Source: an uncultured Gammaproteobacteria bacterium (GTDB lineage: Bacteria > Pseudomonadota > Gammaproteobacteria > JAADHQ01). Taken from it: DNA of 64,000 nucleotides. The position numbers were made by a program, and so were the translations under genes. Where the stretch lies: assembly GCA_947258655.1 (NCBI GenBank), contig CAMYJD010000002.1:1-64000 (forward strand), in the 5' to 3' direction. The notes beneath the pieces are model-generated. The model was not told the origin of the DNA. It worked only from the letters and a program-made list of their open reading frames with translations, and ran no database searches. Numbering within the stretch: position 1 is the first letter of the stretch; each line of letters opens with the position of its first letter. This document shows positions 1 to 64,000 of this stretch, piece by piece.

Positions 1-1
1 T

Positions 2-502
2 AACTACTTCCGGTATTATGATCCTCAGACCGGTAGATATATCACGAGTGACCCGATAGGGCTTCAGGGTGGGTTGAATACGTATGGGTATGTTGGTGGG
101 AATCCTTTATATTGGATTGACCCTTTTGGCTTGGATCAGACTATATCAACACTGCCCAATCCAGGAATAGCAGTACGCCCATGGTGGGACTCAATACCTC
201 CGTGGGCTAGAAATCCAGCGGGATTTTGTGTGTTTGCGTTAACGTATACGTCTCCTATTGATCCCAGTGTTACAGCTTGTGATGAAAATCCAGCTCAGTG
301 CCCTTATTACAATGAGAACAAGAAGACAAGAAAGAAGATCAAGGGTTTGCAAGGTCAGCTTGATAAGCACAAAGAAAAGATTAGAATTAATCCTGATAGT
401 CGCGATGTCCCTCATTGGGAGGGCGAAATTAAAGCATGGGAAGAGCGTATAAAACGTCTTAAAAAGAGATTGCCAAATAATGGACAATGTAATGCCTGTT
501 GA
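2..502 (+). CDS. RHS-repeat protein, C-terminal end with variable toxin tip (5' end outside window)
   Basis: The reading frame is open from base 2. It carries the end of the RHS core: [18 protein letters not shown] followed by [19 protein letters not shown], the conserved junction after which RHS proteins change to a variable effector domain. About 120 residues follow the junction. They include a Cys-containing segment ([17 protein letters not shown]) and a Lys/Arg-rich, probably helical end with a [14 protein letters not shown] motif. In the family, the core forms a shell holding a C-terminal toxin delivered to competitors, usually by type VI secretion or contact. I do not recognise the toxin fold. 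The next ORF overlaps the 3' end, as immunity genes often do. The RHS identity is secure; the toxin role is inferred. Confidence 0.85.
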
Positions 503-800
503 TCAAAATACATCTATTGTGCTTTCAGATAAGCTTAGAAAGAAACTTGAAAAGAAGCTTCCAGAATATTTAAATGGAAGCTCAGTTTTCGTTGACCTTG
601 CCGATATCTCGGAGATTGCTACTACATATTTGTCTGCAATTGATCAGCTCAATTCGGTAGACCTACAGGATCACGATGCTGTTCTGGATATTCTCATGCA
701 AATTCAGATTGAACTTTTTGAGCATTTACCAATGCACTTAAAACCGTTTGAGAAACATCTTGAAGATTTGATTGACTTATTTTCATCTGATACTGAATAA
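480..800 (+). CDS. Candidate immunity protein for the RHS tip
   Basis: A 106-residue acidic protein, Asp/Glu-rich throughout, with no signal peptide or membrane segment. It starts at ATG 480 inside the end of the RHS gene (23-base overlap in another frame); a second ATG at 492 is possible. The position, small size and a charge opposite to the Lys/Arg-rich toxin tip fit a cognate immunity protein. No family was recognised, so the function rests on context only. It is followed by about 220 bases without a gene and then mobile-element debris. Confidence 0.5.
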
Positions 801-920
801 ACTGCAAACTAGACACCCATCTTAATATCTGCAGATTATCCTGAAAATTCGTATCAGGATAATTTTTACTCAGCTATATAGATTGAGATTATTCTTCATC
901 TAAGCTACTGTCATTACCGA

Positions 921-962
921 GGAATGGGGTCACGAGGACGAGGAAGGGAATGGGGTCAGGTT
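921..962 (+). repeat. Two partial copies of the REP-like motif
   Basis: The motif GGAATGGGGTCA occurs at 921-932 and again, as GGAATGGGGTCAGG, at about 947-960. It recurs in full at 1091-1118 beside the RAYT gene. The 801-1025 stretch otherwise shows no gene. Confidence 0.55.
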
Positions 963-1025
963 GAACCTCCCCCAGTTTAACGGATACTTTTAAACAGAGA
1001 CTAAGGTCTCTCAAAGGAGTGTCCC

Positions 1026-1130
1026 ATGACAGTAAAACGTAAGCCCTATAATACTTATACAAAAGAGTTTAAGCTAGAAGCCATATGGAGGAATGGGGTC
1101 AGGTCTTGCAATCAAGCATATTTGAACTAG
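1026..1130 (+). pseudogene. IS3-family transposase OrfA remnant
   Basis: ATG 1026 follows AAAGGAG. It opens a frame reading MTVKRKPYNTYTKEFKLEAI, which resembles the N-terminus of OrfA (helix-turn-helix part) of IS3-group insertion sequences. After about 20 codons the frame runs into the REP-like sequence beginning at 1091 and stops at 1130. It looks as if the IS gene was cut off where the RAYT/REP unit begins. No OrfB or right IS end was seen. Confidence 0.5.
1091..1118 (+). repeat. Left REP-like inverted repeat of the RAYT unit
   Basis: The 28-base sequence begins GAATGGGGTCAGG and ends CAATCAAGCA. It is the reverse complement, over nearly its full length, of the sequences found twice downstream of the RAYT gene at about 1981-2054. 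Inverted REP copies on both sides are the expected setting of a TnpA-REP gene. Confidence 0.7.
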
Positions 1131-1139
1131 GGTTGTTTA

Positions 1140-1979
1140 ATGAGCAGACCTTTACGACTTGAATTGGCTGGTGGTCTTTACCATATTACCTCTCGTGGAG
1201 ATCGGCGGGAAGATATCTATCTGTCGGATGATGACCGCCAAAAATGGTTGGAATTATTAGGCCTAGTATGTAAGCGCTTTAATTGGAGATGTCATGCCTA
1301 TTGCTTAATGAGTAACCATTACCATCTGATCATTGAAACGGTCGAAGGTAACTTATCCAAAGGGATGCGTCAGTTGAACGGTGTCTACACACAATATTTC
1401 AACCACACCCATCAGCGAGTAGGGCACGTTTATCAGGGAAGATATAAGGGGATTTTGGTTGAAAAAGACAGTTATTTATTAGAGTTGTCTCGCTATGTTG
1501 TATTAAATCCTGTCAGAGCCTGTATGTTGAAAGACGTAGGTGATTGGCCCTGGAGTAGTTATAAGGCAATGATAGGGGAAAGCAGCGTCCCCATTTGGCT
1601 TGAGGTAGACTGGTTATTAAGTCAGTTTAGTGTTCAACGTAAACGAGCCATTAGCAAGTACAAAGACTTTGTTCGAGAAGGTATCGGCTTGCCTAGCCTA
1701 TGGTCTGAGCTTTCACAGCAAATCTACTTGGGTGATGAGAAGTTTGTAAAGCGGATGCAAAAGAAACTCGATCATACAGAAGATTTAAGTGAGATACCTC
1801 GTGCTCAGCGGAGACCCGTGGCGAAGCCACTACAGTATTATGAATCGCGTTACAAAGACAAGAAGCGTGGAATAGTGGAGGCGTATTCCACTGGTGATTA
1901 TACAATGAAGGTGATAGCTGATTATTTCAAGGTACACTATTCAACCGTCAGTAGGGCGATTAAGAAAGCAGAAGCGTAG
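1140..1979 (+). CDS. REP-associated tyrosine transposase (RAYT, Y1/IS200-like HUH family)
   Basis: 279 residues. The N-terminus MSRPLRLELAGGLYHITSRG is typical of the family. The HUH metal-binding motif is in SNHYHLIIET at about residue 61, and the conserved YVVLNPVRA segment carrying the likely catalytic Tyr is near residue 120. The C-terminus (GDYTMKVIADYFKVHYSTVS) reads as a helix-turn-helix. RAYT proteins nick and mobilise REP palindromes rather than themselves. The gene is flanked by inverted REP-like sequences at 1091-1118 and 1981-2054. All active-site segments are present, so it looks intact. Confidence 0.9.
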   Translation: MSRPLRLELAGGLYHITSRGDRREDIYLSDDDRQKWLELLGLVCKRFNWRCHAYCLMSNHYHLIIETVEGNLSKGMRQLNGVYTQYFNHTHQRVGHVYQGRYKGILVEKDSYLLELSRYVVLNPVRACMLKDVGDWPWSSYKAMIGESSVPIWLEVDWLLSQFSVQRKRAISKYKDFVREGIGLPSLWSELSQQIYLGDEKFVKRMQKKLDHTEDLSEIPRAQRRPVAKPLQYYESRYKDKKRGIVEAYSTGDYTMKVIADYFKVHYSTVSRAIKKAEA

Positions 1980-2090
1980 ATGCTTGATTGCAAGACCTGA
2001 AAGACCTGACCCCCATGTGCATAGATGCTTGATTGCAAGACCTGACCCCCATGTGTGCTTCCCCATGTGACCCCCCCCATGCACAAGTCT
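1980..2090 (+). repeat. Right REP-like array downstream of the RAYT gene
   Basis: TGCTTGATTGCAAGACCTGA occurs at 1981-2000 and again at 2026-2045, each followed by GACCCCCATGTG or a variant. Further CCCCATGTG/CCCCCCATG fragments run to about 2090. These are inverted relative to the copy at 1091-1118. The first copy contains a short internal duplication of AAGACCTGA. Confidence 0.7.
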
Positions 2091-2257
2091 ATTAGCTGCT
2101 GCAAGATGTGAGACAATGTAAAATTAAGTTATATATCAATGCAATATAATAATGCCTGTACTAAACTGATTGATATATGGACGATCAGCTTATTTCCCGA
2201 AGTGGATGCAGGTGTTGTAATACGCAAACCATTTTGCAATCAAGTTATATCTGACAG

Positions 2258-3154
2258 ATGAATTATGACAATATAACTATGAACTTACCCATAATGACAT
2301 TGATGTTTTTAGGACTGGCCTTGTTTCTGTCAAGTTGTACGAATGAGCAGGGCACGGCAAGTAATCCCGATATTATCAGGGTTTCTGTGCTTCCGGATCA
2401 ATCCCCCGCAGCATCACAGGAAAGATTTCAGGACCTGCTGGATTACCTTGGTAAGGAAACAGGTAAACAGTTTGAGCTGGTTATCGCTAAAGATTACCAG
2501 GAACTGTTACAATTGTTTCATGACAAAAAAATACATTTGGCACGTTTCGGTGGATTTACGTTCATAAAGGCCAATCAAGACAGTGCTGCTGTCCCTGTAG
2601 CAATGCGCGATATCGATGCAAAATTTATCAGTTACTTTATTGTGCGGGCCAATGATCCGGCGAAATCTTTGCTGGACTTGAAAGGCAAGCGATTTACATT
2701 TGGCTCAAGCCTGTCCACTTCCGGCCATTTGATGCCGCGCTATTTTATGCGGCAAGAGGGTGTTATTCCGGAGAAATTTTTTGCAGAGACCCATTACTCT
2801 GGTGCACACGATGCAACAATTTCTCTGGTGCGTGATGGCAAGTTTGATCTTGGAGCAGTGAACTCAATCGTGGTGAACCGTTTTTATGCTAGCGGCAAGG
2901 TCAGTGAAAGCGAGATTCGGGTGTTGTGGAAGACACCGCCATATTCTGATTATGTATGGGCGATCCAGAAAGGTCTGTCAAAGCAGCTTAATACACAAAT
3001 AACTGATGCATTTCTGAAGTTGTCACGTGATAACGAACAACATATAAACATTCTGGATCATGTGGCTGCAGATTCATATCTACCTGCCAGTGTGGACGAT
3101 TTTAACGCACTTCGAGTGATCAGTCAGGAGCTGGGCCTGCTTGGAGGTGGCTAG
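2258..3154 (+). CDS. PhnD-like phosphate/phosphonate-type substrate-binding lipoprotein
   Basis: 298 residues. The N-terminus has a hydrophobic segment ending in a lipobox (FLSSC, Cys about residue 27), so it is probably anchored in a membrane and faces the periplasm. The rest matches the PhnD family of periplasmic binding proteins: RVSVLPDQSP start, LARFGGFTFIKAN, a GSSLSTSGHLMPRYF segment and a late D-LGAVNS-VV motif. No ABC permease or ATPase is adjacent. The next gene is a histidine kinase starting one base after this stop, so the protein may serve as that kinase's ligand-binding partner (inference). ATG 2258 was chosen; ATG 2279 is an alternative. Confidence 0.8.
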   Translation: MNYDNITMNLPIMTLMFLGLALFLSSCTNEQGTASNPDIIRVSVLPDQSPAASQERFQDLLDYLGKETGKQFELVIAKDYQELLQLFHDKKIHLARFGGFTFIKANQDSAAVPVAMRDIDAKFISYFIVRANDPAKSLLDLKGKRFTFGSSLSTSGHLMPRYFMRQEGVIPEKFFAETHYSGAHDATISLVRDGKFDLGAVNSIVVNRFYASGKVSESEIRVLWKTPPYSDYVWAIQKGLSKQLNTQITDAFLKLSRDNEQHINILDHVAADSYLPASVDDFNALRVISQELGLLGGG

Positions 3155-3155
3155 G

Positions 3156-4973
3156 ATGGCACTAAAGATCGGTCTTAATCGCGCGCTTCACTTTATAGAT
3201 TTTTTGGCGGTAATTATATTCGGGCTTTTTATTATTCTCGGGGTTTACTATTATTGGCAGTTTTCCCAAATATTGCATAAAGAGCAGATACTGCGTGAAT
3301 ATCACCTTACTAGTTCTGCTAGCCTGTATTCCGCTTATGCGCAGTGGAGTCTGATAAACCAACACCTCAACTCGCCGGGGCAGTCACCAGGTGGCCAGCA
3401 TAGGCATACCGAGCACGATACAGGTACTGAGGGTATTATGATACTTAGAGATCATCTATACCTGATAGGGAGAGATTTGCAGATTATCTCTGATTTACAG
3501 CGCGAATACCAACATGCAAGCTTTATTGATATTACTAAGCGTCTTAGTCTGGCCTATGCTGAATTCAACAACATCATACAGGAAATAAATAAAAATAGCG
3601 CCCATGATGCCGGGCTAAAAGTACACCATGCAGCAGCCAGGCTGGGACAGGTAATTGATCAGGCCAAACGATTGCATGCACGAGAATCCGGTATGCTGTC
3701 AGGCGAAATGAGAGCTGTATACAACAAGAATTATCTCATTGTGTTCGTTATTTCTTTGATACTTATCACTCTGGCCGTCATAATATATATGCATATTCGT
3801 AAGCTCATTCGTCAGAATATAGCGACGCAGAAACAGACCAACCAGCTACTGTTACAAAAGACATCTGAATTTGAGGCAATATTTCATGCAATTCCGGATG
3901 TGGTTATATACGCCGATACAGACAGGCGAATACGGATGACCAACCCGGCTTTACAGTCCATTTTTGGTTATTCCATTGATGAATTAAATGGTATGAAAAC
4001 AAAAATGCTATATGCAGATCCGGAGGACTATAACAAGCAGGGGAAGATCCGCTATAAAGAGGGTGTGACTGAGCAGAATCCGTTGTATGAAATGCGCTAC
4101 AGACGCAAAAGCGGTGATACCTTCATTGGTGAGACCCTGGCTTCTATGATAAATGGCCCTGATGGACGTATTCTGGGTTATATAGCATTGATACGTGATA
4201 TTTCTGAGCGTATAGAAACCGAGGAGGAGCTGCAACAATATCAACATCACCTCGGTGAGCTGGTAGATGAACGCACAAGAGAATTGCAAACCTACATGGA
4301 TGAATTGGAGTCATTCAGTTATTCGATCACGCATGATTTACGTACACCATTGCGCGCTATTGATGGTTATAGTCATCTCGTTAGTGACGAATATAGAGAC
4401 AAGCTAGATGACAATGCCAAGAATTATCTGATGCGCATTCGCCTGGCAGCACAACGCATGGGTAAACTAATTGATGATGTATTACAGTTAACAAGGGTTA
4501 CGCGAAGTGAATTGACCTATACGAGGGTCAATCTGAACAATATTGCACAAGAGATTGTTAAAGATTTGCAGATCACGGATCCGGATCGCAATGTAACATG
4601 GAAGATAGCATCTGATATGCATACGCAGGGGGACGAGAGTCTGCTGCGTTTGTTACTGGAAAATCTGCTGGGAAATGCATGGAAATATACCGGTAAATGC
4701 ACCAACGCAAAAATCGAGTTTGGGTGTAACGAACAAAACAATGAGACAGTCTATTATATTAAGGACAATGGTGCTGGCTTCGATATGCAATATTCCAACA
4801 AGTTGTTCAAAGCCTTTCATCGGTTGCATGATGTGGATGAATACCCCGGCGCTGGCATCGGTCTGGCAACAGTACAGCGCATAATACATCGGCATGGTGG
4901 GCGTGTCTGGGTGCAAGCGCAAGAAGGCAAGGGTGCAACATTTTACTTTACTTTGCAGCGAGCAAAGAGCTAA
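3156..4973 (+). CDS. Membrane PAS-domain sensor histidine kinase
   Basis: About 605 residues. I chose ATG 3156, preceded by GGAGGTGG, over the upstream TTG 3141. Order of parts: membrane helix near residues 12-35, a periplasmic region of about 150 residues, second helix near 185-210, a PAS domain (FEAIFHAIPDVVIYADTD onward) with PAC segment, the HisKA phosphorylation site SITHDLRTP with His about 393, and an HATPase_c domain (NLLGNAWKYTG, DNGAGFD, GAGIGLATV). It autophosphorylates and passes phosphate to a response regulator, but none is encoded nearby. It forms a tight pair with the PhnD-like lipoprotein (one-base gap), which suggests the ligand signal comes through that protein. Confidence 0.9.
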   Translation: MALKIGLNRALHFIDFLAVIIFGLFIILGVYYYWQFSQILHKEQILREYHLTSSASLYSAYAQWSLINQHLNSPGQSPGGQHRHTEHDTGTEGIMILRDHLYLIGRDLQIISDLQREYQHASFIDITKRLSLAYAEFNNIIQEINKNSAHDAGLKVHHAAARLGQVIDQAKRLHARESGMLSGEMRAVYNKNYLIVFVISLILITLAVIIYMHIRKLIRQNIATQKQTNQLLLQKTSEFEAIFHAIPDVVIYADTDRRIRMTNPALQSIFGYSIDELNGMKTKMLYADPEDYNKQGKIRYKEGVTEQNPLYEMRYRRKSGDTFIGETLASMINGPDGRILGYIALIRDISERIETEEELQQYQHHLGELVDERTRELQTYMDELESFSYSITHDLRTPLRAIDGYSHLVSDEYRDKLDDNAKNYLMRIRLAAQRMGKLIDDVLQLTRVTRSELTYTRVNLNNIAQEIVKDLQITDPDRNVTWKIASDMHTQGDESLLRLLLENLLGNAWKYTGKCTNAKIEFGCNEQNNETVYYIKDNGAGFDMQYSNKLFKAFHRLHDVDEYPGAGIGLATVQRIIHRHGGRVWVQAQEGKGATFYFTLQRAKS

Positions 4974-5165
4974 AGGAGTAAGAGCCCTTTAAATTAGGTG
5001 AGGTCAGATCACAGTTATTGCCAATATATATTTACTACTCCTATAAAATATTATATTAGCGTTCAATTGATCCATGGTGGAGGTGAAAATAGCGCGCAAA
5101 TTATTTGGCGTCAGAGTCAAAACTAAATGTAATTCTCAGTATTTTTACTCTGACCCTAAATATCC

Positions 5166-6401
5166 TTATTTACCAGTCAGGGTTTGGAGGAACGCATTAA
5201 GCTGGTCTAATTCTTTATCACTGAGGCTGCCATGTTCGAGATCCGGGCTGCGACGCTTTTGACTGGATAACCGATAAAACTCGAGTACATCGCGTAATGT
5301 CGAAAATTGTCCGGCATGCATGTATGGGGCTCGTTCTGCCACGTTTCTTAAGGATGGTGTCTTGAAGGCACCTATATATTTTCTGGTATTCGTATCTATA
5401 AAGCGCAGTTGATAACATTGATCCGGTTTTGCATCGCTATAAACACTCAGGCAATTGAATTCATCTGCAAGTACTTTTGAAATGGCATCTGCGCGTCCTC
5501 TGTCGATGGGTAAATTAGAAGGCCGCGGTGCGCCGACATGATGGAAATCGCCATTGGTAAACAATGGTCCGGTATGGCAATTAATGCATTTGGCGCGACC
5601 GATAAACAATCTGAGTCCGTTGGCTTCTTTGGCTGTCAATATGTTTTGCATGGCCTCTTTGTCTTTTTTGATAGCCGCTTCAACATATTGATCGAATCTT
5701 GAGGCTGTGGGTAGCAGGGTCCTGACATACGCGGCAATCGCCTTGCCCAGTCTGGCATAGATGTGGTTTACTATTATCCTGTTTTCTCGAGACATAAACA
5801 TCCATTTCTTTAATGCGATTGGCTCATGTGGTTCAGGCTTTGCGCGCTTGGGTATTTCCTTTACTGCAAGGTCAGGGAATTGTCCGAATATTTTTTCATA
5901 TTCGTTTTTGTAGTGTTGCGCTATAATCATTACGGCCTGGGTGCGGGTAAACCCATGTTCAACACTGCTTTCGATTGGACCTAATGCCTGTGACCACAGA
6001 TTGTCTTTACTGCCGTCCCAGAAAAACCACGTATTATAAGCGACGCCAATAAGTGGCATCGTTCTTCTTGTTGTTGTACCTATGCCTTTTGCCAATGGCA
6101 GGTTGTCAGCAAAATTCTTATTCACAACATGGCAGCTTGCGCATGAAACCTTCTTGTTTTTACTGATGCGTGTATCAAAGAAAAGCTTTTTACCGAGTAT
6201 TGCTGCATCCGTATTATCTGCATATTTATTGGAAGGGTCTGCGGGCAATGGTGGTAGCGATTCGATCCATAAGGAGCGCAACACACTCAGTTCCTGATTA
6301 TTCCATATATGAATATCCTGGCTGTGTGCCAGTGCGGGATAAAGGCATAGAGTATACAAGCATATCAGTACTGTTTTTTTCATCATCGAGCGCAGTATCA
6401 T
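5166..6401 (-). CDS. Di-heme cytochrome c peroxidase / MauG family protein
   Basis: 411 residues with a Sec signal (MMKKTVLICLYTLCLYPALA). Two c-type heme sites are visible: CASCH in the N-terminal half and CINCH in the C-terminal half, each in the family's usual surroundings (KVSCASCHV, KLFFDTRIS, GRAKCINCHTGPLFTNGDFHHVG, KTPSLRNVAERAPYMHAGQF). Such enzymes reduce hydrogen peroxide in the periplasm or, in MauG relatives, oxidise a protein partner. A long middle segment rich in Lys (about residues 175-240) is larger than in short CCPs. The start ATGA overlaps the stop of the upstream gene, so the two are translationally coupled. ATG codons a few residues downstream are alternative starts. Confidence 0.88.
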   Translation of the reverse strand: MILRSMMKKTVLICLYTLCLYPALAHSQDIHIWNNQELSVLRSLWIESLPPLPADPSNKYADNTDAAILGKKLFFDTRISKNKKVSCASCHVVNKNFADNLPLAKGIGTTTRRTMPLIGVAYNTWFFWDGSKDNLWSQALGPIESSVEHGFTRTQAVMIIAQHYKNEYEKIFGQFPDLAVKEIPKRAKPEPHEPIALKKWMFMSRENRIIVNHIYARLGKAIAAYVRTLLPTASRFDQYVEAAIKKDKEAMQNILTAKEANGLRLFIGRAKCINCHTGPLFTNGDFHHVGAPRPSNLPIDRGRADAISKVLADEFNCLSVYSDAKPDQCYQLRFIDTNTRKYIGAFKTPSLRNVAERAPYMHAGQFSTLRDVLEFYRLSSQKRRSPDLEHGSLSDKELDQLNAFLQTLTGK

Positions 6402-7246
6402 TTAACGAACAGGTTAAAGGTTACGTTGTCCTTTTGACCCTGACTGGTGATTTGCATGCTGATCGTCCAGTGACCCGGCATTGAGTATTTTATGCCATCG
6501 ATTATATAGTAGCCATTGCCGAGTTCCTCGGTCACTTCAGGCTGTGTCGGCATACCATGCCCGTGCGCTGGCATGTCGCCACTTATCTTGATCCAGGCGT
6601 CATCTATCGGGCGTTCGGTTGTCGACATGACTCTCAGTTTCAACTTCACATAATTTCCTACAAGTACAGGATCTGTTTCGTACGCATAAGAGACGATGAA
6701 GAGATTTTTCTTGGAAATCTGAGTAGTGGATGTATCGATAGTAGCGGTAGATGTATTTTTTCCGGCGTTGATGTCACGTTCTTTAATATCAGGAAAATCG
6801 AATGTTGCGATATCTTTATTCTCGCCCTTACGTATGCTGATGTTGAGTTTCCAGTGACCGGGCTTGTCGAGCAGAATATCCTCTACACGATACAGCCCTT
6901 CGCCCCATTCCAATATGATCGGCTTATTGACCAGGTGATGGTTGTCATCGACCATTTCTGCCGTGACGCCAATTTCGGCATCACTGACATCCCGGTCATC
7001 GCGGTCATGAATTATAAACTCAATGACATTATTACCGGTCGAGAGGGTATGGCCTACAATCAGTAATTCAACACCATAAATTCCTGTGGCTGTAGTCGCA
7101 AACAGGCTGTGCTCGTAATGTTTGGTAATGCCCGATTCAGTAGCATCTGAATATAATATAGAGGGAGACATTAACAGCAATACTAAAATGCCAGCAATAC
7201 TGAGATTCTGTAATCTGTTGCGGTTTCCTGTATATGTGTAGAACAT
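6398..7246 (-). CDS. Exported protein with two FixH/YtkA-like domains
   Basis: 282 residues with an N-terminal hydrophobic segment (LSIAGILVLLLMSPSILYSDA). Two related beta-rich modules follow, at about residues 45-145 and 175-280. Both contain the pattern of YtkA/FixH-like proteins: a line of the type D-A-I-I-G-MP-HGHGMPT, then GLYRVEDILLDKPGHWKLNI in module one and a GYYIIDGIKYSMPGHWTISM counterpart in module two. Relatives are found near copper or cytochrome functions, but no specific role is established for this one. It is coupled by a 4-base ATGA overlap to the downstream di-heme peroxidase, suggesting they act together in the periplasm. Confidence 0.7.
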   Translation of the reverse strand: MFYTYTGNRNRLQNLSIAGILVLLLMSPSILYSDATESGITKHYEHSLFATTATGIYGVELLIVGHTLSTGNNVIEFIIHDRDDRDVSDAEIGVTAEMVDDNHHLVNKPIILEWGEGLYRVEDILLDKPGHWKLNISIRKGENKDIATFDFPDIKERDINAGKNTSTATIDTSTTQISKKNLFIVSYAYETDPVLVGNYVKLKLRVMSTTERPIDDAWIKISGDMPAHGHGMPTQPEVTEELGNGYYIIDGIKYSMPGHWTISMQITSQGQKDNVTFNLFVK

Positions 7247-7508
7247 TTAAATGCCTGTGTAATGTATAGATTCGTTAATAATGAGGATATTACTACACAC
7301 TGTATTATATTAATTACCTAATAATTAATTTATACAAGTGCCAGCAGTATATGCAAGCCCAATTCACGTTCTGTAGGGACGGCTGCGATACTATGTTTAT
7401 AAATATTGATCTATGTCAAATTAGATATGCAGACAGATGATATCATGTTGCCTATTATTTAATTGACACTGGCGCATTTATATTTAATTTAGACTGGAGG
7501 GTTTGATT

Positions 7509-7922
7509 ATGCCGACAAAAATAACTACATTATCAACAGTTTTATTCGCATTTGTATTAAATGTGCTCATTGGTACTAATGCATTCGCGATACATGCGCC
7601 AGGTCATGTACCTATGTATGATGAGGATGCTTATACGAACAAGCTTGATGCCAAGATGAAGAAGCTGGATAAATTATATCTGCAGGCTATTGACAAGAAC
7701 CTGTCCCAGGGCAAGGTATTACAGGCAAAGCGGGAGTATTTCAAGGTGGCGCGTGAATTACTGCAATCCATGAATGAACGCTTTGATAAACTGGATCCGA
7801 AGAAAGGCGCGGCCCTGTCCCATACAGAGATGTTGATGATCAATCATATTCAGGTAATGTTACTCGATATGTTGACCTCGATACATGAGGGTCAGTGGAA
7901 TGCCGGAGATAAAGTATACTAA
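7509..7922 (+). CDS. Small exported protein of unknown function
   Basis: 137 residues from ATG 7509; GGAGG at 7496-7500 is correctly spaced for this start and too close for the upstream TTG 7503. A signal peptide (ending about GTNAFA) is followed by a charged, helical region rich in Lys, Asp and Leu (KLDAKMKKLDKLYLQAIDK, REYFKVARELLQSMNERF). No Cys or known motif is seen. It is transcribed divergently from the FixH-like/peroxidase pair across 260 bases and ends before a strong terminator, so it is a single-gene unit. I do not recognise the family. Confidence 0.75.
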   Translation: MPTKITTLSTVLFAFVLNVLIGTNAFAIHAPGHVPMYDEDAYTNKLDAKMKKLDKLYLQAIDKNLSQGKVLQAKREYFKVARELLQSMNERFDKLDPKKGAALSHTEMLMINHIQVMLLDMLTSIHEGQWNAGDKVY

Positions 7923-7964
7923 TTGGATTCTATTGAATACTCGTTTGAGTAAAGACGTTATTTA

Positions 7965-7998
7965 ACAAAGGGCCTGCCATACGGCAGGCCCTTTGTTT
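7965..7998 (+). terminator. Rho-independent terminator
   Basis: A perfect 14-base stem (ACAAAGGGCCTGCC and its complement) with an ATAC loop, followed by TTTAT. It lies 43 bases after the small exported protein gene. The symmetric A/T flanks mean it could also act on the other strand. Confidence 0.9.
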
Positions 7999-8303
7999 TA
8001 TCTGTAATCATCGATTCCCACTAAGTTTGAAGAAATCCGGGGCAGAGTGCGATTTTGGTATTATCGGCAATATATCCATAGCTATAATATGTGCAGTTTT
8101 TAATAAGACAAAGAGATAATGGCGATTTATGTATTCAATACGATTTTTAAAACATTAACAATGATTGTAGTGGTCACTATGTGGGTATGGGGGAATATTA
8201 CATAGTGCTAATGTTTGCCATCGGGCAATGATAAATTACCAGCAAGGATCATAATTGGCCATGTTGATCCAATTCCCAATTATTGCGGACAAATAGGCTG
8301 ATT

Positions 8304-8414
8304 CTATTCCAGTGACTGTGTAATCAATAAAGTAGCTATCAACAACAGCAATACAATCACCCACTTCAGATGATGAGCTATGCTACGTAGCAGGGCTTTG
8401 GTTTCTTCATCCAT
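8304..8414 (-). CDS. 36-residue single-helix membrane peptide
   Basis: A short ORF found by reading the minus strand. It begins MDEETKALLRSIAHHLKW and continues into a hydrophobic helix VIVLLLLIATLLI, ending TQSLE. GAGGTGG lies about 6 bases before the ATG, a good ribosome site. The layout (charged N-terminus, one membrane helix, tiny C-terminus) is that of a real small membrane protein. No homologue was recognised. The rest of 8000-8595 shows no gene. Confidence 0.55.
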   Translation of the reverse strand: MDEETKALLRSIAHHLKWVIVLLLLIATLLITQSLE

Positions 8415-8595
8415 TCTGTCCACCTCGTTTATTAATGGCAATGCTACTCATTATATAGTACGCATACTAATTAAACCTTGACGTAAAGCAAATATACTGA
8501 ACAATTGTTCTGAGTATTTTAATTATTGTTGCTGGTACCGGCTTTTATACCTGGGTTGTGTACAGGCTTGTCTCTGCACTAATAGCGAGCTGTCT

Positions 8596-9897
8596 ATGTT
8601 TGAATTGCAGGTTACGCCTTTTGTTCCCGGCATCGCTCGTGGCATCCTGTGTCGCGGGATCATTGAGTCGCGCGATAGTATTCTGATCGTGACGCATGGG
8701 GAACTGAAAATCTTTGAATCCCGACCCGCAGGATTCGTAGTGGTAGATGGCGCGCCGTTCTCTCATCCGATGATCCGTCTGTTCGGTCTTGGTATCCCCA
8801 CCGTAATGGTTTCAGCTGCTGCTGCAATGAAACTGGAAGAAGGCAGGGAAGTTATTGTAGATGGTGCTCGAGGCAGTATTATCTGGCCAGCGGCATCTTA
8901 TACGTTTCCTGAGGATACGACCGAAGTGCCAGTGGTCAGCGAAGCACCAGCGACAGCAGATAGTGTTCAGATTGCGCTGCGTGCCAGCGCCTCCGGTGAT
9001 GAGACTGTGGTTCACGCAGTGGAGAAAGGCGCCTCGGCTATTGGTCTTGTGGGTTCCGAATTCCTGATTCCGGAAGACGGCCGGCTGCCCGATACTGCTT
9101 TCTATAAAAATGTACTGGGTAGGCTTTGCAACATTGCCTGGTCTCTGCCGGTGACAGTACGTTTGTTGGACCTTGCCGTGGACAAGCCGCCACCCTGGTT
9201 GGAGCCCGTGGCCGGTATGATGGGAACATTGGGCCCTGCAGGGCCCACGACGATATGACCGCGAACCGATACGAAGCGTGTTCCATGCGCAGCTGGATGC
9301 CGTGGCAACACTCACAGAACATTACGATACTGGCCTGTTGATACCTTATATCGTTCACATAGAGGAGTTCTGTCATTGGCGCGACGAAATCGAACAGCGC
9401 ATTGATCAAAACATTTCGATCGATGTTATGGTCGAGACGCCAGCGGCGATAATGGCAATGCCGGACTGGTTTGATGTTGCCGATTTTGTTTCAATCGGCT
9501 GCAATGATCTGATGCAGTGCCTGTTCGCTGCAGACCGTGACCTGCCCGTACTGCGAGGATTTTTGGATCCTATGCCCCAGTACTGTTCCGCTTTCTACGC
9601 CAGGCGGCCGAGGGGGCAGGTGACAATCTGGATAAGGTTCAGCTCTGCGGTCTATTATCCCAGATACCTGGTGTATTACCTATGCTGTTAGGCATGGGTT
9701 TTACAAACCTCTCGGTTGAGCCGATGATGATTCCCTATCTGGCCACTAAAACATCCGCGACGAGCTTGTCACAGGCGCAGACAATTGCGAGCCAGGTTTG
9801 TGCCGCGGAGGATAGCCGCGAGATGCGTGAACTCCTCGGTTTGCCCATAACCGGAGTGGAATTGACATACATCGTTGATCAGTCAGCACAAAATTGA
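8596..9897 (+). pseudogene. PEP-utilising enzyme (PtsI/PpsA-like), interrupted by two frameshifts
   Basis: Three consecutive frames join into one protein of about 434 residues. The first part (8596 to about 9245) has the swivelling phosphohistidine domain (GAPFSHPMIRLFGLGIPTVMV) and the start of the PEP-binding barrel. The second (about 9242-9570) has the barrel segments IDVMVETPAAIM and SIGCNDLMQC. The third (about 9571-9897) has LFRFLRQAAEG, VQLCGLLSQIPG and LLGMGFTNLSVEP. The shifts compensate: one extra base near 9235-9245 and one missing near 9570. The protein is shorter than PtsI and lacks its N-terminal HPr-binding part. The substitution of Cys for Thr in SIGTND and loss of the usual CGE motif suggest a divergent function. 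Either it is a pseudogene or the consensus has errors. Confidence 0.75.
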
Positions 9898-10006
9898 TGC
9901 GAACAGGCTGCATCATACTGATAAAAACCGGACTCTGGCCTGGCTACTGAATAAGGGGCGATATTTACGCAAACAGCTCGTTGAGCGAAAAAAGGAACTG
10001 TTGTGA
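9875..10006 (+). CDS. Possible small basic protein between the PEP enzyme and endonuclease V
   Basis: A 43-codon frame from TTG 9875 to TGA 10004, overlapping the end of the PEP-enzyme frame. The predicted product is basic and looks protein-like (RTLAWLLNKGRYLRKQLVER). There is no clear ribosome site. It could also be a displaced C-terminal extension of the preceding interrupted gene. Weak call. Confidence 0.28.
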   Translation: MISQHKIDANRLHHTDKNRTLAWLLNKGRYLRKQLVERKKELL

Positions 10007-10027
10007 ATAATAGTGTGACACTAAAAT

Positions 10028-10543
10028 ATGATACTGGCAGTAGATGTTGATTATAGAGATAGTTGTGCTTACGCCGCTGGCCTAAGCTTCGATGCCTGGA
10101 ATGACAGTATCGAGAAAGCAAGCTTTGTGAGCCGTCTCGATTATGTAAATGAATATGTACCCGGGCAGTTTTACCAGCGGGAATTGCCAGCTCTTCTGGC
10201 ATTGATTGCAGAACACAAACTGGATCCTGAATATATTGTTATTGATGGATTCGTGTTCCTGGATGCTGAATGCAGGCCCGGCCTGGGTAAATACCTGTAT
10301 GACGCACTGAATCAAAAGCCAGTTATTATCGGTGTTGCAAAAAGACCCTTTAAAGGCATACCAGCAACTTGTGAGGTATACCGGGGATCGAGTAGCAGGC
10401 CGCTATATGTAACGAGTGTTGGCGTAACTCTTGATCAGGCAAAGCTATTTATTCAATCCATGCATGGTGATTACAGGATTCCTGACCTGTTAAAAAAAGT
10501 TGATCAGATATGCAGGGAATCGAAAACCAGATTCGCTCAATAG
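10028..10543 (+). CDS. nfi: Endonuclease V-like protein, short form
   Basis: 171 residues; typical endonuclease V is about 220. Recognisable family segments in order: ILAVDVDYRD (first metal Asp), YVPGQFYQRELPALL (the conserved Glu in FxxRE), EYIVIDGFVFLDAE (second Asp, in the DG motif) and PVIIGVAKRPF. The enzyme family cuts DNA near deaminated bases such as hypoxanthine and starts repair. Compared with well-studied members, the DGxG-H-PR segment is altered and the C-terminal basic end with the catalytic His is not evident, so full activity is uncertain. ATG 10028 is the only reasonable start; the ribosome site is weak. Confidence 0.78.
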   Translation: MILAVDVDYRDSCAYAAGLSFDAWNDSIEKASFVSRLDYVNEYVPGQFYQRELPALLALIAEHKLDPEYIVIDGFVFLDAECRPGLGKYLYDALNQKPVIIGVAKRPFKGIPATCEVYRGSSSRPLYVTSVGVTLDQAKLFIQSMHGDYRIPDLLKKVDQICRESKTRFAQ

Positions 10544-11244
10544 CTAGTGGTGCTCAATTAGATCACTGTCTGCCGTTCTGGCTTATAGGGGATCTGATTG
10601 TTAATAATTATTGATTGAAGCCAAAAAAGGGGGGGCATTTTTCAATCCTGGATTAAAATTTTTACGATCCTTATGGGTGTCTTTCAGTTTGTTACGGCGA
10701 GCAAATAATAACTACATGTATTTAAAGGATTAATAATTTTAGCTAAGGATCTAAATTTTCATAAATTCTTATATTTCAATTAAATATAGCCATACTCAAA
10801 TATGCCAATAATCCTTGATAATATCCTTTGTTTTTTTATGTTTATGGTTATGAAATTATTGCTTAGATCTATACAGCTGTAACACATATCTATAAATTCA
10901 ATTAGTTAGCATATCGTCGACTGATTTTGCTATGTCATTAGATGACAAAATGGTAATATTTCGCTCTGAAAGTACTGTTCATAAAAAAGTAAAAAATTTC
11001 TGTGAATCAATGAATATCAATAAGTTTGAGCCAGCATTGTAGTGAAACTGTAACATTTTATGTCCACTATAGTGACCCTGACTGGCGGGGACACATTTTC
11101 CGATACGGATGACAGTAGCGGGTGTTTTCGATTAGGGATTGAATGTCGCTGGTCAACATGGAAAATGCTCGGCTAAAAACAGGCATCATGTTTGTTTATA
11201 GACGACGATTAATTCACTGAAAAATAAAATTTTTGGAGGCATAT
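10544..11244 (+). promoter_or_regulatory. AT-rich upstream region of the pst operon, with inverted repeat
   Basis: 700 bases without a convincing gene. It contains the perfect inverted repeat TGTCAT-TAG-ATGACA at 10933-10947 and a CTGTAACATTTTATGTCC stretch near 11049. Either could belong to phosphate-responsive control of pstS, but neither is a clean Pho box (CTGTCAT direct repeats with 11-base spacing). GGAGG at 11235-11239 is the pstS ribosome site. Confidence 0.3.
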
Positions 11245-12399
11245 ATGTCAACGCGCCAGATTCTTGCGTCTGTAGGACTAGCGGGAGCACTTTCGGCGGC
11301 TGTGATTACAGGGGCTCATGCAGCATCTGCACGTGATCACATCTCCATTGTGGGTTCCTCTACAGTTTATCCATTTGCTACTGTTGTGGTTGAGCAGTTC
11401 GGTAAAACTACCAGCTTTAAAACACCCAAGGTTGAATCTACTGGTTCAGGTGGTGGCTTGAAGTTGTTCTGTGCCGGTGTTGGTGTTCAACACCCTGATA
11501 TCACCAATGCATCACGTCGCATCAAATCTTCAGAAGTAAAGATGTGTGAGAAGAATGGTGTTAAGGGCATCATTGAAGTCAAGATTGGTTACGATGGTAT
11601 TGCCATCGCAAACTCAAAGAAGGCTACTCAATTCAAGCTCTCTCGTAAGGATATCTTCCTTGCCCTGGCCCTCAAGATCCCCGGTCCGGACGGCAAGCTG
11701 ATTAACAATCCTCACAAGACCTGGAAAGACGTCAATCCAAGTCTGCCGAATACCAAGATTGAAGTGCTGGGTCCTCCTCCGACTTCCGGTACCCGTGATG
11801 CATTCAACGAGCTGGCCATGGGTGGCGGTGCCAAGAAAATCGCTGACCTGAAGAAGCTCCGTGGCTTAGCGCAAGGGTCTCCAGAAATCAAGACATTGAT
11901 GGAGAAGCTGGGTATCCCGATGAGTGTCTATACCGCCTATGAGCAGAAAAAAGGCAAGGCTCCGAAGGGTAAGGACATCTTCAAGCAGGCTGCCTATGCG
12001 ATCCGTGAAGACGGTGCGTTCATCGAAGCCGGCGAAAATGACAACCTGATCGTACAGAAACTCGAAGCCAACCCTAATGCACTGGGTGTATTCGGATTCA
12101 GCTTCCTGGATCAGAACCTCGATAAGGTCCAGGGTTCTATCGTAGACGGTGTTGCACCTTCATTCGACACGATTGCAGATAATACCTATCCGATCTCCCG
12201 TCCTTTGTTCTTCTATGTCAAGAAGGCGCACGTTGGTGTGATTCCGGGCATGGCTGAATACCTGGCCGAATTCACCAGTGACAAGGCATGGGGTGATGAA
12301 GGTTATCTGTCAGAACGCGGTTTGATTCCGATGCCGACGGCTGAACGTGCCAAGTTCGCCAAGGACGCCAAGAATCTGACGTCGTTGATGATGAAGTAA
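11245..12399 (+). CDS. pstS: Phosphate ABC transporter substrate-binding protein PstS
   Basis: 384 residues from ATG 11245, five bases after GGAGG; the TTG 11233 lies within the ribosome site. A Sec signal ends near GAHAASA. The mature start ISIVGSSTVYPFATVVVEQF and the TGSGGGLKLFC segment form part of the phosphate-binding pocket of PstS proteins, as does the later PPTSGTRDAF motif. It binds inorganic phosphate in the periplasm and delivers it to PstCA. It heads the complete operon pstS-pstC-pstA-pstB-phoU. A stable hairpin after the gene may set its higher expression relative to the membrane subunits. Confidence 0.96.
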   Translation: MSTRQILASVGLAGALSAAVITGAHAASARDHISIVGSSTVYPFATVVVEQFGKTTSFKTPKVESTGSGGGLKLFCAGVGVQHPDITNASRRIKSSEVKMCEKNGVKGIIEVKIGYDGIAIANSKKATQFKLSRKDIFLALALKIPGPDGKLINNPHKTWKDVNPSLPNTKIEVLGPPPTSGTRDAFNELAMGGGAKKIADLKKLRGLAQGSPEIKTLMEKLGIPMSVYTAYEQKKGKAPKGKDIFKQAAYAIREDGAFIEAGENDNLIVQKLEANPNALGVFGFSFLDQNLDKVQGSIVDGVAPSFDTIADNTYPISRPLFFYVKKAHVGVIPGMAEYLAEFTSDKAWGDEGYLSERGLIPMPTAERAKFAKDAKNLTSLMMK

Positions 12400-12436
12400 A
12401 TGCTATTGAGCATTTAGTGAAATACTATTAAAGTAT

Positions 12437-12460
12437 CAGCGGTCGGGAATCCGGCCGCTG
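12437..12460 (+). terminator. Intercistronic hairpin between pstS and pstC
   Basis: A ten-base GC-rich stem (CAGCGGTCGG / CCGGCCGCTG, one G-U pair) with a GAAT loop, followed by a weak TGCTTTAAT tract. Probably a partial terminator or RNA-stability element rather than a full stop, since pstC follows at once. Confidence 0.6.
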
Positions 12461-12496
12461 TGCTTTAATATCTTGAGTTTTTAATGTGGTGCGGGT

Positions 12497-13765
12497 ATGC
12501 AATTGTCCATTCTGGTAATAGTGCTTCTGGCCTTGTCTTCCATGGCTTTTTATATGGGGAAAAAGCGTGCATTTCAGGTAGCCCAGGGCAAAATCAGAAA
12601 CCTGCATTCACTACCGGCCTATTATGGGCTGTATACAGCGATCTGGTGCGGGATACCTGCGCTCATTATTTTCGGAGTCTGGATCGCTTTCGAACCTGCC
12701 CTTATTACCCATCTTGTCGATTTACGGGCTGCTGCTGATCACTACCTCGATCTGGTGAGCACCAGCCATGCCGCGTTAACAATCGTCGTCTTGTCACTGG
12801 CCATAGGCGCCGGTGCCTTTACACTGACCCGGATCAGGGCCCAGCAACGCGCGCGAAATACTGTTGAGAGTATCCTGACAGCGATACTGATATTCTGCTC
12901 CAGTGTAGCAATACTGACAACGCTCGGTATTGTGCTTTCGGTATTATTCGAGTCGATACGCTTTTTCCAGGAGATACCGATAAGCTCTTTTCTGTTTGGC
13001 CTGGAATGGAGCCCGCAAACGGCCATCCGTGAAGACCAGGTGGGCTCTTCCGGGGCCTTCGGAGCTGTACCGTTGTTTGCCGGCACGATGCTGATATCAT
13101 TTATTGCCATGCTTGTTGCCGTACCGATTGGATTACTGTCAGCAATATACCTTTCGGAATATTCAGGGCCGAAGTTCAGGGCCATAGCAAAGCCCCTGCT
13201 GGAGATTCTGGCCGGTATACCCACCGTTGTGTATGGCTTTTTTGCCGCGCTGATTGTAGCCCCCGCCATTCGTGACGCGGGCGGTTTCATTGGCCTGGAT
13301 GTGGCCTCGGAGAGTGCCCTTGCAGCGGGCCTGGTCATGGGGATCATGATCATCCCGTTTGTATCATCACTGTCCGATGACGTGATCAATGCTGTACCAC
13401 AGTCGATGCGCGATGGCGCCTATGGTCTGGGTGCAACCCAGGCTGAAACCATTCGCAAGGTCATTTTCCCTGCAGCCCTGCCGGGTATTGTGGGTGGTGT
13501 TCTGTTGGCGGTTTCGCGTGCGATAGGCGAAACAATGATCGTGGTTATGGCTGCCGGCCTGTCGGCAAACCTTACGGCTAATCCGCTTGAGGCGGTTACC
13601 ACGGTGACGGTACAGATTGTTACGTTGTTGACAGGGGACCAGGAGTTCGACAGTGCCAAAACGCTGGCCGCATTTGCACTGGGTCTGATGTTGTTTGTTA
13701 CAACACTGGTGTTGAATGTCATTGCGCTTCACGTGGTGCGTAAATATCGAGAACAATATGAGTAA
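12497..13765 (+). CDS. pstC: Phosphate ABC transporter permease PstC (long form)
   Basis: 422 residues, longer than the roughly 320 of E. coli PstC. The N-terminal part has two extra membrane helices (residues 3-20 and about 38-60) and a spacer. The permease core has the binding-protein-dependent motif (GIPTVVYGFFAALIVAPAIR; EAA-type loop DGAYGLGATQAETIRKVIFP). It forms the inner-membrane channel with PstA. It overlaps pstA by 8 bases, so translation is coupled. The extended N-terminus is known from many environmental proteobacteria. Confidence 0.93.
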   Translation: MQLSILVIVLLALSSMAFYMGKKRAFQVAQGKIRNLHSLPAYYGLYTAIWCGIPALIIFGVWIAFEPALITHLVDLRAAADHYLDLVSTSHAALTIVVLSLAIGAGAFTLTRIRAQQRARNTVESILTAILIFCSSVAILTTLGIVLSVLFESIRFFQEIPISSFLFGLEWSPQTAIREDQVGSSGAFGAVPLFAGTMLISFIAMLVAVPIGLLSAIYLSEYSGPKFRAIAKPLLEILAGIPTVVYGFFAALIVAPAIRDAGGFIGLDVASESALAAGLVMGIMIIPFVSSLSDDVINAVPQSMRDGAYGLGATQAETIRKVIFPAALPGIVGGVLLAVSRAIGETMIVVMAAGLSANLTANPLEAVTTVTVQIVTLLTGDQEFDSAKTLAAFALGLMLFVTTLVLNVIALHVVRKYREQYE

Positions 13766-15065
13766 TACAGCCTCAAAATCCGGGAACAAGGCGAGAACAA
13801 TCGATATTGTTTATGCCGGCTTGCGCAAACGTAAGGCTGCTGAACGCCGTTTCCAGTTATATGGCAAACTGGCTATAGGCCTTGGATTACTCTTTCTGTC
13901 CTTGCTTTTCGGAAGTATCGTGGCCAATGGCTATACCGCGTTTGTGCAAACCTATATGCAAATCGAGGTTTATATCGATCCTGACAGGATTGATCCTGAA
14001 GGCAAAAGAGAAGTAAAGGAACTCTCGCGCGCGGATTATGGGGGTCTGGTCAAGGCTACATTACGGGACATGTTCCCGGAAGTACAATCGCGCCGGGAGA
14101 AAAGGCAGCTGTACAGGTTGGTCAGTACCGGAGCCAGTTATCAGATCCGGGAGCAGGTCCTTCAAAATCCGGATCTCATAGGCCAGAAGATTTCATTGTG
14201 GGTGCCAGCGGATGATGAAATTGATATGTTAATGAAGGGACATATCGATCGCAAATCAGCGGAAGAAGACCGTCGTGTCAAGGATAATCAGATCGCCTGG
14301 GTGGATAGACTGCTTAGTGAAGGACGTATCGAGAAACGCTTTAATACTATATTTTTCACTGCCGGTGATTCACGCGATCCGGAACTGGCCGGTATCTGGG
14401 GAGCGGCATCCGGCTCGTTCTTTACATTGATTGTGACCCTGTTACTTTCATTTCCTATTGGTGTTGCGGCTGCGGTTTATCTGGAAGAGTTTGCACCGCG
14501 CAACAAGTTTACCGATCTTATAGAAGTGAACATCAATAACCTCGCAGCCGTGCCTTCCATTGTATTTGGTTTGCTGGGCCTTGCGGTATTTATCAACTTC
14601 TTTGGCATGCCGCGTTCGGCACCGATTGTCGGTGGCCTGGTGCTGACATTGATGACACTGCCTACAATCATTATCGCCAGCCGCGCAGCGCTGAAATCGG
14701 TTCCGCCATCAATTCGTGAGGCTGCGCTGGGCATTGGCGCATCACCGATGCAGACTGTGATCTATCACGTATTACCGCTGGCCATGCCCGGTATGCTGAC
14801 CGGTACCATCATAGGTATGGCACAGGCCCTGGGCGAAAGCGCCCCGCTGTTGATGATCGGTATGGTTGCATTTATAGTTGATATCCCCCAGGGTGCCTTT
14901 GATCCATCCACGGTGCTGCCTGTACAGATTTACCTGTGGGCTGATAGCCCCGAACGGGCATTTGTGGAACGTACATCCGCGGCAATTATGGTATTATTAG
15001 GCTTCCTGATTACGATGAATGCCCTGGCAGTCATGTTGCGTAAACGATTCGAACGGCGCTGGTAA
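13758..15065 (+). CDS. pstA: Phosphate ABC transporter permease PstA (long form)
   Basis: 435 residues from ATG 13758, which overlaps the pstC stop by 8 bases; upstream in-frame starts lie deep in pstC and were rejected. After one membrane helix (about residues 34-58) a region of about 140 charged residues precedes the permease core ([53 protein letters not shown]). The inserted region probably lies in the periplasm and is absent from the short E. coli-type PstA. It pairs with PstC. Confidence 0.93.
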
Positions 15066-15103
15066 ATACGCTTTATAAGTCTGACACGATAGTGAGTGTT
15101 ACT

Positions 15104-15988
15104 ATGGAAACAATTGACGAGTCTGAAGTTAGTGAGATAAACGATGCTGGAGTGACAGATCCTGTTAAAGTGGGACACACGGCAATGGTTGATCGGGATA
15201 ATCGCACTACAATAGGCGAAATTCTGGTTGATAACCCACGTATGAGTTGTCGCGATGTCAATGTCTACTACGGTGACAATCATGCCATTCATGATGTCAG
15301 TCTGGATATTGGCCGTAATGAAGTCATCGCCATGATCGGACCGTCAGGTTGTGGCAAATCCACTTTCCTGCGCTGCCTCAATCGCATGAATGACACCATC
15401 GATATTTGTAAAGTCACCGGAACAATTACCCTGGACGACGAGGATATTAACAGTAAGAAAATCGATGTCGTACCGCTACGTGCCCAGGTCAGCATGGTAT
15501 TCCAGAAGCCCAATCCATTCCCAAAATCCATCTATGAAAATGTCGCCTTTGGTCCGCGTATTCATGGTCTCGCAAATAACAAAACGGAACTTGATGAAAT
15601 AGTCGTCACCAGTCTGAAGAAGGCGGGATTGTGGGATGAGGTCAAGGATCGTATGGATCAGCCGGGTACCGGTCTGTCAGGTGGTCAACAGCAGCGGCTC
15701 TGTATAGCACGTACGATTGCTGTTGGTCCGGAAGTCATCCTGATGGACGAACCGTGTTCTGCACTGGATCCTATCGCTACTGCAAAAATAGAGGATCTCA
15801 TCGATGAATTGCGTCAGCAATACACGATTTGTATTGTCACGCATTCCATGCAACAAGCTGCCCGAGTTTCGCAACGTACGGCCTATTTCCACCTGGGTGA
15901 TCTGATCGAGGTAGGTGATACCAATACAATATTCACTAACCCGAGACATAAGCTGACTGAGGACTATATTACTGGTCGTTTCGGTTAG
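15104..15988 (+). CDS. pstB: Phosphate ABC transporter ATP-binding protein PstB
   Basis: About 294 residues from ATG 15104; GTG 15092 in the same frame is an alternative, and neither has a strong ribosome site. Walker A is GPSGCGKST, the Q-loop region [19 protein letters not shown] is typical of PstB, the signature is [16 protein letters not shown] and Walker B is [13 protein letters not shown], followed by the H-loop THSMQQA. The first 45 or so residues form an acidic N-terminal extension before the ABC domain. It powers phosphate import with PstCA and, with PhoU, takes part in phosphate signalling. Confidence 0.95.
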
Positions 15989-16085
15989 TCGATATTACCC
16001 GCAGTTCGGTGTCACCCGCTATGCATCAGCAGTAGTAATAGGCCTCAAGTTCACCACCTATGCCTGATACCGAAAGGAGCCAAAT

Positions 16086-16841
16086 ATGCAGCAACCTACG
16101 GAAGGACATACAGTCGTCCGATATGATGGTGAATTAAACGGTCTGCATTTATTGATGCTCGAGATGGGTAGCCTGGTACTCGATCAGGTGCGCACTTCCC
16201 TGACAGCGCTGAAGAATGAGGATCTGGTTGCTGCCCGCCAGGTGCTGATACGTGAACACAAGGTAGATGATCTGGAGATCAAGGCGGATGATGAGATTGT
16301 ATCGGTCATTGCCCGTCGTGGACCGGTTGCACGGGATCTCCGTATTGTCATGGCATTTTCCAAGACCATTACCGACCTCGAACGGGTAGGCGATGAGGCG
16401 GCCCGTATTGCCAGTATCATCGAGGAAATGTATGAGACAGACCGCAGTCATCCAAGCGGGCAGCTGATGCGTGATGTACATCTGATGGGTGCGTTGGTTA
16501 CACATATGTTAGAGAAGGCTCTCGGTATTATCGATGGGCTAAATGCCGATGATGCCGAAGAAATTGCAAAGGGGCAGGTAGAGCTGGATGCAGAGTTTCG
16601 TTCCAGTTTACGCCGATTGACCACGTTTGTACTCGAGGATGCACGCAACGTTGGGCATGCAATCTATATTACCCTGATTATCAAGGCCCTCGAACGCATT
16701 GGCGATCATTCTCGCAATCTGGCGGAATATGTTGTCTATCTAATGAGTGGTGATGATATTCGTCATCAATTGAGACAACTGCAACCTGAAACTGGACCTG
16801 ATGACACGAATGATTTCGATGATAGGAATGAGGCGTTTTAG
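16086..16841 (+). CDS. phoU: Phosphate signalling protein PhoU
   Basis: 251 residues with a good AAAGGAG ribosome site. Two repeats of a three-helix bundle are visible, with the metal-binding E-x-x-x-D motif forms (DLERVGDEAARIA in the first repeat, ALERIGDHSRNLAEYVVYL in the second). PhoU links the transport state of PstSCAB to the PhoR kinase and damps the Pho response. No phoB/phoR genes lie in the window. It sits about 100 bases after pstB in the same direction. Confidence 0.95.
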   Translation: MQQPTEGHTVVRYDGELNGLHLLMLEMGSLVLDQVRTSLTALKNEDLVAARQVLIREHKVDDLEIKADDEIVSVIARRGPVARDLRIVMAFSKTITDLERVGDEAARIASIIEEMYETDRSHPSGQLMRDVHLMGALVTHMLEKALGIIDGLNADDAEEIAKGQVELDAEFRSSLRRLTTFVLEDARNVGHAIYITLIIKALERIGDHSRNLAEYVVYLMSGDDIRHQLRQLQPETGPDDTNDFDDRNEAF

Positions 16842-16849
16842 TAGGTCCA

Positions 16850-17059
16850 ATGATGCGATCAGAAGCTGATAATAAATCTGACTCCGCAAAGCAGCTTATT
16901 CACTGGGACGATCTGGACAAGGAACAGAAGACCACGCTTCTGGTCGAATATGGTTACTATCTGGATACGCTGCCACCAACATGTTCATTACAGTCAAAAA
17001 ATGAACGCTTTGCGCAGTGGCTGGCAGAGAAAAATATTTTCTATGCAGGCGTAAAGTAG
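16850..17059 (+). CDS. Small conserved-looking protein downstream of phoU
   Basis: 69 residues, starting 8 bases after the phoU stop, so probably the last gene of the pst operon. It is soluble and acidic at the N-terminus (HWDDLDKEQKTTLLVEYGYY), with a C-terminal RFAQWLAEKNIFYAG segment. I do not recognise a family. The tight spacing and protein-like composition support a real gene. Confidence 0.6.
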   Translation: MMRSEADNKSDSAKQLIHWDDLDKEQKTTLLVEYGYYLDTLPPTCSLQSKNERFAQWLAEKNIFYAGVK

Positions 17060-17221
17060 TATAACTCCAGCTCTTTTGTTTCAATAATCAAGCTATATTA
17101 TATTTCAGTTTACAATCCAGTCGTGTTGTTTTATCTGCGAGATGGCATCGCAAGCAGGCGAGGGATATATCGGTCATCATGTCATATTGCTTGGGTTGAA
17201 AATATAATTTCCTGCCAGTTT

Positions 17222-17389
17222 TTATTTATTGTGCTGTTTGATAAATTCCTGGATAAAGCGGCGGATTTCTCTGGCGGCACTGGTATCCATTTCGTCGCAC
17301 AGTTCAATAAACGTATCGCGATTTTTCCGGTTAATACGGATTACCAGTTGACTATCTTTTTTATTGGCCTTTTTACGTTTTTCTGCCAT
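17222..17389 (-). CDS. Small ribbon-helix-helix-like protein
   Basis: A 55-residue ORF read on the minus strand. It has a Lys-rich N-terminus (MAEKRKKANKKD), a beta-strand-like SQLVIRINR and two helices (RDTFIELCDEMDTSAAREI, then RRFIQEFIKQHNK). The order strand-helix-helix and the alternating hydrophobic strand fit CopG/MetJ-type DNA-binding proteins. It lies downstream of the HExxH gene in the same direction, 130 bases away. No toxin partner was found. Identification is from shape, not from a database. Confidence 0.55.
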   Translation of the reverse strand: MAEKRKKANKKDSQLVIRINRKNRDTFIELCDEMDTSAAREIRRFIQEFIKQHNK

Positions 17390-17518
17390 GGTTATGTCGC
17401 TTGGGCTTGTAGATTCTGTTTTGTTCTAATACGGACAAAGACGTGTATATTAGTAGTCTTCGTACTGAAGCGCAATTACGTTGACGATTTCTGTTGACAG
17501 GGTTGCGATCATGATTTT

Positions 17519-18457
17519 CTAGTCATACATTTTACGCATGTCCTGTTTTAGCTGGTCATATCCTTGTTTACGCCAAAGGCGGGCCTGCTGTTTTTCGTTG
17601 GCATCCCATAACTTGCTGTCTTTCAGGATACTGCATGCACGTTGTTGAAATTCCATATTACTGCCCGCATCGGAAATAAAATCACTGCCGCCGAAGAAAC
17701 AGGTTTCGTACAGGTCAACGACATCGGGGCGCATGTTGGTATGGGCATGGCCCAACCAATGGACTATCTCATGGAAAACCAGTGCCTTGAGGTTATTATA
17801 GCGATGCAGTCGCTCCATCCGCTGCGGATTACCGGCAAGGTGTTCAGCTATCTGATGGTCATCCAGTTTGAAGAAATCCCGGTAGGTACTCGGTTCATGT
17901 TTACGTGTCAGGAAGCCGCTCAGTCGATAGGTGTCAATGACAACTCCGGGAAAGGGGATATCACGAATGACCTTGTCATTTTGATACTGTGCGAATAACT
18001 CGGGCGGCGGCTTGGCGACGGCATAGGCAAAAGTCTTGTCTTCAACGCAACGAAATATCTTCTGTTGACTGCTTTCCAGTAAATCCAGCAACAGAATGGC
18101 CTGCTTCCTGTGATATGGATGCAACTTGCCCATCGGACCGTTTCCAGTCATGGCTTGCAGGCCGATCCGTAGTCCTTCGCGGATATCATTGGCCAGGGTC
18201 ATGTAACCTTCTATTGGCGAGCGTTGCTTGTGATAGGGGTAGTTTTTACAATTCTCTATACGTATACCCGGCCCGGTTACCATACTATGTGCCGGCTTAC
18301 CTTGCAGTGCCGAAGCGGGCTGTATAGTGAAGCTGGCCAGCAGTGTGTCGATGCGCTTGGATAGAGTGCTATGATCCGCCACAGCAGCATAGGCGCATGG
18401 CTTGATAGCCATGGTCGCGAAGACAATTATCAATATCTGTATACCAGATTTATTCAT
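17519..18457 (-). CDS. Exported protein with zinc-protease-like HExxH motif
   Basis: 312 residues with a signal peptide (IQILIIVFATMAIKPCAYA). The motif FHEIVHWLGHAH at about residues 219-230 fits a zincin metal site HExxH, with extra His residues close by and a downstream ETCFFGG segment. Cys residues at about 80, 136, 250 and 267 may form disulfides in the periplasm. The overall length and the flanking sequence do not match a protease family that I can name. Either it is a metallopeptidase or a metal-binding protein of unknown role. Confidence 0.65.
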   Translation of the reverse strand: MNKSGIQILIIVFATMAIKPCAYAAVADHSTLSKRIDTLLASFTIQPASALQGKPAHSMVTGPGIRIENCKNYPYHKQRSPIEGYMTLANDIREGLRIGLQAMTGNGPMGKLHPYHRKQAILLLDLLESSQQKIFRCVEDKTFAYAVAKPPPELFAQYQNDKVIRDIPFPGVVIDTYRLSGFLTRKHEPSTYRDFFKLDDHQIAEHLAGNPQRMERLHRYNNLKALVFHEIVHWLGHAHTNMRPDVVDLYETCFFGGSDFISDAGSNMEFQQRACSILKDSKLWDANEKQQARLWRKQGYDQLKQDMRKMYD

Positions 18458-18892
18458 CGCCTCTATTCACTGCCTCGTTAGCCTTAATAGCGTTCATATG
18501 AGAAAAAACTGATGCATTTTTCGTCAAAAAAACTATTGAAAGCATGGAGTAAATACAAAGAATATACAATGTATATACATAAGATATACAATATATTTCG
18601 TCCTTGTCAAGGTGAAAATTGCCAAACTGTCATTAATCCGGATTGATTTACTCGAAACCGGGCGATAATCATGATGATTTATTGTCTTAACGCATGAACT
18701 ATTCCATACAAGATTTCAATCAAGCTAATGGCGATTATTGATGAATCGGCACAATCGCCATGCATATTGACATATAACATGTGCAGTTGATTGAACATGT
18801 CTGGTGTACGACAAACTCAGTAAACTGTCTGTAATAAACAACAGCTAGGATGCATTGTTTATGTTATTAACGTGATTCATCAGGAGATAAGT
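18458..18892 (+). other. Intergenic stretch, divergent promoters
   Basis: 435 bases between the HExxH gene (minus) and the small lipoprotein gene (plus). It is AT-rich with an ATACAATGTATATACATAAG run near 18563. No gene seen. It should hold promoters for both genes. Confidence 0.4.
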
Positions 18893-19042
18893 ATGAAATT
18901 TAAATTACTTTCCGGGCTTGTTCTGGTTGCTACTGTTTTATTGGCAGGTTGCGCTACTGAATCAACCAAGAGTTCCGTTTCCGGCGATAACAGCACATGG
19001 TGCAAGCAGTATCCTAAATCCGCTGTCTGCCCAGGTAACTGA
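18893..19042 (+). CDS. 49-residue lipoprotein
   Basis: Too short to be obvious but well supported: AGGAG lies 6 bases before ATG 18893. MKFKLLSGLVLVATVLLAGC is a textbook type II signal with lipobox LAGC, and the mature part has a short Ser/Thr-rich stretch and two more Cys (TWCKQYPKSAVCPGN) that could form a disulfide. It lies alone between divergent and convergent neighbours. No specific function can be assigned. Confidence 0.75.
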   Translation: MKFKLLSGLVLVATVLLAGCATESTKSSVSGDNSTWCKQYPKSAVCPGN

Positions 19043-19171
19043 TTGCCCGAGAAGATACCATTCTGTTGGTTTAACAGGGTTTGTAACCCGGTTTTAAAAT
19101 TATTCAGGAATACAAATCATAAAACTGGAAACGCGAACTTTACTGCTTCTACGGTGATTTCCTGTATTGCT

Positions 19172-19825
19172 TTATATACGTTTTATTAAATCCGGACCAT
19201 CATTTCTGGGGCTATTCACAGTCCGTGACACCTTGTAGATATCCAGGTTGCCACTGTATGGTACCAACATTGCCTGTAATGCACCCTTGTCCTTTCCCTC
19301 TAGCCAGCTATCCCAGGTGTCGTCAGGCAATATTACCGGCATTCTGTCGTGTATGCCTTGCATTTGTTGATTCGCATCGCAAACAATAATGGAACACGAA
19401 TCGATCCTGTCGCCATCCTCATCCTGCCAATGATCCCATATCCCGGCGAATACAAGCGGTTTATTATCCTTGCTGTGTATGTAGTAGGGTTGTTTACCGT
19501 CTTCTGCTTTCCATTCATAAAAGCCATCGGCGGGTATCAGGCAGCGTCGTTTGCGAAAGGGCGTGCGGTATGCCGGTTTGCTGGCGACTGTTTCTGCCCT
19601 TGCATTAATCATGCTGAAGCGTTTATCCAGGCCCTTTGACCATGAAGGTATCAGCCCCCAATGTAGCGATGTCAGTTCTCTTTCACCGTCACTGGACAGG
19701 CGACAGGCCAGAATGTTATCCGTCGGTGCGACATTATAGCGAGGTTTTGTCGACATATCGGTGCTTATACCGAACTGGTCAGCATATTGCAGTGGTGACG
19801 ATGATTGTACGAATCTGCCGCACAT
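19172..19825 (-). CDS. SRAP-family DNA-protein crosslink protein (YedK/HMCES-like)
   Basis: 217 residues. The start is ATG 19825, because the catalytic Cys must be residue 2 after Met removal (MCGRF); the upstream ATG would bury it. Family segments: PRYNVAPTD, HWGLIPSWSK, INARAET (Asn and Glu of the active site), RRCLIPADGFYEWK and HDRMPVILP. Members bond covalently to abasic sites in single-stranded DNA and shield them. It stands alone on the minus strand. Confidence 0.93.
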   Translation of the reverse strand: MCGRFVQSSSPLQYADQFGISTDMSTKPRYNVAPTDNILACRLSSDGERELTSLHWGLIPSWSKGLDKRFSMINARAETVASKPAYRTPFRKRRCLIPADGFYEWKAEDGKQPYYIHSKDNKPLVFAGIWDHWQDEDGDRIDSCSIIVCDANQQMQGIHDRMPVILPDDTWDSWLEGKDKGALQAMLVPYSGNLDIYKVSRTVNSPRNDGPDLIKRI

Positions 19826-20315
19826 GGTTATCAATCAAGGAAGTGAATGTTTTCGGGTACTTGAAACAGGCTGTCCGCTGCACCTTCATTACTGAGAAGC
19901 TTGAACATGGCCTATTCCATTATCACATGTTCCACAATGATACCACGCTATACCTTGCCATTAAGCTCATATGAAGAACAAGTATCTGCGTTGCTCATCG
20001 CACGTGGTAATGTTTTCAGCACATGCGTCTTCATGCATGCACGATATTAGCTTAATTATTTCATGTCAAGCAATTGCCAGATACTGGCCGGAAAAATACA
20101 AGGAATTGAAAATTAATGATAAAATCAATGAAAGGAGGAAGTTCTGCGGGATTGGCTCGAATCACACTGACATAGGGAGGCTGCATTAGGGAAAATTAAT
20201 ATGGTACGTAAATCGTTATGTTTCGTGAGTATGGATACGTAGCTTTGTTCGTCTTTATAATTGCAGAAATATCAATACTGGCGTTGCAGATTGATAAGTA
20301 CATGAGATACGTAAA
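19826..20315 (+). other. Intergenic stretch without a convincing gene
   Basis: About 490 bases between the SRAP gene and the next plus-strand gene. Short open frames here have compositions unlike the neighbours and no ribosome sites. One AAAGGAGGAAG stretch at about 20131-20141 looks like a ribosome site but leads into no sensible frame. Confidence 0.4.
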
Positions 20316-20564
20316 ATGAATCAGTCAGATACATCCGGGATCAGGGTAATTTGTTACGCAGGCTATCGCGGCGAGGAGTCGCCGACAAGGTTTTATCTTG
20401 GAGAGCGCCTTGTCGAGATCGAGGATATACTGGACCGCTGGCTTGATCCGGAGCGCCGTTATTTCAAGGTAAAAGGTGATGATGGTGGAACCTATATCTT
20501 GCGCCACGATGTCAAGACAGATAAATGGGACATGACCATGTATCATAGTGGGCCGGAAATATAA
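20316..20564 (+). CDS. Small soluble protein of unknown function
   Basis: 82 residues starting at ATG 20316. A compact, protein-like sequence: GIRVICYAGYRGEESPTRFY, a LVEIEDILDRWLD helix, then FKVKGDDGGTYILRHDV and DKWDMTMYH. It looks like an alpha/beta fold of about 75 residues. No motif allows a function. It precedes the FtsH-like gene by 135 bases and may be co-transcribed with it. Confidence 0.6.
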   Translation: MNQSDTSGIRVICYAGYRGEESPTRFYLGERLVEIEDILDRWLDPERRYFKVKGDDGGTYILRHDVKTDKWDMTMYHSGPEI

Positions 20565-20699
20565 GGATTACAGACATAGACAGTAATAAAAGGCAAAATG
20601 ACTGGAGTCCGGGCATAATTCTTTCTAAAATAAGAGAATATAATGATCTGTATGTTATTTTACAGCAATGTTATCGACCTCAAAAACTGTGATTGAAGA

Positions 20700-22592
<1,893 letters not shown>

Positions 22593-22879
22593 AACATTCC
22601 AGCATGCTGATAAAGCAGACATGCCGTAATTGCCGGCTAAGATTGAATACGACGGTTCGGCCATCCTTCAATTGCTTATTTTGCATGACTTCATGTTTTT
22701 TCTGGCTAGCAAATGAGCAGAGTTACTGTTCATTCTTGCTTTATAGAATAAAAATAAGCAATAAAAACATCAAGATAGAGAAAATCTCAAACTATCCCTT
22801 TTATTTTTGTGAACCAGCTCTCAGTTGTTATTAAATAGATGATGTTAAATACAAATTAACACATGTTGTTTATGTACTG
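22593..22879 (+). other. Intergenic stretch upstream of the riboswitch
   Basis: About 290 AT-rich bases after the FtsH gene. No gene seen. It must contain the promoter for the riboswitch transcript. Confidence 0.4.
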
Positions 22880-22965
22880 TAAAGGGCAAATCTGCTGAAA
22901 GTCAGAGACGCAAAGCCACCGGGTTACGGGTAATTATTATCTATGCCAGCGGGGTTACCAGGATT
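22880..22965 (+). promoter_or_regulatory. Class I cyclic di-GMP riboswitch (GEMM)
   Basis: Conserved GEMM-I pieces occur in the right order: AAAGGGCAAA, a GAAA tetraloop flanked by CTG and CAG, GACGCAAAGCCACCGGG, a variable stem and GCCAGCGGGGTTACCA. These correspond to the family's GGGCAAACC, ACGCAAAGCC and GCGGGGTTACC cores. The motif sits about 60 bases before the start of the exported repeat protein. A short stem (TTCTGT and ACAGAA at about 22978-22994) between aptamer and gene could be part of the switch. Whether c-di-GMP turns the gene on or off cannot be read from the sequence. Confidence 0.9.
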
Positions 22966-23024
22966 ATCGATACCAATTCTGTTCCTTTACAGAACTTCGT
23001 TCAATTTCATGACTGGAGATCTGT

Positions 23025-25091
23025 ATGAATAAAACATTATTAACCTGCTGTTGTATCCTGACAGCATTTTCCATGCAAACACTTGCGGGGCCAAAGGCCA
23101 AGCCTGCAAAGCTGGCAACGGTTGTAGCCAAGCCGGCATTTAAACCGGAGCAGACATTTATTCGCCTCAGTACGAGTAATCTGACCCAGGATCTTGATAC
23201 ACCTTATATCATTCATTACTCATCGAACGCTGCTGCATATAAGCACTCAGGGCTAAGTTGGAGTATTGACGGAAAGGAAATAGTGGCAACATCAATTGCT
23301 GACAGGAAAAATACAGTCAGTATTACGCCGGAAACAGCCGGTAATCATGAGATCTGTATTCAGGGTGAACTAGGCAAGAGTGACAAAACGCATATCGATT
23401 GCCTTATGGTCACTGTCAATGAGCCGCCGACCACGAACCGTCAGCCGGTTGTTGAAAATGACAGTATCCGTGTCTATCAGGATATCGCCTATGCGAGTTC
23501 TGTTGTTGCATCCGATCCGGATGGCGACCCCTTGGTCTATTCAGTGGACAATCAGCCTGCATTGGGCGCAGTCGTCATGGATTCGGGGACAGGTAACTAT
23601 ACCTATACGCCCAAACCTGGTATATCTGGAGTGGACTCCTTCAGTTTTATTGTGTCGGATGGCATCAGCACTGCTGTTGAGCGTACTGTTTCCGTAACCA
23701 TCGTCAGTACGCAAACCGCTTGTGATGGTATGGGTCCTTATCCGGACAGTGACAAGGATGGATTCCTGGATATTGCCGAGGTTGCCTACGGTACCAATCC
23801 ATTGAATTATGATTCGCGCATACTCGCTTATAATGCCGATGTGCCATTCAACCTGGATGCCGATAATGACGGTTACCTGGGTTATATCGAGACATGGTTG
23901 GGTGCAGATCCGAACGATAGCGCTTCAAAACCAACCGATTCGGATATAGATGGGATACCCAATTGTTTCGAGCCTGTCTCGGATGGTACCAAGGCCATAT
24001 TACCGGCCTTCAATATTCCGGAAGCCGTTATCGATGCGAGTACAGGGACTGCACGTTTTAAATTTGATATGACCGTGCTTGATAATGCCGCAGGTATCAA
24101 TAACATTATTGTAATGATGCGCAGTCCGCTGGGAACGTATCATTATTCCTATCGCTATATCAAAACCCTGGACCGTGCACGTGTAGCACCCGTCCATATC
24201 GAATCAGTGCCGTTGAATCAATACCTGGAATCAGGCGACTGGATGGTCGTGAAGGTACTGATATACGATGAAGCAAAAAACATCTCATCGATCTCGACCG
24301 CCGCGCTGGAGGCTGCAGGATTTCCAACGACCATCAAGGTTGTTAATCCGCAGGCTGATATCAGTGCCCCTGAAGTTACCCGGCTGGGTTTCAGTGAGCA
24401 GGCGCTGGACGTAAGCTCGGACATCGCCCGTATACCTGTTGAGATATCCTCAACCGATAATGTCTCGGGTATCAAATCAATTGTCTCCTACTTGATCAGT
24501 CCTTCCGGTGTGCATCGCGCATATGCCTATGGCTACCATGCAGACCAGCCCCTGAGTGCCGAACAAGTTTATTACAGTACTACGCTGGATAAATACAGTG
24601 AGGCCGGTGAATGGTCTGTCTACCGGGTGTATCTGGAAGACTGGGCAGGTAATCGTCGTTACTATAGCGGTGATATGCTTGCCGAGATGGGATTTGATAA
24701 TACCATTACGATTGTCAATCCCCTCAGTGACATTGTCGCTCCTGAACTGGAACAATTCGATATACTGACGCCAGTCGTTGATCCAAGCGGTGGGCAGCAA
24801 ACGTTTCGTATCAAGGTCAATGCGACGGATGCCGTGTCCGGTACGAGCAGGATCTACACTGTATTCCGCGGTCCTTCAGGGCAATTTCTGTACGCATATA
24901 CCTATAACACGGCTGATTCGCTGAATTACGACGGTGAGATCGTAACTCCAGCTGTCAGCGAGTTCCTCGAGAATGGGGTATGGTCCGTTTACTATATCCT
25001 ACTGTACGATAATGCGGGAAATACGCGTTATTATCGCAATGATGGATTAAAGTCGATGGGATGGGAGACAGATATTCTTATCCAACGCTGA
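23025..25091 (+). CDS. Exported multidomain Ig-like/TSP3-repeat protein under c-di-GMP riboswitch
   Basis: 688 residues with a signal peptide (LLTCCCILTAFSMQTLAG). Parts in order: a PKD/Ig-like region (about 45-135); a cadherin-like module typical of bacterial adhesins (ENDSIRVYQDIAYA to VSVTIV, about 140-230); two calcium-binding type-3 Asp loops (DSDKDGFLDIAEVAYGTNP and DADNDGYLGYIETWLGADP, then DSDIDGIPNC); and three tandem repeats of about 120 residues, each with D-x-VSGI/T-S-I, a GPSG or SPLG turn and a W-VY-I-LYDNAGN motif. No transmembrane anchor, LPxTG or PEP-CTERM was found at the C-terminus. It is probably a secreted or surface matrix protein tied to biofilm signalling. Unknown family. 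Confidence 0.8.
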   Translation: MNKTLLTCCCILTAFSMQTLAGPKAKPAKLATVVAKPAFKPEQTFIRLSTSNLTQDLDTPYIIHYSSNAAAYKHSGLSWSIDGKEIVATSIADRKNTVSITPETAGNHEICIQGELGKSDKTHIDCLMVTVNEPPTTNRQPVVENDSIRVYQDIAYASSVVASDPDGDPLVYSVDNQPALGAVVMDSGTGNYTYTPKPGISGVDSFSFIVSDGISTAVERTVSVTIVSTQTACDGMGPYPDSDKDGFLDIAEVAYGTNPLNYDSRILAYNADVPFNLDADNDGYLGYIETWLGADPNDSASKPTDSDIDGIPNCFEPVSDGTKAILPAFNIPEAVIDASTGTARFKFDMTVLDNAAGINNIIVMMRSPLGTYHYSYRYIKTLDRARVAPVHIESVPLNQYLESGDWMVVKVLIYDEAKNISSISTAALEAAGFPTTIKVVNPQADISAPEVTRLGFSEQALDVSSDIARIPVEISSTDNVSGIKSIVSYLISPSGVHRAYAYGYHADQPLSAEQVYYSTTLDKYSEAGEWSVYRVYLEDWAGNRRYYSGDMLAEMGFDNTITIVNPLSDIVAPELEQFDILTPVVDPSGGQQTFRIKVNATDAVSGTSRIYTVFRGPSGQFLYAYTYNTADSLNYDGEIVTPAVSEFLENGVWSVYYILLYDNAGNTRYYRNDGLKSMGWETDILIQR

Positions 25092-25108
25092 TGAGTTCCA
25101 TGCACCTG

Positions 25109-25132
25109 GCCACCCCGAAAGGGGTGGCTTTC
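25109..25132 (+). terminator. Terminator after the riboswitch-controlled gene
   Basis: An eight-base stem GCCACCCC / GGGGTGGC with a GAAA tetraloop, followed by TTTCG. It lies 17 bases after the stop codon. The U tract is short, so termination may be partial. Confidence 0.75.
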
Positions 25133-25312
25133 GTATTCTGTCAATTCAGTTGTATGTATACCTTACTAATTTAAGTAAACTATTTATGCACTATTAAGCA
25201 CTATAACTGCACCATATATTTACATACTGTTGCATGAAAATCCTGTCATGTTGTAATGCTATGATAAAAAAAATACCATTATAACAATTACTTAATAATC
25301 AAATAGCAAATA

Positions 25313-25327
25313 TGGCACGCATGCTGC
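25313..25327 (+). promoter_or_regulatory. Candidate sigma-54 promoter of the glycan locus
   Basis: TGGCAC-N5-CTGC (TGGCACGCATGCTGC) matches the -24/-12 consensus TGGCAC-N5-TTGC at all but one base. It lies 390 bases before ugd and points towards it. The leader would contain the hairpin at 25451-25497. No bEBP activator gene is in the window. Confidence 0.4.
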
Positions 25328-25450
25328 CTTACAAACACTAAACCTGTTGTTGCAAATGCTATGTTAATTGGATAATGTAATTGTTAACTAGCGGTATGCA
25401 AATGGACAATGGACAATGAACAATGAACGCGATTGCTGTCACCATAATAG

Positions 25451-25497
25451 ACGTCTGCTCATGTATTCCGGAGTGGCATACATGCAGACGTTTTTTT
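25451..25497 (+). terminator. Strong orphan terminator hairpin upstream of ugd
   Basis: ACGTCTGC...GCAGACGT plus ATGTAT...ATACAT form a 14-pair stem with a two-base bulge, followed by seven T. No gene ends here: the preceding gene has its own terminator at 25109. It could end a small RNA or act as a leader attenuator for the glycan operon. Confidence 0.7.
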
Positions 25498-25715
25498 ATG
25501 AATTCGCAAATGCGTTTGGCAACGGGCCACATGACAATAATTAGATTGTCTTTACACGACTTATAAGTAGCGGATTAACACGATTGTCATGATTCATTAA
25601 TATCTTTATCGCGCAAGCGTCAGAACGGAATATAGGGGGGGGATGTGCGTAAAAAAATCCGAGTAATCGATAGATACAGGTCAGTGCAATTTATCTGTGA
25701 CGGGAGGGTAACGGT

Positions 25716-27098
25716 ATGAACTTGGTAATTGTTGGCACAGGGTATGTCGGTTTGGTAACTGGTACTTGCCTGGCAGAGATGGGAAATCATGTCACCTGTG
25801 TGGATATCGATCAGGACAAGATCGATGCACTCAAGCAGGGCATTATTCCTATCTATGAGCCCGGACTCGAGGCAATGGTAAAATCAAACGCCGCGGAAGG
25901 CAGGCTGCAGTTTAGCACCAGCCTCGATGAAGTCATGCAGGATAGCAATGTCTATTTTATTGCTGTCGGCACTCCACCGCGCTCCGATGGTTCCGCCAAT
26001 CTGGATTATGTACTGGATGTTGCTAGTGAAATAGGCCGCAATATGACGCAATACAGCGTCATTGTTGATAAGTCGACCGTACCTGTCGGCACCGCGGACC
26101 AGGTACGCAAGACGATCTCACGAGAGTTGTCTGCACGTGATTGCAATGTACCGTTTGATGTCGTCAGTAATCCCGAGTTTCTGAAGGAAGGCGCTGCAAT
26201 CGAGGATTTCATGCAGCCTGATCGCATCATCATCGGTACCGAGAGCGAGAAGGCCGCGGAAATCATGGGGCAAATTTATGCGCCCTTCAACAAGCGTGGA
26301 GACGCCATTGTTGTGATGGGCACACGCGATGCGGAAATGTCCAAATACGCCGCCAATGCCATGCTCGCGACCAAGATCTCCTTCATGAACGAGATTGCCG
26401 GCCTGTGTGACCGTATGGGTGTCGATGTTGAAAATGTCAGGCAGGGTATTGGTTCCGATTCGCGCATTGGCTATTCGTTTATTTATCCAGGCTGTGGCTA
26501 TGGCGGTTCGTGTTTTCCCAAGGATGTGAAGGCCCTCGTTCATATGGCTAATAATTATGAATTCGAACCTAAAGTGCTCAATGCGGTCGAGTCGCGTAAT
26601 GCCGAACAGAAACAGGTGCTGTTTGAAAAAATTATCGGGCGTTTCGGGGAAAATCTGGGCGGCATAACCATAGGCGTTTGGGGCCTGGCCTTCAAGCCGG
26701 AAACGGATGACATGCGCGAAGCAAGTTCTATTGAACTCATAGAAGCGTTGATCGGTGTCGGTGCACGTGTCAGGGCCTATGATCCAATCGCTGTCGATGT
26801 GGCACGTGATCAGTTACCTGCGTCCTGGTTTGACAGCGGCGCATTGGAGCTGGCAGCGCATCAGTATGATGCCCTGAACGGTGCCGACGCACTGGCACTG
26901 GTGACGGAATGGAATCCGTTCCGCAATCCAGACTTTCACCTGATGCAGAAAATCATGAAGCAGGCAGTCATATTCGACGGACGTAATATTTATGATCCGG
27001 ATATGCTGGCAGCATCTGGCTTCGAATATCGCGGCATCGGACGTGATACTTCAAATACAAATCTGGCGAAGATGCTTAGCGAAAGTGCATGTGCGTGA
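25716..27098 (+). CDS. ugd: UDP-glucose 6-dehydrogenase
   Basis: 460 residues with a good GGGAGG ribosome site. The NAD-binding Rossmann start is MNLVIVGTGYVGLVTGTCLA, the central domain has NPEFLKEGAAIEDF, and the catalytic Cys is in GCGYGGSCFPKDVKAL. It oxidises UDP-glucose to UDP-glucuronate. It heads the glycan operon and feeds the next gene, which decarboxylates UDP-glucuronate. Length and motifs are normal. Confidence 0.96.
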   Translation: MNLVIVGTGYVGLVTGTCLAEMGNHVTCVDIDQDKIDALKQGIIPIYEPGLEAMVKSNAAEGRLQFSTSLDEVMQDSNVYFIAVGTPPRSDGSANLDYVLDVASEIGRNMTQYSVIVDKSTVPVGTADQVRKTISRELSARDCNVPFDVVSNPEFLKEGAAIEDFMQPDRIIIGTESEKAAEIMGQIYAPFNKRGDAIVVMGTRDAEMSKYAANAMLATKISFMNEIAGLCDRMGVDVENVRQGIGSDSRIGYSFIYPGCGYGGSCFPKDVKALVHMANNYEFEPKVLNAVESRNAEQKQVLFEKIIGRFGENLGGITIGVWGLAFKPETDDMREASSIELIEALIGVGARVRAYDPIAVDVARDQLPASWFDSGALELAAHQYDALNGADALALVTEWNPFRNPDFHLMQKIMKQAVIFDGRNIYDPDMLAASGFEYRGIGRDTSNTNLAKMLSESACA

Positions 27099-27151
27099 GG
27101 ACTGATTCAAATTAATTTATATGGACAAAAACGAAAGACGGGGGGTATGAA

Positions 27152-28156
27152 ATGGATACGACACGTATATTGGTTACCGGTGGAGCAGGCTTTCTAGGCT
27201 CTCACTTGTGTGAAAGGCTGCTCAACGAGGGTAAAGAGGTCATCTGTCTGGATAATTTCTTTACCGGCAGCAAGAAAAATATTATCCACATGATGGATAA
27301 TCCAATGTTTACATTACTGGAGCACGATATTACCAATCCGCTCTTTATTCAGGTCGATCAGATCTATAATCTGGCCTGTCCTGCTTCACCGAAGCATTAT
27401 CAATATGACCCTGTGCACACAACCAAGACGAGTGTCATGGGCATGATTAACATGCTCGGCCTGGCAAAGCGCTGTGATGCAAAGATCATGCATGCGTCGA
27501 CCAGTGAGGTTTATGGAGACCCGGAAGTGCACCCGCAGAGGGAAAGTTACTGGGGGCATGTCAATCCGACTGGAATACGTTCCTGTTATGACGAAGGTAA
27601 ACGTTGCGCCGAAACCCTGTGTTTTGATTACAATCGTCGTCATGGAGCCAAGGTCAAGGTAGTGCGTATTTTCAATACCTATGGTCCGCGTATGCATCCG
27701 GATGACGGCCGTGTCGTATCCAATTTCATTGTTCAGGCGCTGCAGAATGAACCGATTACCTTATATGGAGATGGCTTGCAGACGCGCTCCTTCTGTTATG
27801 TCGATGACCTGATAGAGGGTTTTGTGCGGATGATGGCGACACCCGATGAAATCATCGGTCCGGTAAACCTGGGTAATCCCGATGAGTTTACAATCAAGGA
27901 ACTGGCGCAGCAGGTATTAAAAATCACTGGTTCCAAGTCTACTCTGGTGCAGGAGCTGTTGCCCGCTGATGATCCGAAACAGCGGCAACCGGATATCACG
28001 TTGGCGAAGAAGCTACTGGACTGGGCTCCGAAGGTACCACTGGCAGACGGGCTGGCGCGCACGATTGGTCATTTCGATGAACTGCTGATGCAGAAGCAAA
28101 AACCCGCTTTGAAAGTGTATCCAGATCAAGCATCTGTGCAAACCCAAGCAGTATAA
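27152..28156 (+). CDS. uxs: UDP-glucuronate decarboxylase (UDP-xylose synthase)
   Basis: 334 residues of the extended SDR fold. It has the [13 protein letters not shown] motif, the segment [20 protein letters not shown] that is diagnostic for [17 protein letters not shown] and the SYK-type triad ([11 protein letters not shown]), then [19 protein letters not shown]. It converts UDP-glucuronate to UDP-xylose. It lies between ugd and galE in the same direction. Confidence 0.94.
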
Positions 28157-28164
28157 GGAAAAAG

Positions 28165-29187
28165 ATGTCAACGAATATACTTGTCACGGGTGGTGCCGGA
28201 TATATTGGCAGTCATGCCTGTAAGGCGCTTGCGCAGGCAGGCTATGTGCCTGTTACTATTGATAACCTTGTCTACGGTCATCGCGAGATGGTGAAGTGGG
28301 GTCCGTTCATCGAAGGAGATCTTGCAAACGGGGAGCTGCTGCGCCAGGTCATGCGTGATCACCAGATAGAAGCAGTCATGCACTTTGCGGCATACGCCTA
28401 TGTCGGTGAATCAATGGAGGATCCGGGCAAGTACTTCCGTAATAATGTAAGCAATACCATCAATCTGCTCGATGCCATGGTCGATTGTGGAGTAAAACAC
28501 ATTGTATTCTCGTCGACATGTGCTACCTATGGGATGCCGGAGCACGTGCCTATCGATGAGAGTCATCCGCAACGGCCGGTCAATCCATATGGTGAATCTA
28601 AGCTGTTCATTGAACGTGCCTTGCGGTGGTATGATACAGCGCATTCAATACGCTCTGTGTCCTTGCGCTACTTCAATGCCGCCGGTGCCGACCCTGACGG
28701 GGAAACCGGTGAAGACCATGATCCCGAAACCCATCTGATACCTCTGGTCATCCAGACTGCCTTAGGTCAGCGCGAGCAAGTCAGTATATTCGGCACTGAT
28801 TATGATACTCCTGACGGTAGCGCAGTGCGTGACTATATCCACGTAGCAGATCTTGCCGCCGCACATGTCAAGGCCATCGAGATACTACCTGCATGTAACG
28901 ACAGTTTGTTTCTCAATCTGGGTACCGGCACAGGGTATTCTGTCAAGGATGTAATTAATGCTGTTGAGCGTGTCAGCGGACGCAAGGTCAATACCCAGGA
29001 AGCGCCGCGCCGCGCAGGTGATCCGCCACTGCTTGTAGCGCAGCCGGGACTGGCGGCCGAAGTGCTCGGTTGGGTTCCCGCGCTCTCCGATCTGGACTCA
29101 ATAGTAGCAACGGCGTTGCGCTGGCATGAACGACAGCTTGCAGGCGACCCCGGCTATGCAGGTTCGCAACAACAGATCAGCGGATAA
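28165..29187 (+). CDS. galE: UDP-glucose 4-epimerase
   Basis: 340 residues. GGAGYIGSHACKAL, VMHFAAYAYVGESM, SSTCATYG, the catalytic Tyr in NPYGESK, and RYFNAAGADP are all in place. It interconverts UDP-glucose and UDP-galactose, or acts on the UDP-xylose/arabinose pair as some relatives do. It starts 8 bases after uxs; the next gene begins within a few bases, so the three sugar-nucleotide genes and the fusion protein are one unit. Confidence 0.94.
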   Translation: MSTNILVTGGAGYIGSHACKALAQAGYVPVTIDNLVYGHREMVKWGPFIEGDLANGELLRQVMRDHQIEAVMHFAAYAYVGESMEDPGKYFRNNVSNTINLLDAMVDCGVKHIVFSSTCATYGMPEHVPIDESHPQRPVNPYGESKLFIERALRWYDTAHSIRSVSLRYFNAAGADPDGETGEDHDPETHLIPLVIQTALGQREQVSIFGTDYDTPDGSAVRDYIHVADLAAAHVKAIEILPACNDSLFLNLGTGTGYSVKDVINAVERVSGRKVNTQEAPRRAGDPPLLVAQPGLAAEVLGWVPALSDLDSIVATALRWHERQLAGDPGYAGSQQQISG

Positions 29188-29193
29188 TTGAAA

Positions 29194-31758
29194 ATGACGG
29201 TAACAAATACAGAACCCGCAGTCGTGGCTGATTCAATTAGTGCTGCGCCACTACATGAAGTCACTTCCCGTGCGGAATATGACTATACCGCGCGCCCCAT
29301 TGCGCACGGAAAGTTCATCTACGTCGGTAACAAGAAATTCTGGGCCAAGGGTGTTACCTACGGGGCCTTTCGTCCCGATGACAAGGATCTCGAGTACCAG
29401 GATGACAGTATTATCGAACAGGATTTTGCGCACATGGCGGCCAGTGGTATCAATACAGTACGCATTCCGCATACAATGCCACCGCGTTCATTGCTCGATA
29501 TCGCCCAGCGTTATGGCCTGCGGGTCATGGTTGGCCTGTCTGCCGAGCAGTATGCTGGTTATCTTATCGACAAGGAAAATGCCCCGGACGTGGAGGCCAT
29601 CATCAGGGAAAAAGTCAGATCGGTGGCGGGGCATCCGGCATTGTTATGTTATGCCGTAGGTAATGAAATATCCGCACCTATGGTGCGCTGGATTGGTCGG
29701 CGCCGGGTCGAGCGCTATATCGAGCGTATATACCGTGCCATTAAAAAGGAAGACCCAGATGGCCTGGTAACCTATGTCAACTATCCTACAACCGAGTATC
29801 TGCAGCTGCCGTTCCTCGACCTGGTCGCATTCAATGTTTATCTGGAGGCCGAGGACAGGCTCAGCGCCTATCTTGCGCGCTTGCAGAACATTGCCGGAGA
29901 ACGTCCGCTGCTCATGAGTGAGATCGGTCTGGACAGTATCAGAAACGGTGAAGATGGTCAGGCCGGGTCTTTGGAGTGGCAGATTCGCACCGCTTTTTCA
30001 GCAGGTTGTGCAGGCGTGTTTGTATTCGCGTGGACAGACGAGTGGTACCGGGGCGAAACGGCTGTCGATGACTGGGCATTTGGACTAACCACAGCATCAC
30101 GCGAAGCAAAGCCGGCTCTTGAAGTTGTTACGCGTATATTCGATAACGTTCCGTTTCCCGCCGATATCGAATGGCCAAGATTTACGGTCGTAGTGTGCAG
30201 TTATAATGGCGAACGTACCATTGTCGATACCCTGGAAGGTCTCAAGGATCTTGAATATCCGAATTACGAGGTCATCGTCGTCAATGATGGGTCGACAGAC
30301 AGTACTGCCGACATAGCCGCGAGGTATGATGTCAGGCTTATCAGTACTGAAAACCGAGGACTCAGCAATGCGCGCAATACCGGCTGGCAGGAAGCGACAG
30401 GTGAATATGTCGCCTATATAGACGATGATGCCTATCCGGACCCTCATTGGCTTCATTATCTTGCCTGGACCTTTATGCATACGGATTACATCGGGGTTGG
30501 CGGGCCCAATCTGGCACCGCCGGGAGACGGACCGATTGCCGAATGTATTGCGAATGCGCCGGGCGGGCCGATCCATGTCCTGATAACCGATACCGAGGCG
30601 GAGCACATTCCGGGCTGTAATATGTCCTTCCGCCGTGATGCATTGGCTGCCATCGATGGTTTCGATCCGCGCTATCGCGCCGCCGGAGACGACGTCGACC
30701 TGTGCTGGCGTTTACAGGACAATGTCGGCAAGATCGGATTCAATGCCGCCGCCATGGTCTGGCATCATCGCCGCAATTCTGTCCTTACCTACTGGAAACA
30801 GCAAAACGGTTATGGCAAGGCAGAGGCGCTACTCGAGGAGAAATGGCCAGAGAAGTACAATGCTATGGGTCATACCAGTTGGGCAGGGCGCTTGTATGGC
30901 AATGGTGTGATGTTGCCGTTGTGGGGCCGTGATCGTGTTTATCATGGTGTTTTCGGCAGTACCCCGTTTCAGTCCTTGCATCCCGCCAGCCCCGGATTAT
31001 TGGCAGCCTTGCCAATGATGCCCGAATGGTACTTTATTGTCGCGCTGCTGCTGACGCTCTCGTTTGTCGGTCTGTCATGGTCGCCGTTGCTGTATGCTGT
31101 ACCCGTATTGCTCGTCGCCGTGGCCCTGCCACTGGCGCAGGCGTTCAAGAGTGCATCCGGCGCGACGTTTATGTATTCGAATCGCACATGGCGCGAGCTC
31201 ACCGGCCCGTATCTGACGACAGTGGCCATGTATATCATGCAGCCCATTGCGCGCCTGCGCGGTCGCATTATTCATGGTCTTACCCCGTGGCGTTTCGGTT
31301 TCGATAAGACCAGTGTCAAGCCGTGGCCGTGGAGCGAGGCGATATGGACAGAACAGTGGGCAGAACCGGAATCCCGCGGGCAATGGCTGGCATCGACACT
31401 CGGTAATGAAGGATTACGTGTTGTATATGCGGGTCCGTACGATGGCTGGGATTTTGATATTGCTGGCGGGGTGCTTGGCGGGGTGCGTGTATTGACTGCT
31501 GTGGAAGATCATGGCGGTGGAGCGCAATACATTCGTGTTCGAGCACGGCCATTGTGGTCATTCGGAGCGCTGGCCTCGCTGCTGATTTTCCTGATGCTGT
31601 TTGTCGCAGCTGTTGTGAACGGCGCATGGTTTGGCGGTGCTGTTCTGTTTATTCTGACTGCTATTGTTGGTATGCGTGCGATACAGGAAAGTGCATTTAC
31701 AATGGCTGCATTGCAACAGTCAGTATCCGAACTAAAGAGCACGTTGAGCGGGGACTGA
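29194..31758 (+). CDS. Glycoside hydrolase-GT2 glycosyltransferase membrane fusion
   Basis: 854 residues from ATG 29194. Residues about 40-325 form a clan-A TIM-barrel glycosidase-like domain with both expected acids: Glu 158 in AVGNEIS and Glu 243 in LMSEIGLDS. A GT2 domain follows at about 330-555 (TVVVCSYNGE, VVNDGSTDST, a YIDDDAYPDP metal motif, an AGDDVDLCWR acceptor segment). Membrane helices lie around 610-660 and near the C-terminus. It probably transfers sugars at the inner membrane and may trim or transglycosylate the product. No signal peptide precedes the hydrolase domain, so its side of the membrane is uncertain. The joining of the two domains is unusual. Confidence 0.82.
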   Translation: MTVTNTEPAVVADSISAAPLHEVTSRAEYDYTARPIAHGKFIYVGNKKFWAKGVTYGAFRPDDKDLEYQDDSIIEQDFAHMAASGINTVRIPHTMPPRSLLDIAQRYGLRVMVGLSAEQYAGYLIDKENAPDVEAIIREKVRSVAGHPALLCYAVGNEISAPMVRWIGRRRVERYIERIYRAIKKEDPDGLVTYVNYPTTEYLQLPFLDLVAFNVYLEAEDRLSAYLARLQNIAGERPLLMSEIGLDSIRNGEDGQAGSLEWQIRTAFSAGCAGVFVFAWTDEWYRGETAVDDWAFGLTTASREAKPALEVVTRIFDNVPFPADIEWPRFTVVVCSYNGERTIVDTLEGLKDLEYPNYEVIVVNDGSTDSTADIAARYDVRLISTENRGLSNARNTGWQEATGEYVAYIDDDAYPDPHWLHYLAWTFMHTDYIGVGGPNLAPPGDGPIAECIANAPGGPIHVLITDTEAEHIPGCNMSFRRDALAAIDGFDPRYRAAGDDVDLCWRLQDNVGKIGFNAAAMVWHHRRNSVLTYWKQQNGYGKAEALLEEKWPEKYNAMGHTSWAGRLYGNGVMLPLWGRDRVYHGVFGSTPFQSLHPASPGLLAALPMMPEWYFIVALLLTLSFVGLSWSPLLYAVPVLLVAVALPLAQAFKSASGATFMYSNRTWRELTGPYLTTVAMYIMQPIARLRGRIIHGLTPWRFGFDKTSVKPWPWSEAIWTEQWAEPESRGQWLASTLGNEGLRVVYAGPYDGWDFDIAGGVLGGVRVLTAVEDHGGGAQYIRVRARPLWSFGALASLLIFLMLFVAAVVNGAWFGGAVLFILTAIVGMRAIQESAFTMAALQQSVSELKSTLSGD

Positions 31759-31759
31759 C

Positions 31760-33541
31760 ATGACTGAGGAAAGGAAATATGGCGATATGGAACTATATCG
31801 GCGCCTGTTACTGGATTCGCGCACGTACTGGCCTCATATTGCCGGGCTTTTTTTTCTGGGCTTGTTGGCAACGCCTATTGCCCTGCTGACCCCGATACCC
31901 TTAAAGATTGCAATTGATAACGTCATTGGATCGGAGCCACTTCCTGTGCTGCTTGACATTATACTGCCTGCCAATATCGGCGCTTCTGCTGATGCAATGT
32001 TGGTGATTGTTGCTGTCATCTTTGTGGCGGTGGGGATACTAACCTATGCGCATGCGCTCGTGGTATGGATACTGAACACATACACTGGTGAGATGTTATC
32101 ACGCGAGTTCCGCATGAAGCTGTTCCGCCATATTCAACGCTTGTCCTTGTCCTATCATGATGAAAAGGGTTCCGCAGACTCGCTCTATCGCATTCAGTAC
32201 GATGCTACAGCGATACAGAACGTTGCTGTCAATGGAGTTATTCCGTTGTTTTCCGCTGCTGTAAAGATATTCATAATGCTTGCGGTTATAGCGCTGATAG
32301 ACTGGCAACTAGCTCTCGTTACGCTCATTGTTTGTCCGATTCTTTATTTTCTGATTAATTTCTCAAGGCATCATTTACGCGACAATTGGGCGCATGTAAA
32401 GAAAATCGAAAGTTCAGCTATGGCCGTACTTTCGGAAGTTCTGGGTGCGCTCAGGGTAGTCAAGGCATTTGGCAACGAAGAACGAGAGAGTGACCGCTTT
32501 GGTGAACACACTAGTCGAGCTGTTCGTGGCCAGGTGAAGCTAGCCGCTCTCAATGGCAGTTTTGATCTTTTTGTCGGACTCACCATAGCTGCGGGGACAG
32601 CCACTGTTCTGTATATTGGTGTGCGTCACGTACAGACGGATGTCATAACACTCGGTGACCTGCTCGTGATCATGGCCTATCTTACCATGTTGTTCACCCC
32701 GTTGGAGACGATCAGCAAGCAGATTGCGACGCTGCAATCGGCAATAGCAAGTGCAGAGCGGGTATATTCCCTGCTCGATGAGCAAACCGATGTCAACGAG
32801 CGGTCTGATGCAATGCCATTGCAGCATGCAAAAGGCAATATCCAATTCAAGAACGTGTCTTTTGCCTATAGTCACAATCAAAAAGTATTACATGACATCA
32901 GTTTTCACGTGCCTGAAGGTACTAAGGTCGGCATTCTCGGGACAACGGGTGCAGGCAAGAGTACTCTGATGAGCCTGTTGCTGCGATTCTATGATCCGGT
33001 CAAGGGCCAAATCTTGCTGGATGGTGTCGATATGCGTGACTGCAAACTCGCTGATCTGCGCAACCAGTTTGCAATCGTGTTACAGGAGCCAGTGTTGTTT
33101 TCATCGAGTATTGCAGAAAATATCGCTTATGCACGTCCTGATGCAGATGAGAATGCGATTATTGCAGCGGCAAAGGCGGCCGACGCACATGATTTTATCA
33201 TGCAACTGCCCGATGGTTACGATACGGTTGTGGGTGAAAGGGGTATGCGCCTGTCCGGGGGCGAGCGCCAGCGTATATCACTTTCACGTGCCTTTTTGAA
33301 GGATGCGCCAATACTGATTTTTGATGAACCGACCAGCTCTGTTGACACCAATACAGAGGGCATGATTATGGAGGCGATGGACAAGCTAATGCACGGACGC
33401 ACTACCTTCATGATTGCACATCGACTGGAAACATTGAAAAATTGCGACCTTTGGTTACACATCGAAAAAGGGCGTTTGGTAAGTTGTTCTGATCAACCAC
33501 CCGCAGCGATACGGGATGACTCAGTTGTCTATATCGCATAA
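31760..33541 (+). CDS. MsbA/NdvA-like ABC exporter (half-transporter)
   Basis: 593 residues, starting one base after the preceding stop. A six-helix ABC transmembrane domain (about 1-330) is followed by an ATPase with Walker A GTTGAGKST near residue 395, Q-loop QEPVLFSSSIAENI, signature LSGGERQR, Walker B ILIFDEPTSSVD and the H-loop AHRLETL. It would work as a homodimer. In a locus without Wzx/Wzy or Wzm/Wzt genes it is the best candidate for moving the glycan or its carrier across the inner membrane, as NdvA does for cyclic glucans. Substrate is inferred. Confidence 0.88.
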   Translation: MTEERKYGDMELYRRLLLDSRTYWPHIAGLFFLGLLATPIALLTPIPLKIAIDNVIGSEPLPVLLDIILPANIGASADAMLVIVAVIFVAVGILTYAHALVVWILNTYTGEMLSREFRMKLFRHIQRLSLSYHDEKGSADSLYRIQYDATAIQNVAVNGVIPLFSAAVKIFIMLAVIALIDWQLALVTLIVCPILYFLINFSRHHLRDNWAHVKKIESSAMAVLSEVLGALRVVKAFGNEERESDRFGEHTSRAVRGQVKLAALNGSFDLFVGLTIAAGTATVLYIGVRHVQTDVITLGDLLVIMAYLTMLFTPLETISKQIATLQSAIASAERVYSLLDEQTDVNERSDAMPLQHAKGNIQFKNVSFAYSHNQKVLHDISFHVPEGTKVGILGTTGAGKSTLMSLLLRFYDPVKGQILLDGVDMRDCKLADLRNQFAIVLQEPVLFSSSIAENIAYARPDADENAIIAAAKAADAHDFIMQLPDGYDTVVGERGMRLSGGERQRISLSRAFLKDAPILIFDEPTSSVDTNTEGMIMEAMDKLMHGRTTFMIAHRLETLKNCDLWLHIEKGRLVSCSDQPPAAIRDDSVVYIA

Positions 33542-33591
33542 TGAATCATGTTGCTTAACTACGGAATTGCTGAATATCAGGGTCATCTCGT

Positions 33592-34866
33592 ATGAGTTCA
33601 TCGCTTCGCATCATAGTGACCGGATTAATAGGACAGCACCCCTGGCTGGGCGGGGTTGCATGGGATTATGTTCAGTACCTTGTCGGGCTGGCCCAGCTTG
33701 GTCACGATGTATATTACCTCGAGGACACCGGTGAGTGGCCCTACAATCTGGATGGCAGTGCTTCGGGTGACAATTGGGTGGCTGAAGATTGTTCCCATAA
33801 TGTTCGTCATATCCATGAAGTGCTGTCACGTTTCGGCCTTGGTGAGCGCTGGGCCTATCGAAATGCTGTCGATTCACAATGGTACGGCATGAATGACAGC
33901 AAACGTGAACAGATCATACGTAGTGCAGATCTGTTGATAAATGTTTCCGGAACCCTCGAAAGACCAGAATTGTATCGTAATGTAAAACGTTTGCTGTATA
34001 TAGACTCGGATCCTGTCTTCACTCAGATTAAGCTCGCCAGTAATCAGACTGATTTTTGTCAGCGTGTTGAAACACACGATGTGCATTTCAGTTTTGGCGA
34101 GTCCTTGTCAGGGGCGGTTCCAGAGACCGCATATAAATGGAAGCCCACGCGCCAGCCGATACTACTCTCGCAATGGCGGCCATCTGCTCCGAGAGGAGAA
34201 AAATATACCACAGTAATGAGCTGGACCAGTTATCCCCCCTTGTTATTCAATGGCAGAACATATGGGCAGAAGGATCTGGAGTTTTTGCATATTCTTGATT
34301 TGCCCAGGCATTTTATGAATGGCAAGCTAGAGGTTGCCCTGAGCCGGACCCAGCATACGAGTTGGCGCTCGGAAGGCTCATCCTTGTCTGCGGATGTCGA
34401 GCAATGGATCAGGGAGCACCCGGAATATTCACCTGTTGAGTTACTGCAATATACCGGCTGGCATGTGACCGATCCCTATCAGCATTGCGCCGATCTTGAT
34501 TCCTATCGGCAATACATAGAATCGTCCAGGGCTGAATTGAGTGTAGCCAAACACGGCTATGTCGTCGGGCAGGCCGGCTGGTTCAGCTGTCGGTCGGCTT
34601 GTTACCTGGCAGCCGGCCGTCCGGTTATTGTACAAGATACTGGGTTCTCGCAAGTATTACCGGTTGGTTCCGGGCTGTTGACTTACAGAAACAGGAATGA
34701 AGCAGTGGAGGCGTTGAACGAAGTCGAGGATAATTATACAAAACACGCCGAGGCTGCACGTGCCCTGGCCGAAGACTATTTCGATTCCGATCGTGTTCTG
34801 ACACGATTGCTCGAAGATGCAATGGCAGAAAACAATTCGCTAAGGTCTCAGGGTGTCGGTGTATGA
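33592..34866 (+). CDS. Glycosyltransferase-like protein, tandem family copy 1
   Basis: 424 residues. The N-terminus LRIIVTGLIGQHPWLGGVAW and YVQYLVGLAQLGHDVYYLED resemble a GT-B fold N-domain. The C-domain has AELSVAKHGYVVGQAGWFSC and GRPVIVQDTGFSQVLP, a donor-binding-like segment. Three further genes (35760, 36892, 38335) share the same landmarks. This copy has an insertion before the C-domain (about 245-285). The closest general description is the CgeB/family-1-like group; the exact CAZy family is not known to me. Its stop overlaps the next gene by ATGA. Confidence 0.7.
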   Translation: MSSSLRIIVTGLIGQHPWLGGVAWDYVQYLVGLAQLGHDVYYLEDTGEWPYNLDGSASGDNWVAEDCSHNVRHIHEVLSRFGLGERWAYRNAVDSQWYGMNDSKREQIIRSADLLINVSGTLERPELYRNVKRLLYIDSDPVFTQIKLASNQTDFCQRVETHDVHFSFGESLSGAVPETAYKWKPTRQPILLSQWRPSAPRGEKYTTVMSWTSYPPLLFNGRTYGQKDLEFLHILDLPRHFMNGKLEVALSRTQHTSWRSEGSSLSADVEQWIREHPEYSPVELLQYTGWHVTDPYQHCADLDSYRQYIESSRAELSVAKHGYVVGQAGWFSCRSACYLAAGRPVIVQDTGFSQVLPVGSGLLTYRNRNEAVEALNEVEDNYTKHAEAARALAEDYFDSDRVLTRLLEDAMAENNSLRSQGVGV

Positions 34867-35756
34867 AAATTCTGGTGGCTGGCTGGTTCAGTTTTGAACA
34901 AATGGGTGCGAGTGCAGGGGATCTGCTTGCCCGTGACCTGGTCTGTCAGTGGCTGAAGGATGCAGGGCACAGTTATGACATTGCAGTGATGGCGCCATTT
35001 ACAGACGGTATCACCTGGAGCGATACCAGTCCGGATGAATATGCTGCATTGATATTCGTTTGCGGTCCTTTCGGGAACGGGCCGCCATTGACAGAATTTT
35101 TTAAACATTTTGAAAGGGTTCCGCTGATCGGCGTCAATCTGACCATGTTGCAGGATCTATCTGAATGGAATCCTTTCGAAATGTTATTTGAGAGGGACAG
35201 TAGTGTAACAGCAAGACCGGACCTGGTATTTTTGACCGAGCAGAAGCGGGTTCCAGTGGCCGGATTGATCCTTGTTCATGCACAAAAGGAGTATGGTGAC
35301 AGGGCCATGCATCAAATTGCTGGCGAAGCGCTACAGAGACTTATCGATGTGCATGAATTGGCAGTTGTTCCTATCGATACCCGCCTGGATCAAAATGAGA
35401 CAGGCTTACGTACTCCGGCAGAGGTTGAATCATTGATCGCGCGTATGGATGTCGTCATAACCACCCGCCTGCATGGCATGGTCATGGCACTCAAGAACGG
35501 CGTGCCTGCGCTGGTCGTGGATCCGATTGCCGGGGGCGCAAAGATAATGCGTCAGGCCAGGGCCATCGATTGGCCGATGGCCTTTAGCGCCGATACGCTC
35601 AGTGAAGAAGGGCTCAGGGAAGCACTGGGATTCTGCTTGTCATCTGCAGGAAAAACACGTGCATTACAAACGCGTGAAATGGCGCGGGAAAAACTTCGTG
35701 GTGTCCGCGACCAGTTCCTTACTGGACTGCGTGAACTGATTCGACTGGAGGCATAA
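34863..35756 (+). CDS. Polysaccharide pyruvyl transferase-like protein
   Basis: 297 residues, coupled to copy 1 by ATGA. The N-terminus is MKILVAGWFSFEQMGASAGD, and the late segment MDVVITTRLHGMVMALKNGVPALVVD is the signature of the polysaccharide pyruvyl transferase family, including the RLHG motif. These enzymes transfer a pyruvate ketal from PEP to a sugar. It lies inside the array of glycosyltransferase copies, so its acceptor is probably the growing glycan. Confidence 0.8.
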   Translation: MKILVAGWFSFEQMGASAGDLLARDLVCQWLKDAGHSYDIAVMAPFTDGITWSDTSPDEYAALIFVCGPFGNGPPLTEFFKHFERVPLIGVNLTMLQDLSEWNPFEMLFERDSSVTARPDLVFLTEQKRVPVAGLILVHAQKEYGDRAMHQIAGEALQRLIDVHELAVVPIDTRLDQNETGLRTPAEVESLIARMDVVITTRLHGMVMALKNGVPALVVDPIAGGAKIMRQARAIDWPMAFSADTLSEEGLREALGFCLSSAGKTRALQTREMAREKLRGVRDQFLTGLRELIRLEA

Positions 35757-35759
35757 ACC

Positions 35760-36905
35760 TTGGCTCGTATCCTTGTCTCAACCTACATGGTTCGCTATCC
35801 ACTTGGCGGAATGTTGTCGTGGGCATTGCAATATGCGCTGGGTTTTCACCGCCTGGGCCACGAGGTCTTTTTGCTTGAACGAGCGAGTTATACCGATGCC
35901 TGCTTTGATCCGCAACGACAGCAGATGACCGATGACTGCCGTACAGGCTATGCGATTGTGCATGATCTGCTCGAGCGTTTTGGGCTGGAGCAGAGGCTTG
36001 TATTCGAAGACATCAATGGTGATGTGTTTGGTATGAACAAGACCGAACTGTCTGAACTGTTTCGCAGTGCTGATCTATTGGTCGATACGGGTAATCACGG
36101 TGCCTGGCTGGAACAGGCCAAAGAGGCAGGAATACCCAGTGTTCTTATCGAGGGAGAGCCTGGATTTACACAGATAAGAATGGAGCAAGAGGCAGAGAAC
36201 GGACAGGTGTCTAATGAATTCGATTACTATTACTCGAATGGAGCAAATATCGGCACGCAAAATACCACTGCACCCAATGCCGGGCGTGATTGGCATCATG
36301 TCTTCAATCCTGTAGATACTGAATTATTTCAGATGAGTGTTCCACCAGCAGACGCCCATTTCACCACGGTCATGAACTGGCAATCGCATAAACCGATTTG
36401 CTATAAGGGTCAATGTTATGGGCAGAAGGATGTGGAGTTTGCACATTTTATGGATCTACCAAAACATGTCACGGTATCACTGGAAGTAGCCGCAGCCGGC
36501 AAGGTCCCGAAGCAGGAGCTGCAAAGTAGTGGCTGGCGCCTGCGTCAGGCCCATCAGGTTACCCACTCCTTTGATGAATATCGTCGTTATATCAATGCAT
36601 CCATGGGGGAATTCAGCGTATCCAAGAATGTCTTCGTCGCTACCCGTAATGGCTGGTTCTCCGATCGCAGTGCCGCTTATCTTGCTAGTGGTCGCCCAGT
36701 TGTACTTCAAGATACCGGTTTTAGCGATCACTTGCCTTGTGGTGAAGGCCTTTTTGCGGTAGCTAATGTCGATGAAGCGGCTCAGGCGCTGGAGGAAATT
36801 GTCGGCGACTACTCGCGCCACGCACGTCGTGCGCGCGAAATTGCGGAGTCCTATCTTGATGCACGCATGCTTATGCAAGGGGTTGCGAATCATGTCGGGC
36901 TTTGA
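35760..36905 (+). CDS. Glycosyltransferase-like protein, tandem family copy 2 (TTG start)
   Basis: 381 residues. TTG 35760 is chosen because GGAGG lies 8 bases before it at 35747-35751; the only ATG nearby would lose the start of the conserved domain. It has ILVSTYMVRYPLGGMLSW, ALQYALGFHRLGHEVFLLER, GEFSVSKNVFVATRNGWFSD and SGRPVVLQDTGFSDHLP. It is the most divergent of the four copies in the N-domain. It overlaps copy 3 by 14 bases. Confidence 0.7.
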   Translation: MARILVSTYMVRYPLGGMLSWALQYALGFHRLGHEVFLLERASYTDACFDPQRQQMTDDCRTGYAIVHDLLERFGLEQRLVFEDINGDVFGMNKTELSELFRSADLLVDTGNHGAWLEQAKEAGIPSVLIEGEPGFTQIRMEQEAENGQVSNEFDYYYSNGANIGTQNTTAPNAGRDWHHVFNPVDTELFQMSVPPADAHFTTVMNWQSHKPICYKGQCYGQKDVEFAHFMDLPKHVTVSLEVAAAGKVPKQELQSSGWRLRQAHQVTHSFDEYRRYINASMGEFSVSKNVFVATRNGWFSDRSAAYLASGRPVVLQDTGFSDHLPCGEGLFAVANVDEAAQALEEIVGDYSRHARRAREIAESYLDARMLMQGVANHVGL

Positions 36906-38115
36906 CAGGGCATGCTCGGATAATAGCAGCGCCCTGCGCATCCTGGTGCTGGGATATATCGTGCGATGTCCTATTGGCGGGATGGCGTGGCACCACTTGC
37001 AGTATGTTACCGGCCTGGCACGCCTGGGTCATGAGGTTCTGTTCGTCGAAGACAGCGGTGACGAGCCATGGGCCTGTTATGACCCGGGCAGCGGGGAGTG
37101 CGGAACAGATCCGGCCTATGGTCTGGAATTTACCCGGAGAGTATTTGAACGGGTCGGTCTTGACAGGCACTGGGCCTACCATGATGCATTTACTGACAGT
37201 TGGCACGGCCCGGGTGCGCAACTGGTGACGGAATTCTGTAACAATGCCGATATGTTACTGAACCTGTCCGGTGCCAATCCAATACGGGAGCAAATGCTTG
37301 GAGTTCCGATTAGGGTCTATCTGGATACGGATCCGCTCTTTACCCAGGTGCGGATTCTACAGGATCCTGAGCGACAACGTCTTGCCGCTGCTCATAATAT
37401 GTTCTTTTCCTTTGGCGAGAAGTTCGGAGATGAAGATTGCGGTATCCCTGACGACGGATTTCCATGGCAACCGACGCGCCAACCCATCGATCTGTATGCC
37501 TGGCAATTTTCATCTGCACCTGCACACGCAGCCTTCACTACGGTCATGCAATGGGATAGCTACAGTAAGCAGAGTCATGAAGGACGGGAATATGGTATGA
37601 AAGCAGAGTCATTCGGTCCCTATATGGATCTCCCGCAACATACCGACGTTGAACTCGAGATAGCGATGGGCAGTGTCGAAGCGCCACGTCAGCAACTTAA
37701 GGAGCTGGGCTGGCATTTGCGTAATCCGCTCGAAGTGACGCGTGATCCGTGGAGCTATCAGGATTACATTTACAGTTCAGGTGGTGAGTTCAGTGTTGCA
37801 AAGCATGGATACGTAGCGTCTCATAGTGGTTGGTTTAGTGAACGCAGCGCCTGTTATTTGGCTAGCGGCCGGCCTGTTATTACCCAGGAAACAGGTTTTT
37901 CATCAATCATATCAGCAGATGCAGGCCTAATCCCGTTTACTTCCCTACAGAATGCTCAGACAGGGTTGGAAGCAGTTAAAACTTATTATAATCGTCACTG
38001 TGAGGCTGCCCGCGATATTGCTATGACGTATTTTGACTCAAACAAGGTTCTCAATTCCTTGTTGGAGAGGGCATTTAGTAAAAATGCTAAATTCCTGGCA
38101 GGTACTACGTTATGA
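36892..38115 (+). CDS. Glycosyltransferase-like protein, tandem family copy 3
   Basis: 407 residues from ATG 36892 (AAGGGG at a fitting distance); longer in-frame starts at 36766 and after lie inside copy 2 and were rejected. Landmarks: RILVLGYIVRCPIGGMAWHH, LQYVTGLARLGHEVLFVEDS, RVYLDTDPLFTQV, a GREYGMKAESFGPYMDLPQH segment, GEFSVAKHGYVASHSGWFSE and SGRPVITQETGFS. Closest to copy 4. Same direction and almost no spacing, so co-transcribed. Confidence 0.72.
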   Translation: MSGFDRACSDNSSALRILVLGYIVRCPIGGMAWHHLQYVTGLARLGHEVLFVEDSGDEPWACYDPGSGECGTDPAYGLEFTRRVFERVGLDRHWAYHDAFTDSWHGPGAQLVTEFCNNADMLLNLSGANPIREQMLGVPIRVYLDTDPLFTQVRILQDPERQRLAAAHNMFFSFGEKFGDEDCGIPDDGFPWQPTRQPIDLYAWQFSSAPAHAAFTTVMQWDSYSKQSHEGREYGMKAESFGPYMDLPQHTDVELEIAMGSVEAPRQQLKELGWHLRNPLEVTRDPWSYQDYIYSSGGEFSVAKHGYVASHSGWFSERSACYLASGRPVITQETGFSSIISADAGLIPFTSLQNAQTGLEAVKTYYNRHCEAARDIAMTYFDSNKVLNSLLERAFSKNAKFLAGTTL

Positions 38116-38334
38116 TCAGGTTGATCGACCGTAATCATTGTGTATATGCTATTTATGATATTATTGGATTATTAAGACTTTATGCAGTACTAACCGGTCT
38201 GCGTAAAGCAGTTCTAATGCGTGTATTTTATTGTAAATATACTCGCGTACTTATAGATATTTACATCAATTCTTCCTGTCTCATGCCTGGTAAGTGCATA
38301 AATACATGCTACTGTAGTGACTGGATTAAAATTA

Positions 38335-39498
38335 ATGGATAATCAGCTACGCATTATAGTAAGTGGCTATTTGATGCGATTCCCTCTCGGGGGTAATGCC
38401 TGGGTATATCTTCAATATGTGCTGGGTCTGTCCCAGCTCGGGCATGACGTATACTATGTAGAGGATAGCGGTGAATCGCTGTATGGGTGTTACAATCCTG
38501 TTACAAATAATAGTGATGCTGATCCAGGCTATGGTCTCAACTTTGCGCAACAATGCTTCGCTCACTTCGGGCTGCAAGATAGATATGCCTATTTTGATGC
38601 GCACAATTCGAATTGGTTTGGTCCGTGTGCTGATAGGATAGAAGAAATCTGCAACAATGCGGATATGTATATAAATGTGTCTGGCGTAGACTTGATGCGC
38701 CCATGGTTCGAGAGTATACCTGTACGAGTTCTTATCGATACAGATCCGGTTTTTACCCCGATAATTCATTTGACCAATAACGAAAGAAGAACCAATAGCT
38801 TGCGATATAATAACTTTTATTCTTTCGGGGAAAATATCAGTCGTGGATCGTCTAGTGTTCCAGATGATGGTCTGCCATGGCTTGCTACCCGACCGCCGAT
38901 TGTACTTGATGCATGGCCGTTTTTACCTGGTAAGGTTACTAACAAGTTTACAACGATTATGAAATGGGAAAGTTATCCTGCCGGAGAATATGAAGGAGTT
39001 CAATACGGGATGAAGGCAGAGTCATTTGCACCCTACATGGATCTGCACGGGAGAGTATAGGCAGGGCTAGAGCTGACAGCGAGTGGCGGTAATATGCCGG
39101 CCAATGAGCTTAAACAAGCCGGTTGGACGATTAGCAACCCTCTCAAGATAACCAAGGATTTATGGACTTATCAGCGTTATCTGCAGGATTCCAAGGCAGA
39201 ATTCAGTATAGCAAAGCATGGTTATGTGGTGAGCCAGAGTGGCTGGCTTAGCGACCGCAGTGGTGCCTATCTTGCCAGTGGGAGGCCAGTGTTGGTTCAA
39301 GATACGGGATTTACAGACTGGCTTGAAGCAGATGCAGGGTTGATCGTATTTAGCACGCCAGATGAGGCTGTTGCCGGGATAGAAGAGATAAATAGTCGAT
39401 ATGAGTTTCATTGCGAAGCAGCCAGAGAGATTGCAAAAGAATATTTCGACGCAAGCAAAATACTTGCTGATTTACTGGAACGCTCGAGGTCGTCATAG
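38335..39498 (+). pseudogene. Glycosyltransferase-like protein, tandem family copy 4, with in-frame TAG
   Basis: One reading frame throughout from ATG 38335. TAG at 39058-39060 separates an N-part (RIIVSGYLMRFPLGGNAW to YMDLHGRV) from a C-part (AGLELTASGG to LLERSRSS). Against copy 3 the alignment is continuous without gaps across the stop, with the stop at a position that is Asp in copy 3 (PQHTDVELE). So it is a simple nonsense change or a base-call error, not a frameshift. The C-part lacks its own start. If real, this copy is inactive. Confidence 0.75.
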
Positions 39499-39689
39499 AG
39501 TGTTTGTTAAACAGAAGCAGGAAAATACCCTGATGAGGTATAAAGCTGTCGTAGTGACTGAAGATATTAGCGTATTGACAAGTAGAGCATATTAATAGGC
39601 GCAGATAATTGCATTGTATACATCTGTGATAATGAAAGCAGGTATTGTTGATACTGCTGATATAATTATATATGTAGCGGGGATATATC

Positions 39690-40981
39690 TTGAGTGCACA
39701 GATTAGAAAGCCCAAAGTGAGTATAGGTCTTCCAGTCTATAATGGTGAAAAACTTCTGGGGCCCACAATTGACTCGATACTTGGGCAGGATTACAAAGAT
39801 TTTGAATTAATCATATGTGATAACGCCTCATCTGATAAAACGCAAGATATTTGTCGTGACTATGCATCGCGTGATGATCGCATACGTTATTATCGTAATC
39901 CCGAGAATATAGGTGTAGGGCCAAATTTCAACCTGACCTTCAAGCATGCAAAGGGAGAATACTTTAAATGGGCGGCCCATGATGACCTGCACGAGGGGGC
40001 TTTCCTGTCGCAATGTGTCAACGTTCTGGAATCAAATCCTGATGTAATACTCGCATATACACGGGCAATTACAATCAATTCATCTGAAGAGCGCATTAGA
40101 GAATGGGGCGCATCGTCCATGCTATTATCAGAACTGCGGTATTTAAGATTGCGTGCATGTCTGGAGCCGCTTGAAGATCCTTTACCTCTGCCATTATTTG
40201 GTATTATGCGGTCGGATATTTTACGACAAACACGCTTGATGGGAGGCCACCCGTCATGTGATCTGGTATTGTTAGCTGAGTTGGCTCTAAGTGGAAAATT
40301 TCACGAAATACATGAGCCATTATTCATACAGAGGAATCATGAAGGTCGATTAGGTCCTGCTATTGCCATAGACCTCGAGTATGCGACAAAAGTATGGGAT
40401 CCGAATCAAAAGATAAAATTTTCCATGTATCAATGGAAGCTCTTTAGTGCTTACATGTCGGCAATCAATACTATACCACTTGAATGGAAGGATCGCTTAC
40501 GTTGTTATGGGGAAATGCCAGCATGGATGATTTCCAATAAAAAGCAACTTGCAATGGATTTTGTATCCATGGCAACGATGATCCCGTTAATTGGTCCGAC
40601 AGGTAAACGATTATTTACATGGTATGGGCGGCGGAAGTGGGACAGAAAAAGACGTGATACCGTGAAAGATATAAGCACATTTGTCCCTGTCAACGCTCCT
40701 TATATTCTTGCTGATCAGGGTTGTTTTGCTAATGCTGAGCTGGTATCTAAAGCCATACCATTTATTGGCCGAGACGGAAAATACTGGGGAAATCCTAAAG
40801 ACGATAATGAAGCTATTACAGAACTTGAACGTCAACTCGATAAAGGGGTTAAGGTTTTTGTTATTGCATGGCCCTGTTTCTGGTGGTTTGATTATTATCT
40901 GGCCTGACAAGGTATCTGCAGCAGCATTACCGTCAGATATACAGCAACCGGCGGATCAGAGTGTTTCAGGTTGCCGAATGA
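39690..40981 (+). CDS. GT2 family glycosyltransferase with frameshifted C-terminus
   Basis: The main frame runs 39690-40907 (405 residues) from a TTG with GGGG 7 bases upstream. The GT2 domain is at about 8-260 (VSIGLPVYNGEKLLGPTIDS, ICDNASSDKT, KWAAHDDLHE). A separate C-terminal segment has INAPYILADQG-like and VIAWPCFWWFDYY sequences. Near 40900 the frame ends with YLA-stop, but shifting to the next frame gives GLTRYLQQHYRQIYSNRRIR, then VFQVAE and a stop at 40979, which is what the segment should continue with. One G missing in CTGG(G)CCTG explains it. The enzyme core is intact. Confidence 0.78.
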
Positions 40982-41005
40982 AATTTCCATGATAGTGGTT
41001 AGATA

Positions 41006-43171
41006 ATGATGCAGATGTCTAGATTATGTAGGTATTTTATTGAGCGCAATGTACAGCAGTCAGCTATAGAAAACGCAAGTTGTTCCAGGAAAAAAGGATC
41101 AAAAGGCGGAAGGCTGTATAAATCACTTGTCGCAGGACTACTATTTGTAACGCATCTGAATTTCATCGGTCCGGTATCGGCCGAAACAGAAAATCAGTTG
41201 CAGGTCTATGGGCCACAGCCAGCCTACAAACGTTCATTAAGCGTTATACAGGCGGCCAGTAGTCCGGTGATCGACGGGAATCTGGATGAAGCGGCATGGA
41301 ACATTGCTACTGTAAGCGATAGCTTCTGGATTTCCAGTCAGCAGCGAAAGCCAAGCGAGAACACAGAAGTCCTGGTGTTTGCTGATAACGACAAGCTATA
41401 TTTCGGTTTCCGATGTTATGACGCACAGCCTGAAGAGATCATTGCCTTGCAGACGACGCGTGATGGTTCGCTAGGATTCGACGATCATGTGACCGTGCAA
41501 CTGGACACCTTTCATAACCACCGCACGATATCGGAATACACGATCAATGCGATAGGTACACAGAGTGATGCCATTGCTGGCGGACGTGCACGCAAGATTG
41601 AATGGAAAGGCGATTGGGATGCAGCGGTTCAGCGTACCGATTATGGTTGGTCTGCCGAGATAGCAATCCCGTACAGTATTCTGAATTATCGTGCGGGTGA
41701 TTCTGTATTTGGTGTTAATTTTGTGCGCTATCAACATCGTACGCGTGAGTACAGTTACTGGGCCGATACTACTCCGCAGGGGAAGAATGAGAATATGGGG
41801 GAGCTGATCGGGCTGGCGTTACCAGAGCAGGCGAAGAAGCGTCCTTTTTCGTTCATGCCGTTTGTACTCGCAGGTCACAATGTCCCGGACAGGGATGGTG
41901 ATCCACATACTACGCTGGCCACGGCAGGTCTCGATATCCGTTATGAACCCCGACCCAATGTCACCGGGGTACTGTCATTGAACCCGGATTTTACCCAGCT
42001 CGAAAGACAGGTGACAGACATTGATTTCAGCTATACTGAGAAATTTCGTGAAGATCCAAGGCCGTTCTTCCAGGAGGGATCGGCCTATTTCAATAGCGGG
42101 CGACAGTACTTTTATTCAAACCGTATACCCGATTTCGATGTGGGTGCAAAGTTATTTACCGGTGCGGGACCCTATCAAACAGGCGCTCTGCTTACCAAGG
42201 CGCCGAATGAACGCTGGGATGCGGTCATACGTCTGAGTTATGAAGCCGATGCAACCCATAGCATTGATGGCATGCTGGTCAGTAGTCGGCGAACTGATCT
42301 CGATAATGATCTGGGTGTAATCAGAATTAGAGGGCGTGAGGCATCAGGGGTCAGTTATGGTGCCGATGTTGCACATACCAGGACCACAAACCAGAGCACA
42401 AGCACGGGTACGTCGCTCCAGGGTACGCTGAAATGGCAAGGTGATTATTGGTCAATAGGAGGTTCCCTTGACGGCTATGACAGGGAATATCTACCCGCAG
42501 ATGGTCTTTATGCCGAGGATGTCATTGGCACAGATGGTGCCTCAGCATATATCAATTATTATCGTGAAAGCGGGTCCGGTCTATTCCGTGAAGTGACCGG
42601 TAGTATTACGCGAACAGCGCGCGATACCAAAGACGGTCAGACACAGCGGCGTAACTGGTATGTGGGCGGTTCTGTCGAGACACGCCAGGAAATCAAGGCG
42701 GGCCTTTATTACTTTGAAGGAGACTATCGACCTTTGGCTGGCAGTCAGCCCGGGGTTTTCTCTAATACCGTCAATAATGATTATTTCTGGACTGCTACCC
42801 TGGATTTCAACACGCGTAGCAGTATATACGGTCTCGGTGTGAGCTATTCCTGGGGTGAGCTTGCCGGAGATGACTACAGCTATCCTTACCTGTATGCATG
42901 GGCCAGGCCCACACCAAGGACCGTTGTTAATATATCTACAGAGCGCCTGGAGAATTTCGGCACCTTCGAGCAAACAATATTGTCTGCAGGCTGGGATATT
43001 ACCAATGAGCAGGGTATTGTTGCCCGTGCAATCTATGCAGACAGCGACACATCATTCAGGCTTGCCTATCGGCGTCAGGTGCGGGAAGGCATGGACATAT
43101 TTGCAGTCTATGATAATGAACCCAGTGAGCCGGTCAAGGTGTCGGTTAAACTGGTATGGACGATATTATGA
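41006..43171 (+). CDS. Outer-membrane protein with CBM9-like domain and DUF5916-type barrel
   Basis: 721 residues with a long N-terminus ending in a signal segment (SLVAGLLFVTHLNFIGPVSA). An N-domain of about 200 residues resembles carbohydrate-binding family 9 (PVIDGNLDEAAWNIA, KLYFGFRCYD, SEYTINAIGTQSDA, WSAEIAIPYS). The rest is a series of beta-strands with aromatic girdles ending in VKVSVKLVWTIL, typical of an outer-membrane barrel and of the DUF5916 C-terminal region. It lies directly after the glycan genes in the same direction, so it could bind, import or display the glycan. The true start is uncertain among ATGs near 41006. Confidence 0.75.
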   Translation: MMQMSRLCRYFIERNVQQSAIENASCSRKKGSKGGRLYKSLVAGLLFVTHLNFIGPVSAETENQLQVYGPQPAYKRSLSVIQAASSPVIDGNLDEAAWNIATVSDSFWISSQQRKPSENTEVLVFADNDKLYFGFRCYDAQPEEIIALQTTRDGSLGFDDHVTVQLDTFHNHRTISEYTINAIGTQSDAIAGGRARKIEWKGDWDAAVQRTDYGWSAEIAIPYSILNYRAGDSVFGVNFVRYQHRTREYSYWADTTPQGKNENMGELIGLALPEQAKKRPFSFMPFVLAGHNVPDRDGDPHTTLATAGLDIRYEPRPNVTGVLSLNPDFTQLERQVTDIDFSYTEKFREDPRPFFQEGSAYFNSGRQYFYSNRIPDFDVGAKLFTGAGPYQTGALLTKAPNERWDAVIRLSYEADATHSIDGMLVSSRRTDLDNDLGVIRIRGREASGVSYGADVAHTRTTNQSTSTGTSLQGTLKWQGDYWSIGGSLDGYDREYLPADGLYAEDVIGTDGASAYINYYRESGSGLFREVTGSITRTARDTKDGQTQRRNWYVGGSVETRQEIKAGLYYFEGDYRPLAGSQPGVFSNTVNNDYFWTATLDFNTRSSIYGLGVSYSWGELAGDDYSYPYLYAWARPTPRTVVNISTERLENFGTFEQTILSAGWDITNEQGIVARAIYADSDTSFRLAYRRQVREGMDIFAVYDNEPSEPVKVSVKLVWTIL

Positions 43172-43439
43172 TGCGCTACAATATTCATATACTTCTTATC
43201 GCATATTAATCTTTATTTAATATATGCATAGGTAACGAACGATCGTCCCAATTACGTCAGAAACAACACTTAACATTTCATTTCTCTAATATGGCAGTAA
43301 GCAGTTCTACTGTTATAGCCGGCAGCATTTCTTCGTATAGTAATCGTCACTAAAGCTTCATCTTTACGTCATATTCTAATTTTAGAATCGCGTTGTCATT
43401 TATAAACAACGTATAGTTAAAATTATCCGGAGCAATGTC
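43172..43439 (+). promoter_or_regulatory. Upstream region of the alkaline phosphatase with a weak Pho-box-like pair
   Basis: At 43355-43372 GCTTCAT-CTTT-ACGTCAT places two TCAT half-sites exactly 11 bases apart, as in Pho boxes (CTGTCAT-N4-CTGTCAT), with 9 of 14 consensus positions matching. A further TTGTCAT lies near 43393. The region has no gene. Phosphate control is plausible but not shown. Confidence 0.3.
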
Positions 43440-45056
43440 ATGTCAAAAAAAATTCTTATTGCCAGTGCAGTTTCATTGGCGATATCAACCAGCGCCTTTG
43501 CTGTCGGTGCTGCCAAACCAATACCCGATTATCAATTAGATAACCCCTGGTTTACAGCGGGTAAGGCTAATGTATCTGCAAAAGATTACTTTAGTGGGAA
43601 AACAAAAGCCAAGAATGTCATACTTTTTGTCGGTGATGGTATGGGTGTCTCGACCGTTACAGCGGCCCGAATTCTTGAAGGGCAGATGAAAGGTATGCTA
43701 GGCGAAGAAAATAACCTCAGCTTCGACTTGTTTCCGTTTACGGGTCTGGCTAAAACATACAATGTCGATGCTCAAACGCCGGATTCAGCCGGAACAATGA
43801 CGGCGATGATGACCGGGGTCAAGACTGATGTTGGTGTGATCGGTGTTGATGAGGATATTGTCAGGGGTGACTGTTCTACGGTTGCTGGTAACGAACTGGT
43901 TACTGCACTGGAACTATCTGAACTGGCCGGAAAGTCAACCGGCGTAATATCAACAGCGCGAATCACGCATGCCACGCCGGCGGCCACATATGCCAAATCA
44001 GCAGATCGAAACTGGGAAGATATCTCGGACATGCCAACAGACGCAGTCAATGCTGGATGCAAGGATATCGCACTACAACTTATCGAATTCGAAGCCGACA
44101 TGAAGTCCCGTTACCCTGGAGCGAAGAAATTAAATGGTATCGAGGTCGTCATGGGTGGAGGACGTCGTCATTTCCTGCCCAAGGATGTGGCATTTAACAG
44201 CCCGGACGCTGTTAGCGAAATTGAGGGCGACCGTACTGACGGTCGCGATTTAACTGCAGAATGGGAGAGCGTTAATCCGAACGGCGTTTATGTCTATGAT
44301 CAGGCAGGATTTGATGCAATCAATCCCAATAAAACCAAGCGCGTTTTCGGTCTGTTCAATGAATCCCATATGCAGTATGAAGCTGATCGTCACAATGACA
44401 TCGCCGGTGAGCCGTCTTTGAGTGAAATGACGTCAAAGGCAATCGATGTCCTGGACAATAACAAGAGGGGTTATTTCCTGATGGTTGAATCAGGCCGTAT
44501 CGATCATGGTCATCATGCGGGCAGCGCATATAATGCCCTGACAGATACTATCGAGTTCGCCAAAGCAGTAAAGGCGGCTGTTGAATCTGTCGATATGAGT
44601 AAAACCTTGATCCTGGTGACGGCCGATCATAGTCATGTTTTCACGATTGCCGGCTATCCAAAACGCGGTAATCCGATCCTGGGTAAAGTAGTCAGCGTTG
44701 GTTCCGATGTGCCTGCAACAGCGGCAGACGGCTTGCCCTATACTACATTAGGCTACACTAATGGTCGTGGATTCAGAGATCTGGGAAATGAGACCGATGC
44801 AGATGCATCATATGGTCTGCCGATTGATGCCGGACGCATGGATCTGACATCTGTCGATACAGAGACAAGTGGTTTTCATCAGGAGGCATTAATACCATTG
44901 GGCTCTGAAACCCACGCAGGTGAGGATATTGCTATCTATGGTAAAGGCCCAGGTGCGCATTATGTCAGTGGCACCAATGAGCAAAGTGTGATTTTCCATA
45001 TTATGGACCGTGTTGCCAGGCTTGCCAAAAAGGCGGGTGCGGCGCTGGGTAATTAA
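43440..45056 (+). CDS. phoA: Periplasmic alkaline phosphatase
   Basis: 538 residues with signal peptide (ILIASAVSLAISTSAFA). GGAG lies 7 bases before ATG 43440. The active site is complete: GDGMGVSTVTAAR (first metal Asp), nucleophile Ser 116 in TPDSAGTMTAM, ESGRIDHGHHAGSAYNAL and VTADHSHVF with the zinc ligands, and a late GSETHAGEDIAIYGKGPGAH. It releases phosphate from organic esters, which would be imported by PstSCAB. Longer than E. coli PhoA and closer to the bacterial 500-plus residue forms. Confidence 0.93.
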   Translation: MSKKILIASAVSLAISTSAFAVGAAKPIPDYQLDNPWFTAGKANVSAKDYFSGKTKAKNVILFVGDGMGVSTVTAARILEGQMKGMLGEENNLSFDLFPFTGLAKTYNVDAQTPDSAGTMTAMMTGVKTDVGVIGVDEDIVRGDCSTVAGNELVTALELSELAGKSTGVISTARITHATPAATYAKSADRNWEDISDMPTDAVNAGCKDIALQLIEFEADMKSRYPGAKKLNGIEVVMGGGRRHFLPKDVAFNSPDAVSEIEGDRTDGRDLTAEWESVNPNGVYVYDQAGFDAINPNKTKRVFGLFNESHMQYEADRHNDIAGEPSLSEMTSKAIDVLDNNKRGYFLMVESGRIDHGHHAGSAYNALTDTIEFAKAVKAAVESVDMSKTLILVTADHSHVFTIAGYPKRGNPILGKVVSVGSDVPATAADGLPYTTLGYTNGRGFRDLGNETDADASYGLPIDAGRMDLTSVDTETSGFHQEALIPLGSETHAGEDIAIYGKGPGAHYVSGTNEQSVIFHIMDRVARLAKKAGAALGN

Positions 45057-45072
45057 TATCCTGCTTTGTTGT

Positions 45073-45103
45073 GATGAGGGGCCTTGTGCCCCTCGTCTTT
45101 TTT
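45073..45103 (+). terminator. Terminator after the alkaline phosphatase
   Basis: GATGAGGGGC / GCCCCTCGTC stem with a CTTGT loop followed by six T. Located 16 bases after the stop codon, so the phosphatase is monocistronic or mostly so. Confidence 0.9.
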
Positions 45104-45137
45104 CATGTCAGTTTAACGGAAAAAGAATACTATAATT

Positions 45138-45872
45138 ATGATGTACAGAATAAGTTTGTTATTGATATTGTCATGTGTTAACAACATTGCCTTTGCAGAT
45201 TGTGACTCTGCAGATACACTCGGAGCGAAGTATAAAATAAGCTCCACCCATTCTGAGAGTAATAAAACAACGATTCGTGACCTTGTTTTATGGCGTAATG
45301 GCAAAGCAGTGGCGCATCAGTACCCTGATACCCAAATCACTGAACTGTGGGAGCTATCTGGTAACGGTATGCTGCGTTTGGTACGCAATTTCGATGCCTA
45401 TAAGCGGGGGATTGAGTATCATCCCGGAGAAATTAATAACGGCAAGGGTGACAAGGACTGGAAACTGAAATACCAGCTTGTCTCGACAAAGCTGATGAAA
45501 AAAATGCAGCTGGAAAAAAGTACTGGGAAAGACTGCAGGACTATCGAATATTACAGTTTGAATGAGAGTGACGCACAGATTAAGCTGTTATGGCTACCGC
45601 GTTTACAGTTGCTGAAAAAATTGCAGGTTACTAAGGCGGATGAAATAATTCAATGGAATCTCGAAGACATTGTTACAGACAAGGCTGCAGTAAGTCAGGT
45701 TTTTACAAGTCGAAGTAGCTACCAGACCACAGATTATATCGATATAGGCGATAATGAATCGGATCCATTCCTGTTGAAAATGATAAATCTGGGATTTGTC
45801 GAACATGGATCATCCGGTTTTTATGATGCACAAGGGCATGCACTGGATGGTCATCGCCAACATAAACATTGA
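45138..45872 (+). CDS. Exported protein of unknown function
   Basis: 244 residues with a signal peptide (YRISLLLILSCVNNIAFA) and Cys residues at about 24 and 128 in the mature part. The body is beta-rich and charged (TTIRDLVLWRNGKAVAHQYP, TELWELSGNGMLRLVRNF), and it ends with a His-rich tail HGSSGFYDAQGHALDGHRQH. The tail could bind metal. It lies 35 bases past the phosphatase terminator, in the same direction. I do not recognise the family. Confidence 0.7.
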   Translation: MMYRISLLLILSCVNNIAFADCDSADTLGAKYKISSTHSESNKTTIRDLVLWRNGKAVAHQYPDTQITELWELSGNGMLRLVRNFDAYKRGIEYHPGEINNGKGDKDWKLKYQLVSTKLMKKMQLEKSTGKDCRTIEYYSLNESDAQIKLLWLPRLQLLKKLQVTKADEIIQWNLEDIVTDKAAVSQVFTSRSSYQTTDYIDIGDNESDPFLLKMINLGFVEHGSSGFYDAQGHALDGHRQHKH

Positions 45873-45994
45873 TTTGATACAGGGGCAGTCGACTAATTAA
45901 TGAGAAGTAGGCGGGGGCAGGGTGTGTGGGCAAAACTTTATATTATATGTGTCGAATATCCGGAATACTTTCAACATAAATTAGCGTAGCCTTT

Positions 45995-47830
45995 TCATGA
46001 CAGTTTCATGATTTCCACAGCATCCCATTCCAGTTTTTTTGCCAGTTTATTGGCAAGATTGGCAACAAGACGGGTAGTTATTATCGGCCCCAGTTTGTCG
46101 AATTTCAACTGTAGGCAGAGACTGTCTTTCTGTGCACGCACTTCCGCCGCTCGCCGATTCTGATTAAGTAGCGCCAGCTCCCCAAACGTGGTTCCGGCCG
46201 ATAATGTAGTGAGGCGTCGTTCATGCTTGCTGTCGAGATGCAGGATTACCTCGAAGGCCCCTTTTGTAATGAAATACATGGAATCCCCCGGATCACCATA
46301 TCGGAAAACAATATCGCCGCTATTGAACTGAACCTCGGTTACCTGTTCCTGAAGCAGGGATAATTCGCTGCTACTAAGCCCGGCACACAGATCATGCTGG
46401 TCCAGGTCAATCAGCTTATCGTCATTGACTGCTACACCTTCAGCCTCCAGTAGTCTGTCTTCACACCACTCAATAGCATGATCTGTATCTTGAAACTTCA
46501 ATATCGTGTCGATATCTTTCAATGCCTTGTTTTTTGTCAGAAAACGTTTGAAAGCATAGTGGGCATTCAGGCCCGTAAAAAATATCATGTGCGAATCTTT
46601 GACGGCCTTTATTAACTCGACAAGGAGCAGCTGTGAAGAGCGATCTATTTCTACAGTGCGCCTGAAGTCCAGGATGATATACTTGCGCGTAGAGACTTTT
46701 TCCAGTAAATCACTGATGACAGACTCGGTCGAGGAGAATTTCAGTTCGCCCTGTAGTTCATAGACGCCGATGCAAGAGCCGTTATTTATAATAATTTCTT
46801 CTTCATGTTCGGGACGTTGCTTGCGCGAACGGATTTGCGTCGTGTCATATTCGACTCTTAAGACCGAAGCCGATGTCGAGCGTACAGTGTCATACAGATG
46901 TAATCCGAATTCCTTCGAGATACGTTCGCAGGCCTTGATGCCACGGCAACTGTTACCATGCTCGTCCAGGGGTGGGGAAAATACGCCTATACCCAGTTGC
47001 CCTGGCAATACAGCCATAATGCCACCGCCGACACCACTCTTGGCAGGCATGCCTACGTTATATAGCCAGTTTCCGGAGTAGTCATACATACCGCAGGAAC
47101 CCATAACGCTGAGTACCTTGTCGACATGACGTTTATCCAGTGCAACTACGCCGGTTACAGGATTAACACCGTTATTCGCCAGGCATGCTGCAGTAACAGC
47201 GAGGTCACGGCAGCTTACAGAGATTGAGCATTGTCTGAAATACAGGTCGAGCGTATCATCTACATTGTCCTCGAGTATACCAAAGTCCTGTAACAGACAG
47301 GCAATGCCACGATTGCGATGACCGGTTGTTTTTTCGGACAGGTAGACCGCTTCGTCTACTGTTACCGGATGACCAGTGTAACGCTCGAAAGTATCCAATA
47401 TCACCTGTAATCGCATGCTATGACTATTACCATGGACCATTCCGGTAGTGGCAATTGCACCGGCATTGATCATGGGATTAAGCGGTCTACCGCTATTTGG
47501 TTCCAGGCTTATTGAATTAAAGGTCTCTCCTGATGGTTCAACATCGATCTTGGACCTGACTGCATCAATACCATTATGTTCCAGGGACAGGCCATAGGTC
47601 AGTACCTTGGAAATAGACTGAATTGTAAAGGATTGGCGGGTATCGCCGACCTGGTAAACGTGCCCATCCACTGTCGCAATAGCAATGCCAAACCACTCCG
47701 GGTTGGCGTGGGAAAGTTCAGGAATATAACTGGCAACAACGCCATCTTTTATTTGGAGGAGTTCATGGTGGAGTTTTTCAAGGAAATATTGTAGCGGGTT
47801 TTTAATCGCCATATTGGTTTTAATATCCAT
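45995..47830 (-). CDS. glsA: Glutaminase A fused to STAS and cyclic-nucleotide-binding domains
   Basis: 611 residues. Residues 1 to about 310 are a serine-dependent glutaminase (FTIQSISKVLTYG with the Ser-x-x-Lys pair, LEPNSGRPLNPMINAGAIAT, GMPAKSGVGGGI). A STAS-like domain follows (about 350-450: VYELQGELKFSS, YIILDFRRTVEIDRSS). The C-terminal part is a cyclic-nucleotide-binding domain (about 480-605: FRYGDPGDSMYFITKG, GTTFGELALLNQNRRAAEVR, the phosphate-binding cassette). The enzyme turns glutamine into glutamate and ammonia. The added domains suggest control by cAMP/cGMP and by partners. A decayed copy of its first ~110 codons and promoter lies at 57540-57995. Confidence 0.93.
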   Translation of the reverse strand: MDIKTNMAIKNPLQYFLEKLHHELLQIKDGVVASYIPELSHANPEWFGIAIATVDGHVYQVGDTRQSFTIQSISKVLTYGLSLEHNGIDAVRSKIDVEPSGETFNSISLEPNSGRPLNPMINAGAIATTGMVHGNSHSMRLQVILDTFERYTGHPVTVDEAVYLSEKTTGHRNRGIACLLQDFGILEDNVDDTLDLYFRQCSISVSCRDLAVTAACLANNGVNPVTGVVALDKRHVDKVLSVMGSCGMYDYSGNWLYNVGMPAKSGVGGGIMAVLPGQLGIGVFSPPLDEHGNSCRGIKACERISKEFGLHLYDTVRSTSASVLRVEYDTTQIRSRKQRPEHEEEIIINNGSCIGVYELQGELKFSSTESVISDLLEKVSTRKYIILDFRRTVEIDRSSQLLLVELIKAVKDSHMIFFTGLNAHYAFKRFLTKNKALKDIDTILKFQDTDHAIEWCEDRLLEAEGVAVNDDKLIDLDQHDLCAGLSSSELSLLQEQVTEVQFNSGDIVFRYGDPGDSMYFITKGAFEVILHLDSKHERRLTTLSAGTTFGELALLNQNRRAAEVRAQKDSLCLQLKFDKLGPIITTRLVANLANKLAKKLEWDAVEIMKLS

Positions 47831-47970
47831 AAACAGAAAGACCGCCCAGTTGGTTGAATAGCCCGTGCTTCAATCGAAATCGAGTTTTGTAATAGAATAT
47901 ACATTCATCTAATTGAAGTCCATGGGCTATGCACAAACTTTTCGTGATTGTAAGTATATGAAATCGCGAA
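47540..47970 (-). repeat. Direct repeat, copy 1 (glsA 5' end and promoter)
   Basis: Clearly similar, same orientation, to 57560-57995. Shared landmarks include ATAGACTGAATTGTAAAGGA, GCATCAATACC, CAATCGAAATCGAGTTTT and ATTGAAGTCCA in the same order. Similarity by eye is high in the coding part and falls off upstream. The V-type ATPase operon lies between the copies. Confidence 0.8.
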
Positions 47971-48501
47971 TCTCGTTCAATACATAAATATTGCTTTAAT
48001 CTACGGCGAATTTCATTTGTATAGGTAGTCCTAACGTATATCTGAGCTTGGTCCGAACAAATAATTGGGTTATTTTGTCTGCTGTTTCCTAATAGAAGTT
48101 TGTAATCGGAGGGATTGTGTCTGGGATAAGGTGTTCTATAGCGGAATGTATCCAGTAATCACTGGCAGTGCGTTAGTTGAACCAATGAGGTACATACCAG
48201 TGCATGATGGAAACGGTTCTTGTCACGAACGAGATCTGTTGATAATGAGCGATCTATTTTAGGGCAGTGGCACAGAGCAAGTGCGAATCATATCGAATTA
48301 GTGACAGATATTGGTGCGCAATGTTGCAAATTCACTACATATTCTCTGATCTGTTAACAATGGGGGGCAGGGGGTTGGATGCCGGATTCCTTGCGTAACT
48401 ACTATCGCAACAAGCTGAGGATCTTTCATTAATCCATCAATGATATGGCAGTATGCCAGACAAGACATGCTGATTTATTGAAATTAAAGACTGAGCGGAG
48501 A
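47831..48501 (-). other. Intergenic region between the ATPase operon and glsA
   Basis: 670 bases. The first 140 belong to the repeated glsA upstream region. The rest shows no convincing gene; short frames lack ribosome sites. No clear terminator for the ATPase operon was seen. Confidence 0.4.
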
Positions 48502-49122
48502 TTATTTGCTCCGCTGCTGACGTAATACGCGGATTTGAAACTGGGTATTACGATCTTCCTCGGACAGGGTTGATTCAATATATTCAATCGTCGTACGATA
48601 ACGTGGGATTACATTGTATTTCAGTGCGTTGACGCGTTTCTGGGTCTTGCGCTGCTCGGACAGAAAACGGCGCAATGCGGTTTCTGATTCCCCGAGTTGT
48701 GCAAGTAGCTTTGACAGGCGAACCAGGCGTATACGTGCTTCATCGAAACTGGCATCGGTCCACATAAGGCCTACAGGCTGCAGCTGTAATTGTTCAACTG
48801 TGACTGATGGATATTCCACTCCGATACTGCTGCGAGGAAGGATATTAACTTCAAGCGCAGGCTGTAATCCAAGGGCGGCCTGGCCGAGCATGTAGTTACC
48901 CATACGCATATTGCTGATACCAAGCCAATGATACGCATCTTGCAGTGCCTTGCGTGTTTCACTACGTAATTGCCGATACTGTTTCAATCGTTGATAGACC
49001 AAGCGTGTTATCAGTTCGCGTTTTCGCTCCAGCATTCCATGACCCTGCTCAAGAAATATTACCTGTCTCTTGAGCGATAATAACGCACTTTTTGTGGGTG
49101 GGACCTTGAGACGTTCTGTCAC
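48502..49122 (-). CDS. ntpD: V/A-type ATPase subunit D
   Basis: 206 residues, the last gene of the ATPase operon. A long coiled-coil protein: LKVPPTKSALLSLKRQVIFL at the start, a central domain, and an RRVNALKYNVIPRY-like motif (QKRVNALKYNVIPRYRTTIE) near the end that is diagnostic of the family. It forms the central rotor stalk with subunit F. It overlaps subunit B by 4 bases. Confidence 0.92.
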   Translation of the reverse strand: MTERLKVPPTKSALLSLKRQVIFLEQGHGMLERKRELITRLVYQRLKQYRQLRSETRKALQDAYHWLGISNMRMGNYMLGQAALGLQPALEVNILPRSSIGVEYPSVTVEQLQLQPVGLMWTDASFDEARIRLVRLSKLLAQLGESETALRRFLSEQRKTQKRVNALKYNVIPRYRTTIEYIESTLSEEDRNTQFQIRVLRQQRSK

Positions 49123-50516
49123 GATGCCTCCACATGTGGGAATTCGTGATGATGGTAACGGGCAAGGTCTTCTTCACTTACACGACTGAGTTCATGCGCC
49201 GGCAATAATGACAGGATATCCCAGGCGATGTTGAGTGTATCTTCAATTGTTCGCTCATCGTCTTCACCCTGACTGACAAAATTATGTTCGAAGGCTTCAG
49301 CAAAGGCGAGATATTGCCGATCATTTTCAGCAAGTTCTTCGGCGCCGATAATAGAGGCCAGATTACGTATTTCGAGGGCTCTCGCGTACGAGGCATAGAT
49401 CTGGCTTGCTACCCGTGCATGGTCTTCACGGGTATAACCCTTGCCAATTCCGTCTTTCATCAAGCGTGATAATGATGGCGGTATAAATATGGGCGGATAC
49501 AGGCCGAGGTTATGTAGTTCACGTCCCAGCACTATTTGCCCTTCGGTTATATAGCCGGTCAGATCTGGAATCGGATGGGTAATATCATCGCTGGGCATAC
49601 TGACCACGGGAACCAGTGTAATAGATCCATGGCGGGCCTTGATACGGCCTGCGCGCTCATAGATTTCAGCCAGATCAGAATACAGATAGCCGGGATATCC
49701 CTTGCGTGACGGGACGTCACCCTTTGCTGTAGCGACTTCACGTAGCGCCCCTGCATATTGGGTCATGTCGGTCATGACAACCAGTACATGCATATCAAGG
49801 TCATAGGCGAGATATTCAGCCGTGGTCAAGGCTGTACGAGGCAGGATCAGGCGTTCAATAGCGGGATCATCGGCCAGATTGATATACATTGTAACATTGG
49901 ATAACACTCCGGAAGATTCCAGGCTTTCCTGAAAGAAGCGTGCATCGCTGTAGGAAACGCCCATGGCTGCAAACACGATGGCAAACTGAGACTCCTCACC
50001 GGGTAATTTGGCCTGACGAACAATTTGTGCCGCGAGACGGTTATGGGGCAGGCCGGGACCGCTGAAAATGGGTAACTTCTGTCCACGCACTAGGGAATTG
50101 AGTCCATCGATTGCCGAAATCCCGGTCTGGATGAATTCACGCGGGTACGCACGTGCAGCCGGATTTACGCTTGATCCGTTCACATTGCGCATAATACGCG
50201 ATACGAGCGGTGGACGATCATCGCGTGGTTCACCGATACCGTTGAATACTCGGCCAAGTATGGCAGGGCTTAAGGTAATCTCAAATGGCTCGCCGAGAAA
50301 GCGTACCCATGTTCGTTCAAGGTCTAGGCCATCCGTACCTTCAAATACTTGCACCAACACCGTATCTTTGGCTGTACGAATGACCTGGCCGTTGCGCTGA
50401 CGACCTTGGTGGTCACGTACTTGCACACGTTCTCCCAGGGCAATATCTGGCGCGGAGCGCATAAACAGCAATCCGCCGCGTGCACTTGTGTTTTGTCGGT
50501 ATTCCTTGTCACTCAT
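49119..50516 (-). CDS. ntpB: V/A-type ATPase subunit B
   Basis: 465 residues. It has the regulatory non-catalytic subunit's degenerate nucleotide loop (FSGPGLPHNRLAAQIVRQA), the preceding TGISAIDGLNSLVRGQKLPI, and the VVMTDMTQYAGALREVA and GYPGYLYSDLAEIYERAGR motifs. It alternates with A in the catalytic head. Overlaps both neighbours by 4 bases, so translation is coupled. Confidence 0.95.
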   Translation of the reverse strand: MSDKEYRQNTSARGGLLFMRSAPDIALGERVQVRDHQGRQRNGQVIRTAKDTVLVQVFEGTDGLDLERTWVRFLGEPFEITLSPAILGRVFNGIGEPRDDRPPLVSRIMRNVNGSSVNPAARAYPREFIQTGISAIDGLNSLVRGQKLPIFSGPGLPHNRLAAQIVRQAKLPGEESQFAIVFAAMGVSYSDARFFQESLESSGVLSNVTMYINLADDPAIERLILPRTALTTAEYLAYDLDMHVLVVMTDMTQYAGALREVATAKGDVPSRKGYPGYLYSDLAEIYERAGRIKARHGSITLVPVVSMPSDDITHPIPDLTGYITEGQIVLGRELHNLGLYPPIFIPPSLSRLMKDGIGKGYTREDHARVASQIYASYARALEIRNLASIIGAEELAENDRQYLAFAEAFEHNFVSQGEDDERTIEDTLNIAWDILSLLPAHELSRVSEEDLARYHHHEFPHVEAS

Positions 50517-52300
50517 TCGCTAATTTCCTGATTAATGGCATACTCGGATTTCATGCTGAGTTTCAGGGCCTGTAATTCATCAGAGAATATTGCATAAGCC
50601 TCTGGTTCCTTTTCCAGATCGATACCTTTTAGTCGTCGGGCACGTGCGAGTATCGGTTGTCTCAACAACTCCTGTACCGGTACACCAATATCCAGTAACT
50701 CAATACCAGATGTATATAGGTCTATCATCAATTTGAGCAATGCGAATTGTTTATCAGGCGAACAATAGCTGTCTACAGGATCCAGCGCACTTTGTTGTAG
50801 CACGCCTTCCTTGAGGAAATTGGCAGCTTCCAGAGCCCAGCGCTGATTCTGTGATAAAGCCTCGGGGCCTACCAGATTGACAATTCGTGAAAGTTCGTCT
50901 GCCTGTGCCAGCAAGGCCAGAGCTTTACGCCGGTAATCTTCCCATAGCGGGTCAACATGTTCTGCCCACCATTGTTGTGCGATGCCGGCATAACCGGAAA
51001 AACTGTCCGTCCAGTCCACGGCGGGATAGTGTCGAGCATCGGCCAGGGGTTTGGACAGGGCCCAGAATGTTTCTACGATATTTTTTGTATGACTGGTTAC
51101 CGGTTCGGAGAAATCCCCACCTGGCGGAGATACTGCCCCGATCAGGGTCACAGAGCCGGATATTCCTGCATTCGTTTTCACACGCCCGGCACGCTCGTAA
51201 TACGATGCAAGACGTGAAGCCAGGTAGGCAGGGTAACCTTCCTCGACCGGCATTTCGTTCAGGCGACCGGAAACTTCGCGCAGGGCTTCTGCCCAACGGC
51301 TGGTGGAATCAGCAACGACGACCACATCATAGCCCTGGTCACGATAATATTCAGCCATCGTGATACCCACATATATTGACGCTTCGCGTGCTACTACAGG
51401 CATGTTAGAGGTGTTGGCAACCAGCAGCGTGCGTTCCATCAGTGAGCGTCCGCTACGAGGATCGGATAGTTCTGGAAAGCTCTCCAGAATGTCGACCAGT
51501 TCGTTACCGCGTTCACCGCAACCGATATAAATGACAATGTCGGCGTCTGCCCATCTCGCGATTTGCTGTTGCACAACTGTCTTTCCAGCTCCAAACGGGC
51601 CCGGTACGGCACCTTTGCCACCCTTGAGTAACGGAAAAAACGTATCAAGAATACGCTGTCCGGTCAGCAGGGGTATTACGGCATGATCGCGATACTGATA
51701 TGGACGTGCAGTTCGGACCGGCCAGCGGTGATAGAGTTTTAATTTATGGATTTTTCCACTGGTATCGCGAACCCGTGCAATCACATCTTCAACAACATAG
51801 TCACCAGCCGGCGCAAGTTCGAGTAATTCACCGCTGGTATCCGCTGGTACCAGTATACGATGTTCGATACTGTCGGTTTCCATTACCAATCCCAGTATTT
51901 CACCACCCTCCAAGCGCTGGCCTATTTTTATTGTAGTGGCGGGAGTAAATGCCCATTTTCGTTCACGATCGAGTGATGGCAGGTATAGTCCACGCGGTAT
52001 ATAGTCACCACTTTGTTGTTGAATGGAATGTAATGGGCGCTGTATACCATCGAATATCTGGCCCAACAGGCCAGGGCCTAACTCGACTGATAACGGGTGT
52101 CCAAGAGCAGCGGCTGCTTCACCTGGCCTCAAACCTTCGGTCGACTCGTAAGCCTGGACGATAGCATTGTCATGTTCACGTGCGATAACCTCTCCGATCA
52201 GACCAAGCTCGCCCAGCTTGACTTCCTCACCATTTACCACTCCCGGCAGCAAAACAGTGACAATGGGTCCATTGACTTCCAGTACTTCACCCACGGCCAA
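50513..52300 (-). CDS. ntpA: V/A-type ATPase catalytic subunit A
   Basis: 595 residues. Walker A GPFGAGKTVVQQQ is at about residue 235, with GCGERGNELVDIL after it and VVADSTSRWAEALREVSGRL as the Walker B region. The inserted bulge domain that distinguishes A-type from F-type beta subunits is present (about 110-190). It hydrolyses or makes ATP. It overlaps subunit E by 14 bases and B by 4. Confidence 0.96.
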   Translation of the reverse strand: MAVGEVLEVNGPIVTVLLPGVVNGEEVKLGELGLIGEVIAREHDNAIVQAYESTEGLRPGEAAAALGHPLSVELGPGLLGQIFDGIQRPLHSIQQQSGDYIPRGLYLPSLDRERKWAFTPATTIKIGQRLEGGEILGLVMETDSIEHRILVPADTSGELLELAPAGDYVVEDVIARVRDTSGKIHKLKLYHRWPVRTARPYQYRDHAVIPLLTGQRILDTFFPLLKGGKGAVPGPFGAGKTVVQQQIARWADADIVIYIGCGERGNELVDILESFPELSDPRSGRSLMERTLLVANTSNMPVVAREASIYVGITMAEYYRDQGYDVVVVADSTSRWAEALREVSGRLNEMPVEEGYPAYLASRLASYYERAGRVKTNAGISGSVTLIGAVSPPGGDFSEPVTSHTKNIVETFWALSKPLADARHYPAVDWTDSFSGYAGIAQQWWAEHVDPLWEDYRRKALALLAQADELSRIVNLVGPEALSQNQRWALEAANFLKEGVLQQSALDPVDSYCSPDKQFALLKLMIDLYTSGIELLDIGVPVQELLRQPILARARRLKGIDLEKEPEAYAIFSDELQALKLSMKSEYAINQEISE

Positions 52301-52943
52301 TGATCCCCGGATCTGTTACGCCAGTGAATAATTTTTCCATTACCGTTTTTTCCAGAGCAGGGCGTAAACGCTGCAGGCGTTGTTCAAATGTGTTGTCCAA
52401 ACGGATACGGTTGTCATGTGTCGATAATAATATACCTCCACTGCATTCAATCGGGTCATCCGATAAGGTAATGGTCTTGTCAATTCCACAGTCCTGTACG
52501 AACGCTTGCCAACGCTCATCAAACATGATCAGATCACGGGCATTCAGATATGCTGTCAGTGTGTCACTCTCGATAACTGCAGCGCCGGCACAAATTGACT
52601 GTTTCAAAATTGCTTTGTATTCATTTTCATTTTTCGTCAGTTCCTGCAGACGGTTTTCCAGTTCACTCATCACTGTCTGGATAAGTGCCCATCGGGTTTG
52701 ATCCAGTTTTGTCCGCAGTTGGATCTCGGCGGCCTGTATACGGCGTCGGTAGTGGCGCTCTGCCAGGGCACTGGCGATTTGCTCTTCGCGTTCCTGGTGT
52801 AGTTTAGTATGTTCCCTGGCCTCATGAATGATGCGCTCGCGTTCACCTTCGGCAAGGGCGATGTGTTCTTTGGCCAGTTGCTCGGCGCGTGCCAGCAGGG
52901 CGCTTTCGAGTTTTGATTCCTGGGTCTGTTCACTCAAGATCAT
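52287..52943 (-). CDS. ntpE: V/A-type ATPase subunit E
   Basis: 218 residues. The first half is a long charged helix (LLARAEQLAKEHIALAEGER, HEAREHTKLHQEREEQ) and the second half is the globular domain with TLSDDPIECSGGILLSTHDN, a family feature. It forms the outer stalk with the G/H-type subunit. Overlaps F by 4 bases and A by 14. Confidence 0.88.
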   Translation of the reverse strand: MILSEQTQESKLESALLARAEQLAKEHIALAEGERERIIHEAREHTKLHQEREEQIASALAERHYRRRIQAAEIQLRTKLDQTRWALIQTVMSELENRLQELTKNENEYKAILKQSICAGAAVIESDTLTAYLNARDLIMFDERWQAFVQDCGIDKTITLSDDPIECSGGILLSTHDNRIRLDNTFEQRLQRLRPALEKTVMEKLFTGVTDPGIIGRG

Positions 52944-53323
52944 TGCTCCAAAGCACGTGGTCCCAGTATCGCTTCAACCTGTGCTTCAACGGCCGGCTTG
53001 TAACCTTCAGGGCTGTGTAATTGGGGTATTTCAGTCACCACGATCCTACCACCTTCGGATAACACCCGATTTAACCATGGTCCACCACTTGCTGCCAGTT
53101 GGTGTTCCAGAATGACGAATGCTTTTATACGCTGCCGCACCAGGTCAGCCAGTATGGTTTCCATTTGTTCTGGGGTAGGATCGGGATACGCCTCAAATCC
53201 AATCAATGCAAAACCCTGAACAAGGGCGGCACTACCCATCGCAATCAGGCGTGATGGACTCGTGCCTGATTGCAGTGAATCTTGTTGTGGCACATGATCA
53301 GAGTGTGGATTCGCCGGTTCCAT
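52940..53323 (-). CDS. ntpF: V/A-type ATPase subunit F
   Basis: 127 residues. An N-terminal extension of about 25 residues precedes the CheY-like fold (LIAMGSAALVQGFALIGFEA, AFVILEHQLAAS, VVTEIPQLHSPEGY). It sits on the rotor with D. Gene order here is K-F-E-A-B-D; in several other bacterial operons F follows C or E. Start ATG 53323 abuts the K stop directly. Confidence 0.82.
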   Translation of the reverse strand: MEPANPHSDHVPQQDSLQSGTSPSRLIAMGSAALVQGFALIGFEAYPDPTPEQMETILADLVRQRIKAFVILEHQLAASGGPWLNRVLSEGGRIVVTEIPQLHSPEGYKPAVEAQVEAILGPRALEQ

Positions 53324-53770
53324 TTATATTTTACCTAAAAGCAATATCGTAACAACCAGGCCATATATGGCAATACCCTCGGCCAGGCCCAGATAGATCA
53401 GGGTGCGGCCAAACATTTCAGGTTTTTCAGAAATTAATGCCAATGACGCAGCGCCAACAGAACTGACCGCAATACCACTGCCGATAGCGGCAAGAGCGGT
53501 AGGAAGGCCTATGCCGATGAGTGTAAGTCCCAGTCCAACTGAAACATCGAGTCCACCGCTTGCAGTTTCGGTAGCGGCCATCACATTTTGTATGCCGAAT
53601 ATCAAGACACCGAGAGTGGCAGTAATATATACTGCCAGATTACTGGTGATAATACTTTTTAACCGGATTTTGGCCCTGGTGCCTCCTCTGACAGGGTGAA
53701 TTTCATAATAAACGCCTAAACAGATGATACCTATAACACCCAGACTTACCAATGCGACCAACCAGTACAT
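53324..53770 (-). CDS. ntpK: V/A-type ATPase membrane ring subunit K (c)
   Basis: 148 residues from ATG 53770 (AGGGGA ribosome site 8 bases upstream); an upstream start at 53809 would add non-membrane residues. Four membrane helices: MYWLVALVSLGVIGIICLGV, LAVYITATLGVLIFGIQNVM, then a c-type hairpin LTLIGIGLPTALAAIGSGIA and LIYLGLAEGIAIYGLVVTIL. The ion-binding carboxylate is the Glu in LAEGIAIYG. The first pair does not look like a c hairpin. The Gln/Thr sodium ligands of the E. hirae ring are not evident, which favours proton coupling (inference). Confidence 0.85.
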   Translation of the reverse strand: MYWLVALVSLGVIGIICLGVYYEIHPVRGGTRAKIRLKSIITSNLAVYITATLGVLIFGIQNVMAATETASGGLDVSVGLGLTLIGIGLPTALAAIGSGIAVSSVGAASLALISEKPEMFGRTLIYLGLAEGIAIYGLVVTILLLGKI

Positions 53771-53783
53771 AATCACTATCCCC

Positions 53784-55694
53784 TTAGCTATTGATGAGTT
53801 GTATACCATTTGAGGGTAATACTAACGGACGGAACTCACGTCCATTACCACTAAAGAAGCGCGAGAAACCTTCATAATATTCCAGGCGCAAGATCTGAAT
53901 CATTACGATTGCACCTTCAAGCACGATAATGAATACATTACCCAGCACCACGGTCACCCAGTATCCGAATTGATCGAGCATACCAGCCAATGTGAACACC
54001 GCAATAGCCAGGGCAACATGATTCAGGCTGAAAGCCGCAACGCGCAAAAAAGAAAGTGTGTTCGAGACATAGCTCATAACGGCTTCAAATCCCTCGATAA
54101 TGACGACCAGTACACGTTCGCCAGTTGAAGCCTGGCGATATTTTCGCCAATTGACTATTGAAATCAATGTCATAGGCAGAAGTACAAATAACAGTTCAAG
54201 CGTACCCAATTGACCATTAATTATCCATTGATATGCGGCGAACATCAATCCCAGGTACAGCGCCAGACCGGCCATACCATCGCTATTGAATAATGCTAAA
54301 TGAAATCGGCGCTGACGAAAACGGTTCGAGATTGTCAATATGGTGGCAACCAGAATAAATCCAATCCCCCAGTAGACAGCCAGGCTTAGCATACGGACGG
54401 GGTCAGATAACGGCGATATCCATAGTGGCGCGATGACATGTTCATTTCCGAATATACTCCCGTATATAAATCCGAAAACAACAGACATTAGGCCGGCGAT
54501 TATCATGAGTATGGTAAACTGGCCAAGTACACGCCGCATAAGCAGAGCACCGGTGGCAATGACAGCGCCATGACCGACATCCCCGAACATCATCCCGAAC
54601 ATCAAAACAAAAGTCAGGGTGAATAACAAGGTCGGATCAAATTCGTCGTAACTCGGTATACCATATCCCTTAACAAGGGTTGTAAACGGTTTCAGCCAGT
54701 GCCGATGATGCAGTGCAGTAGGGACCAGGGTAAGCTCCTCTGGGAGTGGGTCTCGTGATGTCAGTACGACGCAGTCTGAAAAATGAGATGTCAGAAGATT
54801 ACGTAAATCAGCGACTGATCGCTTCGGTACCCAGCCGCTGATCAAGGCAAGTTCTCCTCGTACCCGCAAGGACTGCGCCAATTCAGCATAGGGAGATGCC
54901 AGTGTCAGTACCTGTGCAATGTCAAGCAATCTTGCTTCATGAACCTGTCGAACATATGAAATCTGTTCTGTCACATCTTGTAAGCGGGTGTCAATTTCGT
55001 TGGAACGTGATTCCAGGAGTGATCTGACCTGATCAGGATGACCATGAAATTCCGGGGGCACTGCCATAGCATGCCAGCCAGCTACTTCCAGGGTCTTGTC
55101 TATATCGGCCCGGTTGACTACAGGACCGGCCAGTAATACATGTGCCGTGCCATCTATGCTGAAGAAATGTGTCGCCGTGTAGTCAGCAATACCGACCGCT
55201 TCTTTAATGCGATCGAGCTCGGTTTCAGGCAGTGTGCCAACGCGCAGGTCCAGAAACTGATGCTGACTGTGTAGCAAATCCAGGTCGATGTCGAGGTTGG
55301 AAAATTCATCCAGGGTTGTACGTAATTGCTGCAGTCTCTTCCGCTGTTCGCTATTGCGTCTGATACTCTCGTCATGTTGTGAGCATTCATGCCACAAATG
55401 GCCCAGCCATTGGTCGATTCCCACTAATTCCGGAAGAGTGATTGGTGAGCTATCGACAGCGCTAGTTTCTGTAATGTTGATATCCAGATGCTTGAGGATC
55501 TTTTGTAACTGCGCCAGGCTGCTTTGTAAGTGCTCGCGATAGAGCGTTGCCGGTGATTCCGGTAGTTGTTCACTATATTCGTCAGAGATCTCCGGTTGAA
55601 AAACACCAAGTTGAGCCAGCACCAGGGCTGCATCGGGTACATCTTCAGCCATCATTTGTATGTATACCTTTTGCATGCTTAAAGGTAAAAACAC
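53784..55694 (-). CDS. ntpI: V/A-type ATPase subunit I (a)
   Basis: 636 residues from GTG 55694, with GAGGG about 7 bases upstream; the stop of subunit C and this GTG overlap by one base (TAGTG). ATG 55676 is the alternative. The first ~320 residues are a cytoplasmic coiled-coil and alpha/beta arm (with EQISYVRQ, LALISGWVPKRSVADL). The second half has seven or eight helices, including LFTLTFVLMFGMMFGDVGHG and the conserved Arg-bearing NTLSFLRVAAFSLNHVALA. It provides the ion half-channels facing the K ring. Confidence 0.92.
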   Translation of the reverse strand: MFLPLSMQKVYIQMMAEDVPDAALVLAQLGVFQPEISDEYSEQLPESPATLYREHLQSSLAQLQKILKHLDINITETSAVDSSPITLPELVGIDQWLGHLWHECSQHDESIRRNSEQRKRLQQLRTTLDEFSNLDIDLDLLHSQHQFLDLRVGTLPETELDRIKEAVGIADYTATHFFSIDGTAHVLLAGPVVNRADIDKTLEVAGWHAMAVPPEFHGHPDQVRSLLESRSNEIDTRLQDVTEQISYVRQVHEARLLDIAQVLTLASPYAELAQSLRVRGELALISGWVPKRSVADLRNLLTSHFSDCVVLTSRDPLPEELTLVPTALHHRHWLKPFTTLVKGYGIPSYDEFDPTLLFTLTFVLMFGMMFGDVGHGAVIATGALLMRRVLGQFTILMIIAGLMSVVFGFIYGSIFGNEHVIAPLWISPLSDPVRMLSLAVYWGIGFILVATILTISNRFRQRRFHLALFNSDGMAGLALYLGLMFAAYQWIINGQLGTLELLFVLLPMTLISIVNWRKYRQASTGERVLVVIIEGFEAVMSYVSNTLSFLRVAAFSLNHVALAIAVFTLAGMLDQFGYWVTVVLGNVFIIVLEGAIVMIQILRLEYYEGFSRFFSGNGREFRPLVLPSNGIQLINS

Positions 55695-56761
55695 TATTGT
55701 ACCCTCTGTTGTGTTTTTACCTCTGGGCAGAGCAGGTCTGTACTAATCAATCCAGTTGCGATACGAATCAGTTCAGGATCCAGCTGTAGTCGCTTACCAC
55801 GGATTACAGCGCGTAAACGGCGTAAATCCCGTTCGCGTAATATCAGGTATGCAAGTGCGCTGATCGGATTGAAAAGGCTGTAGTTCAGGATTTTTTGGGC
55901 AGTTACCCATGTATGGTGTTCAAGCCTGCGAATAACCTCAGAGGTGCAACGCGCTCCACCCAGTACACTGGACAAGCCCTCAGGCAAATGTTCAATGACA
56001 TCGGTAAGGCTTTCACGCTGACAAAGCGACAATAATTTCTGGCTGCTGAGATGCAGACCATGTGGAATCAACAGATAATATGTCTGTGCCGGAGGCAAAT
56101 TATACGCAAATCGGTATCGTAATAGCCAGACCAGGTTCACACGATCAATGATTGAACCGCCCAATTGCCGCTGCGGAAGTTCAGAAGTATGGGGCGCAGC
56201 CAATGTACGACGGGCAAGGCCGGTAAAGTAATGGCGGTCAATGGTTGCATCAAGATCAAACAGATCCTGTCCCTGTTCGAAGACTCGGCGCGCATCCCTG
56301 GCTATGGCTGTAAAAGGTGTTGTTTCAAGGATCCGCAACAGCTCGGCAGTATTATCAGATTGTAGTAAACGTTCTACTGGTAATGTGGTCAATGATCCCA
56401 TATTGACGAGATGAGTACGAATCGTGCTGTTCGACTGGCGATTCATTTTTCCACGTAAAATAGCTTTGAGATTGCTGATTTCAAAGCGCTCTGCCCAGTA
56501 TAATAATAAATCGCGATCACTGTTTGTGAGTGGTCGTAATAGTATGATCAGTTCATCGAGCAATAATGTTATCAATATCTGATCCAGATCATCATTTCTA
56601 CCCATTTCATCAGCCGAGTAAGAAGTGTCAGGAGAAATCCTTGCCAATAGCTCTGTCAATGAAACACGTTTCTCAATCAAACTCTCAATATCAGTATCAC
56701 TGAGAAGGCGTTCAGCCAGTATTGATACACGTGTATATAGATAGGGATGATTGGCCAACAT
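55694..56761 (-). CDS. ntpC: V/A-type ATPase subunit C (AC39/d family)
   Basis: 355 residues, mostly helical. It has the segment YWAERFEISNLKAILRGKMN typical of the AC39 family and two further similar helical blocks (REDLRRLRAVIRGKRLQL-type repeat at the end, RERDLRRLRAVIRGKRLQLD). It links the rotor stalk to the membrane ring. It begins 7 bases after the first gene of the operon. Confidence 0.85.
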   Translation of the reverse strand: MLANHPYLYTRVSILAERLLSDTDIESLIEKRVSLTELLARISPDTSYSADEMGRNDDLDQILITLLLDELIILLRPLTNSDRDLLLYWAERFEISNLKAILRGKMNRQSNSTIRTHLVNMGSLTTLPVERLLQSDNTAELLRILETTPFTAIARDARRVFEQGQDLFDLDATIDRHYFTGLARRTLAAPHTSELPQRQLGGSIIDRVNLVWLLRYRFAYNLPPAQTYYLLIPHGLHLSSQKLLSLCQRESLTDVIEHLPEGLSSVLGGARCTSEVIRRLEHHTWVTAQKILNYSLFNPISALAYLILRERDLRRLRAVIRGKRLQLDPELIRIATGLISTDLLCPEVKTQQRVQ

Positions 56762-56768
56762 TGACTGG

Positions 56769-57089
56769 TTAGCTCTCCTGGTAAGTTATGAATTCTGCGA
56801 ACGCGGCTTCCAATGCCTGTGTTTCCTGCTCTTCGGCACAGAATCGTAAGCTTATCTGGTATTCCTGGTAGCGGCGTTCCAACTCGATGATCGCCTGTTC
56901 AGCACGTGCTTCAGCCTGGTCAATATGTGTCTTACGAATTTCCGCGGCTTGATCTGCAAAACTGGATTCGATTGCGCCTGCTTCGTTTCTTGCCTGTTTG
57001 ATAATTTCATCATGTTGTGCGTTGGCGGACGCTATGATTTTCTCGGCACGTTGTTCTGCATCGAGCAGGCGTTTGAGGATCTTTTCCAT
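56769..57089 (-). CDS. V/A-type ATPase peripheral-stalk subunit (G/H type)
   Basis: About 106 residues from ATG 57089; GTG 57092 directly before it is the alternative. Almost entirely a charged coiled coil (KRLLDAEQRAEKIIASANAQ, ARAEQAIIELERRYQEY). It pairs with subunit E in the outer stalk. First gene of the nine-gene ATPase operon. Confidence 0.75.
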   Translation of the reverse strand: MEKILKRLLDAEQRAEKIIASANAQHDEIIKQARNEAGAIESSFADQAAEIRKTHIDQAEARAEQAIIELERRYQEYQISLRFCAEEQETQALEAAFAEFITYQES

Positions 57090-57092
57090 CAC

Positions 57093-57539
57093 TATGCCCC
57101 GCTGAATAAAATATCTTCAGTATTATAATACGATATAGATATAGGTATAGGAAGTTTAAATGCTATTTTCTTGATAGTTGAGCAATGGCTGAAATAGCGG
57201 GAATTCCTGTCCTAGCAACCGGAAACCCCTATCTTATCTCCAACATCTGTAGTTCTTTACTAGATTGATTCAATGTTGAGCATTATTGTCAGTTTTTATC
57301 ACTAATATAATAGCCCTCGTGTCGGGATTTTATAATATCAGGAGTCAGGCACATCGCGTGTTGCAGTGTCTGGTAAGGTGTATTGTCAAGCCGTGACGAC
57401 TTTATGGACATCAACTGTCCGTAACAAAAATAACATTACAAATACCAGATTATTATCAATGGCCCGTAGTCTACTGATTTTTACAAGCAGCAGCTATGAT
57501 GGAAGAGGACCAGCACTATTTGTGAAGACCAGCATCAAG
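57093..57539 (-). promoter_or_regulatory. Upstream region of the ATPase operon
   Basis: 450 bases between the first ATPase gene and the glsA remnant. It should hold the operon promoter. No gene was recognised. Faint similarity to glsA may extend into 57480-57540. Confidence 0.35.
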
Positions 57540-57868
57540 GCTTATTGATAAAAGGATTCTGCTGAGGGTTCTACATCGAACTTTGAGTGGACAGCATCAA
57601 TACCGTTTTGTCCAGGGGCAGGCCAGAGGTTAGTATCTTGGAGATAGACTGAATTGTAAAGGATTGTCGGGCATCACTGAACTGGTGAATGTGCCCATCT
57701 AGTATCGCAATAGCAATACTAAGCCGCTTACGGATTGGCGTTGGAAAGCTCAGGAATATGACTGGCAACCACGTCATCTTTTATTTCGAGGAGTTCATGG
57801 TGGAGGTTCTTAAGGAAATATTGTAGCGGGTTTTTAATACCCAGATTTGTTTTTATATCTATAAACAT
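57540..57868 (-). pseudogene. Decayed 5' fragment of a glutaminase gene (glsA copy)
   Basis: ATG 57868 begins MFIDIKTNLGIKNPLQYFLK, then LHHELLEIKDDVVASHIP. A frameshift follows near 57775, after which the frame reads IAIAILDGHIHQFSDARQSF and TIQSISKILTSGL before falling apart. The intact gene reads MDIKTNMAIKNPLQYFLEKL and FTIQSISKVLTYG at the same places. Only about 110 codons remain; no STAS or nucleotide-binding part is present. The region up to 57995 matches the intact gene's upstream sequence. Confidence 0.8.
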
Positions 57869-57995
57869 AAATGACTGTCCAGTTGATTGACTAGCTTGAA
57901 TTACAATCGAAATCGAGTTTTATACTGGAATATATCGATCTTATTGAAGTCCAAGGGTGTTAAGTAACACCTTGTTATGTCCGTGATTATTGAAA
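57560..57995 (-). repeat. Direct repeat, copy 2 (glsA remnant and promoter)
   Basis: Same orientation as 47540-47970, about 10 kb away. The copies share ordered stretches on both sides of the start codon, but this copy has indels and substitutions, so the duplication is old. Confidence 0.78.
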
Positions 57996-58511
57996 GCCTG
58001 CGAATCTTGTCAGAACTATCAAATACCTCTTGTATATAGTAAAGTATGCTGATATCGTTACTTATCAACGGTAATGTTCATTGCAAGGACTGCTCCTTAT
58101 ATTTAATCAGCCTTAACACCAAGAACAGACACCCGATGATATCGGTCAGCAATATTACTGCATGTCGGATTCTACAAGTTCGGTATGGATTGAATTGAAT
58201 GCATCGATAAACAATTACATCTGTATACAGGCGGGTATAATGTTTTAGGATTATACGGCTATGTAGAAGATAGATAATAATCTGGAAGTCAATAACTAGC
58301 ACAGGGAATTATGACATTCTATTATGCGCGTATCATAATTGCTATTTTCACGTGTAATTTTCTGCTTAAGATGTTTTATCAATCTAAACAGAGCAGGAGA
58401 AACGTAATAAGATTCAGTGACTGTATATAAATTGAAAAATAATTCAGTTGTGTATTAGTTATTATTGATTCGAAATTGCTGTAGATTGTTTTACTGACCA
58501 TAGGGGGTGGT
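57996..58511 (+). other. AT-rich intergenic stretch
   Basis: About 515 bases without a convincing gene before the heme sensor. The minus-strand frame at 58078-58302 was examined and not accepted. A GGGGGTGG ribosome-site-like run lies just before ATG 58512. Confidence 0.4.
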
Positions 58512-59387
58512 ATGAAACTAGCTACAAAATTTAATCTTGTATTATCTTCAGTGTTTATCTCGGGCCTGATTGTTGCCGGTTTCATTTCATATGTCGTTTT
58601 GCATAATAATGCAAGAAATGAAGTTATCAAACATGCCGGTATGATGATGGAAGCAGCGCTCGCTATTCGTGGATATACCGTAAGGGAAATCAGGCCGCTT
58701 TTGAAATGGCATCTGCGAAAGGAGTTTCTTCCTCAATCAGTACCCTCATATGCAGCCACGCAAAATTTTAATAGTCTGAGAAAAAACAATCCTGAATACC
58801 ATTACAAAGAAGCTACCCTTAATCCGACGAATCCAAGGGACCAGGCCACGGATTGGGAGACCGATATTATCAGGGAGTTCAGGGATAATCATGAAAGGAC
58901 GGAGATAATCGGCGAAAGGGATACGCCAACTGGAAAAACCCTGTTCTTTGCCAGGCCGATACAAATCAAAAACAAGGACTGCCTAACCTGCCATAGTACT
59001 GCGAGTGCTGCACCTAAAACTATGATCGCGCTTTATGGGGATGCAAATGGTTTCGGCTGGAAATTGAATGAAGTTGTGGGTAGTCAAATCGTTTCAGTTC
59101 CTCTTTCTGTACCTATAGAAAAAGCAAACTATGCGTTTGCGATATTTATGGGCTCGCTTATAATTATTTTCCTGATAATATTCATTCTTTTAAATATTAT
59201 GCTGAACAGAATCATAATTCGCCCGGTACAGACAATTACCAATATTGCTGATGAGATAAGTAAAGGTAATTCATCGGTAGATGAATTTAGGCATAAGGGG
59301 AATGACGAGATTTCTGAGTTAAGCGAATCATTCAACCGTATGCGTATCAGCCTTGAAAAGGCCATGAAGATGCTGGGTTCCAAATAA
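58512..59387 (+). CDS. Membrane c-heme sensor: DUF3365 domain plus HAMP, no output domain
   Basis: 291 residues. Helix 1 is at about 8-30, then a periplasmic domain of the DUF3365/Tll0287 type with one c-heme site CLTCH (Cys 157, Cys 160, His 161), the segment TEIIGERDTPTGKTLFFARP before it, helix 2 at about 212-238, and a HAMP linker (RPVQTITNIADEISKGN to SFNRMR). It ends about ten residues after HAMP, with no kinase, methyl-accepting or cyclase domain. The family senses redox state or small gases through the heme. The cyclase gene 17 bases downstream probably supplies the output as a separate protein. Confidence 0.85.
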   Translation: MKLATKFNLVLSSVFISGLIVAGFISYVVLHNNARNEVIKHAGMMMEAALAIRGYTVREIRPLLKWHLRKEFLPQSVPSYAATQNFNSLRKNNPEYHYKEATLNPTNPRDQATDWETDIIREFRDNHERTEIIGERDTPTGKTLFFARPIQIKNKDCLTCHSTASAAPKTMIALYGDANGFGWKLNEVVGSQIVSVPLSVPIEKANYAFAIFMGSLIIIFLIIFILLNIMLNRIIIRPVQTITNIADEISKGNSSVDEFRHKGNDEISELSESFNRMRISLEKAMKMLGSK

Positions 59388-59404
59388 ACAGGATTGCAGA
59401 GATT

Positions 59405-60259
59405 ATGGAACGTAATAACCGAACCTGGATTTGCAGCGTCTTGTTTCTCGATATTGTAGGTTACTCGAAACTTACTGTATCCAGACAAATGGAGGTGAAG
59501 CAACATTTTATTTCGTTGATTGCAGAGGCCTTACAAGATATACCCCCGAATGATTGTATAAATCTGGATACAGGCGATGGCATGGCGATATGCTATTTGG
59601 CTGATCCGGAAGACCTCCTGTTCATAGGAATTGGCCTAAGAGATGCATTTGCCGACCTTAGAGATACCTGCGATATAGTATATAAGGTAAGACTGGGAGT
59701 AAATCTTGGTCCGGTAAAAATTGTTGAGGATATTAATGGTCACAGGAATACGATTGGTGATGGTATCAATGTTGCACAGCGTATCATGGATTTTGCTCAG
59801 GATAATCAATTGCTTGTTTCAAGGTCTTTTTATGATGTTGTCAGTTGTATGTCCGACGATTACCGGGATATGTTTAACTATTTAGGTTTGCATGCTGATA
59901 AGCATGTAAGAAAGCATGCGGTATATGAAGTTCTATCCAAAGGCGACAGTGAATTTGACGGTGATAGTAAAAATATTGATTCTATTCCGGTACTGCAAGA
60001 AAGAGCAGATGTAAACATCACTGTGGCAGGAATTGAGGATGATGAAAACACCAAGGCAACGATTGACAATAAAAGCAATGCTTTTGATGAGAGCGCTTTA
60101 CTGAGTATTGAGAAAGATCTTGCGGTTTATGTTGGTCCGCTGGCAAGCATCCTTGTGAAAGAAGCTTCAAAAAAAGCACAGACCCTGCCCCAATTACGTG
60201 ATATGTTGGCCGATGAAATCCCGAACGAGAAAGACAAGTTCAATTTTCTGGGTCATTAG
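59405..60259 (+). CDS. Class III adenylate/guanylate cyclase with C-terminal GPLAxxLV-type domain
   Basis: 284 residues, soluble. The catalytic domain is at about 10-175: SVLFLDIVGYSKLT (first metal Asp), NLDTGDGMAICYL (second metal Asp), VRLGVNLGPVKIVEDINGHR, GDGINVAQRIMDFA. After a linker of about 50 residues comes a small domain (about 225-284: AVYVGPLASILVKEASKKAQ, LRDMLADEIPNEKDKFNFL) of the kind seen at the end of some signalling kinases. It makes a cyclic nucleotide; which one cannot be fixed by eye. Paired with the heme-HAMP gene upstream. Confidence 0.85.
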   Translation: MERNNRTWICSVLFLDIVGYSKLTVSRQMEVKQHFISLIAEALQDIPPNDCINLDTGDGMAICYLADPEDLLFIGIGLRDAFADLRDTCDIVYKVRLGVNLGPVKIVEDINGHRNTIGDGINVAQRIMDFAQDNQLLVSRSFYDVVSCMSDDYRDMFNYLGLHADKHVRKHAVYEVLSKGDSEFDGDSKNIDSIPVLQERADVNITVAGIEDDENTKATIDNKSNAFDESALLSIEKDLAVYVGPLASILVKEASKKAQTLPQLRDMLADEIPNEKDKFNFLGH

Positions 60260-60429
60260 ATAACGATTTCATAAAGTAATTCATATGTCTGTGGATCGAA
60301 TTTGCTTGCTTGAGTCGGGACTGCTCGGATTGGTTAGTATAAAACAGCAGGTATTGATAAATTATCCTGGGCCAGGGTTACGATACTTCTACTTCACGCC
60401 AGTGTTATGCTGTTCAAGTCTGTTTTATG

Positions 60430-61299
60430 CTAATCTGGAATTTGCTTTACCTGTACCTCAACTGCAAGTTGCGCTTTTTTATCTATTGATCCAACATAAG
60501 TACCTGCAACCGGAGGAATAGCTTCGGGGTGCCGGTGTACCGCGACTGCAATATGACCTCCGCTGACTACCTGACCACTTGTCGAATCAAAACCGCGCCA
60601 TCCTGATCCCGGCAGGAACACCTCTGACCATGCGTGTGTAGATGTCTTGCCCTGTGCCATGGGCTCATTGAGTGCATAGCCACTGATAAAACGGCCGGCA
60701 AGGCCGAAACAACGACAGATTTCGATGAACAGTGTAGCAAAGTCGCGGCAGGATCCCTTGCCCGTTGACAAGGTGCAGGCCGGAGACTGCACACCGGGCT
60801 CCTCACGCAGCTGATATTGCAATGTATTGGCAATCTTCTGGTTTATCGCATTCAGCATTATGATGGTGTCGATAACTTGTCCGGGAACAATGATGTCTGC
60901 TACCCACTCCTTCATTTGTGTCTGCTCATGTGGAAATATTGCACTCTGATAGGGCATCAGGTCGATCTGATCAGAAGCGTCATACTGGAATGGATAGTGC
61001 CGCGCACCGTCATCGAGCACAAAGTCCAATGCTTGTTCTTCATAATGCTCAACTACAACATCGCTGATGATGATCAGATCATCGGCAGGTATCAGGAAGT
61101 CGACGACGGCTACAGAATTGTCATAAATATCACGCTTCCAACGGATCTGATAGTCTGGTGTAATATGTAATCTAGAAGAGTGCACACGTATGTCATGACC
61201 ATCACGTGGCCTCAGGTGCATGGTATGTGGGTACAGTGTGACCGGTTCGGCATAATGGTAATGTGTCCGGTGCTGTATTTGAATTCGACGCATATCCAT
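60430..61299 (-). CDS. Transglutaminase-like cysteine protease family protein
   Basis: 289 residues. The N-terminal beta region MRRIQIQHRTHYHYAEPVTL through YQIRWKRDIYDNSVAVVDF is the bacterial transglutaminase-like N-domain. The catalytic triad is Cys in GKGSCRDFATLF, His in STHAWSEVFLPGSGW and Asp in RGFDSTSG. It has no signal peptide. In many bacteria it travels with DUF2126, alpha-E and ATP-grasp-like genes of unknown pathway. The start is one of two Met codons at 61299 and 61293. Divergent from the DUF2126 gene across 120 bases. Confidence 0.9.
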   Translation of the reverse strand: MDMRRIQIQHRTHYHYAEPVTLYPHTMHLRPRDGHDIRVHSSRLHITPDYQIRWKRDIYDNSVAVVDFLIPADDLIIISDVVVEHYEEQALDFVLDDGARHYPFQYDASDQIDLMPYQSAIFPHEQTQMKEWVADIIVPGQVIDTIIMLNAINQKIANTLQYQLREEPGVQSPACTLSTGKGSCRDFATLFIEICRCFGLAGRFISGYALNEPMAQGKTSTHAWSEVFLPGSGWRGFDSTSGQVVSGGHIAVAVHRHPEAIPPVAGTYVGSIDKKAQLAVEVQVKQIPD

Positions 61300-61420
61300 G
61301 ATTCTAGAACACTCGACCGGTAAAAGATATCACCCACATTGACAAGACTGGTAACATTGGATTTCATGATAAATGAACTGGCTTTTTACAATGAAGCACA
61401 ACTGAGAAACACTGCCTACT

Positions 61421-63547
61421 GTGAATACTGACAACGACAGTTTTGATGCGGCAATCCATGACCACGATGAGGCCGTGGCATCATGCGGTCTCGCTATCTG
61501 GATAGGTGCCGAACCAACCTTCACGAATCGCTTGTCCGAGTCACCCGAATGGCTTACCGATGCCCTGGGTGAGACCAAGCTGAACTATGCATGCCATTTT
61601 ATTGATCGCCTGCGTGCTAGCTATCCTGGCTCGATGATTTTGCGTTCCATAGGGCGTCAATATCCTGGAGAACAACATCCCCGCTGGAACCTGGGATTGT
61701 ATCAATACCGCGACGGTCAAGCGCTGGCAGTTGGCCTGCCAGCGGATCCGCTGGCTACAGCGGGTCACTGTGATGCGGAACGCATGGATCAGTTTTGGCG
61801 GCAACTGATCGCTGTGCTTGATCGGGATGGTTGGAATGCAGCGGGATTCCAGGTAGATGATGCTTTGGGACTGCGTGTGTTGTTGCGTTGTGATGCCCGG
61901 CAACCATTGGCCGATGCGCACAAGGATACTCGCCTTGCCAGGCCCTCGTTGCATGCGCAGGCCATCCCGCCAGGCGGTGCGGTCGACGATCTTGCCGCAG
62001 AGGGTCTGTATCTGGTTGCCGTTGGCTGTGCGCCAACGGGGGCGGATAACAGCATGCAACCCTGCATAGAAATACCTGCCTTTACAGATGTGGCTATATT
62101 TATCGCATTTATACAACGCGTTGAGCAAGCGGCCACTGTAGCAGGCCTTGATGCGCTGGTCTGGCGCGGCTTTTCACCACCGGTGGATGACAGTGTCGCC
62201 TGGACCACGTTGACGCCCGATCCGGCTGTTGTTGAAGTCAATGGGGCGCCTGCCAGTAATATTACCGAATTTTTGCAAATGAGCAGACGCCTGTATGCGA
62301 TAGCGAAGGCCGAAGGCCTGGCGCCGTATCGATTGCAGTATAATGGTGTGATATCGGATAGTGGCGGAGGCGGGCAGTATACGCTCGGTGGGCCTAGTCC
62401 AGAGCGTAGCCCTTTTTTTATTGAACCGCAATTGATGGCCCGTCTGGTGAGTTATCTCAATCACCATCCAGCGCTTTCCTACTGGTTCGCGCCCCTGTAT
62501 GTAGGCAGTTACAGTCAATCACCACGGCCCGATGAAAATGTACAGGAATCTTTCAGTGAATTGCAGGTAGCATTGCAACACCTGTCTGCAACGACGAACC
62601 CTGAAGCGGAGTTTATCTGGCGTAGCCTGAGTCCGTTCCTGGTTGATACCTCCGGCAATGCCCATCGTAGTGAGATGAATATCGAGAAGCTGTGGAATCC
62701 CTACCTGCCCGGTCGAGGTTGTCTTGGGCTGGTCGAGTTCCGAGCCTTTCGCATGGCGGCGGATGTGGAAACCGCTACAGCCATTGCCGCGATGTTGCGC
62801 GCCCTGATAGCCATGTTAAGCAAGCAAGATATCAGTCATGAACTGATCGAGTGGGGCAGTCTTCTGCATGATCGTTATGCACTGCCGTATTACCTGCGTC
62901 AGGACCTGAAAACCGTGTTCAATGATCTGCAGGTCGCCGGCCTGGGTCTGGGCAGGCCGATTACCGATCGACTATATGCCGATGACTGGCGCCATATCGG
63001 TAATGCCGAGTTTGCCGGTATGCGCCTGGATGTCGACCAGGCTATTGAATTCTGGCCATTGCTGGGTGATGCCGCCGAGCAGGAGGGTGGTTCACGCCTG
63101 GTGGATGCCAGTACGACCCGTCTACAGGTTATGCTGCGCCCTGGTAGCGATCAAAACCTGGATAGTCAGGACTGGCAACTGCTGGCCAACGGTTATCGCA
63201 TGCCGCTGCGCCTGGAACAGGACGAGGACGGGCCGGTATTCATCATGGGCCTGCGCTATCGTGCTTTTGTGCCCTGGGCGGGTCTGCATCCGGGACTTGG
63301 CGCGCAGGGGCCGATTGTTTTCAATCTGATCGTACCGACGATGGAGAAAGCTGTGCGTATCACCCTGCACGATTGGCAACCCGAGGGCCAGCCTTACGAT
63401 GGTCTGCCTGAATCAATCAATGAGGCACGCCGGCGTATAGATGAACGATTTGTCGTCGAAGAGATCGATGTGGCCGAAGTCAGCAACCCGATCGCAGTTC
63501 CTGACGAAGCTATCAGTGATTATTGTCTTGATCTACGCAGAACCTGA
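61421..63547 (+). CDS. DUF2126-family protein (C-terminal type, without transglutaminase part)
   Basis: 708 residues from GTG 61421. It begins with a short acidic stretch, then GLAIWIGAEPTFTNRLSESP and LRSIGRQYPGEQHPRWNLGL, and ends with LVPTMEKAV and a typical RRRIDERF segment. This is the DUF2126 body. In most genomes the domain forms the C-terminal two-thirds of a ~1,100-residue protein with an N-terminal transglutaminase-like domain; here the latter is missing and a separate transglutaminase gene is divergent. Function unknown. Confidence 0.85.
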   Translation: MNTDNDSFDAAIHDHDEAVASCGLAIWIGAEPTFTNRLSESPEWLTDALGETKLNYACHFIDRLRASYPGSMILRSIGRQYPGEQHPRWNLGLYQYRDGQALAVGLPADPLATAGHCDAERMDQFWRQLIAVLDRDGWNAAGFQVDDALGLRVLLRCDARQPLADAHKDTRLARPSLHAQAIPPGGAVDDLAAEGLYLVAVGCAPTGADNSMQPCIEIPAFTDVAIFIAFIQRVEQAATVAGLDALVWRGFSPPVDDSVAWTTLTPDPAVVEVNGAPASNITEFLQMSRRLYAIAKAEGLAPYRLQYNGVISDSGGGGQYTLGGPSPERSPFFIEPQLMARLVSYLNHHPALSYWFAPLYVGSYSQSPRPDENVQESFSELQVALQHLSATTNPEAEFIWRSLSPFLVDTSGNAHRSEMNIEKLWNPYLPGRGCLGLVEFRAFRMAADVETATAIAAMLRALIAMLSKQDISHELIEWGSLLHDRYALPYYLRQDLKTVFNDLQVAGLGLGRPITDRLYADDWRHIGNAEFAGMRLDVDQAIEFWPLLGDAAEQEGGSRLVDASTTRLQVMLRPGSDQNLDSQDWQLLANGYRMPLRLEQDEDGPVFIMGLRYRAFVPWAGLHPGLGAQGPIVFNLIVPTMEKAVRITLHDWQPEGQPYDGLPESINEARRRIDERFVVEEIDVAEVSNPIAVPDEAISDYCLDLRRT

Positions 63548-63939
63548 ATGGCCAGGAATTATAAACCGCCAGGCTCCTGAACCTTTCTTATGCATGCAAT
63601 CTCTCCGCATGGGCCAGTATAGCCATGATTGCATTTGCAGAGCGCCAGTCATCCAGTCAATCTCATGACCTCAGCATTGCTGGGCCAGCGATGGCTGTCA
63701 TCAATTTGTCCGCACAGACCTGAGCGGATTGCAGTCCGGATGTTTGTGTGGTTGAAATATCCGATCGAATATAATCTGCTTTTTTATGATACTGCGCAAA
63801 AGTTATACATATCGCATAGTTTATAAACCCTTAATAATTAGCAAGATACAATTGTTTACATTTTCAGAACACCTGATTGCTTGACTAATTGTACAAATAT
63901 CGTATAACTAATGTACATAAGTCATACGGGGGGTTCACA
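63548..63939 (+). promoter_or_regulatory. Intergenic region with promoter and TGTACA repeats at the right edge
   Basis: No gene seen. Near the end, TTGACT (63881) and TATAAC (63903) are 16 bases apart, a credible sigma-70 pair. TTGTACAA lies within the spacer at 63889-63896 and a second TGTACA at 63912-63917, 22 bases apart centre to centre, suggesting an operator overlapping the promoter. Confidence 0.5.
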
Positions 63940-64000
63940 ATGCAGCAAATCCATCTCGCCATGAATATTACCGAGCAGGGTTTCGTACCGGATAGCGTCA
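63940..64000 (+). CDS. Start of a gene cut by the window edge
   Basis: ATG 63940, preceded by GGGGGG at about 8 bases, opens MQQIHLAMNITEQGFVPDSV and runs off the window. The words EQGFVPDSV resemble the N-terminus of cyclopropane-fatty-acid-synthase-like methyltransferases, but twenty residues are too few to be sure. Confidence 0.5.
   Translation, partial: MQQIHLAMNITEQGFVPDSV

Follow-up and report, generated by a model that had tools for sequence, protein, structure and literature searches.

Two riboswitches of the c-di-GMP-I (GEMM-I) class are the closest described precedents for the locus analyzed here. Vc2, located upstream of tfoY in Vibrio cholerae, is a published translational OFF switch (PMC7371385, PMC9262584); a reference given in PMC7371385 (Inuzuka 2018) reports in its title that ligand binding masks the ribosome-binding site. 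In contrast, Bc2 of Bacillus thuringiensis, which precedes the surface adhesion gene cap (PMC4933901, PMC6366702), is a class I ON switch that promotes transcriptional read-through into this collagen adhesion gene (PMC6366702). The direction of switching therefore cannot be read off the riboswitch class.

The locus described in this study lies in a 64 kb window (the whole stretch of DNA that was analyzed) from an uncultured gammaproteobacterium. It shares with Vc2 the aptamer class and a Gram-negative host, and its leader is likewise predicted to mask the ribosome-binding site upon ligand binding. The targets differ (a transcription regulator for Vc2, an exported repeat protein here), and the two expression platforms are likened by their logic, not base by base. 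Bc2 resembles the window locus in that a c-di-GMP-I aptamer precedes a gene for a (here putative) surface adhesion protein, but it is an ON switch acting on transcription in a Gram-positive host, and the protein is unrelated. On the protein side, RbmA, a scaffold protein of V. cholerae biofilms built of tandem FnIII domains, is similar in being exported, in matching the fold of the third repeat of the window protein and in domain length (112-124 aa; PMC5605196), whereas it is described as having two FnIII domains, without cadherin or TSP3 modules, and no sequence similarity to it was detected. Finally, the giant 'tandem-95' proteins also contain Big_9 repeats and carry the same unit of a TSP3 module and three Ig-like repeats, but the window protein is far shorter, has a single cadherin-like repeat and, at 47 bits, stays below the cut-off of 90 set for the NCBIfam tandem-95 model. 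We consider it moderately probable that the riboswitch controls translation of a secreted Ig-like, calcium-loop surface or matrix protein, most likely as an OFF switch.

The aptamer and its surroundings

An earlier note on this DNA had placed a GEMM-I riboswitch just 5' of a gene for an exported protein. A covariance-model search bore this out: Rfam model RF01051 was matched over positions 1-87 of 87 (76.7 bits, E 2.7e-13, gathering cut-off 35), the sole Rfam match at the gathering threshold in the window, and the pairing of riboswitch and gene recurs in distant relatives (see below). The start proposed in the note, 22880, falls inside the aptamer, but 5 nt past its true start at 22875. The distance from the aptamer to the start of the ORF (23025) is 62 nt. 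The aptamer and the features of the gene are as follows:

22875..22962, + strand, c-di-GMP-I (GEMM-I) aptamer (cmscan, 76.7 bits, full length)
23025..25091, + strand, ORF of the putatively exported Ig/TSP3-repeat protein P0001, 688 aa (84% identical ortholog in G003)
23025..23090, + strand, probable Sec signal peptide, residues 1-22 (read from the sequence)
23436..23699, + strand, Big_9/cadherin-like domain, residues 138-225 (Pfam, above cut-off)
23745..23972, + strand, TSP3-like module, residues 241-316, with three D-x-D-x-D-G...E loops (sequence, family alignment)
23976..25088, + strand, three tandem Ig/FnIII-like repeats at 23976-24347, 24348-24719 and 24720-25088 (DUF7035, alignments, model of repeat 3)
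25108..25129, + strand, terminator-like hairpin 3' of the gene

GEMM-I variants that prefer cGAMP carry an A at the position equivalent to G20 of Vc2. In the window aptamer the equivalent base (22885, mapped from the printed cmscan alignment) is a G; cGAMP was therefore ruled out as the ligand, and c-di-GMP is expected instead. This position has been termed a selectivity factor (PMC9262584). The presence of 40 GGDEF matches in the source genome makes c-di-GMP plausible as the ligand. Judged by its sequence, the window aptamer is a genuine c-di-GMP-I riboswitch, of an already known class, and is predicted to bind c-di-GMP. The same genome contains a second c-di-GMP-I riboswitch (C8:50107-50194; L003 7108-9204), located 5' of an unrelated 619-aa ORF for which no Pfam match above cut-off was found.

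Just 5' of the aptamer, at 22843-22861, lies a perfect inverted repeat, TGTTAA-N7-TTAACA, which is the sole match in the window when up to one mismatch is allowed (chance mean 0.24) and has one mismatch in the G003 ortholog. It is possibly an operator or a promoter element. A promoter scan detected none near the leader, with a count not above chance.

Genes read as polysaccharide synthesis functions start at 25716. As they lie beyond the terminator-like hairpin, they probably form a unit of their own. Next to the G003 ortholog, too, are genes interpreted as encoding a glycosyltransferase and a flippase. Elsewhere in the window, two ORFs (38317-39060 and 39094-39498) seem to be fragments of one gene similar to the intact neighbours upstream of it (33592-38115), and this disruption at 38317-39498 appears to be a frameshift or an assembly error. 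Genes read from their ORFs as a V/A-type ATPase operon, unusual in a gammaproteobacterium, occupy 48502-56761 on the - strand.

Modules and relatives of the exported protein

The N-terminus of the 688-aa protein, MNKTLLTCCCILTAFSMQTLA, is probably a Sec signal peptide, consistent with the export proposed in the earlier note. The cadherin-like module reported there was recovered as Big_9 at residues 138-225 (54.4 bits, cut-off 23.6); Cadherin_5 and Cadherin_4 likewise exceeded their cut-offs. The Asp loops were borne out by the sequence: three EF-hand-like loops with EF-hand/TSP3 spacing are present at residues 241-252, 278-289 and 305-316, although Pfam TSP3_bac reaches 22.5 bits, below its cut-off of 25 (43.5 bits, above cut-off, in the G243 relative). 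The module is framed by Cys233 and Cys314, which are invariant across the family alignment, and in the ortholog the third loop has Gly in place of its first Asp. The Asp loops may bind calcium.

The three C-terminal repeats of approximately 120 residues are real and mutually homologous (∼30% identical), and they align with seven further repeats of a paralog. The note did not recognize their kind, which is nevertheless not wholly new: the whole protein matches DUF7035 (43.8 bits, cut-off 27; single repeats fall below, 22.6 at best), while the corresponding region of giant relatives matches Big_3_2 (Ig-like) together with DUF7035 or DUF7743 above cut-off. The repeats are Ig/FnIII-like beta-sandwiches within known Ig-like families. 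A literature search on DUF7035 returned no papers. The structure model of the whole protein was unusable (pLDDT 42.6); repeat 3 was modelled as a beta-sandwich (pLDDT 77.6, pTM 0.71). In a fold search with this model the top eight PDB matches were all RbmA, followed by antibody domains; the best match to RbmA had E 3.1e-4 and a moderate TM of ∼0.57, and sequence identities were 12-14%. The repeat sequence profile gave no match to RbmA chains up to E 10, and the likeness is therefore a fold lead, not evidence of family membership. No sequence match of the repeats to any solved structure was found, and the viral fold search gave none at E 0.001.

The profile search with the repeats that the earlier note had advised revealed a family of giant proteins in several gammaproteobacterial families. 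Among 369 genomes of the class, matches were strong in five and weak in three more. In G003, a genome of the same genus (its contig matches MAG ES_Gamma_034), the 84% identical ortholog is preceded by a riboswitch ∼63 nt upstream; no further orthologs were found in the genome_contigs collection, and no relatives on viral contigs. A second riboswitch in G003 (59.5 bits) lies upstream of a 43-codon lipoprotein ORF that overlaps the 5' end of the gene for a 2,614-aa protein, which contains two copies of the TSP3 and triple-Ig unit. In G243, from another family, the riboswitch, a small lipoprotein ORF and a gene for a 2,725-aa giant are consecutive. Three more genomes came from a search of the orders to which G243 and G301 belong: G373, G374 and G387, each with riboswitch, small lipoprotein and giant; in G301 the lipoprotein and the giant are present without a riboswitch match. 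The loci of this type are:

L047, ∼12290-4156, - strand, riboswitch, VIxGxA lipoprotein and giant
L089, 9686-1182, - strand, riboswitch, VIxGxA lipoprotein and giant
L121, L122 and L123, riboswitch, VIxGxA lipoprotein and giant
L090, VIxGxA lipoprotein and giant, without riboswitch

In total, a riboswitch is found upstream of both short forms (2/2) and of five of the six giants (∼2,600-3,000 aa) with a readable 5' region, in several gammaproteobacterial families; these loci are partly dependent, the two short forms being orthologs and G243, G373 and G374 belonging to one genus. The G287 locus, which ends at a contig end, is outside this tally. Given 115 c-di-GMP-I riboswitches among the matches listed over the 369 genomes, chance adjacency is not credible. 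Each of the six giants is preceded by a gene for a product of ∼42-66 residues (by start choice) that has a lipobox-like Cys with Gly or Ser after it and an end of the form VIxGxA. This constancy suggests that the putative lipoprotein is a functional partner of the giant. In our reading, the window protein is the short version of a family of giants whose genes usually stand under c-di-GMP-I control and follow a small lipoprotein gene.

On a wider scale, too, the riboswitch repeatedly accompanies secreted proteins of cadherin-like type: 45 further riboswitch-bearing genomes yielded four more riboswitches just 5' of same-strand Big_9 genes (G014, G064, G096 and G341). At L125 (G096:C60) and L126 (G341:C34), the c-di-GMP-I riboswitch is located 5' of genes for secreted proteases of the subtilisin-like type whose tails are PKD-like and Big_9, the domains being identified from sequence and the Big_9 search.

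From its domains and the one structural lead (RbmA), we infer a matrix or adhesion role of the window protein. Modules of the Ig, cadherin-like and TSP3 kinds serve as generic spacers, and a functional riboswitch might instead serve a protein that is, e.g., envelope-associated, nutrient-binding or enzyme-scaffolding, in a motile low c-di-GMP phase. Such a role would agree with the predicted OFF sign and with the occurrence of the same riboswitch class in front of the proteases of G096 and G341; however, no catalytic domain was found by Pfam in the window protein or the giants, and RbmA tops the fold search. We regard this alternative as rather unlikely.

Leader pairings and the predicted direction of the switch

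Two alternative pairings were identified in the leader:

22877..22885, + strand, antisequestor 5' arm, CUGUAAAGG, within conserved aptamer bases (9-nt complement, folding)
22984..22992, + strand, antisequestor 3' arm, CCUUUACAG (complement and folding)
22988..22999, + strand, 5' arm of the sequestor hairpin of the ribosome-binding site (folding)
23014..23025, + strand, 3' arm of the sequestor hairpin, Shine-Dalgarno GGAG (23015-23018) through the A of the start codon (folding and conservation)

The 9-nt complementarity of the antisequestor arms was reached by 37 of 20,000 dinucleotide shuffles, and the pairing is retained in the ortholog, where the 3' arm reads CCUUUGCAG. The sequestor hairpin has a folding energy of -13.0 kcal/mol, compared to a shuffle mean of -6.4, with 0.8% of shuffles as low. 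The two pairings are mutually exclusive, and an A to G change at 22989 in the ortholog pairs in both structures. Between the window and G003 (n = 2 sequences), ∼40 of the 44 bases of the hairpin region (∼91%) are identical, compared to 43% at fourfold-degenerate sites of the two orthologs; the spacer 3' of the aptamer has visibly diverged. As the antisequestor uses up conserved aptamer bases, it should exclude ligand binding.

At low c-di-GMP, 22877-22885 would pair with 22984-22992 and the ribosome-binding site would stay comparatively accessible. Once c-di-GMP is high, aptamer folding would occupy 22877-22885 and release the downstream segment, which would then pair over the Shine-Dalgarno sequence and the edge of the start codon, blocking translation.

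In constrained ensembles, opening of the Shine-Dalgarno sequence and AUG costs 4.6 (window) and 5.0 kcal/mol (G003) with the antisequestor enforced, compared to 8.8 and 8.9 with the aptamer enforced; the corresponding values for a 15-nt footprint are 4.9/5.1 and 9.7/10.1. This gap of ∼4 kcal/mol in both orthologs varies with transcript length, and some pairing of the site persists in either state. Shuffled leaders served as the control for a comparison of the free with the aptamer-enforced ensemble in six leaders. Aptamer folding significantly hid the site in three giants with unrelated leaders (G243, +3.6; G374, +4.2; G003:C16, +6.8 kcal/mol), an effect equalled by 0 of 120 shuffles each. The effect was +1.5 for the G373 giant (8% of shuffles as large), weak for the window leader in the full equilibrium ensemble (+1.9; 3%) and absent for the G003 short form (-0.4; 45%). 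The leader of G387, compared without shuffles, showed almost no difference (+0.2). Equilibrium folding leaves aside tertiary contacts and kinetics, and the evidence from the short forms hinges on transcript length. Wherever folding gives a signal its sign is OFF, which suggests the predicted direction.

The idea that c-di-GMP switches the protein on is thus not supported, and the leader looks like an OFF switch. A functional ON switch, by which c-di-GMP would raise a matrix or adhesion protein as in the usual sessile programme, has a precedent in Bc2 (PMC6366702), and the domains resemble those of adhesion and matrix proteins. However, the antisequestor should be incompatible with ligand binding, in both orthologs the alternative hairpin covers the ribosome-binding site, none of the six tested leaders had the opposite sign beyond shuffles, and no intrinsic terminator was found between the aptamer and the start codon; we judge this possibility improbable. 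Non-functional copies do occur, making up 5 of 16 c-di-GMP riboswitches in C. difficile 630 (PMC6366702). That the window aptamer is such a relic, without control over the gene, is nevertheless very improbable in view of its score of 76.7 bits, its conserved core bases and the retention of aptamer and hairpin in the ortholog despite the divergence at fourfold sites.

Novelty and biological meaning

No published description of the target family, of the lipoprotein-giant operon or of the predicted OFF sign was found in a literature search that covered few subscription journals, and among the titles listed none of relevance linked cadherin, Ig or thrombospondin terms to GEMM or to c-di-GMP riboswitches. 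Extending the OFF reading to the whole family, we tentatively propose that c-di-GMP, which usually signals matrix production, represses, via recurring riboswitches, a dedicated Ig/TSP3 surface-protein family including the lipoprotein-giant operon, whose products would be surface structures of a low c-di-GMP phase (motile, exploratory or dispersal).

These loci represent a recurring and directly testable c-di-GMP target: large surface proteins that in uncultured Gammaproteobacteria come with riboswitches of their own and with a small, conserved lipoprotein as putative partner. If the OFF direction is true, it would contradict the simple expectation of more adhesive surface protein at high c-di-GMP, and the undescribed giants would gain a physiological context.
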